Shown piece by piece: positions 1-64,000 of a stretch of 64,000 bases of DNA. Positions within the stretch are counted from its first letter, which is position 1. Each line of letters starts with the position of its first letter. A model generated the notes under the pieces. It ran no database searches. It was given only the letters and a program-made list of their open reading frames with translations, and was not told the DNA's origin. Source of the stretch: a virus; IMG/VR virus record IMGVR_UViG_3300025379_000003, positions 92,631 through 156,630 of that record, one strand, 5' to 3'. The position numbers were made by a program, and so were the translations under genes.

Positions 1-176
1 GCTTCAACAATAGCACCTTTATCTTGGTTATATTTTTGAGCAAACTCTTCACGAAGTTCTGCGGTTACTTGTTCGCGATTCTCTTTAATTTTTTCAGCAA
101 AGGCAGACTCAATGACAGTACGTGTGTCTTCTGTCATTACTCCTGACTCTACTAATTGTTTGAATGCGTCCAACAT
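1..176 (-). CDS. 22: Prohead core scaffolding protein, gp22-like (partial)
   Basis: Only the first 58 codons are inside the window; the gene runs off the left edge. The ATG is at 174-176 on the plus map, preceded by a strong GAGGAG-type ribosome binding site. The visible N-terminus (MLDAFKQLVESGVM...) is charged and helical, rich in Glu, Lys and Gln, as expected of an internal scaffold. The call rests mainly on position: it lies directly downstream of the gp21 protease on the same strand, the T4 order 20-67-68-21-22-23. The scaffold is known to be degraded by gp21 during head maturation. The major capsid gene gp23 would be expected just outside the window. Confidence 0.75.
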   Translation of the reverse strand, partial: MLDAFKQLVESGVMTEDTRTVIESAFAEKIKENREQVTAELREEFAQKYNQDKGAIVE

Positions 177-192
177 ATATTTCTCCTCGGGC

Positions 193-822
193 TTATTTTA
201 GACCTTTAATAATTTGAAGTAATGATTCCTTCAAATATTTCTGGGCCTTTGGATCTTCTTTTACTTCTTGCGCTACTCTAAACGCTCTATTCCCACCACG
301 AGCATTCATCAAATGCTCATAAACAGGAGTAGGGTACGCTCCAGGCGCACTTGGTTGAGCAACTACGTCTACTGTGATAATCTCGAAATCAGATACATGG
401 CCGTTCATGTCGTTAACATTGCCGCTACCACGAGAACTAACACCAAGTTTTACTCCACTTTCAAGCATAGTACGAACTAAGTTACCCATCGGTGTAGGTA
501 AAATTTTCATCTTACCATAACCATTAGGACCTTCCATCCACATTTGAGTTATCATATGGGACACACGATCCAAATTTACTTTTAAATCGTCAGGATGATC
601 AACTTCACCTAGTACACTATAGCCATTTTTAATCTGATCCATAAGAGTACTAACCGCACGATCAATTTCGTCTACTGGGTAAACACGTTGATTTGCGTTA
701 CGAATGCCACCTTGGATGGCAATACCTTTTAGATAAAGATTTTTGCCGTCCTTATCATCAGACTCAAGAATTACTTGAGCCTGATCATAACTTAGATGTT
801 CGCGTAAGTAAGAATATTGCAT
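193..822 (-). CDS. 21: Prohead core protease, gp21-like
   Basis: The product is 209 residues, close to T4 gp21, the serine protease that cleaves scaffold and capsid proteins inside the prohead. Candidate catalytic residues are His76 in GEVDHP, Ser129/Ser130 in GVSSRG and Asp152 in the TVDVV strand, arranged as in the herpesvirus-assemblin-like phage proteases. The N-terminal half carries the typical sequence around NANQRVYP. It lies between the acidic core protein and gp22 with short gaps, consistent with co-expression. Family assignment is firm; the exact triad numbering is inferred from motif context. Confidence 0.93.
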   Translation of the reverse strand: MQYSYLREHLSYDQAQVILESDDKDGKNLYLKGIAIQGGIRNANQRVYPVDEIDRAVSTLMDQIKNGYSVLGEVDHPDDLKVNLDRVSHMITQMWMEGPNGYGKMKILPTPMGNLVRTMLESGVKLGVSSRGSGNVNDMNGHVSDFEIITVDVVAQPSAPGAYPTPVYEHLMNARGGNRAFRVAQEVKEDPKAQKYLKESLLQIIKGLK

Positions 823-835
823 CCTGTCTCTCTAA

Positions 836-1852
836 TTATTTTGTATGCTGTGGCAAGAATTGACGTTTTGTAGCTGGATCAATACTTGTTTGACCTGCTT
901 TGTCGCCTGAGCCAGAACCTACTGGACCTGGATTCTTGTTGTTGTTAGGATATCCAGAACCAACTTTCTTTAGATTCTTAACACCCATTTTTCCACCTGG
1001 AACATTACCAGCTTCTTTAGCAAACTTGTCACCACTTTCTGGAGTGATACCACGATTTACTTTGCCTGGACTTGTACCTGTGTTGCTTTGACCTTCGTCT
1101 CCGCCTTGACCAATATTTTTAGCATCAGCACCAGTTGTTGGCTTACCTTTACCAGAACTTACTGGGCTACGGCCTTCTACTGGGGCACCTTCTGTATCGC
1201 CAGATCCAGAACCAACGTTCTTACCTTGAGCTTTTTGTGTACCAGACTTTTCCCAGTCGTTACCGACTTTCTCAACGTATTCACGTGTCATACGACGGTT
1301 TTCCATCATACCCATCATGTCTTCGTCAGCATCTTCTTTGTCATCACTGTCCATGTCCATGTCGTCATCACCGTCCATGCCCATTTCGTGTTCTTCTTCA
1401 CCTTGAGCTTGCTCTAATTCAGCAAAGGCAGCTTCTAGTTCAGCAATGGCGTTCTTGATGTCCATGATTGCGTTGTCTTCTTGACCTTCGTGACCGTGTT
1501 CGTCATCCTCTGGAGCGTCAAAGTTGTCGCCATCAGCAGAAATATCACCACCAAAGTCGTCAGTTTCGTCGCCAGTTTCATCGCTATCCATCATGTATGA
1601 ATCTTCGGACTCGTCCATGTCTGCGTCAAAGGCTTCTTCCATGTCGTCATCAGCTGACTCTTCCATATCTTCGTCAGCGGCTTCTTCCATATCTTCGTCA
1701 CGGGCTTCTTCCATATCCTGATCTTCTTCAGCGATAAGGTTTTCATAAATTTCACGACTCTTCTCTACAACGATTTCATGGAAAAGTTCGTTAGCCTTTT
1801 CGTGATCCTCGTTTACAAGATAGTCTAATAGTTGTTCAAATTTTGTAGACAT
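836..1852 (-). CDS. Acidic prohead core protein in the gp68 position
   Basis: This 338-residue protein lies between the portal-side small gene and gp21, where T4 has gp68. Residues 1-45 form a predicted helical head (MSTKFEQLLDYLVNEDHEKA). Residues about 42-185 are extremely acidic with a repeating DEDMEEA unit and further Asp/Met-rich runs. Residues about 200-338 are Gly/Lys/Asn-rich and low in complexity. It is far longer than T4 gp68. A prohead-internal role is inferred from position and from the acidic, scaffold-like composition, not from homology I can verify. The ATG at 1852 follows AGGAGAAT, a good ribosome binding site. Confidence 0.7.
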   Translation of the reverse strand: MSTKFEQLLDYLVNEDHEKANELFHEIVVEKSREIYENLIAEEDQDMEEARDEDMEEAADEDMEESADDDMEEAFDADMDESEDSYMMDSDETGDETDDFGGDISADGDNFDAPEDDEHGHEGQEDNAIMDIKNAIAELEAAFAELEQAQGEEEHEMGMDGDDDMDMDSDDKEDADEDMMGMMENRRMTREYVEKVGNDWEKSGTQKAQGKNVGSGSGDTEGAPVEGRSPVSSGKGKPTTGADAKNIGQGGDEGQSNTGTSPGKVNRGITPESGDKFAKEAGNVPGGKMGVKNLKKVGSGYPNNNKNPGPVGSGSGDKAGQTSIDPATKRQFLPQHTK

Positions 1853-2037
1853 AATTTTTAATTCTCCTGTTAGGTTAGCGGCATTGCTATAGCTTTATTT
1901 ACAGGGAGATTAAAATAGATGTGCGAAATAGGCCGAAAATCAGTCGTTTTGGCCTTTTTGTGACAGAGTTGACTCTGTTTTTGATATCTTTTTGTCAAAA
2001 ATATTTAGTTTCTGACAGAAAAAGTTATAGTATACGT
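1853..2037. other. Intergenic segment with several hairpins
   Basis: No gene is seen in these 185 bases. On the plus strand, AGGCC (1930-1934) pairs with GGCCT (1951-1955), with AAAA/TTTT extending the stem, followed by a T run. ACAGAG (1963-1968) pairs with CTCTGT (1973-1978) over a TTGA loop, again followed by T's. A third stem (CTTTTT-GTCA with TGAC-AG-AAAAAG) covers about 1988-2025. The T runs suit termination of plus-strand transcripts, yet all nearby genes are on the minus strand, so the hairpins may instead act in the 5' leader of the acidic core gene. TGTAAATA (minus, 1896-1903) is a weak late-promoter-like match. Confidence 0.5.
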
Positions 2038-2283
2038 TTATGTAGCAGCCGCTTCTGGCGGAGGAGCCGCGTACATTTTTCTAGTCAAACCCAATTCTTG
2101 CTTTTTTTCTTTCTCACGAGCATCGCCAGCTTTGCGTAAATCGTTAAGCATTCCTAGTGTTAATCTAGTCTTTCTTAGTTCTTTGTCTTTTAAAATGCTG
2201 GTATCATTTTGACTTAGATAGCGATCATCCTCCTGGGGAGCCTCGTGTTCTTTGTCAAAATACATAAATTCTCGTAGTATCAT
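2038..2283 (-). CDS. Small protein in the gp67 position
   Basis: An 81-residue charged protein (MILREFMYFDKEHEAP...) lies just downstream of the portal gene, where T4 has the prohead core gene 67. I do not recognise its sequence. It ends in an Ala/Pro-rich tail (APPPEAAAT). A longer reading from TTG at 2289 exists, but the ATG at 2283 is preferred. No clear Shine-Dalgarno sequence is visible upstream. A late-promoter-like GATAAATA lies immediately upstream, which would give a very short leader. A head-core function is an inference from synteny only. Confidence 0.65.
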   Translation of the reverse strand: MILREFMYFDKEHEAPQEDDRYLSQNDTSILKDKELRKTRLTLGMLNDLRKAGDAREKEKKQELGLTRKMYAAPPPEAAAT

Positions 2284-2290
2284 AGTCAAG

Positions 2291-2298
2291 TATTTATC
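2291..2298 (-). promoter_or_regulatory. Late-promoter-like motif GATAAATA
   Basis: GATAAATA on the minus strand differs by one base from the T4 late consensus TATAAATA. It lies in the gap between the portal gene and the small gp67-position gene. Transcription would start only a few bases before the ATG at 2283. Confidence 0.4.
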
Positions 2299-2300
2299 AA

Positions 2301-4040
2301 TTACTGAGGTGGAGCTTCGCCAGCATCACCACCAGGAGAAGGACTTACCGATCCATCAGTAGGAGCATTTTCATCGCCTAGTTCAGGGGGAGGAGTGTTA
2401 TCACTTAAACTGCTTAAATCTCCAGACATGCCATTAGCAGTAATACCTGCTGTACGAAGTTCTGCGCTGGCACTTAATTGTGTGTCATCGTCGATGTTTT
2501 CTTCTTTCCACAGTGTTTCATTTTCTGTGACTTCCTCAGTGGTCAATCCCAAGAATCGTTTTAAGGCAAATCTCTTGGATATCATGGGAATTGCCACCAT
2601 GGTATTGAATGTGTTAACACGGGCGGTATCCATTTCTGCTTGACGATAACTCGCAAAGTTTTGTGGAGGATTAAATTTAAGATCAAAAATATTGCTGTCT
2701 ATGTTGATGCCTTTGTTATGTAGATACAGTTTGAACTCAAGATCAAACGGTTCATTCATCAACGATTGTAGTCGTTCGCAGTATTTGTTGAATCGTAATT
2801 CTTGTATATAGGCTGTCCCGACTCGTCCGTCATTGAAGTTGCTCCCTCCATCATCACTACCAGTTGGTAGGTAAGAACTTGGAATACGCAAAGCTCTAAA
2901 CAGTTTATTAGTAAAGTACTTAAGGTCATCAATTTCTCCTAAATTAGTACCACCAGGAAGAATTTCAACTTTACTACCACGACCTTCTGCTGTGGTTGGG
3001 AAGAAATAATCTTCGTTGACGCTTAGTGGATTGTAACTTGCGTCAATAACACTTTGACTTCCGCCAGTAGTACTGGGGATTCTGCGTTGGTTTACTTCAT
3101 TTTTAACACGTTCAACAAAGCTCATGGCCAAGTGACTGGGCATGTTACCCACATCAATATAAAACACACGACGCTCTGGAGCACGTTGTATACGATAGAT
3201 TAGAATAGCATCTTCTAGCAGTTCTTTTTGTTTGAACACTTTAAAGATACTTTCCATTAAACTGTTGCCAAATGGGAAGTTACTGTCCAAGCCTTCACTC
3301 ATTGAAATGTGAATTACATGACGAGCATCTATGGCATATTGGTTTTGATTTTGGCTAAATCGACTACTATTTGCGGTGGTTGGATAGGAACCTACCATAC
3401 CCCTACTACCCCCGGCGCCTCCCTGTCCAGTGCCATAAGAACCGCCAAATTGACTGCCGCCGCCGTTGACATTGCTGGGTTGAATAGCAGTTGTGGCCAG
3501 TGTTTCAAAGTTAGGATTGAAGTCACGGATGTGATATTGCTCAGGCTTCTTACCTTCACTTTCATTAACAATAATCTTGTCTACCTTGGCAGGATCCACA
3601 TACATCCAAGCCTGTGTTTCTGGGTCACGAACAAAGAAACTATCGCCATACTTGAAGGCATTGCGTACAATTTTAAAAATACGAACAGGGAATTTGTTTA
3701 ACTTACACCACTGTTGTAGGTATTTTTTAATAATCTTAACTTCAGTATTTGTTGCTTGATCTTTAAAATAGATCTGGAATGGTGTACCGTTTTCTTCGTT
3801 GGTTTGACTACAGAATTCAGCCAAAATATCAAAGGCGGCATTGACTTCACTGTCGCTGTCCATTGTATCATACTGTCCGTAACGCTCTAAACGATTAGGA
3901 TGTCCAGCATACACATCAGGAAGATAACTGCTGTAATTGGTACGGCTAGGGTTACTGCTACCCGCTGTACTCATGCTACCACTCACAGGGCTAAGTTTGC
4001 CTGAAAGATTTACAGGGGTAAAGTATTTTTTCCAGCTCAA
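2301..4040 (-). CDS. 20: Portal vertex protein, gp20-like
   Basis: The 579-residue product matches T4-like portals, for example around DILAEFCSQTNEENGTPF, RNAFKYGDSFFVRD, the VFKQKELLEDAILIYRIQRAPERRVFYIDVGN block and the LRIPSSYLP region. The portal dodecamer forms the DNA entry channel and nucleates prohead assembly. The start is TTG with a strong AAGGAG seven bases upstream; no better ATG lies nearby. A Gly/Ser-rich insertion at about residues 190-225 and a Pro/Gly-rich tail are likely flexible. It heads the head-gene series running leftwards. Confidence 0.95.
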   Translation of the reverse strand: MSWKKYFTPVNLSGKLSPVSGSMSTAGSSNPSRTNYSSYLPDVYAGHPNRLERYGQYDTMDSDSEVNAAFDILAEFCSQTNEENGTPFQIYFKDQATNTEVKIIKKYLQQWCKLNKFPVRIFKIVRNAFKYGDSFFVRDPETQAWMYVDPAKVDKIIVNESEGKKPEQYHIRDFNPNFETLATTAIQPSNVNGGGSQFGGSYGTGQGGAGGSRGMVGSYPTTANSSRFSQNQNQYAIDARHVIHISMSEGLDSNFPFGNSLMESIFKVFKQKELLEDAILIYRIQRAPERRVFYIDVGNMPSHLAMSFVERVKNEVNQRRIPSTTGGSQSVIDASYNPLSVNEDYFFPTTAEGRGSKVEILPGGTNLGEIDDLKYFTNKLFRALRIPSSYLPTGSDDGGSNFNDGRVGTAYIQELRFNKYCERLQSLMNEPFDLEFKLYLHNKGINIDSNIFDLKFNPPQNFASYRQAEMDTARVNTFNTMVAIPMISKRFALKRFLGLTTEEVTENETLWKEENIDDDTQLSASAELRTAGITANGMSGDLSSLSDNTPPPELGDENAPTDGSVSPSPGGDAGEAPPQ

Positions 4041-4072
4041 ATCAACGCTCCTTTAATAATATGTAGGCCTAC

Positions 4073-6472
4073 TTAATGTGGCATTTGATTGCCACTTAGA
4101 TTTTTTAATTCAGATATCTGTCTATCAGTATTGTCTACAGTTTCTCTCATAAGAGACCGAATATCATTCATAATGATATTTAACTGTTTTAGTGATTCTC
4201 CAATAGCTTTCTGGCCTATGCTCGATTCTATCATTGCTGTTAAATTTTCGTTGGTAATCACGTTACCACTGCTGTTAGTAGATATAATTTCTGGGCCTTT
4301 TTCACCAACTAGATAAGATCCGGGATTTATTGGACCGCCCGATGCTTTACCTTCTGGTGTTTTGACCTTTGCTGGATCAAATTGATCATAAGCAGTTTCG
4401 CCAATTATTCTACCCAACGGTCCTGCTAATAAGGGTAATAACAAGGATAATCCAAAAGTTTCGGGAGCTAGAAGTGCAGCGGCGGTGTATAATCCTACTT
4501 CTAATCCAGTTCCTACTCTATTACGATTTTGTTGTCTGGCTGCTTCAGCATCATCAATTTGTTTTTGTTTTCTTGCTTCCTCGATAGCATTACTTTCTTC
4601 ATATCCGCCGTATATTCCTAAAGCTGAGCCAATCCCTACACTACCTAGTCTGCCTTTATTAAATCTACTCTTAGGTTTGTTTTCAGAACTGCCACCTCCA
4701 CCACCTTCTGGTGTTGGAACACCACCCCCAGGTTTAAACCCTTCCCTAATTGCCACCCACATGGGATTGGCAAAAGTACCGCGTTCTAATGCGGCATTGG
4801 CTAGTCCACCTAATCCGCCACCTGCTGATTTTACAGCACTGGCTATGTTAAATGCTTTCCATGCTAGGTAGGCCAATCCCACTTCCTCTGTTAGATGCTT
4901 TAATGCTTGTCCATGCTGAAATACCCAATCAATGGCTGCGGCTATTTTTGGTGTAGCGTCATCTAGTGCTTTGACAAATCTTTCTTGTATGGCTTGAAAT
5001 AAACTATTGAATGTTGGCTCTATTTTTTCATTAAGTAAAACTAGGGATTTTACAACCTCTTGGTTGGCCTCGTTCATTTTTTGTTGAGTTTTTGCGGCCG
5101 CGGCTGCTTGACTGCTGGCGGCTTTATCGTTCTTATCAGCAATCTCACCACCTCGATCTAACCAATGTTCATGAGCAGTTAGGTTGTTGTTTAGTGCTAT
5201 TACTTGTTGTTTAAGACCTGCATTGACAGCTGGTGCCAACTCTGTATTAGCCAATGATTGATAAAAGGCATTTTCCCCCATATTTTTAGCAGTTTCAGCT
5301 AGATAGTAGCCTGCAGCATGCGATTGTTTTAGCAGTTCTGCTTCGCTGATATTTCTATCTCTGGCTAGCGCCGCTTGTCTACGTTGCTCTGCGTAGAAAC
5401 TGGCATTTACACCAGCAAAAAGTTGAAGACCTTTTGTCACTGGTGCTAGGTTCATGGTCAATGCCATCATGTTCAACCCAGCTTCTTCACCATATTGTGA
5501 TGTTTGTGAACGCACCAAAGCTAATTCTTTATCCGCTTGTGCTCTTTCACTTTCACCAGTTAATCTTAACTGGGTCAAATGTGCTTGGAACGCTTCTTGC
5601 TGAGCGATTTTTTTCTGTTCATCTTCTAACTGCTTTCTATTTTTGCCTGTTAGTTCAGTGAGTATGGCTTGCTCTTGGATATAAGCGTGTGTACCTTCAG
5701 CAACAGCATACATGGCATCCTTGCTGGCTAATTCAGCTTTACTTACTCCACCTCGAATCTGCATGTATGTTAATTCGTTGTCAGTTAATTCTTGAAATGT
5801 ATAACCTAGGGCTCTTAGATTTTGTCCAAAATCACTTTTGATAAAACTATTACTAAAATTAAAAAACGCCGTAGCACCATCATTGACATTACCGCCAATC
5901 CTAGCAAACGCTTCTTGATTATTTTGAATAGTAGAGGTAAATTGTTCAAGTGTTAGATAGGATTTGGCCTGTGCTATTCGCATGTCATCCAAACTGCCAC
6001 TGAAATTAACACCCGAAGCAGATATTTTTTGATATGTGTCTAAATTAGTTTCTTGAAAACTGGCTATTTTTCCAAATAACTCAGCTACTGCGCCTAATGG
6101 TCCAGGCAATTTGGCAAGAGCATCAAATACATCAGAAGTCTTAGCAGTACCGTCAGCCATCTTGGCACCCAGCGCTTCCACTTGTCTATATGTTTGTTTA
6201 GTTGCTTGCCATGCGTTATCCACCGCATCGCCCAAGAGCTTCATACCCACAGTGGTTTGACTCGAAGCACTGCCTACATTTTTAATTTGCCCAAGAGCTT
6301 CGTCAGTGGTAGATTTTGCTACTCCAGACTTGTTTGCCAGCGTTCTTAAAGTTGCCAGCTGTTCTATGTTTGATGTGGCTGTGGCTGCCAACAGAGCCTT
6401 CAGCGTGGCCTCGGTAGCGGCATTGTTTAATTCTACTTCTTCATTGCCTATTCGGCCGTACACGTCTGCCAT
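4073..6472 (-). CDS. Tail tape measure-like protein (gp29 role)
   Basis: A 799-residue, largely helical protein with long Ala/Gln/Glu-rich stretches. At about residues 655-690 there is a hydrophobic segment (GLYTAAALLAP... LLPLLAGPLG), a feature often seen in tape measures. Near residues 712-729 it has GGPINPGSYLVGEKGPEII, the GxxYLVGExGPE signature common near tape-measure C-termini. A tape measure sets tail length and is thought to pass into the host envelope. It is divergent from the gp26-like pair on the plus strand, which may supply its assembly chaperones. The ATG at 6472 has GGAT upstream. Sequence similarity to T4 gp29 itself is not obvious to me. Confidence 0.8.
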   Translation of the reverse strand: MADVYGRIGNEEVELNNAATEATLKALLAATATSNIEQLATLRTLANKSGVAKSTTDEALGQIKNVGSASSQTTVGMKLLGDAVDNAWQATKQTYRQVEALGAKMADGTAKTSDVFDALAKLPGPLGAVAELFGKIASFQETNLDTYQKISASGVNFSGSLDDMRIAQAKSYLTLEQFTSTIQNNQEAFARIGGNVNDGATAFFNFSNSFIKSDFGQNLRALGYTFQELTDNELTYMQIRGGVSKAELASKDAMYAVAEGTHAYIQEQAILTELTGKNRKQLEDEQKKIAQQEAFQAHLTQLRLTGESERAQADKELALVRSQTSQYGEEAGLNMMALTMNLAPVTKGLQLFAGVNASFYAEQRRQAALARDRNISEAELLKQSHAAGYYLAETAKNMGENAFYQSLANTELAPAVNAGLKQQVIALNNNLTAHEHWLDRGGEIADKNDKAASSQAAAAAKTQQKMNEANQEVVKSLVLLNEKIEPTFNSLFQAIQERFVKALDDATPKIAAAIDWVFQHGQALKHLTEEVGLAYLAWKAFNIASAVKSAGGGLGGLANAALERGTFANPMWVAIREGFKPGGGVPTPEGGGGGSSENKPKSRFNKGRLGSVGIGSALGIYGGYEESNAIEEARKQKQIDDAEAARQQNRNRVGTGLEVGLYTAAALLAPETFGLSLLLPLLAGPLGRIIGETAYDQFDPAKVKTPEGKASGGPINPGSYLVGEKGPEIISTNSSGNVITNENLTAMIESSIGQKAIGESLKQLNIIMNDIRSLMRETVDNTDRQISELKNLSGNQMPH

Positions 6473-6496
6473 TGTTTATCCAGGGTTTTCTGCGTA

Positions 6497-6504
6497 TATA
6501 AATA
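6497..6504 (+). promoter_or_regulatory. T4-type late promoter TATAAATA
   Basis: An exact TATAAATA lies 51 bases upstream of the gp26-like ATG at 6556. The mRNA would include the GGAG ribosome binding site at about 6545. It matches the DNA element recognised by gp55-type sigma factors, and a gp55-like gene is in this window. Confidence 0.7.
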
Positions 6505-6535
6505 CTAAAAAGAAGATAACCTTTTATCTTAAACT

Positions 6536-6543
6536 TATTTATT
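6536..6543 (-). promoter_or_regulatory. Late-promoter-like AATAAATA for the tape measure
   Basis: AATAAATA on the minus strand lies 64 bases upstream of the tape-measure ATG. Together with the plus-strand TATAAATA at 6497 it would make this 83-base gap a divergent late promoter region. Confidence 0.35.
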
Positions 6544-6555
6544 CGGAGAAAAACC

Positions 6556-7419
6556 ATGGACCGTAGCACCACATTCAACCCCTTGGCAATGTATATGAGA
6601 CAGCCTAAGATCTACATTAAATTGCCCAGTAATGGGGAATACTGGGCACCCGGAGCTTTGGAAATGCCTGACAATGGAGAATTGGCAGTTTATTCCATGA
6701 CTGCCAAAGATGAGTTATTGCTCAATGTGCCAGATGCTTTAATGAATGGACAGGCCATTGTGGATGTTGTGGAAAGTTGTATTCCAAATATTAAAAATGC
6801 CTGGGAGATACCCAGCATTGACATGGATGTTATACTAATTGCCATAAGATTGTCTACCTACGGTGAGTTCATGAACACGCCAGTTACATTTGGCGGCGAT
6901 GTTGAAATGGAGTATCAAGCGGATCTAAGAGTAATACTAGACGACCTACGTAGACAGATTAAATGGGATAGTGCCGTAGAAGTTAGCAATGAACTAACAG
7001 TGTTTGTTAAACCTTTGATCTATCGTCAGATGACAGAAACTGCTCTACAGACTTTTGAAACACAAAAAATAATTCAACTGGCCAACAACGATTCGATCTC
7101 TGAAGACGATAAGATCAAGATGTTTAAAGAAAGTTTTAAGAAATTAACTGAATCTACCATAGGTGTTGTGTCCAAGAGTGTGTATAGGATTGATTCACCA
7201 CATGGCAGTGTTAGCGATCCTGACACCATCAAAGAATTTATTGACAACATAGATAAGAACACATTCAACAAGATACAGGATCATCTCAACGAACTTAGAG
7301 TAAACAACTCATTAAAACCAATGACTGTTGAAGTTACGGATGAAATGAGAGAAAAGGGCATTACTGGTGACACTGTTGAAGTACCACTAACATTCGACGC
7401 TTCAACTTTTTTCGGGTAA
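6556..7419 (+). CDS. 26: Baseplate hub/assembly protein, gp26-like
   Basis: The product has 287 residues. The N-terminal pattern (PKIYIKLPSNGEYW, then YSMTAKDELLLNVPDALMNGQAIVDVVESCIPNI) is that of the T4 gp26 family of baseplate proteins in T4-like phages. T4 gp26 is shorter, about 208 residues. It starts at ATG with GGAG upstream and an exact TATAAATA late promoter. Its last codons ACT-TTT-TTC-GGG-TAA contain a canonical -1 slippery heptamer, after which the next frame is open into the following gene. That arrangement resembles tail assembly chaperone pairs next to tape measure genes. Confidence 0.85.
   Translation: MDRSTTFNPLAMYMRQPKIYIKLPSNGEYWAPGALEMPDNGELAVYSMTAKDELLLNVPDALMNGQAIVDVVESCIPNIKNAWEIPSIDMDVILIAIRLSTYGEFMNTPVTFGGDVEMEYQADLRVILDDLRRQIKWDSAVEVSNELTVFVKPLIYRQMTETALQTFETQKIIQLANNDSISEDDKIKMFKESFKKLTESTIGVVSKSVYRIDSPHGSVSDPDTIKEFIDNIDKNTFNKIQDHLNELRVNNSLKPMTVEVTDEMREKGITGDTVEVPLTFDASTFFG
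7407..7413 (+). other. Candidate -1 ribosomal frameshift site TTTTTTC
   Basis: The zero-frame codons of the gp26-like gene are ACT TTT TTC GGG TAA, so T-TTT-TTC fits the X-XXY-YYZ rule exactly, two codons before the stop. After a -1 slip, reading continues CGG GTA AGG CTT TTG into the 72-residue frame without a stop, giving a predicted 362-residue fusion. Downstream, CCTTGAC (7436-7442) can pair with GTCAAGG (7458-7464). That stem is farther from the slip site than usual. Confidence 0.55.
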
Positions 7420-7424
7420 GGCTT

Positions 7425-7643
7425 TTGTATCTAGACCTTGACGGCCTCAACAAACTAGTCAAGGGGTTAGAACAAGATACAGAAGCCTTAAAAGAAGAAC
7501 TTTTAAGAATTTGTTGGTATATGCGAGGCGGCCTAAGTTACACAGAGAGTCATATGATGACTCCTGATGAAAGAAAAATTGCCACTAAGATAATTGAAGA
7601 TAATTTAAAAACGGCTAAAGAAACGCAGATGCCGTTCTTTTAA
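7425..7643 (+). CDS. Small helical partner of the gp26-like protein (gp51 position)
   Basis: A 72-residue, charged, helical product (LDLDGLNKLVKGLEQDTEALKEEL...) in the -1 frame relative to the upstream gene. The only independent start is TTG at 7425, with just a weak AAGG three bases upstream and no nearby ATG. This favours expression by -1 frameshifting from the gp26-like gene as a C-terminal extension. In T4, gp26 and gp51 are neighbouring baseplate-hub genes; calling this gp51-like is by position only. Its stop overlaps by four bases the stop of the convergent gene. Confidence 0.7.
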   Translation: MYLDLDGLNKLVKGLEQDTEALKEELLRICWYMRGGLSYTESHMMTPDERKIATKIIEDNLKTAKETQMPFF

Positions 7644-8515
7644 AGACTCATTCCCAAGAAACGACTGTAGCCCACATGTTCATTCACAGGATCCACTGAC
7701 TGTGTTTGTCGTGCCTTGGCAAGTTCCGCATCAGCTTGATCTAATTGAGCTCTTAGCTTCTTACGATCATTGTCAGTTTGTAAATTTTTGTAGTAGTTAA
7801 CTATAGAATTTTGATCAATTGTTTTTTGAGCAGGGGCACTGCCACCCACTATGTTGCCCGTGCCTGCGTCGTCAGTGCCTTGATTGGCAGGATTTGCTTG
7901 GGGCTGACTGGAGGTATTTGTTTGACTGGCTTGCTGTGTTGCGGCAACCTTATTTTTTTCAGCAATTGATGCTGAAATAATTTGACTGACCGTCTTATTA
8001 TCTAAAGGAATATCCTGCTGTCCGTTAGCGTCATCTTCATTGGTTGATAAATGGATATTTGGATTATCATCAGCTGGGTGTGCGTTAGGATCATTTAAAG
8101 ATGCTGCATGAGCACTAGGTGTATTTTGTGGATCCAGTGTAGGATCTTTTCTCTGATTAGCTGGCTGACTGGCCTTGGTCTTTACGTCTTGGACTAACTT
8201 GGCTACTCCGCCAGTTAATGGCAACTGATTAGATTTCATCCAATCAAGTAAGACATTTAAAGTGGGCTGTTGACTGCCTGTTCTTCCCACATAAGTTTGA
8301 AAATCCTTCATCAAGGCATTTGCTTCTTTACCTATTTCTGAAATACCCTTAGCTCTTGCTCGTTGATTAGGGTTAAATGGGGATATTCTACTTAGCCCTG
8401 TTTTTATTTTAGATACAACACCCTGTGGGGTATCACTAGGAGTACTTGCGCTTGCCGCATTGATATCTAATTCTGATAATTTTTCACTTTCTAAAATGAC
8501 ATCTGACAAACGCAT
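7640..8515 (-). CDS. Unknown protein under a late promoter
   Basis: A 291-residue protein I do not recognise. It begins MRLSDVILESEKLSEL, has a basic segment with RISPFNPNQRARAKG near residue 50, then a long Asn/Gln/Asp/Ala-rich low-complexity middle (about residues 110-225). It ends in a charged coiled-coil-like stretch (NYYKNLQTDNDRKKLRAQLD) and HVGYSRFLGMSL. There is no signal peptide or membrane segment. An exact TATAAATA lies 26 bases upstream and AAAGGAAA serves as ribosome binding site, so late expression and a virion or assembly role are likely but unproven. Confidence 0.75.
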   Translation of the reverse strand: MRLSDVILESEKLSELDINAASASTPSDTPQGVVSKIKTGLSRISPFNPNQRARAKGISEIGKEANALMKDFQTYVGRTGSQQPTLNVLLDWMKSNQLPLTGGVAKLVQDVKTKASQPANQRKDPTLDPQNTPSAHAASLNDPNAHPADDNPNIHLSTNEDDANGQQDIPLDNKTVSQIISASIAEKNKVAATQQASQTNTSSQPQANPANQGTDDAGTGNIVGGSAPAQKTIDQNSIVNYYKNLQTDNDRKKLRAQLDQADAELAKARQTQSVDPVNEHVGYSRFLGMSL

Positions 8516-8540
8516 TTTGATTTCCTTTAATGTTATGATT

Positions 8541-8548
8541 TATTTATA
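8541..8548 (-). promoter_or_regulatory. T4-type late promoter TATAAATA
   Basis: An exact TATAAATA on the minus strand, ending 25 bases before the ATG at 8515. It sits just downstream of the perfect hairpin 8554-8573, so the unknown 291-residue gene can be transcribed independently of the structured RNA region. Confidence 0.7.
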
Positions 8549-8974
8549 TACGGAATTGAGCTAAAGCTCAATTGCTTCTACGCTTCGCTTGAAGCATTTT
8601 TTACTTCGTAGAAGTTTAGTATCATCCAGATTGTTTGGTCACACTTCGCCCTGGCGGGCGAAGGAGCATCATCCGAGTTACAATAGTCACTTAGCGTTAC
8701 AACATTACAGAGGCGGTTGGCCTGTACCTCGAGTTGCGTCTTCATCCAGCGGCGGTTTGTGTCATATACGCTAACATATACACAAACGTAGGGCATACTA
8801 TCCCTTCTTTTTGCTTATTCTTTACTTTCAAACATCTAAACCGCAAGCATTTTGCGATCTTCGTCCTGTTAAGGATAGTAGATGAGTGCTTGCTTCAGCG
8901 GCAAGACTTCCGTCCCCGTTTTTATCCGGTTGTCACTAGGCACCCGAGTTAGGCCGGTGCGAGCCCTATCTGAA
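8549..8974 (-). ncRNA. Candidate structured RNA / cis-regulatory element
   Basis: This gap is dense in stems when read on the minus strand. Perfect hairpins are 8554-8561/8566-8573 (8 bp), 8644-8651/8656-8663 (8 bp), 8575-8582/8607-8614 (8 bp, inner hairpin) and 8755-8761/8781-8787 (7 bp). CATCTA 8833-8838 with TAGATG 8879-8884 closes a three-way junction holding 8842-8846/8852-8856 and 8864-8867/8872-8875. Further stems are 8889-8893/8901-8905 and 8940-8944/8956-8960. Two long-range pairings, 8789-8794 with 8963-8968 (6 bp) and 8796-8803 with 8873-8880 (8 bp), would cover the ribosome binding site and start codon of the small ORF at 8796. I cannot assign it to a known RNA class. Confidence 0.5.
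8578..8796 (-). CDS. Possible small ORF downstream of the structured RNA
   Basis: A 72-codon frame (MPYVCVYVSVYDTNRRW...) starts at ATG 8796 with AAGGGA five bases upstream, a good ribosome binding site. The predicted peptide is Cys- and Val-rich and unlike anything I know. Its frame contains three strong hairpins, which argues against ordinary coding pressure. Either it is a real peptide gated by the upstream RNA, or the frame is incidental within a larger non-coding RNA. I cannot decide between these from one sequence. Confidence 0.3.
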   Translation of the reverse strand: MPYVCVYVSVYDTNRRWMKTQLEVQANRLCNVVTLSDYCNSDDAPSPARAKCDQTIWMILNFYEVKNASSEA

Positions 8975-9400
8975 TTATAGTTTATTTTTTATGTGGGAGC
9001 CATGTATGCGAGCACTTATCTGTCCGTTATAATATTCATCAGATTCTAGAACTCGTCTAGAAAACTGTTCACGGGCTTCAATATAAGTACACTCTGCTTT
9101 TGATCGACAATAGTAGAGTATTTCGCGTTTAAAATTTTCTGTGCCTAAGAGCGCAATGTCCTTACTAAGTTCATCGCTTGATCCATAATATGTTTGCCAG
9201 TCGCTATCTATTTTGCTTCTGATCTTTTTCTTTTTCTTTGTGCCGTTCTTTAACTTTACAGTCTTGTAGGTCGTTTTACTAAATTTTGCTAATTTTTTGC
9301 CTATATATTTTCTACCAGTAGTTAAATTAGTGATAAGGTACACGAAGCCTATACAGTCTTCAGGTAACTCCGCCACTATTTGATCCTGGTATGTCCACAT
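8975..9400 (-). CDS. GIY-YIG-like endonuclease
   Basis: The 141-residue product has GFVYLITNLTTGRKYIGKK at residues 18-36, matching the GIY-YIG core (Y-hydrophobic-I ... Y-I-G). A Lys-rich insertion follows (KLKNGTKKKKKIRSK), then WQTYYGSS and a Glu-containing helix near residue 112 (YIEAREQFSR). Such small nucleases occur in T4-like phages as Seg-type homing enzymes or as resident nucleases. The start overlaps the upstream gene by 41 bases. It borders the structured segment 8549-8974, but no intron splice context is evident since both flanking genes are intact. Confidence 0.75.
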   Translation of the reverse strand: MWTYQDQIVAELPEDCIGFVYLITNLTTGRKYIGKKLAKFSKTTYKTVKLKNGTKKKKKIRSKIDSDWQTYYGSSDELSKDIALLGTENFKREILYYCRSKAECTYIEAREQFSRRVLESDEYYNGQISARIHGSHIKNKL

Positions 9401-9734
9401 TGTTTGTTTTTATTTTTTTAGGTCTTCCTGGCCCAGCCTTGACTGTTTTAGTAAACCCTTTTTTATTAGCTCTACGAATCTCTTTTAGGTTTTGATTATT
9501 CATCCTATATATGTGTAACGACAGTTGTATGAGTCGCCGTTCATAATTCATCATTTTTTGGAGACTGACACGAACTTGCCGCCCAGTATCCAAAGTATAA
9601 TTCTTTTCTAGGAAGTCATAATGGTAATTATGCACATTGGCCAAATGCGACACATATTCTGAGTACAGGGCCTTATATTCGGCCACCATATTATCCAACA
9701 ATGTCTGCGCTGTTTGAGTAACTTGTGAATCCAT
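9360..9734 (-). CDS. Unknown protein with AT-hook-like tail
   Basis: A 124-residue, mostly helical protein (VAEYKALYSEYVSHLANVHNYHYDFLEKNY...). The C-terminal third is basic and contains GPGRPKKIK at about residues 101-109, an AT-hook-like minor-groove-binding motif. It overlaps gp46 upstream (44 bases) and the GIY-YIG gene downstream, so it belongs to the recombination operon. DNA binding is a reasonable inference; no enzyme motif is visible. Confidence 0.7.
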   Translation of the reverse strand: MDSQVTQTAQTLLDNMVAEYKALYSEYVSHLANVHNYHYDFLEKNYTLDTGRQVRVSLQKMMNYERRLIQLSLHIYRMNNQNLKEIRRANKKGFTKTVKAGPGRPKKIKTNNVDIPGSNSGGVT

Positions 9735-11475
9735 TTTCCTTAACCACCCGTAGCACGTTATTTACACGTCCCATTAATTCATCCTTGTGAGATATAAGAT
9801 AAATGTTCTTATCTCTCTCCCTTGCCATCTTTTTAAGCACAGCCAACGCACTTTCAACCCCGGCACTATCCATACCAGCATCAATTAATTCGTCAATGAA
9901 TAATAAATTAACACTTTGATACAGTCCTTCCCAAACATCTCTAAAGGCAAAACTCATCGATAAAATAAGTCGATTACGTTCACCTCGACTTAGGTTATCA
10001 AAATCTAAATCTTGACCCAGCTGTGTAATTTCAACATTTAGGTCGTTTTGGAATATTACCTGATGCGGTAACCCTAATTTGTCAATGTAATGACTCAACC
10101 TCTTGTTTAGGTAACTTAAATTTTGATCGATGATCTTCTTACGAATGAAACTGTCCTTACTGGTCAGCAATTTTAACAAAAACTCTTGATGTTCTTTGTG
10201 TTTATTGAGTTCATTAACAATATCCCAATTGATTTCCTGTAAGGCACTTTTCTTCAACTCGTCTACCTGTTCGGCATAAGGGTTGATTTCATCTGCTCGC
10301 TCGGTTAATCGTCGCTCTAAACTATCTAAATTATTTTTATGTCCCAGCGCTTCTGCTTCTGAGTCATAGAATGTGTTTGGACGTTTGGGCTGTTCACCAA
10401 TATCTTTAATTTCAGATACAATCTTTTCATAGTCAGCTGAAACTTTTTCTAGATAGCTATAGGCATCTACCATATTCTTATTGACGAGCGCAGTCATTTC
10501 TTCATGTTTATGATCATGAAGGTCCTGTTCACATGCTGGGCATTGTTTACTTTCTAACTTTTCTAATTCTTTATTATACTTAGATAAAGTTTTGTCGGCC
10601 TGTGTTACAGCATTTTCTAATGTTGCTCTTTGTTTTTGTAGGCTGGCAATCTTGCTGTTGTTATCTTCCCATACCTTCAATTGAGCATGTAGGTCTAATT
10701 CTTCATCAATGTTGACTTCAGTTAAGTCATGTATGTTCTTGACCAAGGATGTGAGGTCTTGTTCTTTTTTATTTTCCCATGCTTGACTTTTTAGTTCTAA
10801 TGAACTGATACTTTTTTGAACATTCTCATTGGCAATTTTAATTGCTTCAATCCTAGCAGTTTCTTCTAGGACAGCGTCCTTGGTATCCTTGATTGCGGCT
10901 TTGAGTAGTTCTGCCTTTTCACTTAATAGTGTGATACCTAGCAACTGTTCAATGACTTCTCGCTGATCTGCCGCTCTCATACTTAGGAATGGTTCAGTAT
11001 ATGTGTTCAACGCCAGCAAATGTTTGAACATGGTGTGCGACATTTCCAGCATTTGTTCAATAGATCGCTGGGTATCTCTACTGTCACCCTGAGCATCATC
11101 GTCAACATCTTCTGTTTTTATTTGATCATCGTTGACATAGAGTCTGAGTACATTGGGCTTTCTGCCACGCTCAATGCGGTATTTGTTGCCTGCTTTTTCA
11201 AATTCAACAGTGACCAACATGTTTTTGCCGTTGATCTTGTTGATTAAGTTTTCTTTTTTGATATTGGTAAGTGCCTGCCCATATAAAGCATAGCTCAAAG
11301 CATTAATGATGGTAGTTTTACCTGTGCCATTACGTGACCCAGTATCATCTCCGCCAAGGTCTAGATTTGAACCTAGTACCAATGTTAGATTTTGATCAGT
11401 AAAATCCACTGCTTGGGTTTGACTACCCACACTCATGAAGTTTTTTACTGTTAGGCTGTTTATTTTAAATGTCAT
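9691..11475 (-). CDS. 46: Recombination endonuclease subunit gp46 (Rad50/SbcC-like ATPase)
   Basis: The 594-residue SMC-type ATPase has Walker A in GSRNGTGKTTI at about residues 46-56, two coiled-coil arms around a CPAC zinc hook near residue 312, an ABC signature LSRGERNRL near residue 487 and Walker B LLFIDELID. T4 gp46 is about 560 residues. With gp47 it resects DNA ends for recombination-dependent replication. Its start overlaps the end of gp47 by four bases, implying translational coupling. Expression is probably from the sigma70-like promoter upstream of gp47. Confidence 0.96.
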   Translation of the reverse strand: MTFKINSLTVKNFMSVGSQTQAVDFTDQNLTLVLGSNLDLGGDDTGSRNGTGKTTIINALSYALYGQALTNIKKENLINKINGKNMLVTVEFEKAGNKYRIERGRKPNVLRLYVNDDQIKTEDVDDDAQGDSRDTQRSIEQMLEMSHTMFKHLLALNTYTEPFLSMRAADQREVIEQLLGITLLSEKAELLKAAIKDTKDAVLEETARIEAIKIANENVQKSISSLELKSQAWENKKEQDLTSLVKNIHDLTEVNIDEELDLHAQLKVWEDNNSKIASLQKQRATLENAVTQADKTLSKYNKELEKLESKQCPACEQDLHDHKHEEMTALVNKNMVDAYSYLEKVSADYEKIVSEIKDIGEQPKRPNTFYDSEAEALGHKNNLDSLERRLTERADEINPYAEQVDELKKSALQEINWDIVNELNKHKEHQEFLLKLLTSKDSFIRKKIIDQNLSYLNKRLSHYIDKLGLPHQVIFQNDLNVEITQLGQDLDFDNLSRGERNRLILSMSFAFRDVWEGLYQSVNLLFIDELIDAGMDSAGVESALAVLKKMARERDKNIYLISHKDELMGRVNNVLRVVKENGFTSYSNSADIVG

Positions 11476-12485
11476 AGATCGTTGTAGATTTGTAGTAATG
11501 TATTCTTATCAAATTGTTCGCTTTCAATATTGACCAAACCGTCTGTTACAATTTGATCAACGCTTTCAAACTTTCCTTCAGGATTTTCTTCTACCACACC
11601 TTCTAGATTAGTTTTATCTTGTACTAGCCCAATTTCTCTAATATCGTAGGTCTTTGAAAATTCTTCTTTTAAGAAATTAGCTTCTTCAAAACTAATATTG
11701 ATGTCTAAATTCACCTTCAAGTGCATTTTAGACTTCATTATATTTTCGGTATCGTTTAATAAGGTACTTAGGTTCAATGATCTATATTTAGGACAGTTAT
11801 CCCAATTGATAAATTGTGGTTCACCACCCCATTCTAATGTCATCATACCTCGTTCATCATCCCACGCATCGGCAAAGTTATGCGGGAAAGCATTGCCAAT
11901 GTAAATTACCTTTTGATTAGTCTGCCGTTTATGAAAATGTCCAGAGAAAATATAGTCTGGTCCGTTAAAATCTTCCGCATGTAGCTCGCCGTGGTCGGGC
12001 ATCTGTACCATGGCATTCATAAAAAACTTAGGAAGTTCAAAGTGACCAAAGACGTATTTGCTCTTAATGTCCTTCATAGACTTCCATTCATCCCCAACAA
12101 GCCACGGGACTAGGGTGACACCATCAAGAGTTGTTATACTATCTACGACAGTAACTCCTGGAATGTGGCGACCAAACGCCGATGAATGGATATCTCGCTT
12201 GTCTTTGTAAAACAAATCGTGGTTGCCGGGAAACCAGTAAAACTTTTCAAAAGCCGCACCCAGTTTTTCCAAGCATCTTAGGCTGGAATTCAACGTATAT
12301 AGATTTAAACTGTTTCTATTATGACTCCAATCGCCAAGGAATATGCAAGTTTCACACCCTTGCTCCTTGGCGTTTGAAATAAACCAGTCTACAAATTCTT
12401 CACAATCATTTAAGTGTGTTATTGAATTTGATTTTAATCCAAAATGGATATCAGTAAAACACGCAACCTTTTTAAATAGGTTCAT
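11472..12485 (-). CDS. 47: Recombination endonuclease subunit gp47 (Mre11/SbcD-like)
   Basis: The 337-residue calcineurin-like phosphoesterase has the metal-binding motifs in order: FTDIHFG (Asp10, His12), FLGDWSHN, FPGNHD, FGHFE and FSGHFHKRQ. It is the nuclease partner of gp46. The ATG at 12485 follows a sigma70-like promoter and an AGGGAG ribosome binding site. Gene order 55-47-46 is as in T4, without the intervening genes found there. Confidence 0.95.
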   Translation of the reverse strand: MNLFKKVACFTDIHFGLKSNSITHLNDCEEFVDWFISNAKEQGCETCIFLGDWSHNRNSLNLYTLNSSLRCLEKLGAAFEKFYWFPGNHDLFYKDKRDIHSSAFGRHIPGVTVVDSITTLDGVTLVPWLVGDEWKSMKDIKSKYVFGHFELPKFFMNAMVQMPDHGELHAEDFNGPDYIFSGHFHKRQTNQKVIYIGNAFPHNFADAWDDERGMMTLEWGGEPQFINWDNCPKYRSLNLSTLLNDTENIMKSKMHLKVNLDINISFEEANFLKEEFSKTYDIREIGLVQDKTNLEGVVEENPEGKFESVDQIVTDGLVNIESEQFDKNTLLQIYNDL

Positions 12486-12507
12486 AAGTTATAATTCTCC
12501 CTAATAA

Positions 12508-12536
12508 AGTATAGCAGATGTATTGCTATAGATCAA
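12508..12536 (-). promoter_or_regulatory. Sigma70-type promoter upstream of gp47
   Basis: On the minus strand, TTGATC (12531-12536) and TATACT (12508-12513) are separated by 17 bases, with a TGC extension just before the -10. The -35 lies over the last codons of gp55. This fits host-sigma70 transcription of gp47, gp46 and following genes. Confidence 0.75.
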
Positions 12537-13447
12537 GGAGTAATATCTTCGTTTTCTGTATCTTCTTCTGGAACTTCATCTTCACTCTTGGGCATACGCA
12601 TATTTTTGTATAGTTCTGCCTGTCGAGCAATTTCGCCTGCGTACTCCTGACTGTTTTGTCTGGTCATACTAGGTGTTAACCCTGCTTCTTCCAGCAAGTC
12701 ATCGCGAATGTTTTGGCTCTTCTTCTCAATATTTAAAATACGAGTAAAGCTATTCGTAACAGCCGCTGTGTAGTAGGCAAATGGATTCTCTGATTTACTT
12801 TCATCAAACTGTAGTCCAATATGACTTAGTTGTAGGATAGCCTGTCCCTTCATTTCATCAACGTAGGTGTAACCACGCCAGTTACTACGTTGGGCATACC
12901 GTTCACTTAGTTTGATAAACATCTTGCCTAAATTTTCTGTGATACGTCCGTGATCTTTGCTAAAGTGTCCACTATCAACAGGTCCTTTCCAATGACTTTT
13001 GCCTACACATATTAATTCGTTTTGATCATTGAATTTCCAGTGCTGAAATGGTGGAAAATTTACCTTATCATGTCCATCTGAAGTGTTTTTAACAGTCTTT
13101 TTACGTCCAGGTGCCAACGGGATATGATCAAATGTCATGATTCTAATAATGACATCTGTTTTTGCGATAGTGGTATAGTCGGGCGTACAGTCTGCTAGTT
13201 TTACTTTTTTATCGCCTGAAGCTCTAGCGGCGGCAAATGCGGCAATGCCAATTCTCTTGGCCTGTGCTCTTTTAGCTTCAGCAATAGTCCGTATGTTTAC
13301 TTTGCTAAGACTAGGCAAAATAATATCATACTGTTGATATTCTGGTTGAGTAAAACTTGAGAACGAGCATTTGCTACGATGGATTTCTGCTAATAAATCT
13401 TTATTATTAAGGTATTTTACCTTTCTAGGAGAAAAAGTTGTAGTCAT
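12533..13447 (-). CDS. 55: Late-transcription sigma factor, gp55-like
   Basis: The 304-residue product contains a sigma region 2-like stretch: YVDEMKGQAILQLSHIG then ENPFAYYTAAVTNSFTRIL and NIEKKSQNIRDDLLEE, as in gp55 of T4-like phages. gp55 directs host polymerase to TATAAATA promoters, which are seen in this window. T4 gp55 is only about 185 residues. Here an N-terminal extension of roughly 130-150 residues (SPRKVKYLNNKDLLAEI...) and an acidic C-terminal tail are added. It starts at ATG after an AAGGATAA-type ribosome binding site and a sigma70-like promoter. Confidence 0.85.
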   Translation of the reverse strand: MTTTFSPRKVKYLNNKDLLAEIHRSKCSFSSFTQPEYQQYDIILPSLSKVNIRTIAEAKRAQAKRIGIAAFAAARASGDKKVKLADCTPDYTTIAKTDVIIRIMTFDHIPLAPGRKKTVKNTSDGHDKVNFPPFQHWKFNDQNELICVGKSHWKGPVDSGHFSKDHGRITENLGKMFIKLSERYAQRSNWRGYTYVDEMKGQAILQLSHIGLQFDESKSENPFAYYTAAVTNSFTRILNIEKKSQNIRDDLLEEAGLTPSMTRQNSQEYAGEIARQAELYKNMRMPKSEDEVPEEDTENEDITP

Positions 13448-13465
13448 GTTATTGTTATTATCCTT

Positions 13466-13505
13466 TATTTATCACAAAGTATAGCACATATTTTTTGGTT
13501 GTCAA
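13466..13505 (-). promoter_or_regulatory. Sigma70-type promoter plus GATAAATA motif for gp55
   Basis: On the minus strand, TTGACA (13500-13505) and TATACT (13478-13483) are separated by 16 bases, with TGTGC before the -10. Just downstream, GATAAATA (13466-13473) resembles a late promoter. gp55 could thus be made early by host polymerase and possibly sustained by its own activity. Confidence 0.7.
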
Positions 13506-13562
13506 CCAAACTAATTATATTAGCACATTATTTAAGGTTAAATAGTATAAAAGGAAACAACT

Positions 13563-14351
13563 ATGAGTTTACTTGGAGATCTAGCTGGAATAGCGGCCAC
13601 AGGAGTAGCCGCTTCAGTGCTGACCAAAGCATTTAAGAAAGGTGGCGGGGCACAGCCTCCATCTCCAGCAGGCCCAGAGGTAAATTTTTATAATCTTCAA
13701 GGAAATTCCACGGCTGTTGACACACGGGTTATAATTAAAGTTCCTAAAGCATACCTAACCAGTTACACAGGATTAAATGGTGAACTGGGGTCAGACAAAT
13801 CCATTAAGGGTATAATTTTTCCATATACTCCAACAATTTCAGTTGAAAATAAAGCAGACTACGAAACAATAAACCCCACACATTCTAATTTTAATCAATA
13901 TTTTTATAAACATAGTTCAGTTGGCACAATTAGCATACAGGGAAAATTCACGGTTCAGAATGAATCAGATGCTGCCGCATATATTTCCACAGTACAGTTA
14001 TTACGAGCATTGACAAAAATGCAATGGGGAAATGATCCGTTTGCGGGATCACCGCCACCAGTTTGTAGACTTAATGCTTACGGGGCTTATATGTTCCCTA
14101 ATGTTCCAATAACAATTACCAGTTTTAGATTGGAATTACCTGAGAGTGTTGATTACTTTACAGCAGGGGCTAATCCCAACGGTGCTTATGCTGGTTCTTC
14201 TTTTGGAAAGAACCCAACTAGTGTTCCTATACTTTCAACCATAGCCATAACTTGTATTCCAATGTATAGTAGACAAGAAATATCATCTTTTAGTATTGAT
14301 AAATGGCTAGTTCCTGGTAGTAGCCTTAGCAAAAATAGTGGATTTATTTAA
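13563..14351 (+). CDS. Baseplate tail-tube cap/initiator-like protein (gp48-like)
   Basis: The product has 262 residues. The N-terminus (MSLLGDLAGIAATGVAASVLTKAF) is hydrophobic. The rest looks like a beta-rich tube-type fold with conserved blocks FPYTPTISVENKADYE, NPTHSNFNQYFYKHSSVGTISIQGKF, VQLLRALTKM and PPPVCRLNAYG. The pattern recalls gp48/gp54-family tube initiators of T4-like phages and it opens the baseplate series directly before gp53. The exact paralog (gp48 or gp54) is uncertain. The divergent 115-base gap upstream holds gp55's promoter; on the plus side TTAAATAGTATAAAAGG is only a loose late-promoter match. Confidence 0.65.
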   Translation: MSLLGDLAGIAATGVAASVLTKAFKKGGGAQPPSPAGPEVNFYNLQGNSTAVDTRVIIKVPKAYLTSYTGLNGELGSDKSIKGIIFPYTPTISVENKADYETINPTHSNFNQYFYKHSSVGTISIQGKFTVQNESDAAAYISTVQLLRALTKMQWGNDPFAGSPPPVCRLNAYGAYMFPNVPITITSFRLELPESVDYFTAGANPNGAYAGSSFGKNPTSVPILSTIAITCIPMYSRQEISSFSIDKWLVPGSSLSKNSGFI

Positions 14352-14653
14352 TGAGCACAACATATTCTAATCTAAGTCCGTATTATAATTCTGATCAAAC
14401 CAAAGGGTACCTTGATGTTTGGACACCTACGGCATTCCCTTTCGAGACTGATGACATATTGTATGAGCTGGAGAGCAAATATCAAAATAGACCCGATTTA
14501 CTATCTTATGATCTCTATAATACAGTTAGTCTTTGGTGGGTGTTTGCTGTGCGTAACCCAGCAATCATAGAAGATCCGGTATTTGATATGGTAACAGGAA
14601 TACGAATTTATTTGCCTAAATTAAAAGTACTCAAACAATCGTTAGGATTCTAA
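14351..14653 (+). CDS. 53: Baseplate wedge protein, gp53-like
   Basis: A 100-residue protein with the gp53 pattern: an N-terminal YYNSDQTKGYLDVW, then LLSYDLYNTVSLWWVFAVRN and a short LysM-like beta-hairpin (GIRIYLPKL). In T4, gp53 joins wedge subunits around the hub. The ATG overlaps the preceding stop (TAATG), a sign of translational coupling. It is shorter than T4 gp53 (about 196 residues). Confidence 0.8.
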   Translation: MSTTYSNLSPYYNSDQTKGYLDVWTPTAFPFETDDILYELESKYQNRPDLLSYDLYNTVSLWWVFAVRNPAIIEDPVFDMVTGIRIYLPKLKVLKQSLGF

Positions 14654-14654
14654 T

Positions 14655-17000
14655 ATGGCAGACGGTAATAATATAACCCGAAACACTGCCAATGTCGCTA
14701 CTACTCCAACAGTAACAATAACAGGCAAAAAACTACCAAAAGTTCCCGCGAATATTTTAGACTCCTATAAATCATATACCTATAATTGGACTCTAGCAGG
14801 GCTTGATAAAACAGTACCTTCCAATCCAACAATTCAAAATTTTGAAGCTTCGATAAGAAACTTTACAGTATTAAAGTCTGGTGGAAAAGGCAATAAGGGC
14901 ATGGCCCCGTCAGCATCAACTGACGCAACAGGTCAACAGATGATTGATAGTTTCAATAAAAATAGCCCTGGTAGGTTTGACATGTATATAGAAAATGTTG
15001 AAATAGACAGTTTTCTATCCTACGATGAAAAACATCAAACAACTCTACCTAGTGGTTTTAGATTTGATGTTATTGAACCATATAGCCTTAACGGTTTTCT
15101 AGAAGCACTTCAGGTAGCCGCTGTGGGTGCTGGCTATGTTGCTTATTCAAATGCTACTTATATTTTAAAATTACAATTTTTTGGATATCCTGATACATTA
15201 AAATCAAAAGATTCCACTCCTCCGGCACCAGAGTTGATACCTGGAGCCACAAGATATTTTACAATACGATTTACTCTTATTGATGTTGAATTAACTGAGC
15301 GTGGTACCATGTACAAATGTGCCGCAATGCCGTCCAATGAGATGGCCTATGCTGATACTGATAATAAACTACGTCAACCAATTCAAGGTGAAGGTACAAC
15401 TGTTGGCGAGATACTAAATGATATCATGACAAAGATACAGCAACAACGTGCTTCTGCGGATGCAGCTGGTAAACAAACTGTTGAAGGGCATGACACTTAT
15501 ACTATAGAGTTTCCAAAATCTTTGGGTGGTCAAACATTAAGTGGTACTACTGCGGCTTCTAATAATGCAATAGCAAATAAAGATTTTGCCACTAATTTAA
15601 AAGACAATAAAACTTTTGGATTTGCTGAGCCTGGTTCTAACTCAGTGCCCAATGCTTACCACGTTGATGGCGCCACCCCACCGGGGGAATCATCTTCAGA
15701 TTCAGTTATTAGATTAAATCCCAGTGGTACTGCGGTTGCGTCTTTTGGTGCTGGGACTAACATCACCGATATTATCACATCAGTAATACGGGACAGCAAT
15801 TATACTAGAGACTTGTTAAAATCACCAAAACCAGATTCAGCAGGCGAAGTTGATTATTTTTATTTGAGTGTTCAAATAACCAATCAAGATAAAATAAATG
15901 ATCAAACAAAATTGCCCTATAGAAATTTTAAGTACATTATTACACCACGAAAAATATCTATTACAAAATTGCCTGGACACACTGACGAAAATATAGATGT
16001 AACTGGATTAGAATCTAGATTATCTAGGATCTATGACTATTTGTATATGGGGAATAATTCTCATTTATTAAGTTTCAAACTTACAATAAATGTTTTGTAT
16101 TTTGAAGGTGTGCCCAATGCCATGGGCAATAATGACAAGGTTCCGGCAGCAGTTACTGGATCACAGGACAATGCTGTTAACCCACAAGCGCCGACTAAAG
16201 ATATCAATTCTGGAAAATCAAGTAGTATCCCTCAAACAGGTCAGCGCGGCGATGCCAAGTATACTAATGGAGATTCCGGAGTACAAGCCGGTCTGCGCCA
16301 GGATGACCCTTACTGGGTTTTGGCCAAAGCCATGCATCATGCTGTCATTAATTCAAGATCAGGATCACTATGGGTTGGTGAAATTGAAATTATAGGGGAT
16401 CCGTTTTATTTGTCTGCCAACGGTATGGGAAATTATTATTCGCCACCTGATCCTAATAATCCAACTATCTCTAACAGCGACGGTTCAGCAAATAAAGAAT
16501 ACGGTGACATATACATACAGATTAATTTTAAAAATCCCACAGATTTTCAAGCAGTAACCACAACAGGTGATGGTGGTATGGCTATTTTTATACCAGAGCA
16601 AGTTCCTTTCAGTGGAGTATATGTGCCAACAATACTAGTAAGTAGTTTTAAAAATGGGGTTTTCAAACAGAGAATGGGTATAAGACGTCCGCCACAGACA
16701 GATACTACAGGTGTCAATCCAGTCAAATCGGGAACAGAACCTGAAGGGTTTGTTAATAAACCTAATCCAGAAGCCCAATTATCTCAGGATGCTAATAAAA
16801 CTGCTACACAGCCTGCGACACAGACAGCCCAGTCATATTCTGAAACACAGCGGTTCCTTACTCAAAAGGCAAATACGCCAGGACTTGATCCTAATGCCAG
16901 AACGATAATTCTGGATCAGGTAAGGGCAAATGCTGAAGCATATTCTAAACAGCTGGCTCAACAGGCACAATCGCCGGTTACCAAAATTGTAAACAAATGA
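14655..17000 (+). CDS. Large baseplate hub-region protein (gp27-like role?)
   Basis: The product has 781 residues. Residues about 105-185 contain FDMYIENVEIDSFLSYDE, FDVIEPYSLNGFLEALQVAA and YILKLQFFGYPD, then ATRYFTIRFTLIDVELTERGT, a pattern typical of hub proteins with tube-like domains. Long Gly/Ser/Asn-rich linkers and a Gln-rich C-terminus follow. It lies directly before the gp5-like spike, the partner of gp27 in T4, and is about twice the length of T4 gp27. The hub role is inferred from these motifs and from position. Confidence 0.65.
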   Translation: MADGNNITRNTANVATTPTVTITGKKLPKVPANILDSYKSYTYNWTLAGLDKTVPSNPTIQNFEASIRNFTVLKSGGKGNKGMAPSASTDATGQQMIDSFNKNSPGRFDMYIENVEIDSFLSYDEKHQTTLPSGFRFDVIEPYSLNGFLEALQVAAVGAGYVAYSNATYILKLQFFGYPDTLKSKDSTPPAPELIPGATRYFTIRFTLIDVELTERGTMYKCAAMPSNEMAYADTDNKLRQPIQGEGTTVGEILNDIMTKIQQQRASADAAGKQTVEGHDTYTIEFPKSLGGQTLSGTTAASNNAIANKDFATNLKDNKTFGFAEPGSNSVPNAYHVDGATPPGESSSDSVIRLNPSGTAVASFGAGTNITDIITSVIRDSNYTRDLLKSPKPDSAGEVDYFYLSVQITNQDKINDQTKLPYRNFKYIITPRKISITKLPGHTDENIDVTGLESRLSRIYDYLYMGNNSHLLSFKLTINVLYFEGVPNAMGNNDKVPAAVTGSQDNAVNPQAPTKDINSGKSSSIPQTGQRGDAKYTNGDSGVQAGLRQDDPYWVLAKAMHHAVINSRSGSLWVGEIEIIGDPFYLSANGMGNYYSPPDPNNPTISNSDGSANKEYGDIYIQINFKNPTDFQAVTTTGDGGMAIFIPEQVPFSGVYVPTILVSSFKNGVFKQRMGIRRPPQTDTTGVNPVKSGTEPEGFVNKPNPEAQLSQDANKTATQPATQTAQSYSETQRFLTQKANTPGLDPNARTIILDQVRANAEAYSKQLAQQAQSPVTKIVNK

Positions 17001-17012
17001 TAAGGATCTAAC

Positions 17013-19169
17013 ATGTCAGTAGATAAACAGACGAAAAGTTTACCTAGTCCGGGCCCTTACATTGCCGAGGTAGTAAATCACCTAGATACATCTTTTATGG
17101 GAGCATTAAAAGTTGTATTAACAACCGATGTCCCAGGTTTTGTGAATGATCCATCAAACGCATTGCCTGTTCAATATATGTCTCCTTTTTATGGAGTGAC
17201 ATCGGCTCGTTTCCTTGGCAACGACAGTGCTAATTTCAATCATACACAAAAATCCTATGGAATGTGGATGATACCGCCAGATATTGGCAGCAAGGTCATG
17301 GTTATATTCATTAATGGGCAGACTGATCAAGGCTATTGGATAGGGTGTGTACCAAGTGAAGATAAGTTTGAAAATCACATGGTACCAGGTATTGCAGCCA
17401 GTTCACATGTTGAACTTACGCCAGCACAACGCAGTAAATTTGGATCAGATATAACAAGTTTGCCAGTAGCAGAATATAATAAAAAAGTTTATAACGGAAA
17501 AGTACCTAACCCAGATTCAGTAGGAAGACCACTTCACCCCTTTGCCTATAGATTGTTAGAACAAGGATTATTAGCAGATACTGTTAGGGGTATTACATCA
17601 AGTGGCGCACGTAGAGAAGTACCTAGTCAAGTATTTGGTATAAGTACGCCTGGACCGTTAGATACCAGTAATGGCGCACAGCGAGGAGATATTTCCTTTG
17701 GTAAAGGTGTCATGGCTCCGGTGAGTCGACTAGGCGGTACAACATTTGTTATGGATGACGGTGACCTAAATGGTAACAACGAACTGGTTCGTATCAGAAC
17801 TAGAACTGGGCATCAAATATTATTACATAATTCAGAAGATCTAATCTACATAGCCAACAGTAAAGGCACCGCATGGATGGAATTCACCAGTGCTGGAAAA
17901 ATTGATATCTATGCCGCTGATAGTATTAGTATTCATTCACAAGGAGATTTTAATTTCCGAGCTGATCGAGATGTAAATTTAGAAGCTGGCAGAAACGTTA
18001 ACATAGCGGCTCTGGGATCTTCTTTTGGACAAGCTGGCGGTAACGTCACACTCAGCGCCCAAGGTAGTTCTAATATAATTGGCAATGACATGTACATCCA
18101 AGCTGTTGGTGGATTTAATCTAACAGTGGCCAAAGATTATAATACATCTGTTGGAGGTGTATCAAATCATACAGCCAGCGGAAATCTAAGTTTAAAATCA
18201 AACGGACTACTTGCTCTTGGGGCAGGCAGTGATTTGTCTATGACTGGTAAATCTTCAATCACAATGACTGCTGGGGTAATCAATCAGAATGGGCCAAAAG
18301 CCACACCGCCTACTGCAGCTAACCCAACAACTCCTGCTCTACTAAATTTATTCAGCGTAACTGCTAACTCAACAGCCAGCACATGGGCTGGGTCTCATTA
18401 CAAATCTGATGGTATTCAATCTATTATGCAACGAGTACCAAGTCATGAACCATGGGACGGTCATGAAAATAATAACCCTGCGTTATTTTCTTTTAACTAT
18501 ACTGATTCAAACATTACAGCATCAAGCGGATCTACTAGTGTTCAATCAGCTAGTCAACCGTTTCAAGGAAAAGCAGGTCCTACATCAGATCGAGGCACAG
18601 TTCGCGGGGCATATACCCCTTGGGCCATGGATGATGCCTTCCTTGCAAAGGTTACTCAAGTGGCTCGATCATTGACGTTCCAACCTATTGATTTAATTGC
18701 CTGTATGCTTTCTGAAACTGCTTATACAATGGATCCTTCAATTAAGAATCCTCGTAGTAGTGCTACTGGTTTAATTCAATTTATATCATCTACGGCTGCG
18801 AGCTTAGGGACTACTACTGGACAATTAGCACAACTAAGTCGTGTACAGCAAATGGACTATGTCTATAGATATTTCCATGATTTATGGCACTGGCCAGATC
18901 CAAAGATTCCTAGTCCTTCAATAGGGCATGTTTATTCTACAATATTCATTCCAGCCAGGGCTCACACATTGGATGTTAATACAATTTTAGTTTCTAAAAC
19001 TTTTGAACCATGGAACTATACACCAAATGCTCCATATTTTGATCCATCTGGCTTGGGCTATATAACCATAGGCATGATGTCCAATATTGGTAATCAGAAA
19101 AAAGCAGAAGCTATAGCAATATTGCGTAAGGCAGGTAAGAATCCTGATTTTAGCCCGATTACACAGTAA
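17013..19169 (+). CDS. 5: Baseplate central spike, gp5-like, with C-terminal transglycosylase-like domain
   Basis: The product has 718 residues. Residues about 12-115 form an OB-fold domain (GMWMIPPDIGSKVMVIFING, QGYWIGCVP). Residues about 255-425 hold a beta-helix needle (GHQILLHNSEDLIYIANS, IDIYAADSISIHSQGDFNFR). Residues about 535-718 resemble a lytic transglycosylase: Glu568 in MLSETAY, then SSATGLIQFISSTAASLG and a YVYRYF helix. In T4 gp5 the lysozyme lies between the OB fold and the needle; here the hydrolase-like part follows the needle. AAGGA precedes the ATG. Cell-wall cleavage is inferred from the SLT-like pattern. Confidence 0.85.
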   Translation: MSVDKQTKSLPSPGPYIAEVVNHLDTSFMGALKVVLTTDVPGFVNDPSNALPVQYMSPFYGVTSARFLGNDSANFNHTQKSYGMWMIPPDIGSKVMVIFINGQTDQGYWIGCVPSEDKFENHMVPGIAASSHVELTPAQRSKFGSDITSLPVAEYNKKVYNGKVPNPDSVGRPLHPFAYRLLEQGLLADTVRGITSSGARREVPSQVFGISTPGPLDTSNGAQRGDISFGKGVMAPVSRLGGTTFVMDDGDLNGNNELVRIRTRTGHQILLHNSEDLIYIANSKGTAWMEFTSAGKIDIYAADSISIHSQGDFNFRADRDVNLEAGRNVNIAALGSSFGQAGGNVTLSAQGSSNIIGNDMYIQAVGGFNLTVAKDYNTSVGGVSNHTASGNLSLKSNGLLALGAGSDLSMTGKSSITMTAGVINQNGPKATPPTAANPTTPALLNLFSVTANSTASTWAGSHYKSDGIQSIMQRVPSHEPWDGHENNNPALFSFNYTDSNITASSGSTSVQSASQPFQGKAGPTSDRGTVRGAYTPWAMDDAFLAKVTQVARSLTFQPIDLIACMLSETAYTMDPSIKNPRSSATGLIQFISSTAASLGTTTGQLAQLSRVQQMDYVYRYFHDLWHWPDPKIPSPSIGHVYSTIFIPARAHTLDVNTILVSKTFEPWNYTPNAPYFDPSGLGYITIGMMSNIGNQKKAEAIAILRKAGKNPDFSPITQ

Positions 19170-19175
19170 TAAATA
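19168..19175 (+). promoter_or_regulatory. Late-promoter-like AATAAATA before gp25
   Basis: TAATAAATA overlaps the gp5 stop codon. If used, transcription would begin almost at the gp25 ATG (19184), leaving practically no leader, so this may be a chance match. Confidence 0.25.
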
Positions 19176-19183
19176 TTGACATT

Positions 19184-19627
19184 ATGCCATATAAAAATTT
19201 TACAATTCCTAGTTCCAACCCTATAGAAAGTCAGGCTCCGCAATCTAATCAATTCTATGTAGGATTTAGCACATTAGATAATGCTAACACTGGTAGTAAA
19301 CTATATGATTATGATTTGATTAAACAAGATTTAATCAATCATTTTAATACAAGACGCGGTGAACGTGTGATGAACCCTACATACGGTAGTATCATATGGG
19401 ATTTATTGTTTGAACCATTGACTCCAGACATACAAGAGCAAATAAAGGAAGATGTGATCAGCATCTGTGAAAGCGATCCTAGGATCTATCCAACCCAAAT
19501 TGATATTTCAGAATACCCTCAAGGATATTTGATTGAAATGACCTTGATACTGAATTACAATAATCAATCTGTGAATTTGGCATTGGCATTTGATCAGCAG
19601 GTCGGGCTAGTGGCCCAGCAACAATAA
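19184..19627 (+). CDS. 25: Baseplate wedge protein, gp25-like
   Basis: A 147-residue member of the gp25/GpW family. The hallmark is IKQDLINHFNTRRGERVMNP followed by YGSIIWDLLFEPL, then a C-terminal sheet region (YPQGYLIEMTLIL). gp25 nucleates sheath polymerisation together with gp6 and gp53 in the wedge core. No clear Shine-Dalgarno sequence is seen before the ATG. Length is close to T4 gp25 (132). Confidence 0.93.
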   Translation: MPYKNFTIPSSNPIESQAPQSNQFYVGFSTLDNANTGSKLYDYDLIKQDLINHFNTRRGERVMNPTYGSIIWDLLFEPLTPDIQEQIKEDVISICESDPRIYPTQIDISEYPQGYLIEMTLILNYNNQSVNLALAFDQQVGLVAQQQ

Positions 19628-19647
19628 TATATGTGGTTAATTGCCGC

Positions 19648-19655
19648 AATAAATA
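19648..19655 (+). promoter_or_regulatory. Late-promoter-like AATAAATA before gp6
   Basis: CAATAAATACGG lies 17 bases upstream of the gp6 ATG in a 45-base gap. One mismatch to TATAAATA. It could give separate late expression of gp6 and the giant gene behind it. Confidence 0.4.
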
Positions 19656-19672
19656 CGGTATAGGCAAAAAAT

Positions 19673-22600
19673 ATGACAATTCCAGCAACTAATTCACAGT
19701 ATCTAGTTACAGAAGATTGGAAAAAAATCTATCAATCTTTCCCTAACGCAGAGTTCCAAAGCTATGATTTTGAAACACTGCGTAGAATAATGATTGCGTA
19801 TCTTCAAGAAAATTTTCCTGAAGACTTCAACGACTTCATTGATAGTAGTGAATACATTGCCCTAGTGGATTTAATTGCTTACCTAGGTCAAAATCTAAGT
19901 TTCCGTATTGACCTAAATGCCCGTGAAAACTTTTTAGAAACTGCGACACGTAGAGACAGTATTTTAAGACTGGCTCAATTGATCAGCTACGTACCAACTA
20001 GGAATGTACCAGCTAATGGTTTACTAAAAATGTCTGCTATTTCTACCACAGACAGTGTGTTTGATGCGTTGGGCAATAATCTCAGCAATATTACTATAGG
20101 CTGGAATGATTCCACAAATTCAAATTGGTATAACCAATTTATAACAATATTAAACAATAGTTTTAATGCGCCACATGGGTTTGGAACTCCTTCAGATCAA
20201 AACACTATTGGCGGAATTTTAGTACAACAATATACAATTAATAGCTCTAATCAAGATGTACCAGTGTTTAGTTTTACACAGAATATCAATGGCACTCCTA
20301 TGATTTTTGAAATCGTAAGCACTACATTCTCTGGTAAGACCTACATATATGAAGAACCGCCTGAGCCAGGAAATAGTTTCTCAATTATCTATCAAAATGA
20401 TAACCAGGGCAATGCCAGTGCTAATACAGGATTTTTCAGTCATTTTAGACAAGGGTCATTAAGCTCAAGTAATTTCAGTATAACTGCTCCTGTTCCAAAT
20501 GAAATCATTGGTGTTAATATCACAGACATCAATAACACAGACGTTTGGTTGTGGCAAAAAGGGCTTAACGGCCAATACCAGACTTTGTGGACACAAGTTC
20601 CTGCTCTAACAGGTAACAATGTTATATACAACAGTTTAAATGCCAGTACAAGAAATTTTTATAGTGTAAGTACTAGAAACGGTGACCAAATTGATTTAAA
20701 CTTTTCAGATGGAAGTTTTGGTAATCTTCCCACAGGTGATTTTGGTTTGTTTTATCGCCAAAGTAATGGCCTAACTTATACAATTAGTCCTAGTCAAATG
20801 ACTGGTGTAAGCGTTAGAATTCCTTATGTAAATCAAGCAGGTCAAAGTCAAACATTGACTATCACATATTCTTTAGAATATACTGTGTCAAACAGTCAAG
20901 GAACTGAATCCAACGCTAGTATACAAACTAATGCTCCACAAACGTACTACACACAAAACCGTATGGTAACTGGGGAGGATTACAATATCGCTCCTTTGAA
21001 TGTCAGCAGTGAAATACTTAAAGTTAAAAGTGTTGCTAGAGTAACCAGTGGCGTTAGCAAGTATTTTGAATTAAGTGATGTTAGCGGAAAATATTCTAGT
21101 ACAAACATATTTGCTGATGACGGCATTTTATATAAAAATCTAACACAAAACAGTTTTGACTTTACATTTAATAGTCAAAATGATATCTACACAATTATAC
21201 AAAATCGATTAACACCAATTATTGCCTCCTCTACCATGAGATCTTTTTATCTTGATCAATATCCAAGACCTGATCTCACACAATCTGGAGTTAGTTGGGT
21301 ACAGGTTACTAAATCTTCTGGACAAAGTACAGGTTATTTTACAAATACATCAACTTATGTTGCCACAGCGGTTGGCGGATTTTCTAATAGTAATCTTGCC
21401 TATATCGTGTCAGGAGCATTAATTAAATTTGTTCCTCCAGCTGGCCAATATTTTTTACCTAACGGCACATTAATCAACAAAAAAACTTCTACCACTGTAG
21501 ATTATATTTGGTCTTTAGTATCTCAGGTTATAGGTGATGGTTCTAATAACGGAACTGGCGCATTAAGTACAGGTGTTGGCCCGATAACAATGAACAACGT
21601 GGTACCAAGTACTGCTACTCCTGTTGAAATAATTCCAGTGTTTGTAAATTCTTTTTCAAATTCGTTTATTACTGAAATTGTAAATCTCTGTCTAATTCAA
21701 AGAAATTTTGGATTATCTTTTGATTCTATCAATAGAGTTTGGAACATTATTGCTGACAGTAATCTAAATTTAGTAAGTCCATTTAGTTTAGAATATCAAA
21801 ATAATATTAGTAATGCTAATTTAGACTCCAGTTGGTTAGTGGCATTTTCTTGGAACGGCACAAGTTATACAGTTCAATACAGACAAACTGACTATGTGTT
21901 TGAAAGTGCTCAACAAACAGGATTCTTTATTGATTCAAATAATATTAACTATGACTTTACCACAAATACTGTTATCAAAGATAAAATTACAGTGTTGTCA
22001 GTCAACACATTAAACACCACAAGTTCAGTGGCTTTGGGCACAGATTATTTGTGGCAGGTTGATGGTACAATTACACAGTCAGACGGCTATGTGGAACCTA
22101 GACAGGTAGTTGTTAGTTTTTACGATTATAACAATTCAGGACAAATTGTTGATCCTGATGCTTTTGAAAAAATAGTAGCCACTACTAGTACAAATGAAAT
22201 TACTGGGTGGGAAGATAAATTTGTCTATTTTAAACTTCAATCAGACGGCCTAACATATGAATTAGTTGATAGCAGTATGTTCACTGCCTATCCTAACCCA
22301 GCTGCCGCAATAGTTGCTATCAACAGTGGTACTATTACACCTTCCACAGGTGATTTATTTTATTTTTATGATTCAGATTATAACGTAATCAACAGTTATA
22401 GTACAAGCACAGCTAATATTAATAATCCTTGGTTGTATGATACCACCGCATCAACCTACATAGCTTATCCGGGTCGCAGTGGAATTAAATTCCAATATGT
22501 TCATAATACTGGACAGGATACTAGAATTGATCCTAGTAAGAGTAATATTATTGATATCTACATGTTGACTAGCGATTATGATATTGCTTTTAGAAATTGG

Positions 22601-23119
22601 TTATTAACTGGTAACGGCACTGAGCCCTTACCTCCAACCAGCGTGGCATTAGAAAATAATTATTCTTCTAGTTTAGAACCTATTAAAACAATTAGTGATC
22701 AGATCATATATCAGCCTGTAAAATACAAGGTATTGTTTGGAGCATTTGCTGATCTAAATCTACAAGCAACATTTAAAGCAGTACAAAGTCCAACTAGCAC
22801 ATTGAGTGTTAATAATATTAAATCACAAATATTGGCAGCAATCAATAAATTCTTTGCCTTAGAAAATTGGGATTTTGGTCAGAGTTTCCACTTCAGTGAA
22901 TTGAGTACATACGTGATGAATTTATTAACACCAGACATAACAAACTTTGTTATTGTTCCTGTAAATCCAAATAATAACTTTGGTAGCCTATATGAGGTAG
23001 CATGTCAAAATAATGAAATTTTTGTAAGCGGGGCAACTGCGGCAAATATTCAAGTGATATCAGCTATCACGGCGAGTCAATTAGATACAAAATCAATTAT
23101 AACTAGTGCTGGGAATTAA
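19673..23119 (+). CDS. 6: Baseplate wedge protein, gp6-like (J family)
   Basis: The 1148-residue product has a clearly gp6-like N-terminus: DFETLRRIMIAYLQENFPEDF, SSEYIALVDLIAYLGQNLSFRIDLNARENFLETATRR and LAQLISYVPTRN. The C-terminus (residues about 1010-1140) again looks like the gp6/J core, with VKYKVLFGAFADLNL and NWDFGQSFHFSELSTYVMN. The 600-plus residues between are Ser/Asn/Thr-rich beta domains, making it much longer than T4 gp6 (660). gp6 forms the iris of the baseplate. It is followed by the giant gene after two bases. Confidence 0.92.
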   Translation: MTIPATNSQYLVTEDWKKIYQSFPNAEFQSYDFETLRRIMIAYLQENFPEDFNDFIDSSEYIALVDLIAYLGQNLSFRIDLNARENFLETATRRDSILRLAQLISYVPTRNVPANGLLKMSAISTTDSVFDALGNNLSNITIGWNDSTNSNWYNQFITILNNSFNAPHGFGTPSDQNTIGGILVQQYTINSSNQDVPVFSFTQNINGTPMIFEIVSTTFSGKTYIYEEPPEPGNSFSIIYQNDNQGNASANTGFFSHFRQGSLSSSNFSITAPVPNEIIGVNITDINNTDVWLWQKGLNGQYQTLWTQVPALTGNNVIYNSLNASTRNFYSVSTRNGDQIDLNFSDGSFGNLPTGDFGLFYRQSNGLTYTISPSQMTGVSVRIPYVNQAGQSQTLTITYSLEYTVSNSQGTESNASIQTNAPQTYYTQNRMVTGEDYNIAPLNVSSEILKVKSVARVTSGVSKYFELSDVSGKYSSTNIFADDGILYKNLTQNSFDFTFNSQNDIYTIIQNRLTPIIASSTMRSFYLDQYPRPDLTQSGVSWVQVTKSSGQSTGYFTNTSTYVATAVGGFSNSNLAYIVSGALIKFVPPAGQYFLPNGTLINKKTSTTVDYIWSLVSQVIGDGSNNGTGALSTGVGPITMNNVVPSTATPVEIIPVFVNSFSNSFITEIVNLCLIQRNFGLSFDSINRVWNIIADSNLNLVSPFSLEYQNNISNANLDSSWLVAFSWNGTSYTVQYRQTDYVFESAQQTGFFIDSNNINYDFTTNTVIKDKITVLSVNTLNTTSSVALGTDYLWQVDGTITQSDGYVEPRQVVVSFYDYNNSGQIVDPDAFEKIVATTSTNEITGWEDKFVYFKLQSDGLTYELVDSSMFTAYPNPAAAIVAINSGTITPSTGDLFYFYDSDYNVINSYSTSTANINNPWLYDTTASTYIAYPGRSGIKFQYVHNTGQDTRIDPSKSNIIDIYMLTSDYDIAFRNWLLTGNGTEPLPPTSVALENNYSSSLEPIKTISDQIIYQPVKYKVLFGAFADLNLQATFKAVQSPTSTLSVNNIKSQILAAINKFFALENWDFGQSFHFSELSTYVMNLLTPDITNFVIVPVNPNNNFGSLYEVACQNNEIFVSGATAANIQVISAITASQLDTKSIITSAGN

Positions 23120-23121
23120 CT

Positions 23122-26100
23122 ATGAGTACATCAACTTTTCAATCAGTTAATTTACTTCCCTCATACTTTCAAACAGATAAAAACGCAAAATTTTTATCTA
23201 GTACTATCGATCAATTAATTCGTCCTGCTCAATTAGAACGCATTGATGGGTATATTGGTAGTAAGGTTACTCCTAACTATGTTTCAACCACTGATAATTA
23301 TATTTCAAACTTTTCGCCAATACGTGCGGCATATAATTTAGAGCCAGCTCTAGTTATTAATGATATCAATTCAAATATTAAAGAAGTTATAGCCTACGAC
23401 GATTTGATCAACCAAGTAAATGTCAATGGCGGCATTACTAACAATCTTGACCGTTTATTTAGAAGTGAATTTTATTCATATAATCCGCATATCGATTGGG
23501 ACAAACTAGTTAACTATCAAGAATATTATTGGCTAGTAACTGGTCCAGAGATCATAACTATTACAAATGATGTACTAGATGTGGAAGCAGATATTGTAGG
23601 CAAATCTGGATTTACTACATTGATAGGCACTGCCACTATCGCATTATCTAATGGTATGCTGATTGAGTTTGTTGGTAAAAATATAACTTCTGATTATCTG
23701 AATAAAAAATTCTTTGTCGAAGGTGTAGGCTCTTCCGTAGTATTAATTGACTACAATTCATTAGTAACTGCTGGAAAAATTTCCACAATCTATAATGAAA
23801 GTTTTGATGGTGATGGATTTGATGATTTTCCTTTTGATGGAAATAAATCCTTACCTATTAGTCCTGACTATATAACAATTAATCGAGCTAGTAAAGATTT
23901 AAATGCTTGGACACGTTATAATCGTTGGGTACATCAAGATGTGATTGCGGCTAGCGCTCTAGCAAATGGAGTACAGGCAGTATACCCTGCGCAACAAAGA
24001 GCAACTCGCCCTATTATTGAATTTAAAGCCAATCTACAACTTTATAATTTTGGTGATTCAGCTATTGCCAACGTTGATTGGATTGACACCGAAACAACAA
24101 ATGTTTTTAAATCAGTTGAAGGTTCGTGGGGATATTTTGTTGATTATGACAATACCAATCCAAGATTATTGGGACAAGGTGATCGTGTTATTTTTACCAA
24201 CGACCCAGATCCTTTGGTAAAAGATAAAATATGGATAGTTACTTATAATATTCCAGGAGTTGGTAATACACGACAATTGGCACTTATTCCAGCACCAGAT
24301 CACACTCCGGTAACTGGCAACTGTGTTAGTATTGTAAACGGTTCAAAATATGCTGGATCAAGTTGGTGGTATAATGGTACAGACTGGGTCTATGCTCAAC
24401 AACATACTAAATTAAATCAGCCACCACTATTTGATTTATTTGACGATGTTGGAAATAGTTATAGTGATACCAATCATTACATATCAGATTTCAAAGGTAA
24501 TCAAATTTTTGGCTACACTCCTGGCGACGTATATGATTCAGTGCTAGGATTTTCAATAAAATATCAAAATAGTATTAGTGTTGGTAGTTATTTGTTTACC
24601 AACTATTTTAATTCTGATGTTATCAATGTTTCTCAAGGACAAACTAGCCTAGCAGTGTCGACTGCTGTTACCTATTGTAAATTTTCAGAAAGTACTGGCA
24701 ATGTTTACACAAATGTGTGGTCCTTATCTAACGGATATAAGATACCTATACTACAATTTCAAGCAACAACATCGACTACATCAACTATTGCTATAACTGC
24801 CTTAGATAATTTTTCAAACAATGATGATATTGAAGTATATGTTAATTTTTCAAAATTACATAGTAACGAATTTACTTTATTAAAATCTTTAGAAAAAACT
24901 GTTGTTTCATTTGCCGAGCCATTAGCTACTGGTACAAATGTATTGTTTAAACTATATTCAAAGACTCCCCTGTCTAACGATACGGGATATTATGAACCTC
25001 CTCTTGGGCTTACAAATAATCCATTAAATGGTTTACTTACTTCCATAACATTGACTGATCTACAGGATCATGTACAAACAATGGCAGAAGGATCTCCCGA
25101 ATTCTTAGGAAAATTTCCAGGACTTGGTAATTTGCGAGATATCGCTGGCATTGAACAATATGGCCGTCGTTTAATTTCTAATGTCAACCCAATACCTTTT
25201 GCTCAAATGTTTATTGGGAAAAAGGAACATAGTGTTATCAATGCTCTTACTAAAGCTGCCGATCAGTACAATCAGTATAAATTAGGATTTTTGAAACAGA
25301 TTTTAATATTAGGCAATCAATCAAATCCAATACTGGCAGTTGATCAGGCCTTGGCCGCTATGAATAGTTCTATGAATATTCTAAGCCCGTATTATCTATC
25401 TGACATGATTCCTTACGGTACTGATGTAAATTCTAGAACCTGGACAGTAACAGATTCAAGAAATGTAACGTATCCATTAAGTTTTGATTTTGATCCTTCA
25501 GTACTAAGTCTAACAGCCATGTTAGTTTACATAAACAACGAACAGTTATTACTAAATGTTGATTATGAATTTAATGTTGCTGACTCAAGTATTACATTAT
25601 TAACAAAATTAACTCCTGGAGATGTTTTAACAGTAAATCAATATCCAGATACATCGGGTAGCTATGTGCCACCGACTCCTACTAAATTAGGACTATATCC
25701 TAAATTTACTCCTTCAATTTATTTAGATAACACCTATGCCGATGGACCAGTAAAAGTTATTCAAGGGCATGATGGCAGCATCATGGTGGCATATAATGAT
25801 TATCGAGATGCCATTGTTTTAGAATTTGAAAAACGAATTTATAATAATATCAAGACTCAATATAGATCAGACCTATTTGATATTAACACAGTAATTCCTG
25901 GAGCCTTCAATACCAACGATTATTCTTTAAATGAAGTTAATACTATATTATCTCGAGATTTTATTAAATGGGCAGGAGCATATGGTGTTGATTATACTGA
26001 GAATGTGAGTTTTAATCAAGATGAAAAATTTACTTGGAACTATTCAGGATCTTATAATGAACTATTAGGAATCCCAGTAAATGGCAATTGGAGAGGAATT

Positions 26101-29100
26101 TACAAATATTTTTACGGCACTGATCGTCCTCACACATGCCCGTGGGAGATGTTGGGATTTAGTGAACAGCCATCATGGTGGACTGCTCAGTACGGACCGG
26201 CACCTTATACATCTGGAAACACTTTGTTATGGCAAGATTTAGAATACGGACGCAACGCCCATACCGATACCATTAACAGTTTATATTCCCGTCCTGGGTT
26301 GTCAAATATATTGCCTGTAGATGAGTATGGCAATTTATTAGACCCTACAGTTAACTTACTAGTGAACTATACTCCAGAAGGTGAACAAAAAAATTGGGTA
26401 TTTGGAGATCAAGGCCCAGCAGAAGCCGCATGGCGTAGAAGTAGTTATTTTCCGTTTGCGGTTCAAAAATTACTGGCATTGACATATCCTGCCGCTTATT
26501 CATCTTTAATGTATGACACAAGTCGTATTCAAAAAAATATTGCTGGCCAATGGGCTTATGGTGTAAATTTAGACTATTCATTTTTAAGCCTTAAAAATAT
26601 TACACTACAAGGTGTCAATAATGCCCTAACAGCGGGATACAGTGTCTATATTAGCGAAATTGGTCGTCAACGCACACAAAATTATAATTCAGAATTACAG
26701 TCTGATATTAATTATTTGAGTTATAACTTATTTCATAAAGTTGGTGGGTTTGTAAGTCAAAACACCCTTCAAGTGACTATAAATGCTATTGATCCAACTG
26801 CTACTAGTCCTGGAGCATTATTGGCGCCACAGGATTATTCGTTAATTTTAAATGTCAGCGATCCTATCAGTTACTCTAGTATTTCTGGAATTATTTTACA
26901 AAAAGTTAATGGTGCATTTGTAGTCAAAGGATATGATCAGACTAATCCTTATTTTAATGTTTATACTCCAGTTAGAAATTCCGCAACACCAACAATAAAT
27001 GTTGGCGGGGTAACAGCTCCGTTTGTTACATGGTCCAACACCACTAGCTACGGTGAAACAGGACTTACTGCTGACCAAACAACTACAGCTAATACTTCTC
27101 CAACTGGAAAGTTTTATCAGAAAGGTCAATATGTACAATACGGTAGTAATTTTTACATTGTAACTGTATCACATCAATCAGAAAGTACATTTAATCCATC
27201 ATTATATCAAGAAATTTCAGCATTGCCAGTGACTGGTGGCGCAACTGTTCAAATTGCTACAACCTTTAATAAAACTATTAAACAGATTTCTTATGGTACT
27301 ACGTTCAATACAATACAAGAAGTTTACGACTTTATTATTGGCTACGGCGCATGGCTAACTGATCAAAGATTTGTTTTTGATTTATACAGTTCAGATTTTG
27401 GAACTAATATTGATTGGAATTTTACAGCAAAGGAATTTTTATATTGGTCGACGCAAAATTGGGCAGATAATAGTGTAATAGCATTAAGCCCATTTGCTGA
27501 AAAAGTACAATTTACTTCTGCTAATTCTGTAGTTGATGATATTTTTGATCCTTTTTATTCCTACAATGTGATGTCTGCGAATGGTACATTGATACCAAAA
27601 AATAGAATAAACATTACTCGACAGGATGGTGTTTGTACAATAACTACCCTAAACTCTAATGATGGCATATATTTTGCTATATTTAGAAATGTACAAAAAG
27701 AACACGGTATGGTGTTTAACAATACCACAATTTTTGATAATACAGCATATAGTATTGAAACTGGATTTTATCAACAGCGTATGAAATTAAGTGGTTTTAG
27801 AACTGCTAATTGGAACGGTGATTATTTCAGTCCAGGCTTTGTTTACGATACTGCCAAGGTAGGCGACTGGACACAATACAAAGATTATAACGCGGGCGAT
27901 GCTGTTTACTATTCTGGAAATTATTATTCGGCAATTAACAATATTGACGGTGCTCAAAAGTTTGATTTTACTAAATGGCAAGTACTACCTAAAAAACCTA
28001 CAGCAGGATTATTACCTAATCTTGATTATAAAATTAGCCAGTTCCAAGACTTCTACAGTTTAGATATAGATAATTTTGATTCTGGTCAACAAAAATCCGC
28101 TCAGTATCTAACTGGTTATACACCTAGACCTTATCTGACAAATATTATCATTGATCCGATTGCTCAATACAAATTTTATCAAGGATACATTAAAGAGAAA
28201 GGTACGTACAATGCCATTGCTAAATTGGCCAAGGCCAGTATACAAAATCTTCAAGGTAATTTTACCTATAACGAAGAATGGGCATTTAGAGTTGGACAAT
28301 ACGGATCATATTCTTCATATAATGAATTAGAAGTGCCTTTGGTTGAAGGAACATTTATCGACAATCCACAAGTGATTGTGTTCACAGCAACTAATCCACC
28401 CGTGTCAGCATATGACTTAAAAGTCTACAGTACTGCCACTGACTGGCAAATTACTCCACCAAATTATGTAAGTTCCATGACCTTTGCGGTAAATTCTGGA
28501 ACGTTAACTAATAATGCTTTTGAATTAACCACTGCTGGGTATGTGCGAGCTGATGATGTATCCTACACAACTTTAAATTTAGATACTTTGAGCGCTGTTG
28601 TTTCTAGTAGCACTAGTGTATTCAAAGAAGGCGATATTGTTTGGTTGGGATTCAAACAGGATAATGATTGGGACGTATTACGTTATACTGAATCAGATGG
28701 TCAAATTGCTTCAGTTGGAATCAATGTTCCAGGGGTTGATGTATTAGTTACTACCAATGGATATCATGGATTAAATTCAGGAGAACTAGTTTCCATTACT
28801 GAATTTGATCCTACTGTGAATGGTGTATATTTGGTAACTGCGGTGCCTAATCCAACCTCATTCTTGATAGCATCGACTGCTACGTATGTTGCTAATTCTG
28901 CCTCTACAACCACTGTGGGGCTTTTATTTAAATTTGATAGTTTTAGATTTAACACATTTGATAATTTATCAAATGATAAAAAATTATTAAAATTACCTGA
29001 AGGCACCAAAGTATGGATTGACAATGCCAACAACGGGCAGTGGGGTGTTTATGAAAAAATAAACAACTACTCAGTGTCTTCAGCAAACAGTCTTGGTAAT

Positions 29101-32100
29101 GTTTATAATCAACAATTGGGCTATAGCATCAGTAAACGTAAGGGATCTAATGTTGTGGTTGTTGGCGCTCCTGGATTTGTACAAAGCGGAAATTACGGGC
29201 GTGTCACAGTATATACAACAAATAATAATGGCGGACTAACTAGAAAATTAGACTATTACCTAAATGAGTTAAGCGGCGCAGCCAACTCATTAAACAATGA
29301 CACAGGTTTTGGACAAACTGTAGTCTATGATGATAATGCTTTTGGATCATCAATCTATGGATTGGTATTTGCTGGAGCTCCAACCGCACAGACTACTAAT
29401 GGTGTTGTTGATTCTGGTCTAGTAAAGATCAGCAGTATAAATTCTGTAAGTCTTGAAGAAGTTCAGCAACTGGTCATTAATAATCCTTCCCCTTCAAACT
29501 ACGATTTGTTTGGTTCAGGAATATATGTACAAAGAACTTCTACAACAACAAATAAAGTAATGGTTGTGACTGCTCCGGGCACAGTCAATACAGGTACAGG
29601 AACTCTGAATTTCTATAATTTATCCATCAGTGGTAGTACGGTGTCTGCTACTCTTTTCTACCGACTTGCGGCTCCTCTTAGTGTTGGTAGCCAATTTGGC
29701 TATAGTATTAGCGGTACAGATGACGCATCGTTGATAGCTGTCAGTGTTTTGGGTAATACCAATACACCAGCATTTGTTAGTATTTTTTCAAATTCTAATG
29801 GCTACGCTGTTGCTAATCAGGAGGTTACTGTATCTTTGCCTGCTGGTTCTGGATTTGGACAAAAAGTTCTATTATCACCAGATGGAACTTATTTGTTTGT
29901 TAGCGCTCCTTATTGTGAAAACTTTGATCGAAGTTATGGTAGTGTGTATGTTTTTGAAAATATTAATGGCACATTCTATGAGTCGCAGGTATTAACAAAT
30001 CCATCTGGAGTTATTGGAGTACATTTTGGTACTGATATAGATATCAATTCAACAAACAATTCGTTGATAATTTCTAGTGTCGGATCGGGGGTACATGGGG
30101 CAACAACTTTTGATGCTACATCAAAATTTGGCGGGAATACTACATTTGACGCAGATTCTACAAAATTTTATGATGTAATTAATAATTCTGGCACAGCATA
30201 TATCTATACTAGATTGGCAAGTAGATTTGTATTCTCTGAAGAACTTTCACCAGTATCAACAGCAGACGGTACTAATTATGGTAAGGCTGTTACTATTGAT
30301 TCTGATACTGCGCTAGTTGGTGCTCCAGCAATTGATAATTCAACCATAGCAAGTTCTGTGTATCTGTTTAGTAAGATTGATACTAGTACCAATGGATGGA
30401 AATTGCTAAGAAGTCAAAATGATCTTGTTGCTACTGACACTATTCAACGAGTAAGATTGATTAATACATCAACTGAAGAAATTGTAAATTACCTTGATGT
30501 AATCGATCCGCTAAAAGGTCGTATCGCAGGTATGGCAGATCAAGAATTGACGTACAAAATGATTTCAGATCCTGCTACTTATTCTATTGGAACTACTGCC
30601 AATGCCATTAATACATTGACAAATTGGGCTGACAATCATGTTGGCGAATTGTGGTGGGATTTGAGTACTGTAAAATACCAATGGTACGAACAGGGCGAAG
30701 ATACATTTAGAAAAAATACTTGGGGACAAGTATTTCCAGGTTCAAGTATAGATGTTTATGAGTGGGTCGGGTCTAATCTATCACCTACTGAGTGGAGTGC
30801 GTTGGCTGATACTCCTGCTGGTTTAACTTTGGGTGTTAGTGGACAGCCAAAAAATCCAGATAATACCGTTTATTCTCTAGTACAGTCCTATGACACAGTA
30901 ACACAAACGTTTAATAACTACAGATATTATTATTGGGTTAAAAATTCAGTTATAGTACCTAATGTTCCAAATAGACGAGTCAGCGCATATGATGTGGCAC
31001 GAGTTATAAAAGACCCAACAGGGTATGGCTTACAATATGCGTCCATAATTTCTCCACATGCCGTGATAGTTGCTAATGTTGGTGGAGAACTAATAAAGAG
31101 TAATATTGATTTAAATATTTCTATTGATACTACCGATAACATTATTCCTAAACACACAGAATGGTTGTTGCTACAGGAAGGTAATGAGACTTCATTACCT
31201 AATGCTCTACTTGAAAAGAAATTATTTGATAGCTTATTAGGCCATGATAGTGTGGGCAATTTAGTTCCCGATCCAGCATTAACTTCTAGAACACGATATG
31301 GCATAGGTATTAGACCAAGACAAACAATGTTTGTCAACAGATTAAACGCCTTACGAAATTTAATTGAATTTGCTAATGACATCTTAATTAACAATATTAT
31401 TACAGGCAGTTATAATTTTATTAATTTAAATGCTCAGGAAGAAATACCGCCTGTATCTTCTAACCTATACGATTATACACTCGAGGATACTAATGAACTT
31501 GATACAATTGACACATCGTTATTTGTAACCGCTGAACTAACCTGTACAGTATATGATGGGAAAGTAAGATCAGTATCTATAACTAACCCTGGTCTTGGAT
31601 ATCTAACTGCGCCAACAGTGACTGTTGATGGTATAGGTACTGGAGCAGTGATCAAGACAGAGATTGATTCAAATGGTAGAGTTATAAATGCTATAATATC
31701 TAACGCAGGTCAAGGCTATGTAGCAACACCTATATTAACAGTTCGACCCTATTCAGTAGTAGTGGTATCGGATAGTACTTACAATGGCAAATGGGCAATA
31801 TTTGTACGTGATATTGAAAATAAAACGTGGGTAAGAGCTCGTACTCAATCGTATAATACTACATTATATTGGAATTATACTGACTGGTCAAGTAGCGACT
31901 TTAATAAACACAAGGACTACACCACAACTGTAAACTATGTCTATCAAATTGATTCTTTAGTTTTAAACAACGGTGATTATGTTAAGGTTAAAAATAACGG
32001 ATTAGGCAACTATATTATTTTAGAGTATACTGATAGTAATGTAGGAACATTCAGCAATCACTTTAACATTGTTTATTCACAGAACGGCACAATACAAATT

Positions 32101-35100
32101 TCTGACAATATTTGGAATACACAAAATAATAGCCTAGCCTATGATGAAATCAGTGCGTATGATCAAACACTATACGATCAAACTCCTGATTTAGAGTTGA
32201 ATTATATTTTAACGGCATTACGTGATAATATTTTTATCAACGAATTACGAGTAAATTGGAATTTATTCTTCTTTAAGGCAGTTAAGTATGCGTTCACAGA
32301 ACAAAAATTATTAGACTGGGCATTCAAAACATCATTTATCAGTATTACTAATGAAGCAGGCGTGCTGGCACAGCCTTCAGTATATTTGGTAACCAGTAGC
32401 ACAAACTTTGAAAACTATATTGAAGAAGTAAAACCTTATCATACACAAATTAGGAATTTTACAGAACAATATTCTGTTGTAGAACCAACTGCTACTTATA
32501 CCTCAGATTTTGAAGATTCAACATCTGCTCTAGATCCAATACGTAATTTTGACATTACAATGAAATTTGATAGAATTTCAGCCAGTGGACAAATTGGAAA
32601 TACAACTACTACTGACCAATTCATATGTAATGGATCTGCAACTTCATTTGTGTTAAGGTGGCTCGCTGTACCTAATAAATCTTTGATTATTATGACATTG
32701 GATGGGCTACGTGTGTTATACTCTGATTATACTATTGAATACTTCACAGAAGAATACAATGGATATTCAAAAAAATATTGTCAGATTAAATTTTTAAATG
32801 CTGTTCCTGGTATCGGGCAGTTATTAAAAATTACCTATGTTAAAGACGTCAGTATCCAATCCGCTGCAGATAGAATTTTAAATTATTATACAGCTACTTC
32901 GGGTATGCCTGGATTAGATCTAGGGCAACTAATGTTGGGTGTTGACTATCCCAGAACACAACTTCAAACATTGGCGTTTAATGCCACAACAGGATGGGAT
33001 GAAAGCAATGTGCCTTTTGGTACAACACCATGGGGCAACGACATTGAATACTATAGCAAGACTACATCAACCTCCACAGCAACTGCAGGAACAAATAATA
33101 TTTCATTGTACTCAGCATCGGCTACATTAGTTGGGCAATACGCAAATATTATTAGTACAATTACTAATGTGTTTTATTCAACTGATGTAACAGTGACAGC
33201 AGTCACAGGCACAGTGGTGACATTTAGTAGCACATTAACTTCGGCGATCCCACCTGGAACAGTTATTGAATTTTGGAATGTGGGTTCTAATTCCGCCCTA
33301 CTTGATACATCAATTGATGGCGGAACTTGGACTGGGACAAACGCGGCTATACTAACTGGCGCATTAGGTGTCAATCCAAGTGACATTATTATTGATGGCG
33401 GATCTACCAGCACTGCGAGAGTTGGTAGTGGCTTTTTAAATCCTGATGATAGCTATGCTCCGGAAGAATTGGTAGCAGGTGGGTCGAGTGATAGTCTTGG
33501 GATTAATGTTTATACCAAAACACCGTCAGGTGCTCCAATAGTTGTCAGTGGAAATTTTAATATTGTTGGTGGTACTACCGGTACAATTACCTTGCCTATT
33601 TTACCAACTACAACAGCAAGTATAACGGTCACTGACGGATTCCAGCAAGTATACTCATATACCACATCTACTAATTTAACACCTGGACAATTTAGCATTG
33701 ATTGGGCAACCAGTCAATTAAGTGTATACGTAAATTATAGTGCAATAATTGGATATACAATTATCAGTGTAGGCGGCGGAAGTGGTAATGATGCTGGGGT
33801 TGTGGCATATAATTCTGTTACAGTAACAGATGTATCTAATGCTCAAGTATATTGTAATTTTGAATTTGGATCTATCAACAGCGCATTTGTCACAGTTAAT
33901 GGATCATCAGTGTCCCTACAAACTACTTCTACAGGTTATGGTTATGTATTAGGGCCAGTTGTTGACGGGGCTGATACTCGTGCGGCAGTGACCGTTTACA
34001 ATTTACCTCCAGGGACAAATACTATTCAGGCATGGTTCTTTACATCTGCTCACAACTATTTCAATGAAATAACAGATCAATTCATTACAATTACAGATGG
34101 CGCCGTAAATACCTATGCGTTAAATCCAGCTCCTGGAAATATTGGACCAGCAGTGTCAAATGTCATAGTTCAACAAAATTCAAGACAATTGGTAGGACCT
34201 TATGTAAGTTATTACACAGTGACCAACGGTAATTTAACATTTAAAATTAATAACAGTAGACCAAGACCAACTGGGGTATATGCCATAGCCAATAACAGTG
34301 TAGAAGTCTACGTCAACGGCATTAAACTAAGTGGTGGATTTGATTTCATAGTTGACAATTTAGTCAATACAATAACCATTAGCTATAGTGGTGTTTCAGA
34401 CGGTGATGTGGTTGCGGTGGTTGATTTGTATCAACAACCGGGGGATGGATACGATTTTAATATTGAAGGATCTAATTTAATATTGTCAAGTCCCACACTT
34501 GGAACTACTATTAGAGTTATAACATACACTGATCAAGATGGAATGTTGTTGAGAACAGAACGATTTAAGGGCACAATATCCAACCAATTTAAGATCACTG
34601 CTCCTCCTTTAAACACAAACTATTTGTGGTTGGTGTTAGATGGAGTGCCGCTAGTTAATAATGTAGACTATCAAATTTTGAGTGATGGAGTTACAATACA
34701 AATCAGCGACAAGTATTTGATTGGTGTGGCTAATACGATTGTGATAACATATATTGCCAATCACACATTGGCATCCACTGTGTTGGGTTACAGAATTTTT
34801 AATGATATATTCAATAGAACTTCATTCAAACGTATATCTGCTAAAAATTCCACATACCTAACTCAACCGTTAAACTTAACAGATACTGAAATTCATGTTA
34901 ATGATACTAGTGTGCTGACTCCTGCTATACCATCCAAGAAAATTCCAGGAGTTGTAATGATTGCTGGTGAGCGCATTGAGTTCTTTACAATCACTGGAAA
35001 TGTATTAAGTCAGTTGCGTAGATCAACATTGGGCACAAGTCCTAAGACTTATTCAGACATTTATACCACAGTTATTGATCAAAGTCCAAGTCAAACAATA

Positions 35101-36012
35101 CCATTTAATGAAAGCATTTATACACAAACATTATATACAACCAGTACAACTGCCACATATACTATTTTGACCACTGCTAGTACGGCGACTGGGGATGGTA
35201 TAACTTTATCTTCAGGAATACCAGCTATGGATCAAGTACAAGTTTATTATGGCGGATATCAGTTGAATAAAGTTGGTACATATTATCAAGATACAACTTT
35301 ATCATATGATAGTCCAACATTTAAAATTACTGGATCTGTTTCTACAGAATCATTGTTGCCTTCAACTACAGTAATAAACACAGCATATATTGTTACATCT
35401 ACTAACAAAGTCTGGATTTATACAAATTCAATAGCAGCCGATGCTGTAAACGGGTATGTCTATACTGGTTTAAACTATTTGCCGCCTGAGTTCAGTATCA
35501 CTGCTACGCAGATAACCGTTGGGGCTATCGCAGTAGATGTACTTGGTGCCCAACCACCTAATGGTTCAGGGTGGGTGTTGTCTCAAAACACCTCCACTCA
35601 GCAGATAGCTGCAGGATGGACATTGATTGATGCTAACGGCGCCAAGTATCCCATTATTTCGGCAGGGCATAACAGTCTATTTAATGGATGGGGATTTGGA
35701 CTTGCTCAGGCAGCCACCATAGCTTGGCCCTTGACCTTTGTAAGTCCAGTCAGTCAACAAATTACGTTAAATACACTACAAGGAGTAGGGGACAACATTA
35801 AATTGGTTATTATTAAGAAAGAATTCTCGGATACCACATTATGGAACAATGGCGTTTCATTATTGGATAGTACTACTGAACAGGCTAAATTTATACAAGC
35901 TCGACCAGCTGTATTGCCAAATAGCTACTACAGCGGTGGAGATCCTGATATAACAACTGAAACAGGATTTGTCTTAACAGATCAAAATAATAACCCGATT
36001 GAAGGATTATAA
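23122..36012 (+). CDS. Giant baseplate wedge protein (gp7 position) with beta-propeller
   Basis: A single uninterrupted frame of 4296 codons. The N-terminus (VNLLPSYFQTDKNAKFL, then IDWDKLVNYQEYYWL) and the position after gp6 suggest the gp7-type wedge protein, which is 1032 residues in T4. Residues about 1990-2420 contain around seven FG-GAP-like repeats (for example FGQTVVYDD, VFAGAPTA, LVGAPAI), predicting an integrin-type beta-propeller. Residues about 3890-3995 carry a block with YRIFNDIFNRTSFKRISA and GERIEFF...QLRRSTLGT, which I associate with large structural proteins of aquatic T4-like phages. The rest is Ser/Thr/Asn-rich beta structure. Confidence 0.8.
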   Translation: MSTSTFQSVNLLPSYFQTDKNAKFLSSTIDQLIRPAQLERIDGYIGSKVTPNYVSTTDNYISNFSPIRAAYNLEPALVINDINSNIKEVIAYDDLINQVNVNGGITNNLDRLFRSEFYSYNPHIDWDKLVNYQEYYWLVTGPEIITITNDVLDVEADIVGKSGFTTLIGTATIALSNGMLIEFVGKNITSDYLNKKFFVEGVGSSVVLIDYNSLVTAGKISTIYNESFDGDGFDDFPFDGNKSLPISPDYITINRASKDLNAWTRYNRWVHQDVIAASALANGVQAVYPAQQRATRPIIEFKANLQLYNFGDSAIANVDWIDTETTNVFKSVEGSWGYFVDYDNTNPRLLGQGDRVIFTNDPDPLVKDKIWIVTYNIPGVGNTRQLALIPAPDHTPVTGNCVSIVNGSKYAGSSWWYNGTDWVYAQQHTKLNQPPLFDLFDDVGNSYSDTNHYISDFKGNQIFGYTPGDVYDSVLGFSIKYQNSISVGSYLFTNYFNSDVINVSQGQTSLAVSTAVTYCKFSESTGNVYTNVWSLSNGYKIPILQFQATTSTTSTIAITALDNFSNNDDIEVYVNFSKLHSNEFTLLKSLEKTVVSFAEPLATGTNVLFKLYSKTPLSNDTGYYEPPLGLTNNPLNGLLTSITLTDLQDHVQTMAEGSPEFLGKFPGLGNLRDIAGIEQYGRRLISNVNPIPFAQMFIGKKEHSVINALTKAADQYNQYKLGFLKQILILGNQSNPILAVDQALAAMNSSMNILSPYYLSDMIPYGTDVNSRTWTVTDSRNVTYPLSFDFDPSVLSLTAMLVYINNEQLLLNVDYEFNVADSSITLLTKLTPGDVLTVNQYPDTSGSYVPPTPTKLGLYPKFTPSIYLDNTYADGPVKVIQGHDGSIMVAYNDYRDAIVLEFEKRIYNNIKTQYRSDLFDINTVIPGAFNTNDYSLNEVNTILSRDFIKWAGAYGVDYTENVSFNQDEKFTWNYSGSYNELLGIPVNGNWRGIYKYFYGTDRPHTCPWEMLGFSEQPSWWTAQYGPAPYTSGNTLLWQDLEYGRNAHTDTINSLYSRPGLSNILPVDEYGNLLDPTVNLLVNYTPEGEQKNWVFGDQGPAEAAWRRSSYFPFAVQKLLALTYPAAYSSLMYDTSRIQKNIAGQWAYGVNLDYSFLSLKNITLQGVNNALTAGYSVYISEIGRQRTQNYNSELQSDINYLSYNLFHKVGGFVSQNTLQVTINAIDPTATSPGALLAPQDYSLILNVSDPISYSSISGIILQKVNGAFVVKGYDQTNPYFNVYTPVRNSATPTINVGGVTAPFVTWSNTTSYGETGLTADQTTTANTSPTGKFYQKGQYVQYGSNFYIVTVSHQSESTFNPSLYQEISALPVTGGATVQIATTFNKTIKQISYGTTFNTIQEVYDFIIGYGAWLTDQRFVFDLYSSDFGTNIDWNFTAKEFLYWSTQNWADNSVIALSPFAEKVQFTSANSVVDDIFDPFYSYNVMSANGTLIPKNRINITRQDGVCTITTLNSNDGIYFAIFRNVQKEHGMVFNNTTIFDNTAYSIETGFYQQRMKLSGFRTANWNGDYFSPGFVYDTAKVGDWTQYKDYNAGDAVYYSGNYYSAINNIDGAQKFDFTKWQVLPKKPTAGLLPNLDYKISQFQDFYSLDIDNFDSGQQKSAQYLTGYTPRPYLTNIIIDPIAQYKFYQGYIKEKGTYNAIAKLAKASIQNLQGNFTYNEEWAFRVGQYGSYSSYNELEVPLVEGTFIDNPQVIVFTATNPPVSAYDLKVYSTATDWQITPPNYVSSMTFAVNSGTLTNNAFELTTAGYVRADDVSYTTLNLDTLSAVVSSSTSVFKEGDIVWLGFKQDNDWDVLRYTESDGQIASVGINVPGVDVLVTTNGYHGLNSGELVSITEFDPTVNGVYLVTAVPNPTSFLIASTATYVANSASTTTVGLLFKFDSFRFNTFDNLSNDKKLLKLPEGTKVWIDNANNGQWGVYEKINNYSVSSANSLGNVYNQQLGYSISKRKGSNVVVVGAPGFVQSGNYGRVTVYTTNNNGGLTRKLDYYLNELSGAANSLNNDTGFGQTVVYDDNAFGSSIYGLVFAGAPTAQTTNGVVDSGLVKISSINSVSLEEVQQLVINNPSPSNYDLFGSGIYVQRTSTTTNKVMVVTAPGTVNTGTGTLNFYNLSISGSTVSATLFYRLAAPLSVGSQFGYSISGTDDASLIAVSVLGNTNTPAFVSIFSNSNGYAVANQEVTVSLPAGSGFGQKVLLSPDGTYLFVSAPYCENFDRSYGSVYVFENINGTFYESQVLTNPSGVIGVHFGTDIDINSTNNSLIISSVGSGVHGATTFDATSKFGGNTTFDADSTKFYDVINNSGTAYIYTRLASRFVFSEELSPVSTADGTNYGKAVTIDSDTALVGAPAIDNSTIASSVYLFSKIDTSTNGWKLLRSQNDLVATDTIQRVRLINTSTEEIVNYLDVIDPLKGRIAGMADQELTYKMISDPATYSIGTTANAINTLTNWADNHVGELWWDLSTVKYQWYEQGEDTFRKNTWGQVFPGSSIDVYEWVGSNLSPTEWSALADTPAGLTLGVSGQPKNPDNTVYSLVQSYDTVTQTFNNYRYYYWVKNSVIVPNVPNRRVSAYDVARVIKDPTGYGLQYASIISPHAVIVANVGGELIKSNIDLNISIDTTDNIIPKHTEWLLLQEGNETSLPNALLEKKLFDSLLGHDSVGNLVPDPALTSRTRYGIGIRPRQTMFVNRLNALRNLIEFANDILINNIITGSYNFINLNAQEEIPPVSSNLYDYTLEDTNELDTIDTSLFVTAELTCTVYDGKVRSVSITNPGLGYLTAPTVTVDGIGTGAVIKTEIDSNGRVINAIISNAGQGYVATPILTVRPYSVVVVSDSTYNGKWAIFVRDIENKTWVRARTQSYNTTLYWNYTDWSSSDFNKHKDYTTTVNYVYQIDSLVLNNGDYVKVKNNGLGNYIILEYTDSNVGTFSNHFNIVYSQNGTIQISDNIWNTQNNSLAYDEISAYDQTLYDQTPDLELNYILTALRDNIFINELRVNWNLFFFKAVKYAFTEQKLLDWAFKTSFISITNEAGVLAQPSVYLVTSSTNFENYIEEVKPYHTQIRNFTEQYSVVEPTATYTSDFEDSTSALDPIRNFDITMKFDRISASGQIGNTTTTDQFICNGSATSFVLRWLAVPNKSLIIMTLDGLRVLYSDYTIEYFTEEYNGYSKKYCQIKFLNAVPGIGQLLKITYVKDVSIQSAADRILNYYTATSGMPGLDLGQLMLGVDYPRTQLQTLAFNATTGWDESNVPFGTTPWGNDIEYYSKTTSTSTATAGTNNISLYSASATLVGQYANIISTITNVFYSTDVTVTAVTGTVVTFSSTLTSAIPPGTVIEFWNVGSNSALLDTSIDGGTWTGTNAAILTGALGVNPSDIIIDGGSTSTARVGSGFLNPDDSYAPEELVAGGSSDSLGINVYTKTPSGAPIVVSGNFNIVGGTTGTITLPILPTTTASITVTDGFQQVYSYTTSTNLTPGQFSIDWATSQLSVYVNYSAIIGYTIISVGGGSGNDAGVVAYNSVTVTDVSNAQVYCNFEFGSINSAFVTVNGSSVSLQTTSTGYGYVLGPVVDGADTRAAVTVYNLPPGTNTIQAWFFTSAHNYFNEITDQFITITDGAVNTYALNPAPGNIGPAVSNVIVQQNSRQLVGPYVSYYTVTNGNLTFKINNSRPRPTGVYAIANNSVEVYVNGIKLSGGFDFIVDNLVNTITISYSGVSDGDVVAVVDLYQQPGDGYDFNIEGSNLILSSPTLGTTIRVITYTDQDGMLLRTERFKGTISNQFKITAPPLNTNYLWLVLDGVPLVNNVDYQILSDGVTIQISDKYLIGVANTIVITYIANHTLASTVLGYRIFNDIFNRTSFKRISAKNSTYLTQPLNLTDTEIHVNDTSVLTPAIPSKKIPGVVMIAGERIEFFTITGNVLSQLRRSTLGTSPKTYSDIYTTVIDQSPSQTIPFNESIYTQTLYTTSTTATYTILTTASTATGDGITLSSGIPAMDQVQVYYGGYQLNKVGTYYQDTTLSYDSPTFKITGSVSTESLLPSTTVINTAYIVTSTNKVWIYTNSIAADAVNGYVYTGLNYLPPEFSITATQITVGAIAVDVLGAQPPNGSGWVLSQNTSTQQIAAGWTLIDANGAKYPIISAGHNSLFNGWGFGLAQAATIAWPLTFVSPVSQQITLNTLQGVGDNIKLVIIKKEFSDTTLWNNGVSLLDSTTEQAKFIQARPAVLPNSYYSGGDPDITTETGFVLTDQNNNPIEGL

Positions 36013-36013
36013 A

Positions 36014-39000
36014 ATGCCACAAATTACCACATTACCATTATTGACAACTGCCACAAACGAAACTTATTTTGTAGTAGTTGACAATCAAATTACCAAGAGA
36101 TTCAATTTTGGTAATTTACCAAATAGTTTTACTGGCTACGCAGGATCTCAAGGGTACGCAGGCAGTGCCAGTGTTGGATTTGCAGGAAGCGTGGGACCAC
36201 AAGGTCCTGTTGGATATACTGGAAGTAGTGGGGCAATTGGTTATTTTGGTAGCACCGGGTATGCTGGTAGTGCTGGATCAAATGGTTTTGCTGGTAGCAA
36301 GGGATATACTGGCAGTACAGGATATGCTGGTAGCGCAGGAGTTATTGGATATAACGGTAGTTTTGGATTTACTGGCAGTAAAGGATACACTGGTAGTGCC
36401 GGGCAATTAGCAGGACTTTATATTTCTATAACAGATAGTGGATTGGGCAGTTTTTTAATCAATGGCCTTAATACCAACATTATTAATCTAGCCCGTGGAT
36501 TCACTTATTATTTTACTGTTAATAGCCCAAGTCATGGTTTTTACATAGTTGACCATTATACTGACAATAATAGTGCCCCATACACTACTGGAGTAACAAA
36601 TAATGGAGCAACGGTTGGTACAGTAACATTTAGTGTGCCAATGAACGCTCCTGATACTCTAGCATATCAAACTAATAATTTGCCTAGCATGAACGGTGTA
36701 ATCAACATTTCTAATGTGGGAATTGGCTACACGGGTAGTAAAGGTGACCCAGGCGGCTATACAGGCAGTGCTGGTGCTCCAGGAACTCCGGGTGGTTATA
36801 CAGGCAGTATAGGTGCCTCCGGATATACTGGTAGTGTTGGTCGTATTGGCTACAGTGGTAGTATTGGAAATTTAGGGTATACAGGCAGTGTTGGATCTAT
36901 TGGTTTTACTGGATCAGCAAGTTCTGTTCCAGGCCCGCAAGGACCTCCAGGCGGCTATACTGGTTCAGCCAGTAATGTAAGCGGTCCGCAAGGTCCTAGA
37001 GGATACACAGGTAGTGTTGGTAATATTGGTAAAACTGGATTTACAGGTAGTGTCAGTGAAGTACCTGGACCAACTGGCCCACAAGGACCACCAGGAGGTT
37101 ATACTGGTTCGGTTGGGGCTCAAGGACCACAGGGCTATACAGGTAGTTTAGGCTACAGCGGAAGTATTGGCTATACTGGATCAGCAAGTACTGTATCTGG
37201 ACCACAGGGTTTCCAAGGGTTTAGTGGAAGTAAAGGTGATGCTGGCGGATATACTGGTTCTGTAGGCCCGCAAGGACCACAGGGATATGCTGGTAGTCAA
37301 GGATATGCTGGTAGCTTGGGCTATACAGGTAGCATTGGTCCACAGGGTTTTACTGGGTCTGCTAGTAGTGTGAGTGGACCGTTGGGCTATACTGGATCAG
37401 TTGGTTTTACTGGCAGTGTGGGCCCACAAGGTTATACTGGATCTGCTAGTAATGTAATTGGCCCAACAGGCTATTCAGGATCAACTGGCTTTACAGGCAG
37501 TTTTGGTCCGCAAGGTCCGCAAGGTTATACTGGATCCGCTAGTAGCGTAAGCGGTCCATTGGGATACAGCGGTAGCTTAGGGTATACTGGTAGTGTTGGT
37601 TATACTGGCTCTGCTAGTAACGTAAGTGGCCCACAGGGTCCTAATGGATTTACGGGTAGTAGAGGATTCTCTGGGTCAATTGGTGCGGCAAGCCAAATCG
37701 GGTATACTGGTAGTGTTGGTGCTCAAGGTAATCCAGGTGGATATACTGGTAGTCAAGGTTACACTGGTAGCGTTGGCTATTGGGGAAGTGCTGGTTATTG
37801 GGGAAGTGTTGGCTACACAGGTAGCCAAGGCATTACCGGTTTTACTGGCAGCTTTGGCGTTACTGGTTTTACTGGTAGCCAAGGATATTCTGGATCAGTG
37901 GGATATACTGGCAGTATAGGATTAGGATTCCTTGTTACCACAGCAACAAGTACGGCAACTAATATTGCTCTTGTTTCTCCTGGAACCACATTCAGCTTTA
38001 CTGCTACCAACATTGCATTATCAGCGTATACCACAAGTCAATCTATAGTATTATTGTCCTCTCCAGGCGGAGTAGTTAATCCTGCTAATTATATTTCAAG
38101 TATCATTACCAGTATTACTGGAACAACAGTAACTACCCAAGTTTATTCAGTCTACGGATCTGGAACATTTACAAGTTGGCAATTTATATTAAGCGGGGTA
38201 GTTGGCAAAAATGGCTATGCTGGCAGTACTGGCTATGCTGGAAGTATTGGACCACAGGGCTATTCAGGATCAATTGGCGGATTGGGGTATTCTGGTAGTC
38301 AAGGTTACGCTGGCAGCGTTGGCTATTGGGGATCAGTTGGTTATGCTGGTAGTCAAGGTATAACAGGATTTACTGGTAGTTTTGGTACACAGGGGTTTGC
38401 TGGAAGTAAAGGCGATGCTGGTGGATATACTGGATCAGCAAGTACGGTACAAGGACCACGTGGTTATTCTGGATCTCAGGGTGCTTATGCTTCTATTGGA
38501 TTTACAGGTAGCAAAGGTGACCCAGGTGGATACACTGGAAGCATTGGGACTACAGGTTATACTGGATCAAGTGGCTTAGGCTACGCTGGCAGCGCTGGAG
38601 CAACAGGTTATACTGGATCAGCAAGCACAGTCAGTGGTCCAATAGGCTATGCTGGTAGTGTTGGACCAGTAGGTTATTCTGGATCAGCAGGAGCAGGTAC
38701 TAGAGTAACAGTTACAACAGCAACCAGCGTTTTAGCGGCAGGAACTACTGCTACAACTATCGTATTAGGATACAAATCTTATGTGTTGTCAAAAGTTGTA
38801 ACTGATCAGCCAGCATGGGTTAGAATCTATACTGACGCAACTAGTTTATCCAATGACAGTTCTAGAAATCAAAGTACTGATCCTACAGCAGGATCTGGAG
38901 TGATAGCAGATGTTATTACAACTTCTGGATCGTTAACACAATTAATTACCCCAGGAGTTGTTGGATTTAATAATGATACTATAACAAATAGTACAGTCTA

Positions 39001-39076
39001 TCTGGCAGTTACAAATAACTCTGGAAGTTCGTCAGCAGTTAATGTAACATTAACACTATTAGGATTAGAACAATAA
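36014..39076 (+). CDS. Collagen-like tail fibre
   Basis: A 1020-residue fibre; ATG at 36014 with GAAGG upstream is preferred to an upstream TTG at 35999. Residues about 40-132, 237-635 and 730-895 are Gly-X-Y repeats dominated by GYTGS, GYAGS and GPQGP, predicting collagen-type triple helix. Residues about 133-236 form a separate domain (RGFTYYFTVNSPSHGFYIV ... TFSVPMNAPDTLAYQTNN) resembling the cupredoxin-like domains of aquatic phage fibres, but without the usual Cys/His ligands. The C-terminal 125 residues are a Thr/Val-rich beta tip. It likely forms a trimeric host-contact fibre. Confidence 0.85.
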   Translation: MPQITTLPLLTTATNETYFVVVDNQITKRFNFGNLPNSFTGYAGSQGYAGSASVGFAGSVGPQGPVGYTGSSGAIGYFGSTGYAGSAGSNGFAGSKGYTGSTGYAGSAGVIGYNGSFGFTGSKGYTGSAGQLAGLYISITDSGLGSFLINGLNTNIINLARGFTYYFTVNSPSHGFYIVDHYTDNNSAPYTTGVTNNGATVGTVTFSVPMNAPDTLAYQTNNLPSMNGVINISNVGIGYTGSKGDPGGYTGSAGAPGTPGGYTGSIGASGYTGSVGRIGYSGSIGNLGYTGSVGSIGFTGSASSVPGPQGPPGGYTGSASNVSGPQGPRGYTGSVGNIGKTGFTGSVSEVPGPTGPQGPPGGYTGSVGAQGPQGYTGSLGYSGSIGYTGSASTVSGPQGFQGFSGSKGDAGGYTGSVGPQGPQGYAGSQGYAGSLGYTGSIGPQGFTGSASSVSGPLGYTGSVGFTGSVGPQGYTGSASNVIGPTGYSGSTGFTGSFGPQGPQGYTGSASSVSGPLGYSGSLGYTGSVGYTGSASNVSGPQGPNGFTGSRGFSGSIGAASQIGYTGSVGAQGNPGGYTGSQGYTGSVGYWGSAGYWGSVGYTGSQGITGFTGSFGVTGFTGSQGYSGSVGYTGSIGLGFLVTTATSTATNIALVSPGTTFSFTATNIALSAYTTSQSIVLLSSPGGVVNPANYISSIITSITGTTVTTQVYSVYGSGTFTSWQFILSGVVGKNGYAGSTGYAGSIGPQGYSGSIGGLGYSGSQGYAGSVGYWGSVGYAGSQGITGFTGSFGTQGFAGSKGDAGGYTGSASTVQGPRGYSGSQGAYASIGFTGSKGDPGGYTGSIGTTGYTGSSGLGYAGSAGATGYTGSASTVSGPIGYAGSVGPVGYSGSAGAGTRVTVTTATSVLAAGTTATTIVLGYKSYVLSKVVTDQPAWVRIYTDATSLSNDSSRNQSTDPTAGSGVIADVITTSGSLTQLITPGVVGFNNDTITNSTVYLAVTNNSGSSSAVNVTLTLLGLEQ
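36131..38700 (+). repeat. Coding repeats for Gly-X-Y collagen-like segments
   Basis: Degenerate short tandem repeats in three blocks (about 36131-36410, 36722-37920 and 38216-38700) encode GYTGS, GYAGS and GPQGP units. Codon choice varies between copies, so the repetition is conserved at the protein level. Such arrays may recombine and change fibre length. Confidence 0.85.
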
Positions 39077-40353
39077 TGTCTGATGAACAAATAGTCGCCC
39101 AGCTTGCGGATTTAACTGTAACGCCAATTGATGAATCAGTACACACAAATACTGGCTACTATTATAGTGGTAATTATGTATATCTTACACCCCCTCAAAT
39201 TGCTACAGCATATAATATGCCGTATCATTCTGGAGCAGGTATTAAGGTTGGAATTATTAGTTTTGGTGGAACTTTCCTTCAAAGCGATCTTAATTCAACA
39301 TTTTCAGATTATAAAACAAGGGGTATTCTTCCAGCATCAGTATCAGCACCAACTATAACGCAGGTATTGTTAAATGGCGCAACTGGCACTAGTGACAGCA
39401 ATGCTGACGGAGAAAATATATTAGATATCACATGTATTGCCACATTAGTCCCTCAGGCCAATATTACCATTTACATAAACACCAGTTCTACTACAGTGGC
39501 TAATGTTCGAAGTACTATTGCTAGAGCTGTTTCTGATGGGTGTGATGTAATATCAATGAGTTGGACATTCAGTGAATCTGGTGGAGATTTTTTATCATCA
39601 CAGCTACAATCAGCTAATTCCAATAATATTGCTTTTGTAAACAGTTCGGGAGACCTTGGTTCTGATTCGGGAAATGTATTGGCAGTCAACTATCCGCCGT
39701 CTAGTCCCTATATGATTGCTGTTGGTGGGACTCATCTTACCATAAACACAGGAACCAATACTCGTTTAACAGAAACAACCGAACAAGACGACTCTACTTT
39801 TGGTAGTACTTTTGGTAGTGGCGGCGGATTTAGTTCAATATTTTCAGCTCCTAGCTGGCAAAGTGGGCTACAATATCAAACATATAATAGTTCGACTCAC
39901 GTTACCGGAGCATTAACATCTGTGACTGCGAGGGGTATTCCAGACATTTCTGGTCCAATGGCCAACGCCTATGCGTTTTATACTAGCGGAACTCTAAGCG
40001 GTGTTGGTGGTACTAGCGCATCCACTCCTGTTATGGCAGGCATGATAGCTAGAATCAAGGCATTAACTGGTAAAGCATTGGGATCAGTAGCATACAATCA
40101 ACTGTTTTATGCCAATCCAACTGCATTTTACGATATCACTACAGGTACCAATGCCACAGCCATAGCCCAAGGATACGCATCACGAGTTGGTTGGGATCCT
40201 GTTACAGGTATGGGAGCGCCAAACGGGTATTCTTTACTGAGTCTTATTCAAAGTCTTCGATCAAACCAAGGTATGACATTTCCAAGACAGTCTAGTATTC
40301 GACCTAATCAAGGGCAGACATTTCCGAGATCCAATACACGATTTAAACACTAA
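39076..40353 (+). CDS. Sedolisin-type serine-carboxyl protease (S53 family)
   Basis: The 425-residue product shows the complete sedolisin/kumamolisin signature: Glu113 and Asp117 in DGENILDIT, oxyanion Asp193 in NSSGDLG and nucleophile Ser314 in GGTSASTP. Spacings are close to the bacterial enzymes. A Ca-site-like end follows with YDITTGTN (residues 352-359) and GWDPVTGMGAPNG (372-384). There is no signal peptide and no pro-domain. The extreme C-terminus repeats an NQGxTFPR unit twice. The start codon overlaps the fibre stop (TAATG), and genes on both sides are tail genes, so a virion-associated protease acting on host surface proteins or on fibres is inferred. Confidence 0.9.
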   Translation: MSDEQIVAQLADLTVTPIDESVHTNTGYYYSGNYVYLTPPQIATAYNMPYHSGAGIKVGIISFGGTFLQSDLNSTFSDYKTRGILPASVSAPTITQVLLNGATGTSDSNADGENILDITCIATLVPQANITIYINTSSTTVANVRSTIARAVSDGCDVISMSWTFSESGGDFLSSQLQSANSNNIAFVNSSGDLGSDSGNVLAVNYPPSSPYMIAVGGTHLTINTGTNTRLTETTEQDDSTFGSTFGSGGGFSSIFSAPSWQSGLQYQTYNSSTHVTGALTSVTARGIPDISGPMANAYAFYTSGTLSGVGGTSASTPVMAGMIARIKALTGKALGSVAYNQLFYANPTAFYDITTGTNATAIAQGYASRVGWDPVTGMGAPNGYSLLSLIQSLRSNQGMTFPRQSSIRPNQGQTFPRSNTRFKH

Positions 40354-40364
40354 GAAAATACATA

Positions 40365-40372
40365 GATAAATA
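40365..40372 (+). promoter_or_regulatory. Late-promoter-like GATAAATA
   Basis: GATAAATA ends four bases before the ATG at 40377. If active, transcription would start at about that ATG, so translation would need to use the next in-frame ATG at 40395. Confidence 0.4.
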
Positions 40373-40376
40373 TCAT

Positions 40377-41024
40377 ATGAAACAGAGCTCAACAATGACA
40401 AACTACCCACAACAAAAGCCCAATGAACAGGGCAATATGCGAGTACAAGGGCATATTAAGATATTTGACCCTAATACTAAAGAAGTGTTCATTGATAAAA
40501 AGAATGCGATCCATTACGAAAATTTTAGTCTTGCTATGGCGCAGAGTTTGAGTAATCAAGGATATGGTACTATCTATGAAATGGCGTTTGGCAATGGCGG
40601 CACACGAGTTGATGATACTGGAATTATTACATATCTAACTCCAAATACAATTGGCACCAGCGCTAGTTTGTACAATCAAACTTATTATAAAACCGTAGAC
40701 GCACAGCAAACTACTGATTTAAATCCCACAAATAACTACATGCAGGTACGTCATATTACTGGTACTGCTTATAGCGATATTTTAGTAAGCTGTCTATTAG
40801 ATTTTGGCGAACCCAACGGTCAAACAGCATTTGACAATGCTACTAATTCTAATGGAACTTATGTATTTGATGAATTAGGTTTATTAAGTTATAGTCCAAA
40901 TGGACCGGGCACAGGAATGTTATTAACACATGTCATATTCCATCCAGTACAAAAATCATTGAATAGAATGATTCAAATTGATTATACAGTTAGGGTTCAA
41001 AGTCTTAGCAACAGCGGGAATTAA
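40377..41024 (+). CDS. Unknown tail-region structural protein
   Basis: The product is 215 residues from the first ATG, or 209 from the ATG at 40395. The second start is required if the GATAAATA motif at 40365 is a promoter. The sequence reads as a compact beta-rich protein: GHIKIFDPNTKEVFIDKKNAIHYENFSLAMAQ, MAFGNGGTRVDDTG, FDELGLLSY and IQIDYTVRVQS. There are no membrane or enzyme motifs. It lies between the sedolisin and four paralogous fibre genes, so it is probably a virion or fibre-attachment component. I do not recognise a named family. Confidence 0.75.
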   Translation: MKQSSTMTNYPQQKPNEQGNMRVQGHIKIFDPNTKEVFIDKKNAIHYENFSLAMAQSLSNQGYGTIYEMAFGNGGTRVDDTGIITYLTPNTIGTSASLYNQTYYKTVDAQQTTDLNPTNNYMQVRHITGTAYSDILVSCLLDFGEPNGQTAFDNATNSNGTYVFDELGLLSYSPNGPGTGMLLTHVIFHPVQKSLNRMIQIDYTVRVQSLSNSGN

Positions 41025-41026
41025 TC

Positions 41027-42838
41027 ATGCCATATACACTTAATTTTTCAGACCCAAGTAAAATTACTGCTATTACAGTTCCAGATATGCCTCCAGGTGT
41101 TAATACTGTTGATACTAGTTTAACTTTGGTTGGAAAAGGATACCCAAATTTTGGACAAGCAATTGATCAAAATTTCCTAAGTCTTTTAGAAAACTTTTCT
41201 AGTTCGTTACCGCCTGCCAATCCTATTGAAGGTCAGTTATGGTACGACACCAGCAATCCTGGTAATAAAGTATTACGCATAATGGATGGCACAGCTGGTG
41301 CTGTTAATTGGGCCAGCGCAAACGGAATTTATCAGCAGGCCACTGATCCATCATTAACCACTACATTAAAATCTGGAGATATTTGGGTTAACACTCAATT
41401 AAGCCAGCTTAACATTTACAATGCTGGTAGTTGGATTGCTGTTGGAAATGCTGGAACTGGCGAATTGAATGGCCCTGTTGTTGAAACTGTAGTAGATACT
41501 ACAGGCACTAATCATCAAATCACATCTACTTATGTCAACGGATCTCGAGTAACGATACTAGCAAATGAAACTTTTATTCCAAATCCAATAATTTCTGGTT
41601 TTACCGGAATATATCCTGGAGTTAATGTTGTTTCAGGATCATTTTTAAATGGCGTATCAGTTAGTGCGGCCAATTTAACTGTTAATAATTCGTTATATAG
41701 TGCCGGTAGTTTTTTAAGAAAAAATGATAATTCAGTAAACGGTCAAGTAATCACAGGTCGACTACTATTTTCAACACCCAATGCTAATAATCAATCTGGA
41801 TCACAAGGGCGCGACGGGGTAGTTATTAATATAGCTGGATCTAATAGTAGCAACTATATACAATTATACAAATACATTAACGATGCTGTGTTGCTAAACA
41901 ACACTGCCGGTGGTAACATTGTCATTAAAACAACTAATGGCATCAGTAGTTTGCCAAACAACACAGTGGTAGTTGCTGATGGGGTCGTTACAATCAATAC
42001 AACAACATCCATTAATAATCCTAGTTTAGTAGTTAATGGACCGGCCAGTGTGTCTCTTGGCCTTAGTGTAGGCGGTTCTACTACAATAACTGGCAATGTT
42101 GCCACATCTGGCACATTAAGTGTTGGTGGCACATCAGTATTTGGCGATGATATAACAGTTGACGGACAAATTTATGTAAATTGGTTAGATGGAAATGGTA
42201 ATCCGCAAGCTGGTGCCGGAATTTTACCATCAGTGACTAGTACTTATGACATAGGATCCGCATCAGCACAGTTTAACAGAATTTATGCCAACGCAATTGG
42301 TACTACTAGTACACAGGTATTTGGGGTATTCAATGGCCCGGCTACCGCATTGGCTTATGGTACTAATTTTAAAATACAAGGACAGGTAACCGCCACTAAT
42401 GTTGTGTTTTATGGAAATGGTTCAACGGCAACATTTAATACAACATTGACTGCTAGCGCAATTACAGCCCAGCATACTGCAACATATACATCAAATAACA
42501 TGACATTAATGGTGGTTGATACATCTACTAATGCTAGTTACACAGGCCTTCAAAAAATTAGTATAAATCAGTTAAATCAAGGATTTTACTCTGCAGGAAT
42601 GATAATCATGCATGGAAATAATATTCCCCCAGCAGGTTGGTTATTGTGTGACGGATCAAGTCATGCTATATCATCATACCCTAATCTAGCTGCCGCGCTA
42701 CAATATCAAGGTGCTGGTAATTTTATCTATGGAGGAGTTGTTCCTAATTTTAATGTTCCTGATTTAAGAACAGCAACAGCAGTATACAAAGTACCCGGTA
42801 CTGAGACCGGCTACGTCAACTATATAATAAAGTACTAA
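41027..42838 (+). CDS. Tail fibre/collar protein, paralog 1
   Basis: The 603-residue fibre begins with a module shared by the next three genes: SLTLVGKGYPNFGQAIDQNF, LLENF and GQLWYDT (residues about 25-85). The middle is Ser/Thr/Gly-rich beta structure. The C-terminus carries a phage tail-collar-like domain: IPPAGWLLCDGSSHAISSYPN then FNVPDLRTA. Such domains form the receptor-contacting tip of short tail fibres. It is followed two bases later by paralog 2. Confidence 0.82.
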   Translation: MPYTLNFSDPSKITAITVPDMPPGVNTVDTSLTLVGKGYPNFGQAIDQNFLSLLENFSSSLPPANPIEGQLWYDTSNPGNKVLRIMDGTAGAVNWASANGIYQQATDPSLTTTLKSGDIWVNTQLSQLNIYNAGSWIAVGNAGTGELNGPVVETVVDTTGTNHQITSTYVNGSRVTILANETFIPNPIISGFTGIYPGVNVVSGSFLNGVSVSAANLTVNNSLYSAGSFLRKNDNSVNGQVITGRLLFSTPNANNQSGSQGRDGVVINIAGSNSSNYIQLYKYINDAVLLNNTAGGNIVIKTTNGISSLPNNTVVVADGVVTINTTTSINNPSLVVNGPASVSLGLSVGGSTTITGNVATSGTLSVGGTSVFGDDITVDGQIYVNWLDGNGNPQAGAGILPSVTSTYDIGSASAQFNRIYANAIGTTSTQVFGVFNGPATALAYGTNFKIQGQVTATNVVFYGNGSTATFNTTLTASAITAQHTATYTSNNMTLMVVDTSTNASYTGLQKISINQLNQGFYSAGMIIMHGNNIPPAGWLLCDGSSHAISSYPNLAAALQYQGAGNFIYGGVVPNFNVPDLRTATAVYKVPGTETGYVNYIIKY

Positions 42839-42839
42839 A

Positions 42840-43853
42840 ATGGCATATACAATTTTAAATTCAGACGGAACCACGCTATTATTATTGTCAGATAATTCAG
42901 TAGACAATGTTACAACTAGCCTTTCTTTAGTTGGTAAAAATGTCAGTAATTATGGACAGTATATCAACAATAACTTTGTAAAATTATTAGAAAGTTTTTC
43001 CAGTACCTATGGAAATCCCCCAGCAAATCCAGTAACTGGACAATTATGGTATAATACTACTGCTCAACGATTATATGTTTATGATAATGGTTTTAACCCA
43101 GTTAGCGGTGCTATTGTCTCTGGAACACAGCCTGGTATTTTAAATTCTGGAGCATTTTGGTGGGATAGTACAAATAGTCAATTAAAATTATTCAATGATA
43201 ATGTATTATACACTGTTGGTCCTGTATTCCCACAATCAGTGGGCAGTAACGGATGGGTATTACCTGCTGCCACATTGGTTGATGCTACTACATTGGCGAC
43301 GCAACAGGTTACATTATTAAACAACTATGGAACAACAGTTGGGGTATTAAGCAACTCTGCTTTTTCAATGACTCCAGCAGCCGCCCAAACATATTTTAGT
43401 ACCAGTACTGCTACAGTAGTTGCCGGTTTGACAATTAACGGTGACCTAAAGGTATCGGGACAGGTATTTAATAGATACTTATCGGCATCAGTTAGCATTG
43501 ATTCTTTAGATCCATCAGTATTAACAACTAGTGATTCACATAATGTATCATTATATGTGTCCTACCAATTACAAAATCAAGCAATTACCAGTGTCTTAAA
43601 ACTAATGTATCCAGTATCTGTTTCCACATCAACCAATGAGGTTGGAATTCCTTTAGGATCTGAAGCCAGAGTAATTTGCTCATTTAGTAAATCAGGAGCA
43701 ACTGGTAACAGCGGTGTTGGTACACAAGTTCGTAGATTCCAAATTCAAAATAATAGCCTACAAGGTATTAGCTGGCAACCAGTTGAAATTTATTCTACAG
43801 GAACAAAATATTACAGTGTAATAACAACTGCTACGGTCAACGTGGTAATGTAA
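42840..43853 (+). CDS. Tail fibre protein, paralog 2 (no collar tip)
   Basis: A 337-residue protein with the same N-terminal module (SLSLVGKNVSNYGQYINNNF, LLESFS, GQLWYNT). It lacks the collar domain and ends in a beta-rich region (EVGIPLGSEARVICSFSKS, VRRFQIQNNS). The shared head suggests that it docks at the same site as its neighbours but carries a different tip, or acts as a spacer or cap. Confidence 0.8.
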   Translation: MAYTILNSDGTTLLLLSDNSVDNVTTSLSLVGKNVSNYGQYINNNFVKLLESFSSTYGNPPANPVTGQLWYNTTAQRLYVYDNGFNPVSGAIVSGTQPGILNSGAFWWDSTNSQLKLFNDNVLYTVGPVFPQSVGSNGWVLPAATLVDATTLATQQVTLLNNYGTTVGVLSNSAFSMTPAAAQTYFSTSTATVVAGLTINGDLKVSGQVFNRYLSASVSIDSLDPSVLTTSDSHNVSLYVSYQLQNQAITSVLKLMYPVSVSTSTNEVGIPLGSEARVICSFSKSGATGNSGVGTQVRRFQIQNNSLQGISWQPVEIYSTGTKYYSVITTATVNVVM

Positions 43854-43862
43854 GGAAAAGTA

Positions 43863-45509
43863 ATGTCATATCAAATTTTAAAATCTGACGGAACTGTATT
43901 AACTGAAATAGCTGATGGTACAATTGACAGTATATCGTCTAGTATTTCTCTTATTGGCAAAAATGTTGTTGGGTTCGGCCAAGCTCAAAATTCTGATTTT
44001 ATCCATATGTTGGAAAATTTTGCCTACGGAGTGCCACCAGTTAGTCCATTAGTTGGGCAATTATGGTTTGATACTACTAATAATTCTTTAAATGTTTATA
44101 ATAATGGTTGGCAAACTTTGGGTGTTATTACCTATGACGCAATTCCGCCCATTGTATCAATACAAGGCAATCTTTGGTTTGATACTAGCAATCAAATTTT
44201 AAAAATTAATACAGGCACCGGGTTTATCAATATTGGTCCAGAAGGTGTTTCTGGATTTAGTACAACAAAGTTTAGTTCAGTGGAATTAATGGACACTAAC
44301 AATGTTGCCCATGCTGTTATTGAATGTGTAATAAACGGCGAAGTAATTGCCATTATAAGCCGAGATGCTTTTAACATTTCCTATGTAAATGCTGTGGACG
44401 GATTCCCTTCATTGAATAGAGGCATTACATTTAAAAATTATGCCAGCAGTGATGTGGAACTTTTTGGATACTCTCAAACTAGCGGGTCTTCAAACGCTTT
44501 ATTAGATGAAACTCAGTCGACCTATCTCACAGCATCATCTATATCGGCAGGCGCATCAATTGTACAAAGAAATTCATCAGGAAATACTTCGGTCAACGGT
44601 TTGACCGCATCTAAACTAACTAGTTTTAATAATGCTGGTATTTTGGCTGGATCTTGGTTCGCTGATACTTCAATTACTCCATCAACTACTAATGCTGTAA
44701 ATTTAGGATCCCAAAGTCTAACATGGGGCACAGTTTGGACCAACAGCGTTCATTCACAAAATATTTCTTCAAATAGTTTAAATGTTAATGGTGTCATATT
44801 ATCATCGGCAACATTTACCAATTTAATATCGGCCAGTAACAATCAAACAATTAGTAAATTTGATACAGACGGTACTTTATCAGCAGATTCGGACGGAAAT
44901 CTAGCAACACAAAAAGCCACAAAGACTTATGTTGATACAGTCGCGGCAACCTTGTCGGCAACTATAGCAACTTTACAATTACAAATTTCATCATTGGCAG
45001 CTGGGTATACACCAATACCACCAGGAACGATCATGTACATTGCTGGTGGAACTGTGCCAGCAGGATTCCTATTAGCAGACGGTTCATCTGTAGGCGTTGA
45101 TCAATATTACAATTTATATATTGCTTTGGGCGGTGCTACCAGCCCTTACGGGGCCAACGGCGCAAGTTTTACTCTACCAGATCTTCGAGGTTATTTTGTA
45201 CGGGGTGCCGATCATGGTGCTGGCAGAGATCCTGGTAGGTTGTACTCAACTATACAATCAGACAATGCTGTTATAAAATCGCACTACCATGTATTTCCGG
45301 GCGATGATCAATTGACAGGTGCCGCTGGATCAAGCAACTGGCCAGGCACATCAGTTGGTCCATTTAATTATGATGCTAGATCCAGTTACGGTGGCGGAGC
45401 ACAGATGTGGTTAACTGGCAATGCTGAAGATGCAGCTGGTAATCCTATTGCGGATGTTGGTGAAACACGTCCAAAAAATATCGCCCTCTACGGAATAATT
45501 AAAACTTAA
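43863..45509 (+). CDS. Tail fibre/collar protein, paralog 3
   Basis: The 548-residue fibre has the shared N-terminal module (SISLIGKNVVGFGQAQNSDF, LENF, GQLWFDT). A predicted coiled coil lies near residues 350-380 (KTYVDTVAATLSATIATLQL). The C-terminal collar region is well formed: GTVPAGFLLADGSSV, LPDLRGYFVRGADHGAGRD and the terminal RPKNIALYGIIKT, as in T4 gp12-type short fibres. This is the best candidate for the main receptor-binding short fibre. GGAAAAG precedes the ATG. Confidence 0.85.
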   Translation: MSYQILKSDGTVLTEIADGTIDSISSSISLIGKNVVGFGQAQNSDFIHMLENFAYGVPPVSPLVGQLWFDTTNNSLNVYNNGWQTLGVITYDAIPPIVSIQGNLWFDTSNQILKINTGTGFINIGPEGVSGFSTTKFSSVELMDTNNVAHAVIECVINGEVIAIISRDAFNISYVNAVDGFPSLNRGITFKNYASSDVELFGYSQTSGSSNALLDETQSTYLTASSISAGASIVQRNSSGNTSVNGLTASKLTSFNNAGILAGSWFADTSITPSTTNAVNLGSQSLTWGTVWTNSVHSQNISSNSLNVNGVILSSATFTNLISASNNQTISKFDTDGTLSADSDGNLATQKATKTYVDTVAATLSATIATLQLQISSLAAGYTPIPPGTIMYIAGGTVPAGFLLADGSSVGVDQYYNLYIALGGATSPYGANGASFTLPDLRGYFVRGADHGAGRDPGRLYSTIQSDNAVIKSHYHVFPGDDQLTGAAGSSNWPGTSVGPFNYDARSSYGGGAQMWLTGNAEDAAGNPIADVGETRPKNIALYGIIKT

Positions 45510-45519
45510 GGATTTAGAA

Positions 45520-46731
45520 ATGCCATACATATTATACAATTCAAATGGAAGCAAATTAGTCACTGTTGATGACGGATCAGTCGACGAATCTACCAGCCTA
45601 TCGTTTGTTGGTCGTAATTACAGCGGATATGGCCAAATACAAAACCAAAATTTTATATACTTGTTGGAAAGTTTTGCCAATAGTACAGCTCCAAGTAAGC
45701 CTGTCCAAGGTCAACTCTGGTTCAATAATAACACCAATGAACGTAATTTAAATGTATGCTACGACGGTATAAATTTTAAACCTTTGGCCAATATCACCAG
45801 CCAAAGTACGGACCCGGCTATCACTGCTACACCATTGGATGGTGATCTTTGGTGGAATACTCAATCAGTACAATTAAATTCTTGGAGCTCAGAATACGGT
45901 AGATGGATTACTATTGGACCATATAACTCAGTTGAGTCAGTGGCATCCTGGCAACCTGTTGCTGAAATTGGAGCAGATGGAAATACCTATAATATTTTAA
46001 AAGGCTACATTGGGTCAAACCCAGTGGCAGTGATATCTAATTCGTCTTTTGAACCAAAAACAACTTCAGACTTATATTCAAACTTTGTTAATGGCGTAGT
46101 AGCTGGTATAACCTTGAAAGATGCCAACGGTTCTGGATCAACACAGGCCAGTGGATTTTATCTTTGGGGAACTGCCGCCGAAGCACTTACAGCCAATCTA
46201 GCATCTCAGGTAACGGTATCTACAACTTCATCTGGTGTGCTGAATGTTCCATTAGTGCAGGCCACTGGATCCCAGACAATATTATCTACCAGCACATTTA
46301 ATTACAATGTATCTACACAGGTATTAAACGCAACAGCCACAGCGGCACAATATGCTGACCTAGCAGAACGTTATTGGGCAGATGCTGTTTATGCTCCGGG
46401 TACTGTTTTATGTTTAGGTGGATCTAACGAAGTTACTGTTACTAATAATCATGCTGATACCACAGTAATAGGTATAGTGTCTACAAATCCGGCCTATTTA
46501 ATGAATAAAGACGCTGGAAATGACGAAACTCACCCCGCTATTGCCCTAAAAGGCCGTGTTCCATGCCAGGTTTTAGGGCCAATTAATAAAGGTGACTTGT
46601 TAGTTACTAGCTGGATGCCAGGATACGCAGAAGCATATATTTCTGGGGGTGATGAACTTAACGCAGTATTTGCCAAAGCCATAGGCACTAATGCGTATGG
46701 TCCTGCGGTTATTGAAGTTTTAGTTCTTTAA
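45520..46731 (+). CDS. Tail fibre protein, paralog 4, with distinct C-terminal domain
   Basis: A 403-residue protein with the shared N-terminal module (SLSFVGRNYSGYGQIQNQNF, LLESFAN, GQLWFNN). The C-terminal 120 residues differ from the other paralogs: YADLAERYWADAVYAPGTVL, VIGIVSTNPAYLMNK, PAIALKGRVPCQVLGPINKG. This pattern resembles domains that end fibres and sometimes self-cleave (Peptidase_G2-like), but I see no firm catalytic pair. It is the last gene of the plus-strand structural block and converges on thyA. Confidence 0.8.
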   Translation: MPYILYNSNGSKLVTVDDGSVDESTSLSFVGRNYSGYGQIQNQNFIYLLESFANSTAPSKPVQGQLWFNNNTNERNLNVCYDGINFKPLANITSQSTDPAITATPLDGDLWWNTQSVQLNSWSSEYGRWITIGPYNSVESVASWQPVAEIGADGNTYNILKGYIGSNPVAVISNSSFEPKTTSDLYSNFVNGVVAGITLKDANGSGSTQASGFYLWGTAAEALTANLASQVTVSTTSSGVLNVPLVQATGSQTILSTSTFNYNVSTQVLNATATAAQYADLAERYWADAVYAPGTVLCLGGSNEVTVTNNHADTTVIGIVSTNPAYLMNKDAGNDETHPAIALKGRVPCQVLGPINKGDLLVTSWMPGYAEAYISGGDELNAVFAKAIGTNAYGPAVIEVLVL

Positions 46732-46747
46732 GTTAATTCATTAATTA

Positions 46748-47632
46748 TTATACTGCCATTGGCATTGTAATAGCGGGATGACTTTCATATCCAACTAATT
46801 CAATATCTTCCATTTCAAAATCGGTAATAACCCTAATATCTGGGTTCAACTTTAATTGGGGCAATGGCAGTGGTTCTCGTTTTAACTGTTCTTTGATCTG
46901 TTCGATGTGATTGCTGTAGATATGTGCGTCACCAAAAGAGATAATTAAATCACCTACTTCTAAATAACATACTTGTGCTAACATATGAGTAAACAAGGCA
47001 TAAGAAGCAATGTTGAATGGAACACCTAATCCAAAATCAGCACTACGTTGATACATATGACAACTCAATCTACCATTGCTGACATAAAATTGTGCCATCA
47101 TATGACATGGTGGTAATGCCATTAAATCAAGTTCTCCAGGATTCCAAGCTGATATAATATGTCTACGTCCATATGGATCATCTTTAATACCTGCAATCAA
47201 TTCCAGTAACTGATCATGATTTTGAAGAACAACTTTATTAATGCGTATTAACGGTTTACGCCAACGACGCCATTGTACCCCGTAAACACGGCCTAAATCT
47301 GCGGCATTTCGTTGGTGACGTTTTTTAATCCAATAATCTGCGGTAACATTGTCAGTCCAAATAGTTTTCATATTTGGGTTACGTGTACCATGTAAAATTT
47401 CAGCAAGTCTTCGTTCATCACCCGAACCTTCAATAAACCAAAGTAATTCACTAACACAGGCCTTCCATGCTAGTTTTTTGGTGGTGATGGCAGGGAATCC
47501 TTCGCTTAAATCAAAACGCATTTGGAGACCAAAGATACTGCGTGTACCTACCCCTGTACGATCAGGTCGGTCATCGCCGTTTTCTAAAATGTCTCGTAAT
47601 GCGTTTAGATATACTTTTTCAGAATTACTCAT
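46748..47632 (-). CDS. thyA: Thymidylate synthase (ThyA type)
   Basis: The 294-residue enzyme methylates dUMP to dTMP with methylenetetrahydrofolate. Family motifs are present in order: DRTGVGTRSIFG, LLWFIEGSGDERRL, DLGRVYGVQWRRW, the catalytic Cys in LPPCHMMAQFYV, QRSADFGLGVPFNIASYA and GDAHIYSNH. The gene equals T4 td in function. The ATG overlaps the stop of the upstream gene (TAATG). It is the last gene of the minus-strand block, in convergent orientation to the fibre genes. No intron interrupts it, unlike T4 td. Confidence 0.97.
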   Translation of the reverse strand: MSNSEKVYLNALRDILENGDDRPDRTGVGTRSIFGLQMRFDLSEGFPAITTKKLAWKACVSELLWFIEGSGDERRLAEILHGTRNPNMKTIWTDNVTADYWIKKRHQRNAADLGRVYGVQWRRWRKPLIRINKVVLQNHDQLLELIAGIKDDPYGRRHIISAWNPGELDLMALPPCHMMAQFYVSNGRLSCHMYQRSADFGLGVPFNIASYALFTHMLAQVCYLEVGDLIISFGDAHIYSNHIEQIKEQLKREPLPLPQLKLNPDIRVITDFEMEDIELVGYESHPAITMPMAV

Positions 47633-48273
47633 TAAACAGTTTCAACAGTCTTGGTTCGTTTTTTAGGAGGATCAATTGCGTCAGCTTGCTTACGCAATGT
47701 CTGTGCTTCTTTAAATAATTTATCAGCACGTGAACGCAATTGGGTTGGTGTTAGGTCACTAATATCTTCCACCACTGCTTTTGCTGCCACTGGAGTTGGA
47801 TCAGTAGTAACATCTTCTTCGCCAGCGTTTACAGTAGCACTTGTGGTCTTAGTTGGATCGTCTTTGGGCGCAGTTTTCTTGTTTGGAGTTTTGCCATCAG
47901 TGATTGCTAGTTCGTCTACACTGATACCCTTTTGTTGAGCAATCAATTCATTTAGTTCATTTAATGGAATAGATGTTTGATTGTTAGGTGTTACAATGAC
48001 CATTTTGGTTGGAACCTTCTTTAGATGGCCACGAGTATGTAGCCATTCTAACATTCCAGCGCCATCTGGGAATTTACGAACAGCAAGAATATCGGCAAAT
48101 TCGTTGGCTTGTTGCCCGCTAACATCTTGTAGTAAATTCATAATTGCGTCATGATATGTGTCACCTAGATTATTGGTGCCAATTACTAACGCACTATTTG
48201 AATCTCCAGGTAATGTTCTGTAAGCGATAACGACTTTAGCGCCGTTATTACTCATTTTGCCGGTATGTTTCAT
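47632..48273 (-). CDS. Unknown protein coupled to thyA
   Basis: The 213-residue protein has an N-terminal globular part (AKVVIAYRTLPGDSNSALVIGTNNLGDTYHDAIM ... GMLEWLHTRGHLKKVPTKMVIVTPN). Then come an Asp/Thr/Lys-rich linker (residues about 120-165) and a C-terminal helix LRSRADKLFKEAQTLRKQADAI. It has no enzyme motif I know. The ATG has GGAGAACAC upstream. Gene overlap suggests expression with thyA; similar small proteins occur in aquatic T4-like phages, though I cannot name a function. Confidence 0.72.
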   Translation of the reverse strand: MKHTGKMSNNGAKVVIAYRTLPGDSNSALVIGTNNLGDTYHDAIMNLLQDVSGQQANEFADILAVRKFPDGAGMLEWLHTRGHLKKVPTKMVIVTPNNQTSIPLNELNELIAQQKGISVDELAITDGKTPNKKTAPKDDPTKTTSATVNAGEEDVTTDPTPVAAKAVVEDISDLTPTQLRSRADKLFKEAQTLRKQADAIDPPKKRTKTVETV

Positions 48274-48285
48274 TGTGTTCTCCTA

Positions 48286-48525
48286 TTAAGCTGTTGGTGC
48301 GTCAGTTTGAGGTGCTACAGCATTTAAAAATGCGTTTAGCTTGTCAAACGTTGCTCCAACTGCGCTGATTTCTGATGCGCCAAATGCCCCACGCTTAACT
48401 GATACATCTACAATAGCACGTAGGTTTTGTAGGTCAGTGATACTCAATTGTGGTTGTTCTGGAACGGCAGTAGCATCTCCGCCAACTGCTGTACTTGCGA
48501 CTTGTGCTGTGTTATCTTCACTCAT
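48286..48525 (-). CDS. Small conserved unknown protein
   Basis: A 79-residue protein with an N-terminal Ala/Thr-rich tail and a helical core LSITDLQNLRAIVDVSVKRG, AFGASEISAVGATFDKLNAF. I recall this core pattern from T4-like cyanophage small proteins of unknown role, but this could not be checked. AAAGGAAAT precedes the ATG. Confidence 0.75.
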   Translation of the reverse strand: MSEDNTAQVASTAVGGDATAVPEQPQLSITDLQNLRAIVDVSVKRGAFGASEISAVGATFDKLNAFLNAVAPQTDAPTA

Positions 48526-48536
48526 TTTATTTCCTT

Positions 48537-48821
48537 TTATTGTTTATGTATATAAGGACACCCTAAAGAAAACATGGTAATCTCTTTGGGATCTTCCATT
48601 CCAACTTCTAATACCTCAATCATTTTATTTGAGTTATCTAAGGTGAACGTTTTCTTTATAGCGTACCTACTATTTAAGTTGTAGTTAATCCACTGATCTA
48701 ATATCTTGGTATCAGTTTCTGGTATTTTGATAGTGATTCGGGCAAAGTGATTGGGTATAAAGGATAACTTCCTCAATTTTAAAACACTTAGCGGATTGAG
48801 TTCACCTCTACTTAATGCCAT
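48537..48821 (-). CDS. Small unknown protein behind a late promoter
   Basis: The 94-residue alpha/beta protein (LRKLSFIPNHFARITIKIPE ... DQWINYNLNSRYAI ... MFSLGCPYIHKQ) has no recognisable domain. The gene follows the VWA gene by 11 bases, and an exact TATAAATA on its strand overlaps the VWA stop codon. It could therefore be expressed both from the early promoter and late. Confidence 0.72.
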   Translation of the reverse strand: MALSRGELNPLSVLKLRKLSFIPNHFARITIKIPETDTKILDQWINYNLNSRYAIKKTFTLDNSNKMIEVLEVGMEDPKEITMFSLGCPYIHKQ

Positions 48822-48832
48822 TAACTACTCAC

Positions 48833-50086
48833 TTATTTATAATGGGCAGTTTGCCCAAATGGAGCTTCAATGCTATCGTTGCCATGTACAATGAACAGCG
48901 TATCGCAATAATTCTCATCGCCCCAGCTACCGCATGGATATCCGTCTGTAAACATAATGAACCGCTTTGGCTCAATACTATTTTCTTTCATAAAGTTATA
49001 GCAGGCATCAAAGTCGGTGCCACCGCCACCTTTGCATTCGTAGCTCATGATATCATCTGCGTTATCGCCAGTAAATTGTGCGTAGTTATACACTTCGGTA
49101 TCAAAGCAGAACAAATCTAACTTAAAGTCTTTGTATTCTTCCATGATACCTTTGACTTCGCTTAGGAAGTCCATGGCCATTTTATCACTAATACTACCTG
49201 ACATGTCAATTGCTACACTGACATCAATGGTTTCTTCGTTCATCATACCTGGAAGTACAGCACCGCAATGTTGACTTTTACGATTTGGACGGCTGAAACT
49301 GAAGTTGCTTTTTAGAATACTTTGGATATTCATACGCAACATTTGGCGCCAGTCCATTTTTGGCTCTGTAAAGATTTGAATCATTCTTGACACGCCAGCT
49401 GGTACACGTCCTGCTCCTGCGGCCTGTGCGGCTGCAACCATAGCTTCTTTAATTTCGTCTCGAATCTGTTTCTTTTCTTCTGCGGTAAGTTTAGGACGGC
49501 CTTTACCATTTCCGTCAACTTGCTCGCCGTCTCCACCACCGCCTTCATCGTCGCCATCCAAGTGATCGTCGAGCAACTCGCCTAGATCATTGATATTGAT
49601 TTTGATAGCTTTTTGTTCCAAATCGTCATAAATTTGTTCATAGCTCATTCCTCGATATTTGTTATCTTGGAAAATTTGAATCATGCTAGGAACTTCACCG
49701 ATGCGTTCATCTTTTAAGATTTGATTAACAGCATAGTCTGCGGCAATGTTACTGAGGTTTCTATCTCGATTTTCACGTCGGCTCAAGTGATCAAACACAT
49801 TATGTAGAACTTCGTGAGCGAAGCCAAACTCGCACTGTTTTGGAGTCAGCATGTTTACAAAATCGTTGCTGTAATAAAATGTACGACCATCTGTGGCCAG
49901 TGTGCTACACCAATCACTAGCATCAACCAATTTCAAACGTGTGGCCATATTACCAAAAAATGGATGGCGCAATAACAAGCCCACACGAGCAGTGATTAGT
50001 TTTTCAACAATCTTGTTTTTTTCTGATTGTGTGAATTCCCGCTTTTCAGGAAGTTTAAATTTTTTGTTTGCTGTAGTGTTTGACAT
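48833..50086 (-). CDS. VWA-domain protein with N-terminal metallopeptidase motif
   Basis: The product has 417 residues. The N-terminal part has HEVLH at residues 91-95 within FAHEVLHNVFDHLSRR, a zincin-type HExxH motif, followed by NIAADYAVNQIL, as in DUF2201-type putative metallopeptidases. An acidic Gly-rich linker is at about residues 170-195. The C-terminal part has a von Willebrand A MIDAS motif, AIDMSGSIS, near residue 293 and GGGGTDFDACYNFM later. It lies directly downstream of a MoxR-type AAA+ gene, the usual partner of VWA proteins. It has its own consensus sigma70 promoter. Confidence 0.88.
   Translation of the reverse strand: MSNTTANKKFKLPEKREFTQSEKNKIVEKLITARVGLLLRHPFFGNMATRLKLVDASDWCSTLATDGRTFYYSNDFVNMLTPKQCEFGFAHEVLHNVFDHLSRRENRDRNLSNIAADYAVNQILKDERIGEVPSMIQIFQDNKYRGMSYEQIYDDLEQKAIKININDLGELLDDHLDGDDEGGGGDGEQVDGNGKGRPKLTAEEKKQIRDEIKEAMVAAAQAAGAGRVPAGVSRMIQIFTEPKMDWRQMLRMNIQSILKSNFSFSRPNRKSQHCGAVLPGMMNEETIDVSVAIDMSGSISDKMAMDFLSEVKGIMEEYKDFKLDLFCFDTEVYNYAQFTGDNADDIMSYECKGGGGTDFDACYNFMKENSIEPKRFIMFTDGYPCGSWGDENYCDTLFIVHGNDSIEAPFGQTAHYK
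48834..48841 (-). promoter_or_regulatory. T4-type late promoter TATAAATA
   Basis: An exact TATAAATA on the minus strand overlaps the last codons of the VWA gene and lies 12 bases before the ATG at 48821. It may drive late transcription of the small genes and thyA. Confidence 0.55.
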
Positions 50087-50106
50087 TTTTACCCTTCTAA
50101 AATACT

Positions 50107-50135
50107 ATTATACATGAATTTATCCTGAAAGTCAA
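50107..50135 (-). promoter_or_regulatory. Consensus sigma70 promoter upstream of the VWA gene
   Basis: On the minus strand, TTGACT (50130-50135) and TATAAT (50107-50112) are 17 bases apart, with TG immediately before the -10. It starts right after the terminator palindrome at 50138-50159, so MoxR and VWA mRNAs can be separately controlled. Confidence 0.85.
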
Positions 50136-50137
50136 AT

Positions 50138-50159
50138 AAAAAGCCCCTAGGGGCTTTTT
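50138..50159 (-). terminator. Perfect palindromic intrinsic terminator after the MoxR gene
   Basis: A perfect 22-base palindrome (AAAAAGCCCC, TA, then its complement) ends two bases from the MoxR stop codon. The GC-rich stem followed by five T's fits an intrinsic terminator on the minus strand, and by symmetry on the plus strand. Confidence 0.85.
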
Positions 50160-50160
50160 A

Positions 50161-51243
50161 TCAATTCTCCATTGCTTGGATAATATATTTGCCGTACTTC
50201 TCATGGAAGCGATCAAAATGCTTCAATTTACTAGCATCAAACGGCAAGTTATAGCTGGTCAATGCTACCTTAGCACCCATAACAACCAATTCAGTTGGGA
50301 AGTTATCCATCATGAACGCAAAGAAGTTATCTGCCATATTATCCCAATTCTTGACCTTCTTTTGGTCAGAGGATTGGAGCTCATAGCACATGGACACAGT
50401 CAAAGAATACATTGCTGAGATTTCTTTGATATCACACTTAGTAATTTTGCCTGTCAAAATATCTTCTGGTTTGGGCATCTGTTTGGCAACACGACGATGA
50501 GCCATAAACTTAACAGCAAGACCTTCACCAATAGCACCAGCAACCAAATCGGTCAATGTGCCTTCTGAAAGGTCGTCATCTTTAAGCAGGTCACTGACAA
50601 AACTCCAGCTACGTGGAGTAGCAAACGCACGACTTGCACTCTTAGGATCAAAGTCGTACAAATCCTGTTTAGCAAAGCCAACATAGCCAACAACTTGTTC
50701 GTGAACCTTGTTGTTAACAGCCCATTCCAACCAGTCATCGTAATCGCTCTTGAGTTCCAAGTGTACAAAACGATTGGCCAATGGAGCAGGCATACGATAA
50801 GTAACACCCTTGTCAGTTTCACGGTTACCTGCGGCAACAATACTAACACCTTTAGGCAATTGATATGTACCAACACGGCGATTCAATACCAATTGGAAAG
50901 CCGCGGCTTGCGTAGCAGGAGCCGCGGAATTAAGTTCGTCTAGGAACAAAATAGCAGTTGATTCTGGATCTGTGGGCAATTCGGCAGGCGGCGCCCAAGT
51001 CATGGTATTTGAATTACTGTTGTAATAGGGGATACCTTTGATGTCAGTAGGTTCCCAAAGACTCAAACGAACGTCAATGACTTCACGTCCTTGTTCGTCG
51101 CCAATTTGTTTAACAATATCGGATTTACCAATACCCGGAGGCCCCCACATGAATACAGGGCGCTGGATTTTGATACACTTACGAATGCTACGTTTAGCAT
51201 CATTTGGCGTAACTGTGCGATTAGTGCTAATTTGCTCTGCCAT
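50161..51243 (-). CDS. MoxR-type AAA+ ATPase
   Basis: The 360-residue ATPase has Walker A in MWGPPGIGKSDI at about residues 33-44, Walker B in ILFLDELNSA at about residues 93-102, a sensor-1 VAAGNRETD and an arginine-containing MPAPLANRFVHLEL. MoxR ATPases work as chaperones with VWA proteins, and a VWA/metallopeptidase gene follows here. T4 itself has no such pair; comparable ATPases occur in other large phages. The gene has a perfect TTGACA-17-TATAAT promoter and its own terminator, making it a separate early unit. Confidence 0.9.
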   Translation of the reverse strand: MAEQISTNRTVTPNDAKRSIRKCIKIQRPVFMWGPPGIGKSDIVKQIGDEQGREVIDVRLSLWEPTDIKGIPYYNSNSNTMTWAPPAELPTDPESTAILFLDELNSAAPATQAAAFQLVLNRRVGTYQLPKGVSIVAAGNRETDKGVTYRMPAPLANRFVHLELKSDYDDWLEWAVNNKVHEQVVGYVGFAKQDLYDFDPKSASRAFATPRSWSFVSDLLKDDDLSEGTLTDLVAGAIGEGLAVKFMAHRRVAKQMPKPEDILTGKITKCDIKEISAMYSLTVSMCYELQSSDQKKVKNWDNMADNFFAFMMDNFPTELVVMGAKVALTSYNLPFDASKLKHFDRFHEKYGKYIIQAMEN

Positions 51244-51304
51244 AAAATCTCTTTCTATAAAGTTGAAAAAATATTGAAGTGCATTAGTGTTTCAATATAT
51301 AGTA

Positions 51305-51333
51305 ATTATACAGGGATTTTAGGGTTCTGTCAA
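51305..51333 (-). promoter_or_regulatory. Perfect consensus sigma70 promoter upstream of MoxR
   Basis: On the minus strand, TTGACA (51328-51333) and TATAAT (51305-51310) are separated by exactly 17 bases, with TG just before the -10. Its -35 is inside the 3' end of the upstream gene. The leader to the ATG is about 55 bases. Confidence 0.88.
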
Positions 51334-51714
51334 ATGATTTTTAATGCTTTTTGCCTTGGCATGACTAAATCGAGCAATGTTACCAGAAAACAACACCAAC
51401 TGTACAGCCATCTTGTCATTGGTCACAAATATTTCTTTTTTGGTCGTATACCAAGGGCAGTTGATAAAATTATCTAATTGAAGTATTAACTGATTGTTAT
51501 ACTCAATAGGACCTTCGGTAAATTTAACTTTATGGAATTTGATATGTGCTGATAATCGAGCAAATCCTTCATCAGTCAATCTCAAGCCACCTTTGGCTTT
51601 TTTCCTAGGATTTACCCACCATAATGACACTAGTTTTCTCAGTGATTTTTCATCACTAGCCAGCTTATATTGATCTGCGATGTATTTGGTTATTTCAATT
51701 TTTTGAATCATCAA
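51319..51714 (-). CDS. Unknown small protein (winged-helix-like?)
   Basis: The 131-residue protein has KYIADQYKLASDEKSLRKLVSLWWVNPRKKAKGGLRLTDEGF, then a second half with PWYTTKKEIFVTNDKMAVQLVLFSG. The order helix-helix-helix-RLTDEGF resembles a small winged-helix unit, but this is only a visual impression. I recall similar proteins in T4-like phages without known function. It overlaps the upstream gene by 20 bases. Confidence 0.7.
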   Translation of the reverse strand: MMIQKIEITKYIADQYKLASDEKSLRKLVSLWWVNPRKKAKGGLRLTDEGFARLSAHIKFHKVKFTEGPIEYNNQLILQLDNFINCPWYTTKKEIFVTNDKMAVQLVLFSGNIARFSHAKAKSIKNHLTEP

Positions 51715-51994
51715 TTAACTTCTCACCTGTGGTTAATTTAAAAACAGAGAAGTCCTGGCATCCAAATAGTTTGTTGAGTTTTTTAGCAAGATTAAGGGCA
51801 TGTCCGGCATTACTAAAACTAACTTTTTTATATTTTGGGCCTAATTGTTGTACCACCAAACTGGTAATTTTTAGATTAATTGGGAGATCTTTATAAAATA
51901 CGGCCCAAATCGCCTCTGCTTCTAAAACCTGTTCAGTTTTATAAGTCTTTTTATTAGTTATTTCTAACAAAACGGTTGGTTTAGGTCTGCTCAC
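51695..51994 (-). CDS. Unknown small protein
   Basis: A 99-residue protein (PKPTVLLEITNKKTYKTEQVLEAEAIWAVFY ... ALNLAKKLNKLFGCQDFSVFKL). The start is GTG at 51994, with GGAG about ten bases upstream and a late-like GATAAATA farther up. Alternating strands and helices suggest one small alpha/beta domain. No function can be assigned. Confidence 0.68.
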   Translation of the reverse strand: MSRPKPTVLLEITNKKTYKTEQVLEAEAIWAVFYKDLPINLKITSLVVQQLGPKYKKVSFSNAGHALNLAKKLNKLFGCQDFSVFKLTTGEKLIDDSKN

Positions 51995-52023
51995 TTTATA
52001 TACGCTCCAAATATGCGTATATA

Positions 52024-52031
52024 TATTTATC
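52024..52031 (-). promoter_or_regulatory. Late-promoter-like GATAAATA
   Basis: GATAAATA on the minus strand lies in the 44-base gap before the GTG start at 51994. The predicted transcript would include the GGAG ribosome binding site, so spacing is right for a working late promoter. Confidence 0.45.
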
Positions 52032-52038
52032 CAGAATG

Positions 52039-52269
52039 TTAAAAAGTTCCGCCGTCCATTTTTACTTGAATAGTATCTGATTGTGCTGTACCAGCAGAAG
52101 ATACAAGCTGATCCAACTCACCAGATAATCTGGTCATTACCACTGCCAAACTATTTTGTAAATCAGTGGCTTCTTTAATGGTTAACGTGACATTTTTTTG
52201 ATTGGTCTTAATTGCTACTCTAGCACGATCCAAAAAATCTTCAATAGGTAATGTATTAAGTTGTTTCAT
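52039..52269 (-). CDS. Small conserved unknown protein
   Basis: A 76-residue protein beginning MKQLNTLPIEDFLDRARVAI, then KNVTLTIKEATDLQNSLAVVMTRL and a polar tail. It is predicted helical. I associate this type with conserved small genes of aquatic T4-like phages. The start overlaps the preceding gene by 14 bases, so it is part of the same operon. Confidence 0.7.
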   Translation of the reverse strand: MKQLNTLPIEDFLDRARVAIKTNQKNVTLTIKEATDLQNSLAVVMTRLSGELDQLVSSAGTAQSDTIQVKMDGGTF

Positions 52270-52747
52270 TATGATTGGCTTTCCTTAGTTCTATTTTTGA
52301 TTCTTCTTCAGTTTTCCAAGGACCTTTGTAGGGGTATCTTTCCAAAGTGATCAACTTAGGGCAAAAACTTTTGACCCATCCTTTACGGAATTTAATAATA
52401 TAGTGCCCAGCGCAATGCTGGCTTTTGCTTTTAGAACGCTTGGTATATAATGGCAGTTTCTTTTGAACATTGTATACGGGTTCGTAGGGTTTACTTTTAC
52501 AAGGAAAATCGTAGATACTGTATGATATAGGTTCACCAAGATCTTTTTTGGCTTTCTTAATACTTTCTTCAAACAATGCTATACCAAGTTTGGCTTTTAT
52601 CTCAGATAGATCTTTAAAGGGGATAGCCTGTCCTTGATGTAGAACTAGGTAACCTTTTTTAACTTTGCTAATGCTACCTAATTTTTCGTCACCATTTTTA
52701 ATTAACCATTCTTTTTCTGGAATCAATATTTTGGCATTTGTTATCAT
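52256..52747 (-). CDS. Unknown basic protein
   Basis: The 163-residue protein is rich in Lys and aromatic residues, with PLYTKRSKSKSQHCAGHYIIKF, KGWVKSFCPKLITLERYPYKGP near the C-terminus. The paired Cys/His around residues 110-135 might bind metal, which is a guess. The ATG overlaps the stop of the RNase H-like gene by one base, suggesting co-expression with this nuclease. Confidence 0.7.
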   Translation of the reverse strand: MITNAKILIPEKEWLIKNGDEKLGSISKVKKGYLVLHQGQAIPFKDLSEIKAKLGIALFEESIKKAKKDLGEPISYSIYDFPCKSKPYEPVYNVQKKLPLYTKRSKSKSQHCAGHYIIKFRKGWVKSFCPKLITLERYPYKGPWKTEEESKIELRKANHNETT

Positions 52748-53739
52748 TATTTTACATACCTTGCGTTTAATGGTTCTGCGTAACTCTGAACCTGCTCACT
52801 GATTTTCTGCATGTCATATTCAGCACAGAATTTCAACAATCTAACACCAACCTGCGGAATATCTTTATCTGCGGTAGTTGCCGTTGTGATTGTTTCTTTA
52901 ATTAAAACTTTAATATTTTCAGGTTGTGCTGTCAAGTCGCACAGTGTGACATTTCGATTATAGTCATCCAACACACGATGTTCTTCACCATTATGGTCAA
53001 CCCAGCGTTGCAACATCATGTTGTTCCAATTGAATCCCCGTGTGTTTCTGTCGGCATAGGCCTCCTGGAGACCAACTTTATTCTTTGTCCCTTTAGTACG
53101 AACTCCTGGATAAGCACTAAAGACATTGTCGGAGGTGTCGCCACGCATACACTTCTCAAATAGTAACCAGGACGGATCCGGCGCGGGCTTGTCTTGTTTA
53201 GTTTTCTTATCAACGACACGTTTACCCTTGGCATCAAAGTATCCTTCATGTGTAGTCGTAATTTCCATTACCCCATTATATTGTTTTACGTTAGGCGCAA
53301 TCAATTGTGCAAAATCACCATCTGTTGAAATAATCACATGATGGTCATTGGGGTGGGCTTGAATAAAACCAGCAATTAAATCATCTGCTTCAAGTTGTGG
53401 ATGTTGAAGCACGGTGGTGTTGGTCTTGTTGATAATAAAGTCTTTGAAATTATCAAAGGTTTCCCAAAATACTCTTTCTTCTTCTTGCTCGCTGGGACTC
53501 ATCGCTGCACGTCCTTCAGCACGTTGGCGTTTGTAGGGAGCATAATAGTCTTTGCGCCAGCTTCGACCCTCAAGGCAGAACACCACATGATCGCCTTTGA
53601 AATCACGCCATGCTTTGCGTACACTGCCTAACACAGTATGAATACTCATACCAATTTTATCGTTAAGGTCACCCCTAATCACGTGTCTAGCACGGAAGAA
53701 TGTGTTAGCTGTATCTACAAGAATATATGTTTTTGTCAT
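52747..53739 (-). CDS. rnh: RNase H-like 5'-3' exonuclease (FEN/PIN family)
   Basis: The 330-residue nuclease has acidic metal-site motifs of the flap-endonuclease family: Asp8 in ILVDTANTFF, LEADDLIAGF, STDGDFAQL and MRGDTSDNV, followed by an H3TH-type segment (YPGVRTKGTKNKVGLQEAY). Basic YYAPYKRQRA suits substrate binding. T4 rnh removes RNA primers from Okazaki fragments and is 305 residues. It lies in the middle of the overlapping minus-strand operon. Confidence 0.92.
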   Translation of the reverse strand: MTKTYILVDTANTFFRARHVIRGDLNDKIGMSIHTVLGSVRKAWRDFKGDHVVFCLEGRSWRKDYYAPYKRQRAEGRAAMSPSEQEEERVFWETFDNFKDFIINKTNTTVLQHPQLEADDLIAGFIQAHPNDHHVIISTDGDFAQLIAPNVKQYNGVMEITTTHEGYFDAKGKRVVDKKTKQDKPAPDPSWLLFEKCMRGDTSDNVFSAYPGVRTKGTKNKVGLQEAYADRNTRGFNWNNMMLQRWVDHNGEEHRVLDDYNRNVTLCDLTAQPENIKVLIKETITTATTADKDIPQVGVRLLKFCAEYDMQKISEQVQSYAEPLNARYVK

Positions 53740-54164
53740 TAAGAAATTTCCGATCTTCCGCCACCTAAATTGTTTATATTGATATAACCTGATCCTCTAC
53801 GGCTCATATCAACACCTTCTTCTGATCCTAAATTACGACATAATTCAGTAAACCAGGAATCAACCACTGCTTCGTCTGTTTCACCTACGTAACCAGCGCT
53901 TCTTAATTGTACTACAAAGTACTCATTCCAGTCAAGTTCAAAGAAACCGTTTCTAAGATTTTCCATATTGACATGCGTGTCTAATACAGCGACCCATGGT
54001 TCTTTTTTCTCCGTGGCAATTTCTTTTGGCGTTAATTTGGCAATGCGAGCGGCTTCTAATGCTTCAGCCGCGGCCTGTTTTGCGGCTTCCCGTACTGCTT
54101 CAGCATCAGCACGTTCTTTTTCAATCTTGTCAATGCCTGTCAACTTTTTCCATAAATTGTTCAT
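53739..54164 (-). CDS. Unknown protein with coiled-coil head
   Basis: The 141-residue product starts at ATG 54164. Its start overlaps the upstream stop as ATGA and GAGAGGAAG lies just before it, so this start is preferred to the in-frame GTG at 54185. Residues about 12-50 are an Ala/Glu/Lys coiled coil. The C-terminal 90 residues (PWVAVLDTHVNMENLRNGFFELDWNEYFV ... WFTELCRNL) form a compact domain that I recall as conserved in cyanophage-type T4-like phages. Function unknown. Confidence 0.75.
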   Translation of the reverse strand: MNNLWKKLTGIDKIEKERADAEAVREAAKQAAAEALEAARIAKLTPKEIATEKKEPWVAVLDTHVNMENLRNGFFELDWNEYFVVQLRSAGYVGETDEAVVDSWFTELCRNLGSEEGVDMSRRGSGYININNLGGGRSEIS

Positions 54165-54460
54165 CTTCTTCCTCTCAAATTCCACATTAAGAATTCATTT
54201 TTTTCTATCCAGTAGTGATTAACAACAGGATCACCTGGACCAGTAATCCAGTTTTCACCGTGATACGCAAGTTTACCCCAAAGAGGCTTATTTGTTAGAA
54301 AACACTTTTTTGGAAGCCAACATAGTTTAAGTTTCCAATATTGTGCTCTGCGTAATCCCCAGTCTTCAGATGGTGGTGATTGTTGTACTTCATCACCCCG
54401 GCGATCATGTGACATAGCCTTTTTTCCGTAGTATCCTACTCCCATCATCAAGTGCCCCAC
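54161..54460 (-). CDS. Unknown small protein downstream of QueE
   Basis: A 99-residue protein rich in Trp, Lys and Tyr (LRRAQYWKLKLCWLPKKCFLTNK, LWGKLAYHGENWITGPGDPV, NHYWIEKNEFLMWNLRG). It overlaps queE upstream by 13 bases and the next gene by four. Fixed Trp/Gly/His positions suggest a real folded protein. No function can be assigned from sequence. Confidence 0.68.
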   Translation of the reverse strand: MGHLMMGVGYYGKKAMSHDRRGDEVQQSPPSEDWGLRRAQYWKLKLCWLPKKCFLTNKPLWGKLAYHGENWITGPGDPVVNHYWIEKNEFLMWNLRGRR

Positions 54461-55299
54461 TCGTTCTTGAACAAGGGCACTTGTAGTCGATCACTATAAC
54501 GTAGGCCGCGTTTCATTGCGGCAAGGGCAACGGATTTAGCATTGAGATTGTAAACAGACTCAACACCGCCAACAGGCATAAGATATATGTGACCTTTAAA
54601 GCCAGCCGCTCTATATTGTTCAATTGCTTGTTCTGCATCTTTAACGTCCTCTTCTGTGGCTACCACAAATTTAAGATATGCTGTGCCTACTTCTTCATAT
54701 TCACAAACAACTTCTGGAAGAATAGCTTCTTCCCACTTTTCACCACTTGCTGGCAACTTAGCACTTACACTGAATGTAATTTCTCGTTTTTGCCTAGGTA
54801 AGCCATTCCATACTCCAAGATAATTTTTAAAATCTTGTGTTAACTTTTGAGTACCATTTGTTTCAAATGTAATTTCTTTTAGTTTAGACATTTTAGGATG
54901 ATCCAACAGGTCAGGATAAGCACGTTGCCAACCTAATAGCGGTTCACCACCTGTGATAACAAGATGTTCATTGCGCCACTCATTGAAGGGCAATATCTCC
55001 ATGATGCGTTCAACAATAGCATCCGTAGTCAACATAGGACTTAGGTTTTTAAAATCAGGATGCCAACTAGCATAACTATCACAACCAGTTGATACTAGCG
55101 GCAAATCTTCATATTTGTTATATAAATGCACTACGGTGGCAATGTCTTCTGCTTCTGCGCTCAATTGCCCTTTAGGCATACCAAATCCTGCACAGCGGAA
55201 ATTGCAGCCGAAAGTCCTTAAGAAGATACTTGGTACGCCCATATAACGTCCTTCTCCCTGTATACTATAAAATAGTTCTGCTATTTTAATCTTACTCAT
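54448..55299 (-). CDS. queE: 7-carboxy-7-deazaguanine synthase, QueE-like radical SAM enzyme
   Basis: The 283-residue product has the QueE start (KIAELFYSIQGEGRYMGVPSIFLRT) and a radical-SAM GGEP-type loop, VITGGEPLLGW, at about residues 114-124. QueE makes the 7-deazaguanine core from the QueD product. The cluster motif is odd: Cys32 and Cys36 are CX3C, but position 39 is Phe; Cys73 in TGCDSYASW is the likely third ligand. A DpdA-like and a QueD-like gene lie upstream on the same strand, supporting a DNA-modification pathway. Confidence 0.88.
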   Translation of the reverse strand: MSKIKIAELFYSIQGEGRYMGVPSIFLRTFGCNFRCAGFGMPKGQLSAEAEDIATVVHLYNKYEDLPLVSTGCDSYASWHPDFKNLSPMLTTDAIVERIMEILPFNEWRNEHLVITGGEPLLGWQRAYPDLLDHPKMSKLKEITFETNGTQKLTQDFKNYLGVWNGLPRQKREITFSVSAKLPASGEKWEEAILPEVVCEYEEVGTAYLKFVVATEEDVKDAEQAIEQYRAAGFKGHIYLMPVGGVESVYNLNAKSVALAAMKRGLRYSDRLQVPLFKNEWGT

Positions 55300-55522
55300 G
55301 TGTTAATCCATGTGCTAGTGCTTGAATTTCTTCTTTGGTCATAAAGAAGTTATATGTTGAAACATCTGAGATTTCACCATCTCGTAAATTTTGTTGTTCT
55401 AAATTAACACTAAAAAGACCTTTAGGACTCAACACTTCATGTTTCTTCAACACCAGTCGAAATCCTGAATCTTCTTTAATGACCATTTCTTTATATGTAT
55501 TTTTAATTGAATCATGTAGCAT
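55292..55522 (-). CDS. Unknown small protein upstream of queE
   Basis: A 76-residue protein (MLHDSIKNTYKEMVIKEDSG, then VSTYNFFMTKEEIQALAHGL). It overlaps the next gene by eight bases and the previous one by eleven, with GGAGAAG before the ATG. It looks like a small sheet plus a C-terminal helix. No known domain recognised. Confidence 0.65.
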   Translation of the reverse strand: MLHDSIKNTYKEMVIKEDSGFRLVLKKHEVLSPKGLFSVNLEQQNLRDGEISDVSTYNFFMTKEEIQALAHGLTHE

Positions 55523-55904
55523 TGTCTTCTCCTTTTAATGAATCTAAAATGACCTTACGTTCTCTATTATACACTTCTCTATTTAGGAAAGCAAGGAACT
55601 CTTCATATTCCATATCTTCTGCTTTGCTCAAAATATTGCGACAGGCTAGAGCATAATATCTGCGACGAGCGGCTTTAGTAACACCCTTGGCATCTTCTAC
55701 AGACATTTGAAAACTACGTACTAGAATGTCTGCGGCCTCACTGGGTTTTCCTGTCCAAATAACATCACCGTCTCCGGTAATGGTTAACACAGTCTTAGGC
55801 CCACTGGAATTAAACTGTACATTATTAGGTTGATAACTATGACCTGCTTGACTACCAACTGCTGTATTATAATATCCATAGGCTGGTCCAATAGTTTGCG
55901 CCAT
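55512..55904 (-). CDS. Unknown protein with basic helical C-terminus
   Basis: A 130-residue product from ATG 55904, which has AGGA just upstream. A longer reading to 56180 would run through the HIT gene and is rejected. The N-terminal 40 residues are polar (MAQTIGPAYGYYNTAVG). Then come TVLTITGDGDVIWTGKPSEAADILVRSF and a charged helical part, KGVTKAARRRYYALACRNIL ... EEFLAFLNREVYNRERKVI. I recall such proteins from aquatic T4-like phages; role unknown. Confidence 0.72.
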   Translation of the reverse strand: MAQTIGPAYGYYNTAVGSQAGHSYQPNNVQFNSSGPKTVLTITGDGDVIWTGKPSEAADILVRSFQMSVEDAKGVTKAARRRYYALACRNILSKAEDMEYEEFLAFLNREVYNRERKVILDSLKGEDNAT

Positions 55905-55947
55905 AAATCCTGTATGGTTATTAGAGCTCCATTCATACTCAATAGGA

Positions 55948-56370
55948 TTAATCTGCTCTAAAGTCCGGCGATTTATAATTGCCTTTGCCTGGTATTGTAT
56001 TTCTGACGCCGCCCGTCGGATCGTCGACGTCACCTCGCCTACGTGGTATAAGATGGACATGAGGCCAGTTGATAGTTTGTCCAGCAGCCTGGCCCATATT
56101 AAGTCCAATATTGTAACCGTCCCATTCTCCGGTTTCCACCATTTTTTTGCCGTATCTAACAGCATCTTCAAACGCATCATTTAGTACTCCTATGGTATTG
56201 TATTTAGGCACAAACAATAAATGTCCGGGTGTACAGGGGTATTTGTCTCTGTAGATAGCCACATGAAAATCATCACGTTCTAAGTCAGTCCATGGGGTAT
56301 CAGCCCAATCGATATGATCCGGCCCATCAAAGATTTTATCCTGTACAGTCTTTTTCATTTGGTCCACCAT
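55948..56370 (-). CDS. HIT-family hydrolase-like protein
   Basis: The 140-residue product has the HIT fold pattern: DFHVAIYRDKYPCTPGHLLFVPK, then GYNIGLNMGQAAGQTINWPHVHLIPR. HIT enzymes cleave nucleoside-phosphate bonds in dinucleotides or adenylylated compounds. Only the last two histidines of the HxHxH triad are present; the first is Trp (WPHVH). It lies between two nucleotide-related genes and overlaps the phosphoribosyltransferase by 16 bases. Confidence 0.85.
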   Translation of the reverse strand: MVDQMKKTVQDKIFDGPDHIDWADTPWTDLERDDFHVAIYRDKYPCTPGHLLFVPKYNTIGVLNDAFEDAVRYGKKMVETGEWDGYNIGLNMGQAAGQTINWPHVHLIPRRRGDVDDPTGGVRNTIPGKGNYKSPDFRAD

Positions 56371-56855
56371 TCCTCGTAAGGAAATTCAATCCATACGTCT
56401 TGTTCTGATTTGTTTACTTCCATCCCTGTGAAATCCATAGTGACTTGACATGCGCTACTCCAGTTATCCACAACCACAGCAAATTTAACATTGTCATTCC
56501 ACACACCTTCGTCCCATACCTGATGCTCGGGTTGGCATGAGCTACGCCAGTCATTCATTAGCCAGTTAATTGTAGCTCCTGTATCGTTGATGTCGTCGAC
56601 GATTAGAATTTTTTTGCCGCTAAACGCATCTTCACTCATACTAAAATTACTAACAGTATCGCCACCATCACGCAGACTGATATCTAAACTACACATTTTG
56701 ATACCAAAATATTGACTGATCATGACAGCAGGCAACAACCCACCACGACCGATGCCTACAATATAATCCGGGCGCCAACCGCTAACGGCGATATCCCGAC
56801 ATATTTTGCCAACAAGGCCTTTGTACTCCTGATCATTAAGTATGAGCTTGTTCAT
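56355..56855 (-). CDS. Phosphoribosyltransferase-like protein (type I)
   Basis: The 166-residue product has IVGIGRGGLLPAVMISQYFG and the PRPP-binding loop ILIVDDINDTGATINWL (residues 83-99) typical of purine/xanthine phosphoribosyltransferases. It probably joins a base to PRPP, or salvages bases. The presence of deazaguanine genes nearby raises the possibility that the substrate is related, which is speculation. It overlaps the cupin gene upstream by 20 bases. Confidence 0.87.
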   Translation of the reverse strand: MNKLILNDQEYKGLVGKICRDIAVSGWRPDYIVGIGRGGLLPAVMISQYFGIKMCSLDISLRDGGDTVSNFSMSEDAFSGKKILIVDDINDTGATINWLMNDWRSSCQPEHQVWDEGVWNDNVKFAVVVDNWSSACQVTMDFTGMEVNKSEQDVWIEFPYEEWWTK

Positions 56856-57315
56856 TTCTTTCCTTCAAATATTGTTCATTATGTATCCACTGATTATTAA
56901 CTAAAAATCCCCATTCACGCTGTTGTGGTCCAGGCATAAACAGAGTCCAAGGAGTAACTCCTTCTTGTAATTCAATACGATGATAGCTTGATGGTCGAGA
57001 TATACGAAAATGACCAGGGCCTCTCCATTTACGAATTTCACCAATCATTTCTTTTTTGTCATTAAATTTTGGAATCCATTCGTAATATCCACCTCGTAAA
57101 ATTAGTGTAGCGTAAGGCCAAGGATGATCATGCACATCATCGGGGTCTGACTTAAGAAACTTGTGTAAAAACACATTAAATGGAAATAACTTTCGGTCTT
57201 TGAGAAAGACATAATAGCGTATAAGATAAGGTTCATTTCCTTCTCGATCTAGTACAACACGTTTACGACCCATTTGGTCGAGCAAATTTAAAATTTTGTC
57301 AGCAAGTTTTGACAT
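56836..57315 (-). CDS. Cupin-domain protein
   Basis: The 159-residue product has a single cupin barrel: metal ligands in DVHDHPWPY (His62, His64), a LILRGGYYEW strand, then SRPSSYHRIEL and PWTLFMPGPQQREWGF. Such cupins are often sugar or small-molecule modifying, or dioxygenase-like. It overlaps the glycosyltransferase gene by 28 bases, so it may act in the same glycan or nucleotide modification step. Confidence 0.8.
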   Translation of the reverse strand: MSKLADKILNLLDQMGRKRVVLDREGNEPYLIRYYVFLKDRKLFPFNVFLHKFLKSDPDDVHDHPWPYATLILRGGYYEWIPKFNDKKEMIGEIRKWRGPGHFRISRPSSYHRIELQEGVTPWTLFMPGPQQREWGFLVNNQWIHNEQYLKERNEQAHT

Positions 57316-58355
57316 GAGAAAAATCTTTCTGTTAAGTCTTGAGTTTGTTTGTGTAGTTGTGGTAAAAACTTTTCGTAATTTTTTAAGTAATTGACCAATT
57401 TATAGCAAAGTTGCGGACGATATGATTGATATGCTTCAAAACTTTCAGTCCATTTGCTTGGATATTTGAAAGTATCATAATACATTTCTGTGTAGCTTAA
57501 TCTATCAGGCACCATGGGAATAGTATCTACCATAGCACCTTCGTAGCAACTGATACCTAGTGTTTCCTGTAGGTTAGCACTGAACACAATCTTAGCACGT
57601 TTCAACAAGGTATGGTATTCATTCTTAGTCAGTGATTGATCCTGGCAAACAACAAATTCATATTCTGGTAAATGATTAGCCAAATCTCTAAAAATTTCTA
57701 CCTGCTTCTCTGGAGCAATACGGTGCGGGAATACAATTAGGTTGTCTTTGGCATACGGGCCTCCTCCGCCCAATAATTCATCCATATACTCCATGGGCCA
57801 ACCTGTGCGAACAATTTTATCTTTGGCAAAATAGATGGTGATATCAGATTTACGATCTAACAAATTTTCACAGAACATATCAATATGGAACTGTGTGGCA
57901 AAGTAGTTATGATCAAATGCTTCATAAAAACTTTTCTCAGCATGTCTTACCCATGGCTTATCTCCTACAAGACGTCCAAGAAAATCTTGAGGATCATAAC
58001 TGCCAGCATGCCATAAGCCGTGTGTAGTTACTGGGATTCCCAGTAGTTCACTCATGTATTTTAAATTTATGATTCCGGGATGCCAAGCATCTGTGAACAA
58101 AAAATGATCGCCAGGCTTGACTGCTCCGGAGCAAAACAAACGACTAATCTGTTCAACTTGATTAGCCTTGTATATATTGGTGCCACCAAAGTTAAGAAAA
58201 GCTCCTGGCGTAGTTGCTGGAGGAATATCTCCAGGTCCGGAAATAACTCTAACATCGTGTCCTGCCTTTCGTAAGATATTAGGTACATGGGACTTCCATT
58301 GCCCCGTGTACCTAGTTTCTACACTTTCTAAATCGATTAGAAAGATATTTGCCAT
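57288..58355 (-). CDS. Glycosyltransferase, GT-B fold
   Basis: The product is 355 residues from ATG 58355, right after the upstream stop; an alternative start at 58427 would overlap the upstream gene and adds an unlikely leader. The C-terminal half has the nucleotide-sugar-binding pattern VFPHRIAPEKQVEIFRDL, then SANLQETLGISCYEGAM and PMVPDRLSY, as in GT4-type enzymes. The N-terminal half is Rossmann-like (ANIFLIDLESV). The target could be DNA, a virion protein or host glycan; T4 uses GTs on DNA, but this one is not like T4 alpha/beta-GT. Confidence 0.83.
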   Translation of the reverse strand: MANIFLIDLESVETRYTGQWKSHVPNILRKAGHDVRVISGPGDIPPATTPGAFLNFGGTNIYKANQVEQISRLFCSGAVKPGDHFLFTDAWHPGIINLKYMSELLGIPVTTHGLWHAGSYDPQDFLGRLVGDKPWVRHAEKSFYEAFDHNYFATQFHIDMFCENLLDRKSDITIYFAKDKIVRTGWPMEYMDELLGGGGPYAKDNLIVFPHRIAPEKQVEIFRDLANHLPEYEFVVCQDQSLTKNEYHTLLKRAKIVFSANLQETLGISCYEGAMVDTIPMVPDRLSYTEMYYDTFKYPSKWTESFEAYQSYRPQLCYKLVNYLKNYEKFLPQLHKQTQDLTERFFSCQNLLTKF

Positions 58356-58356
58356 A

Positions 58357-58620
58357 TCAATACCGTGGCTTGAAGTTGCCGCGGAATTCGCGTTGTTTAA
58401 CTGGCTCTGGACGTCCTTCACGTTCACGACGTGCTTTACGTTCTAAGTACTCTTGCTCCTGTTGGAACTTCCTATACTCTGGACTACGATACAAGTCCGC
58501 AGGGTTATAGGGCAGTAGGTTAATCCTACAGTGATCCAACCAACGATCTAGATCATTAAAGATCTTGTTGACTTCGGGCTTCAGTTGAAGAGTTTTTGTA
58601 ATATAGTTTGGCAATGCCAT
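58357..58620 (-). CDS. Unknown small basic protein
   Basis: An 87-residue protein (TKTLQLKPEVNKIFNDLDRWLDHCRINLLPYNPADLYRSPEYR) with a very basic tail rich in Arg/Glu/Lys. It is predicted helical. Its stop is one base from the glycosyltransferase start, so the two are translationally linked. The basic tail suggests nucleic acid contact, but nothing specific can be claimed. Confidence 0.7.
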   Translation of the reverse strand: MALPNYITKTLQLKPEVNKIFNDLDRWLDHCRINLLPYNPADLYRSPEYRKFQQEQEYLERKARREREGRPEPVKQREFRGNFKPRY

Positions 58621-58646
58621 TTTAAATTTTCCTGTTAAAATAGGAG

Positions 58647-59012
58647 TTAATGAAAAGACGGAGTATATTCCACAATACCATCTGATTCCCCATCTTCGGA
58701 TACTACGATCTCATAAGATCGATTTGGTCCGTAAAGAGGAATTAAATGGTCCTGCAAAATATCTGTTGCTATCATTTCGCAGGACTTATGATTTTGGTCG
58801 CCTGCTCGGATAAAATCTTGTAGTGCCCATTTGACAAGGAAGAACTCTAGTTCACGATCCAAATGCGTGACAGAGATTTTAACTTCGACCTTGAACATAT
58901 GGCGATGTTCGTGTTCTAAAAATTCAATGCGTGGATCAATTTTACCTGCGTCGGGGTAAAAATGAAAACCTTCAAATTCTGTGCGAATTTTGATATATGT
59001 ATTTGTTGTCAT
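58647..59012 (-). CDS. queD: QueD-like 6-carboxytetrahydropterin synthase homolog
   Basis: The 121-residue product has the PTPS/QueD fold pattern: FEGFHFYPDA with a first His17, LEHEHRHMFKVEVKI giving the His-x-His metal pair, and KSCEMIATDI with Glu79 in the position of the catalytic Glu motif. QueD turns dihydroneopterin triphosphate into the QueE substrate. The usual catalytic Cys before the HxH pair is not seen (Leu/Glu instead), so activity may differ. It overlaps the next upstream gene by four bases. Confidence 0.75.
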   Translation of the reverse strand: MTTNTYIKIRTEFEGFHFYPDAGKIDPRIEFLEHEHRHMFKVEVKISVTHLDRELEFFLVKWALQDFIRAGDQNHKSCEMIATDILQDHLIPLYGPNRSYEIVVSEDGESDGIVEYTPSFH

Positions 59013-59548
59013 AGTTCTGTGTCCTGTGTATATTGATCCCAGTAAGTATATTTGTCTTTACTCATTAGATCATGTAGTTGATGAGTCCACACACCCGGAT
59101 TAGTCTTACCCCATGTGAGGTCGTCCAGTTTAAGTGTGGCGTTATAGTTAAATTGATTAATGTAAGGTAGCTTAACACTAATCATCGGAACAAATCTAGG
59201 ATATTCAGAATATCCAGATTCGAGCACTCCTTCGGCGTGTTTGACATCAAAGTCTAATGTCACCCAGTAGTCTGCTTTTAAACATGGAAGAATGACATCG
59301 TCCCATGCCCGGTATTCTTGAAATGTAATACCTTGAGGATTAAAACTTTGGCTAGTACCAAAGTAGATATGTTTGATACGTTTAGACTCGTCTAACATTG
59401 CTTGTGAGTCGTTGGCAATACGTAGGATATCTTCTACAGGAGGTGTGCCTACAACAAACAATGTATACATACCATGACAAATAGTATGTTCTACTTCATA
59501 ACCTGTAAAGTAAACGACTCCTTGTCGTTCTTCAGTATTCAATCCCAT
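59009..59548 (-). CDS. Unknown protein next to queD
   Basis: A 179-residue protein (VVYFTGYEVEHTICHGMYTLFVVGTPP, IKHIYFGTSQSF, ADYWVTLDFDVKHAEGVLESG, PMISVKLPYINQFNYNATLK). It has alternating strands and helices, reminiscent of a TIM-barrel-like half or a Rossmann-type domain. I cannot name the family. Its four-base overlap with queD suggests a linked job, perhaps in deazaguanine handling. No catalytic motif is visible. Confidence 0.7.
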   Translation of the reverse strand: MGLNTEERQGVVYFTGYEVEHTICHGMYTLFVVGTPPVEDILRIANDSQAMLDESKRIKHIYFGTSQSFNPQGITFQEYRAWDDVILPCLKADYWVTLDFDVKHAEGVLESGYSEYPRFVPMISVKLPYINQFNYNATLKLDDLTWGKTNPGVWTHQLHDLMSKDKYTYWDQYTQDTEL

Positions 59549-60432
59549 ACAATGTAACCTCGGCTATAACCGTTTGGACGATCCTTACCATCCGCAAACG
59601 CTTGTTGCCATTCTGTATCTCTATTATACGCTTTAGTCCAGAAATTGTCAATAGCTAAATGATAATTTTCAATCATCCAAACTGCTTCTTTCATACATTG
59701 ATGAAATTTTGGATTTCGAGGACTTGGACGAATTGTAGTACAGGCTTTCCAAAGTTGTTGCTGTGCTTCCTCTCTACTAATTGCTTTGCCAACGCCGTCT
59801 ATAATTATTGCGTTGTTGTTTAGTTTAATGTCTAAGCCTAACGCATATTTTCCAGTTAGGTCAATGACCACATCATAACTTTCACTGGTTCCTAACAGCA
59901 GTTGATCTCCCCATAATTCTAAATTACTTGATCCTAATACATCAACACTGGCATTTGATCGTTGTGATTTTAATCTATTAAACGCCACCCAGGCAAGGAA
60001 TCCACTGCCTATGATTAGTATTTTTCCATTAGATCTTTCTCTAATTTGTTGCCATGCTTGATCTATAATATTGATACCGCAGGCTACTGGCTCAATAATA
60101 TAGCGAGGGTGTAGTTCAGGAACCCATGTGTATTCAGTGTTGCGTACATTATAAAAATCTGCATAAGCGGGTTCACCGCGTGTAGCAACAAAATTTCCAA
60201 TGGCAATATCAGTGATATCACTACCAACTTTGGTTACTATGCCCAATCCTTCATGCCCCTGCATGTGTAATGGTAGTGGCCCAAAATTGCCCATCATCAT
60301 GTCGATGTCGCTTCGGCAAACACCTGTCATAACAGCACGTACTTCAATTTCGTTATCAGAAGGTTCAGGCTTTTCCCAAATGGTTTCTTCAAATATTCCG
60401 TTTCCGGTAGTATGTAGTAGTCTTACGTTCAT
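59539..60432 (-). CDS. Medium-chain dehydrogenase (alcohol dehydrogenase-like)
   Basis: The 297-residue product has a GroES-like N-terminal domain with catalytic zinc ligands Cys38 in GVCRSDID and a His in MQGHEGLG, followed by VGSDITDIAIGNFVAT. A shortened Rossmann domain has ILIIGSGFLAWVAFN. The four-Cys structural zinc loop is absent, as in sorbitol-type branches. It overlaps the Gfo/Idh/MocA gene by four bases; together they may oxidise a sugar or nucleotide sugar used by the glycosyltransferase. Confidence 0.87.
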   Translation of the reverse strand: MNVRLLHTTGNGIFEETIWEKPEPSDNEIEVRAVMTGVCRSDIDMMMGNFGPLPLHMQGHEGLGIVTKVGSDITDIAIGNFVATRGEPAYADFYNVRNTEYTWVPELHPRYIIEPVACGINIIDQAWQQIRERSNGKILIIGSGFLAWVAFNRLKSQRSNASVDVLGSSNLELWGDQLLLGTSESYDVVIDLTGKYALGLDIKLNNNAIIIDGVGKAISREEAQQQLWKACTTIRPSPRNPKFHQCMKEAVWMIENYHLAIDNFWTKAYNRDTEWQQAFADGKDRPNGYSRGYIVWD

Positions 60433-61310
60433 TCTATCTTACTGTGAATCCAGTAATCCTGTAGTAATTGGTTATTCCAAAATAAATTATTTTCTAAATT
60501 ATCAATAGCATCTTTGATCATGACTTGGTATGCTTCTTCTGGACATAATCCTAATTCAATAACTTCAGCACCGCCATCTTTTAAATTAAATGTAATAGCT
60601 CTACGATCTTCTTTTAGAGTACGCCAGTCTGCGGTCAAACTCCAAGCTCGATCATTACACATGAAATTTAATTTAAAGTAGTCATCGACATCATATGTGC
60701 CATGTTCGTTAACTCTGCCATAATCTGTCTTTGTGAGATCACACAATTTCCATTTACGGTCAATCGATCTTTCTAATTCACGTGATGTCATGTATTCTGG
60801 GTCTAAAGCCATAAACAAGCTCAACAAGTGAGGCATTAAATCTCTACTAACTCCGCCATATGCCAAGTGTTTTGTGGTAAACCATGTTCCAGGATTGGGC
60901 ACACGATCTTGATTTAACCAATCAATTGATATTGAATCTGAGTCAATCATCAATTCACGCATACGTTCAATATTATCTCGCCATTGGTTATTTTTAACCA
61001 TCATGAATCTTGTTTTAGGAAAATAGCTGACTAACTCCAACCAATCTTTGGCATTAGCAACACCTGGTTTTTCCACAAATATAATTTTAGCACAATTGGC
61101 CGCAGACCTAGCATGAATATTATGTAGATAATTTGGAGTACAAATGTGTGCGGTATCAAAATGTTTGTGCTTAAGGCAAGCGTCTCCAATTGTGGGATAG
61201 TCAGCATTTGCTGATGGATTGATATCCACAGTAACAACTTCGTGTCCTAAATTAGTTAATACTGCTTTGTAGAGATTGCCAATCCCCATACCTACGATTA
61301 GACTTTTCAC
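60429..61310 (-). CDS. Gfo/Idh/MocA-type oxidoreductase
   Basis: The 293-residue product has an N-terminal Rossmann fold (LIVGMGIGNLYKAVL), HICTPNYLH and the family hallmark EKPG at residues 80-83. The C-terminal domain contains GGVSRDLMPHLLSL with the conserved Asp/His. These NAD(P)-dependent enzymes act on sugars and inositols. It is shorter than typical (about 330-390 residues). Flanking overlaps with the dehydrogenase and HAD genes suggest one pathway. Confidence 0.88.
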   Translation of the reverse strand: MKSLIVGMGIGNLYKAVLTNLGHEVVTVDINPSANADYPTIGDACLKHKHFDTAHICTPNYLHNIHARSAANCAKIIFVEKPGVANAKDWLELVSYFPKTRFMMVKNNQWRDNIERMRELMIDSDSISIDWLNQDRVPNPGTWFTTKHLAYGGVSRDLMPHLLSLFMALDPEYMTSRELERSIDRKWKLCDLTKTDYGRVNEHGTYDVDDYFKLNFMCNDRAWSLTADWRTLKEDRRAITFNLKDGGAEVIELGLCPEEAYQVMIKDAIDNLENNLFWNNQLLQDYWIHSKIE

Positions 61311-61723
61311 AATTCAAATCCTCTTGAAACGAAACCAGAAAAATGAATAACCATTAAGTCTGTGTTATCAATCAATGCCATTTCACGCATTTCTAAAACA
61401 ATACTGGGTTCGCTTTCTACAAAAATTTTATAACCTTCTTCAATACACTTACGATATTTGTATTCAGCTGGAGTTTCATCACTATTCACAGGCTTCATAA
61501 ACAAATTTTGTGGCGGAGTGGATAACTGTTTGAGCCATTCTAGTGTAACTGGCCGACGATCTTCTGTACGGGCAGTGACCACATCAAAAACACCAACTGG
61601 CGAAAACATGGGCCTAGCATATAATGTATGCTCGAAAAATTCATCATCATTTAACTGAGGAATTTTATGAAAATCGGGTAGTAATACCCCGTCCATATCA
61701 AATGCGATTCTAATATTATTCAT
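61307..61723 (-). CDS. HAD-superfamily phosphatase-like protein
   Basis: The 138-residue product has motif I FDMDGVLLPDF (Asp9, Asp11), motif II VVTARTEDRRP and a Lys in FMKPVNSDETPAEYKY, with a partial motif III (FVESEPSIVLEM). This is the HAD hydrolase pattern without a large cap, as in small nucleotide or sugar phosphatases. It overlaps both neighbours by a few bases. The substrate is unknown; a sugar phosphate or nucleotide fits the context. Confidence 0.82.
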   Translation of the reverse strand: MNNIRIAFDMDGVLLPDFHKIPQLNDDEFFEHTLYARPMFSPVGVFDVVTARTEDRRPVTLEWLKQLSTPPQNLFMKPVNSDETPAEYKYRKCIEEGYKIFVESEPSIVLEMREMALIDNTDLMVIHFSGFVSRGFEL

Positions 61724-62201
61724 CTCTGTACCTTATGCCATAATCTTGACTAATTTTTTTGCTACCCCACATTGGCTCTTCAGCAAAGTAAGGAAGTTTT
61801 ACACCTTGAATGACTTCATCGCATATTTCTTTCGGAGTATGCCAGTCAGTAAATAATACAGCCCAACGCCATTCAGTATTGGGATAATACCGTTCCATAA
61901 AAAGTTTTGTATCTTTATATGTACTACCAGATACAATATTGTCATCTACAAATACAATACGTTCTGGATCACTGCCGGTGACCAGTTCACCTCGCTCTGC
62001 CCAATAAGCACCTAATGGTAATTTAAGCATTTGCGCTACCCACATAGCATAACTAAATCCGCTACGTGCCACAGCAATGATTTCGTTAGGATTGAAATCT
62101 GCAATTTGGGCCAGCATAATACTAAAATATGCTTCGCCCTCTGCGTCACGCATTACTCTAGGTTGTTCTGGAAAATCTGTAAATTTATTCACTGTCAACA
62201 C
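61716..62201 (-). CDS. Second phosphoribosyltransferase-like protein
   Basis: The 161-residue product has IIAVARSGFSYAMWVAQML and a PRPP loop RIVFVDDNIVSGSTYKD (residues 81-97). This is the orotate/hypoxanthine-type PRTase pattern but differs clearly from the PRTase at 56355-56855. Two PRTases flanking the QueD and DpdA-like genes is unusual. It overlaps the dpdA-like gene by 17 bases, which suggests coupled expression. Confidence 0.83.
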   Translation of the reverse strand: MLTVNKFTDFPEQPRVMRDAEGEAYFSIMLAQIADFNPNEIIAVARSGFSYAMWVAQMLKLPLGAYWAERGELVTGSDPERIVFVDDNIVSGSTYKDTKLFMERYYPNTEWRWAVLFTDWHTPKEICDEVIQGVKLPYFAEEPMWGSKKISQDYGIRYRDE

Positions 62202-63723
62202 TTTCTTCTAAAGCACGTAATTCGTCATCGTCGGGATTAGACAAGTCTAAATCATTTTCATCTTTAGCTTCTTCTTCAAATAAATTAAAGAATGTATTAC
62301 GTGCCATACCATCTTGGCTACGTGTGCCTTCTAGGCTACGTAAAAATCCAATACCTTCTTCAATCATATCAAATGCTTCTTGTTTTGATGTTGTTTCAAA
62401 CAGCTCTTTGATAAAACGGCTAAAGTATAAAATCCTACGTGGAACCCAGTCACTGTATTCTTTTTCTTTCTTACCTTCAATTCCCCATAACTTCCAATTT
62501 GGCTGATATCTTGTACATTCGATATCTACTAAATGATTAGCACGTTGTACACTGGAAATGTGACTGTTAACATTATGTGCCATCATAAGAGCATAGCTAA
62601 AACTATCCCATGATGTTTTGCCTTCTTTGCCAATCTTGTTTAACATGCCTGGCTGATACCAGCAGATATCACCCATTGTCAAGCGGCTTCCAATTTCACT
62701 TTCCCAGGGGAAAGGAGTCTTGCTTGTTGCGAGTGCCTTGTTGTCTGTGGCTTTTTCCATAATAGTACTCCACCGTTTTGGCGAGAACTGTGGGTTTGTG
62801 TAGACAAGTCCGTGTGCTGTTGCGATAAACGGTGAGGCGCAATCAAAAGAGATGGTGAAGTTTTCATTGATATGTTTCCTAATTTGTCGTTGAATCAAAG
62901 TTAAGTAGCAGGCCCAATCTAATTGTGCTGTACCCAAAAAGTGCATCCAGTCTTTACCCACTAGCATGCCGTCGTCTCTCATTGTCATTAGACGTTTAAG
63001 AGTAACATCCATCATGCTCATATTAGCACCGCCCATGGCCCAGCCTTCAGCGGCTTTGTCGCCCCATATCTTAGGATCGCTAAATTCTTTAACACCATTA
63101 TACCATTGTTCAGCACGATCCCAGTCGCCACCTTGTAGCACGTTTAGGAACTTGGTCTGACCTAAGCGGTTGTCTAGGAAATATTTGTTATTGTATTTTG
63201 TTTTATCCAAACAATCTTCAAATGTTTTTAGTCCAGTCTTGGCTGTATGATTATGATCACACGCCCACGTAGGAACGTCCAACATCATACTCCAATCAGC
63301 AGTTACTTCTAGCCATTCTAAAATACTTTGACGTACCTTGGTAGCTGAAGGACCTTCAAAATTTAACCAATCAAATTTAAGTACGCCCTTACCAATTTGG
63401 AATCCGCCTGAATCGCCAAGTATTAGAGTTTTATTTCTATCACGTTGTTGAATCATACTTTCTTTTGTCATAGTCTTATTTAGGTCTAGAGTTGCGTGAC
63501 CTGCTGAATAAAGACCATATTTGTAAGTAAAGTACCCATCTTCTTCATTTAAGAAATTCATTCCTTCAATGCCTCGATCAAACCCAGTGGGTATACGATC
63601 CTTAGGAATAAATTCTTCTAATCTCTGTTTAGCAATATATGTGCCATAAAAACTACTAATGGCTGGCAAATATACAGCATAATCCATTTGTAATGGTGTC
63701 AAATTAACTGGTGGTTTTTTCAT
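62185..63723 (-). CDS. dpdA: DpdA-like DNA guanine transglycosylase (TGT family)
   Basis: The 512-residue product has TGT-fold motifs: GDSGGFQIG (Asp104), LQGGD at about residue 197, GWAMGGAN at about 228-234 and a candidate nucleophile Asp294 in ISFDCASPF. The later AHNVNSHISSVQRAN resembles the TGT HNL helix. The usual Cys-x-Cys-x2-Cys zinc cluster of tRNA enzymes is not seen. DpdA enzymes exchange guanine in DNA for a 7-deazaguanine, and queE and a queD-like gene are nearby. A long acidic C-terminal tail follows. Distinguishing DNA from tRNA as substrate is by family resemblance and context. Confidence 0.85.
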   Translation of the reverse strand: MKKPPVNLTPLQMDYAVYLPAISSFYGTYIAKQRLEEFIPKDRIPTGFDRGIEGMNFLNEEDGYFTYKYGLYSAGHATLDLNKTMTKESMIQQRDRNKTLILGDSGGFQIGKGVLKFDWLNFEGPSATKVRQSILEWLEVTADWSMMLDVPTWACDHNHTAKTGLKTFEDCLDKTKYNNKYFLDNRLGQTKFLNVLQGGDWDRAEQWYNGVKEFSDPKIWGDKAAEGWAMGGANMSMMDVTLKRLMTMRDDGMLVGKDWMHFLGTAQLDWACYLTLIQRQIRKHINENFTISFDCASPFIATAHGLVYTNPQFSPKRWSTIMEKATDNKALATSKTPFPWESEIGSRLTMGDICWYQPGMLNKIGKEGKTSWDSFSYALMMAHNVNSHISSVQRANHLVDIECTRYQPNWKLWGIEGKKEKEYSDWVPRRILYFSRFIKELFETTSKQEAFDMIEEGIGFLRSLEGTRSQDGMARNTFFNLFEEEAKDENDLDLSNPDDDELRALEESVDSE

Positions 63724-64000
63724 CTGTACTCAATATAGTTGTTATCTTTAATTGTTCTTGTGCTTTCAAAACATTGTCATACGCTATTTTAACAGCAGGA
63801 TTGGTTTTAATCAACTCCTGCATCTTCCATTCTTCATCACGTTTTTCTTTAGCCCAATCTAGTAGACTTGTTGCTTCACTATCTAATTGAACTGTAGCAT
63901 AAGATGTTTGTAAGGTCATCCAATTATTGCCATCCCATACTTCCACATTTTGTGTAGAAGTATTGAATCGCATGTTACCGATACCTTGTGCGCCAGAGTA
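63704..64000 (-). CDS. Unknown protein, partial at right edge
   Basis: The frame is open to the window edge; an internal ATG at 63973 may not be the true start, because the preceding codons read YSGAQGIGN in frame. The visible part has MRFNTSTQNVEVWDGNNW, a motif common in phage structural proteins and fibres, then a charged helix (EKRDEEWKMQELIKTN). The C-terminus overlaps the dpdA-like start by 20 bases. Function unknown; a small virion component is one possibility. Confidence 0.6.
   Translation of the reverse strand, partial: YSGAQGIGNMRFNTSTQNVEVWDGNNWMTLQTSYATVQLDSEATSLLDWAKEKRDEEWKMQELIKTNPAVKIAYDNVLKAQEQLKITTILSTDEKTTS

Follow-up and report, generated by a model that had tools for sequence, protein, structure and literature searches.

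Why would a phage encode a protease of the sedolisin (S53) family in the midst of its tail fibre genes? Sedolisins are usually made as secreted pro-enzymes, although this trait lies outside the definition of the family, and the depolymerases borne on phage fibres are best known for their action on sugars. The gene that raises the question lies in a window of 64,000 nucleotides, by which we mean the whole stretch of DNA analysed; it is the final 64 kb of a virus record 156,630 bases long (IMGVR_UViG_3300025379_000003) that may itself be a fragment. The virus is of T4-superfamily type, encoding a portal, a head maturation protease, a baseplate hub and wedge, and a late sigma factor. The best 15 of 2468 matches to its portal all belong to large-genome phages of Pseudomonas, Xanthomonas, Sinorhizobium and Erwinia, every one of them below 60% identity.

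The answer for which we argue, and to which we assign a probability of about 0.72, is that a sedolisin with a complete active site is held by a double tag at its C-terminus on the C-terminal domain of the preceding fibre, where it would be exposed and would cut proteins of the host surface. The features on which the argument draws are collected in Table 1.

Table 1. Features of the sedolisin locus, in window coordinates
Feature	Position	Strand	Basis
Collagen-like tail fibre gene, 1025 aa; stop overlaps sedolisin start by one base	35999..39076	+	ORF, Pfam, PHROG
Fibre C-terminal 125-residue beta-sandwich domain; proposed tag docking site	38699..39073	+	Profile search, AlphaFold2
Sedolisin (S53) protease gene, 425 aa	39076..40353	+	ORF, Pfam, phmmer, AlphaFold2, Foldseek, VIA-align
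Catalytic domain, residues ~35-392	39178..40251	+	Kumamolisin alignment and fold comparison
Active-site codon E113	39412-39414	+	Kumamolisin alignment
Active-site codon D117	39424-39426	+	Kumamolisin alignment
Active-site codon D193	39652-39654	+	Kumamolisin alignment
Active-site codon S314	40015-40017	+	Kumamolisin alignment
Doubled tag: RSNQGMTFPR (40258-40287) and RPNQGQTFPR (40300-40329)	40258..40329	+	Pattern, tag HMM; residues 398-425 with pLDDT <50
215-aa gene after the sedolisin (PHROG 11259, unknown function)	40377..41024	+	PHROG
Four further fibre/collar-type genes with similar N-terminal region	41027..46731	+	ORF, Pfam, PHROG

Identity, fold and active site of the protease

The protease gene (39076-40353) is a single complete open frame of 425 codons, its ATG overlapping by a single base the TAA that closes the fibre frame (35999-39076). 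A sequence-only reading of the window had described this overlap with a collagen-like fibre and had placed an S53 protease within the tail fibre cluster; both descriptions hold, the frame being real and its product a close match to the kumamolisins. In a phmmer search of PDB chains, the protein matched kumamolisin chains 1t1g (E 7.4e-37), 1gt9 (1.3e-36) and 1t1e (8.4e-36) and, more weakly, sedolisin 1nlu (8.6e-14). An AlphaFold2 model computed from a 19-sequence alignment (pLDDT 81, pTM 0.86, with pLDDT below 50 at residues 1-3, 196-199 and 398-425) has the sedolisin fold expected of S53. Kumamolisin-As heads the Foldseek results for this model (E 4.8e-26). Likeness to kumamolisin in three dimensions, the check that the earlier reading had suggested, was also recovered by VIA-align, which ranks kumamolisins first at Z scores around 45 (44.5-46.3, rmsd 1.8-2.8, 326-353 residues aligned; for 4ne7, Z 45.4, rmsd 1.8, 329 aligned), with other S53 structures at Z 31-43 and subtilisin-type structures below 28. 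The top S53-like models among predicted structures of viral proteins are those of giant viruses (Barrevirus and others).

The sole Pfam family matched by the window protein at E up to 0.01 is Peptidase_S8 (E 4.8e-16). We rejected the S8 identity that this match would suggest: the Asp-His-Ser triad of the S8 enzymes is not found, Glu, Asp and Ser follow the S53 order, and S53 structures fit the model far better. The Pfam match is a clan-level one.

The catalytic residues of kumamolisin, whose roles and numbering we take as given for this assignment, align in the phmmer alignment with E113, D117, D193 and S314 of the window sedolisin, giving the catalytic Ser, Glu and Asp and the oxyanion Asp in the right order. 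These are the four residues picked out by the sequence-only reading, and they are invariant in the clusters of viral contigs that reach them: all 58 share E113, D117 and D193, and S314 is the same in 57 of 57. As far as a model can tell, the overall match to the kumamolisin fold together with the four-residue alignment speaks against an active site whose residues fail to cluster. The C-terminal Ca-site-like motifs noted in the same reading are likewise retained, D353 in 52 and D374 in 54 of the 55 clusters that reach them; D353, I354 and D374 align with what we presume to be the Ca ligands of kumamolisin, so that the single C-terminal Ca-binding site of S53 is present as judged by sequence. 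The gene is under purifying selection, with dN/dS values of about 0.06 against its relative in locus L004 and about 0.12 against that in L003. The resemblance to the kumamolisin/sedolisin family thus covers sequence, fold, the Ser-Glu-Asp plus Asp active site and the Ca-site residues, and the assignment of the protein as an S53 sedolisin with an intact active site is well supported.

In T4-type phages with the gp37/gp38 arrangement, the tip adhesin has a gene of its own, immediately downstream of that for the fibre. The window sedolisin, overlapping the fibre gene by one base, occupies this gp38-like place, and the position could be taken to mean that the protease serves in the particle as a binding module for which catalysis is dispensable. 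The retention of E113, D117 and D193 in all 58 clusters, and of S314 in all 57 that extend to it, argues against such an adhesin, which we regard as very improbable.

N-terminal region and viral relatives

In contrast to kumamolisin and sedolisin, the window protein lies in a phage fibre operon, carries a double tag and departs from the secreted pro-enzyme form usual in S53: some 35 residues precede the catalytic domain, inspection by eye revealed no hydrophobic N-terminal signal, and Pfam gave no match to Pro-kuma_activ. The absence of a pro-domain claimed in the sequence-only reading therefore stands for this copy. It does not extend to the group as a whole, since P0002, a relative of 35-39% identity, has a Pro-kuma_activ domain (PF09286, E 1e-13).

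IMG/VR was searched three times for S53 relatives, with 7, 40 and 80 loci obtained in turn, the last set being the best 80 of 122 relatives. The second and third searches together contributed 120 locus entries, in which many contigs appear twice, and these collapse into 58 clusters at 90% identity. These were placed in a maximum-likelihood tree, rooted at the midpoint, with 29 bacterial and archaeal sequences picked out of 79 loci (257 matches). All but one of the clusters (57 of 58) form a single clade (100/100) separate from the 29 bacterial and archaeal S53 sequences compared; the remaining cluster, L046, groups with bacteria. Twelve clusters, the group of P0002, have a long N-terminal part (136-179 residues) and fall outside a clade of 45 clusters (100/100) in which this part comprises 23-63 residues, the exceptions being L183, which is fused to S8, and L159, which starts with GTG. 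The missing pro-domain is most simply read as a loss, which would have occurred once within the phage clade, since the long N-terminal part persists in other phage lineages.

Two queries against 50,697 phage records returned no S53 match in phage isolates. Acid lakes may be a source of S53 carriers, although this is offered as an idea only. One contig, retrieved both as L035 and as L183, encodes at 5787-9875 a 1362-residue frame in which S8 and S53 domains occur together, with neither a tag nor an upstream fibre domain, and the frame is broken, through a real change or an assembly fault, in two sedolisin genes (L038, 7914-9180; L168, 5920-7160).

A stand-alone soluble domain that, in the window copy, has neither a visible signal peptide nor a pro-domain might be thought to act inside the infected cell or to be freed at lysis, with host or defence proteins as its targets and its place in a tail operon incidental. 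The pairing of the two genes, however, is conserved across many diverse viral contigs; moreover, the sedolisins of L028 and L026 are fused to glycine-rich or Ig-type domains, and a sister copy retains a pro-domain of the kumamolisin type. We consider an intracellular role quite improbable.

The fibre domain and its neighbours

For a protease borne on the fibre, the proposed partner is the end of the fibre itself. The fibres upstream of tagged relatives are variable in length and body and have in common an end domain of about 125 residues, which typically ends one base before the protease start or overlaps that start. AlphaFold2 predicts a beta-sandwich for this domain (pLDDT 91, pTM 0.85). It matches PHROG 9627 (unknown function) and no Pfam family, and structural searches of the PDB gave no clear relative, the best Foldseek match having an E-value of 1.7e-3 and the best VIA match, XepA, a Z of 7.8, within what the tool defines as the common range. 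The body of the window fibre consists of collagen-like G-Y-T/A-G-S-type repeats (36000-39000), and fibre length varies among relatives, with 1025 codons in L003, 995 in L004 and 916 in L012.

Viral contigs carrying the domain were gathered as the best 80 of 390 relatives and, for a cyanophage version of the domain, the best 80 of at least 580, amounting to 159 loci that are those closest to the queries. The 169 domain-bearing frames in these loci are followed by an S8 gene in 145 cases, an S53 gene in 9 and another gene in 15. After dereplication at 90%, the 117 following genes comprise 100 S8, 6 S53 and 11 others, so that, among these closest loci, a protease stands directly after the fibre domain in 106 of 117 cases. 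The 11 others are L086, described below, eight clusters with a different large, closed, untagged gene, and two that are cut off. Searches of the 156,630-base record for a second fibre domain and for a second S8 or S53 gene found none, the sole matches being the domain and the sedolisin described here.

Several features of the surrounding region may be added. The baseplate wedge genes are separated from the fibre gene by a single frame of 4296 codons (23122-36012). Downstream, a gene with a C-terminal end like that of the 215-aa gene follows the sedolisin in several related loci, as judged by inspection. The N-terminal region of about 75 residues that is similar among the four fibre or collar-type genes may be a common attachment domain, because the docking-domain fibre of L159 starts with a similar region.

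The C-terminal double tag

The window sedolisin has a doubled, conserved NQGxTFPR tail (residues 395-404 and 409-418). This is a variant of a more general double tag with halves patterned on R-P-x-x-G-x-x-[FYW]-P-R, the first half being shorter or altered in many relatives. A pair of Pro-basic (or Pro-Asn) steps, 14-15 residues apart, is found in 30 of 34 tagged S53 clusters. For the 64 S8 clusters that match the strict pattern, a measure that uses the first pattern match only places a partner step 15 residues before that match in 35 and finds it absent in 25.

The distribution of the tag was compared with that of the fibre domain in complete S53 clusters whose upstream region is known. The tag is present in all 33 with the fibre domain upstream and in none of the 19 without it, L046 among them (Fisher 1e-14, with kinship ignored and with a tag pattern and domain profile derived from part of the loci later counted). 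On the coding strand of the 19 untagged clusters, no fibre domain was found anywhere in the fetched locus. L168 belongs to neither set, having the domain upstream, a frame broken before the tag and the tag readable in another frame; also left out are L198 and L202, which the contig end truncates, together with L178, L181 and L192, whose upstream region lies beyond it (two untagged, one tagged). The GTG-started L159 and L197 are both tagged, and in each the fibre-domain frame overlaps the start of the protease frame. On the tree, the tag label changes at least five times, in part owing to two truncated or frameshifted rows. That the doubled tail may be an anchoring tag, as the sequence-only reading had ventured, receives strong comparative support from this division of 33 of 33 against 0 of 19.

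Sedolisins without the tag either terminate in K-T-x-x-T-W-like repeats or form fusions with Ig-like or other large parts. L028 unites the tag and a glycine-rich domain in one chain, and in L192 (73-1683) a collagen-like GPTGPQ linker lies between the sedolisin domain and the tag.

The arrangement extends beyond S53: next to the same fibre domain, S8 subtilases have a similar double C-terminal tag. An HMM built from the 33 S53 tags alone recognized, before dereplication, 58 of 72 S8 frames at E <0.01 (24 of them at <1e-6) and 1 of 4045 other frames, a lone match (L196, 10913-11311, E 0.0095) that looks like chance. By regular expression, the tag was counted in 95 of 136 S53 frames, 68 of 72 S8 frames, neither of the two frames with both S8 and S53, and 15 of the 4045 others, five of these 15 being small tag-ended proteins. 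The strict pattern is matched by 64 of the 100 S8 clusters and the permissive pattern alone by 31 more, the last five being cut at contig ends; among frames of at least 400 residues, the permissive pattern occurs in 69 of 71 S8 frames as against 9 of the 557 others. In L086, the place of the protease is taken by a 63-aa gene that encodes a Pro-rich linker and the double tag, with no protease (HMM E 3.7e-7); a search for a second copy of this bare-tag gene found none. The 33 to 19 division, the S8 matches of the HMM and the bare tag of L086 together indicate that the tag goes with the fibre domain rather than with a protease family, and its partner would seem to be a specific one, the domain at the C-terminus of the upstream fibre.

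Single tag halves (for example RPGGGQLYPRGNQ) were seen at the ends of proteins of 77-88 residues in L208 (4194-4427), L095 (6863-7120) and L115 (9085-9351), in each case after a large protein of the 'NNGNTGW' type, which in L095 and L115 comes after the fibre domain; L116 and L119 look similar to these two.

Tight adjacency to one fibre domain could also be produced by an enzyme and its substrate. The conserved pair would then reflect a protease that matures the fibre, or a neighbouring structural protein, at assembly, and the accessible portion of an overview of jumbo phages (PMC7824862) records that phages use maturation proteases. We think this unlikely, because two protease families have a similar tag beside the same domain and because the tag exists in L086 without any protease; the fibre processing offered as one role in the sequence-only reading loses ground on these same two counts. 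The untagged sedolisins, several of them fused to other large parts, also lack the upstream domain, and the head maturation protease of this virus is encoded elsewhere in the window (193-822), apart from the sedolisin.

Subtilases in the same place in cyanophages

Among phage records, 48 carry the fibre domain; 46 of these are named as Synechococcus phage or cyanophage, and two are marine single-cell viruses. A tagged S8 protease is the next gene in five of six inspected isolate regions (S-H9-1, S-CREM1, ACG-2014h, S-RSM4 and S-CAM1), and the labels of these five genes are subtilisin-like serine protease, peptidase, hypothetical (twice) and tail fiber protein; cyanophage S-CBS2 is the exception, the gene after its fibre domain not being a protease. 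Relatives of the S8 protease were present in 39 and 44 phage records with two queries. The subtilases of cyanophages such as S-H9-1, S-CREM1 and S-RSM4 resemble the window sedolisin in their place directly after the same fibre domain and in their similar tag. They differ from it in protease family, in the N-terminal part (by inspection) and in belonging to isolates from Synechococcus, and some differ further in carrying esterase-like or cupredoxin-like additions after the tag. The S8 protein of L209 (5302-8226; cyanophage ACG-2014h), for instance, runs beyond the tag into esterase-like and cupredoxin-like parts, both matched by Pfam below cut-off, and similar cupredoxin-like ends were seen by inspection in several marine S8 relatives.

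The accessible text of Sullivan 2010 (PMC3037559) mentions an S8 peptidase gene cluster in P-HM1 and P-HM2 and refers to a virion proteome of S-SM1. Within the texts surveyed, the literature on cyanophage subtilisins and tail fibers yielded only a 'sheath subtilisin' label, and that on phage sedolisins, subtilases and tail proteases no description of the fibre/protease pair or of its tag.

A model for a protease at the fibre end

In the fibre-borne arrangement that we propose, fibre and sedolisin would be made together from their overlapping genes, perhaps by coupled translation. The tag, probably unstructured and with its halves about 15 residues apart, would dock on the conserved fibre domain, which as the C-terminal part is presumably the distal end of the fibre, and the docked protease would be left exposed near that end. 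Carried in this way on the virion, it would cut host surface proteins during adsorption or free the particle from decoys. A similar dock and tag would carry the S8 subtilases of other phages, for which reason the enzyme may be regarded as exchangeable cargo.

More generally, we think it reasonably probable that T4-type and jumbo-like phages have in common a plug-and-socket device, in which a conserved beta-sandwich socket and a doubled RPxxGxx[FYW]PR plug hold swappable, unrelated cargo at the fibre end. To a similar degree we would expect the fibre to remain unchanged when the cargo is swapped, the cargo so far consisting of S53 and S8 proteases, of S8 extended by additional domains, and of the plug peptide by itself.

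Akin to gp38 of the T4-type phages, the sedolisin is encoded in a separate gene directly after the fibre and is proposed to sit on the fibre end. It departs from gp38 in that an enzyme is proposed as the tip protein and a short repeated peptide as the contact. According to the accessible part of its description (PMC10966104), Anabaena phage A-1(L) has a peptidase domain in its tail hub, a likeness in that a part of the tail has hydrolytic activity against the host envelope. That domain, however, is built into the hub, whereas the sedolisin here is a separate protein with a common tag.

Conclusions

If the proposal is true, widespread protein-cutting fibre ends would alter the view of adsorption to protein-coated or cyanobacterial cells. 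A short peptide tag by which enzymes dock could serve to load proteins onto phage particles, and cyanophage genes frequently annotated as hypothetical gain a concrete, testable role.
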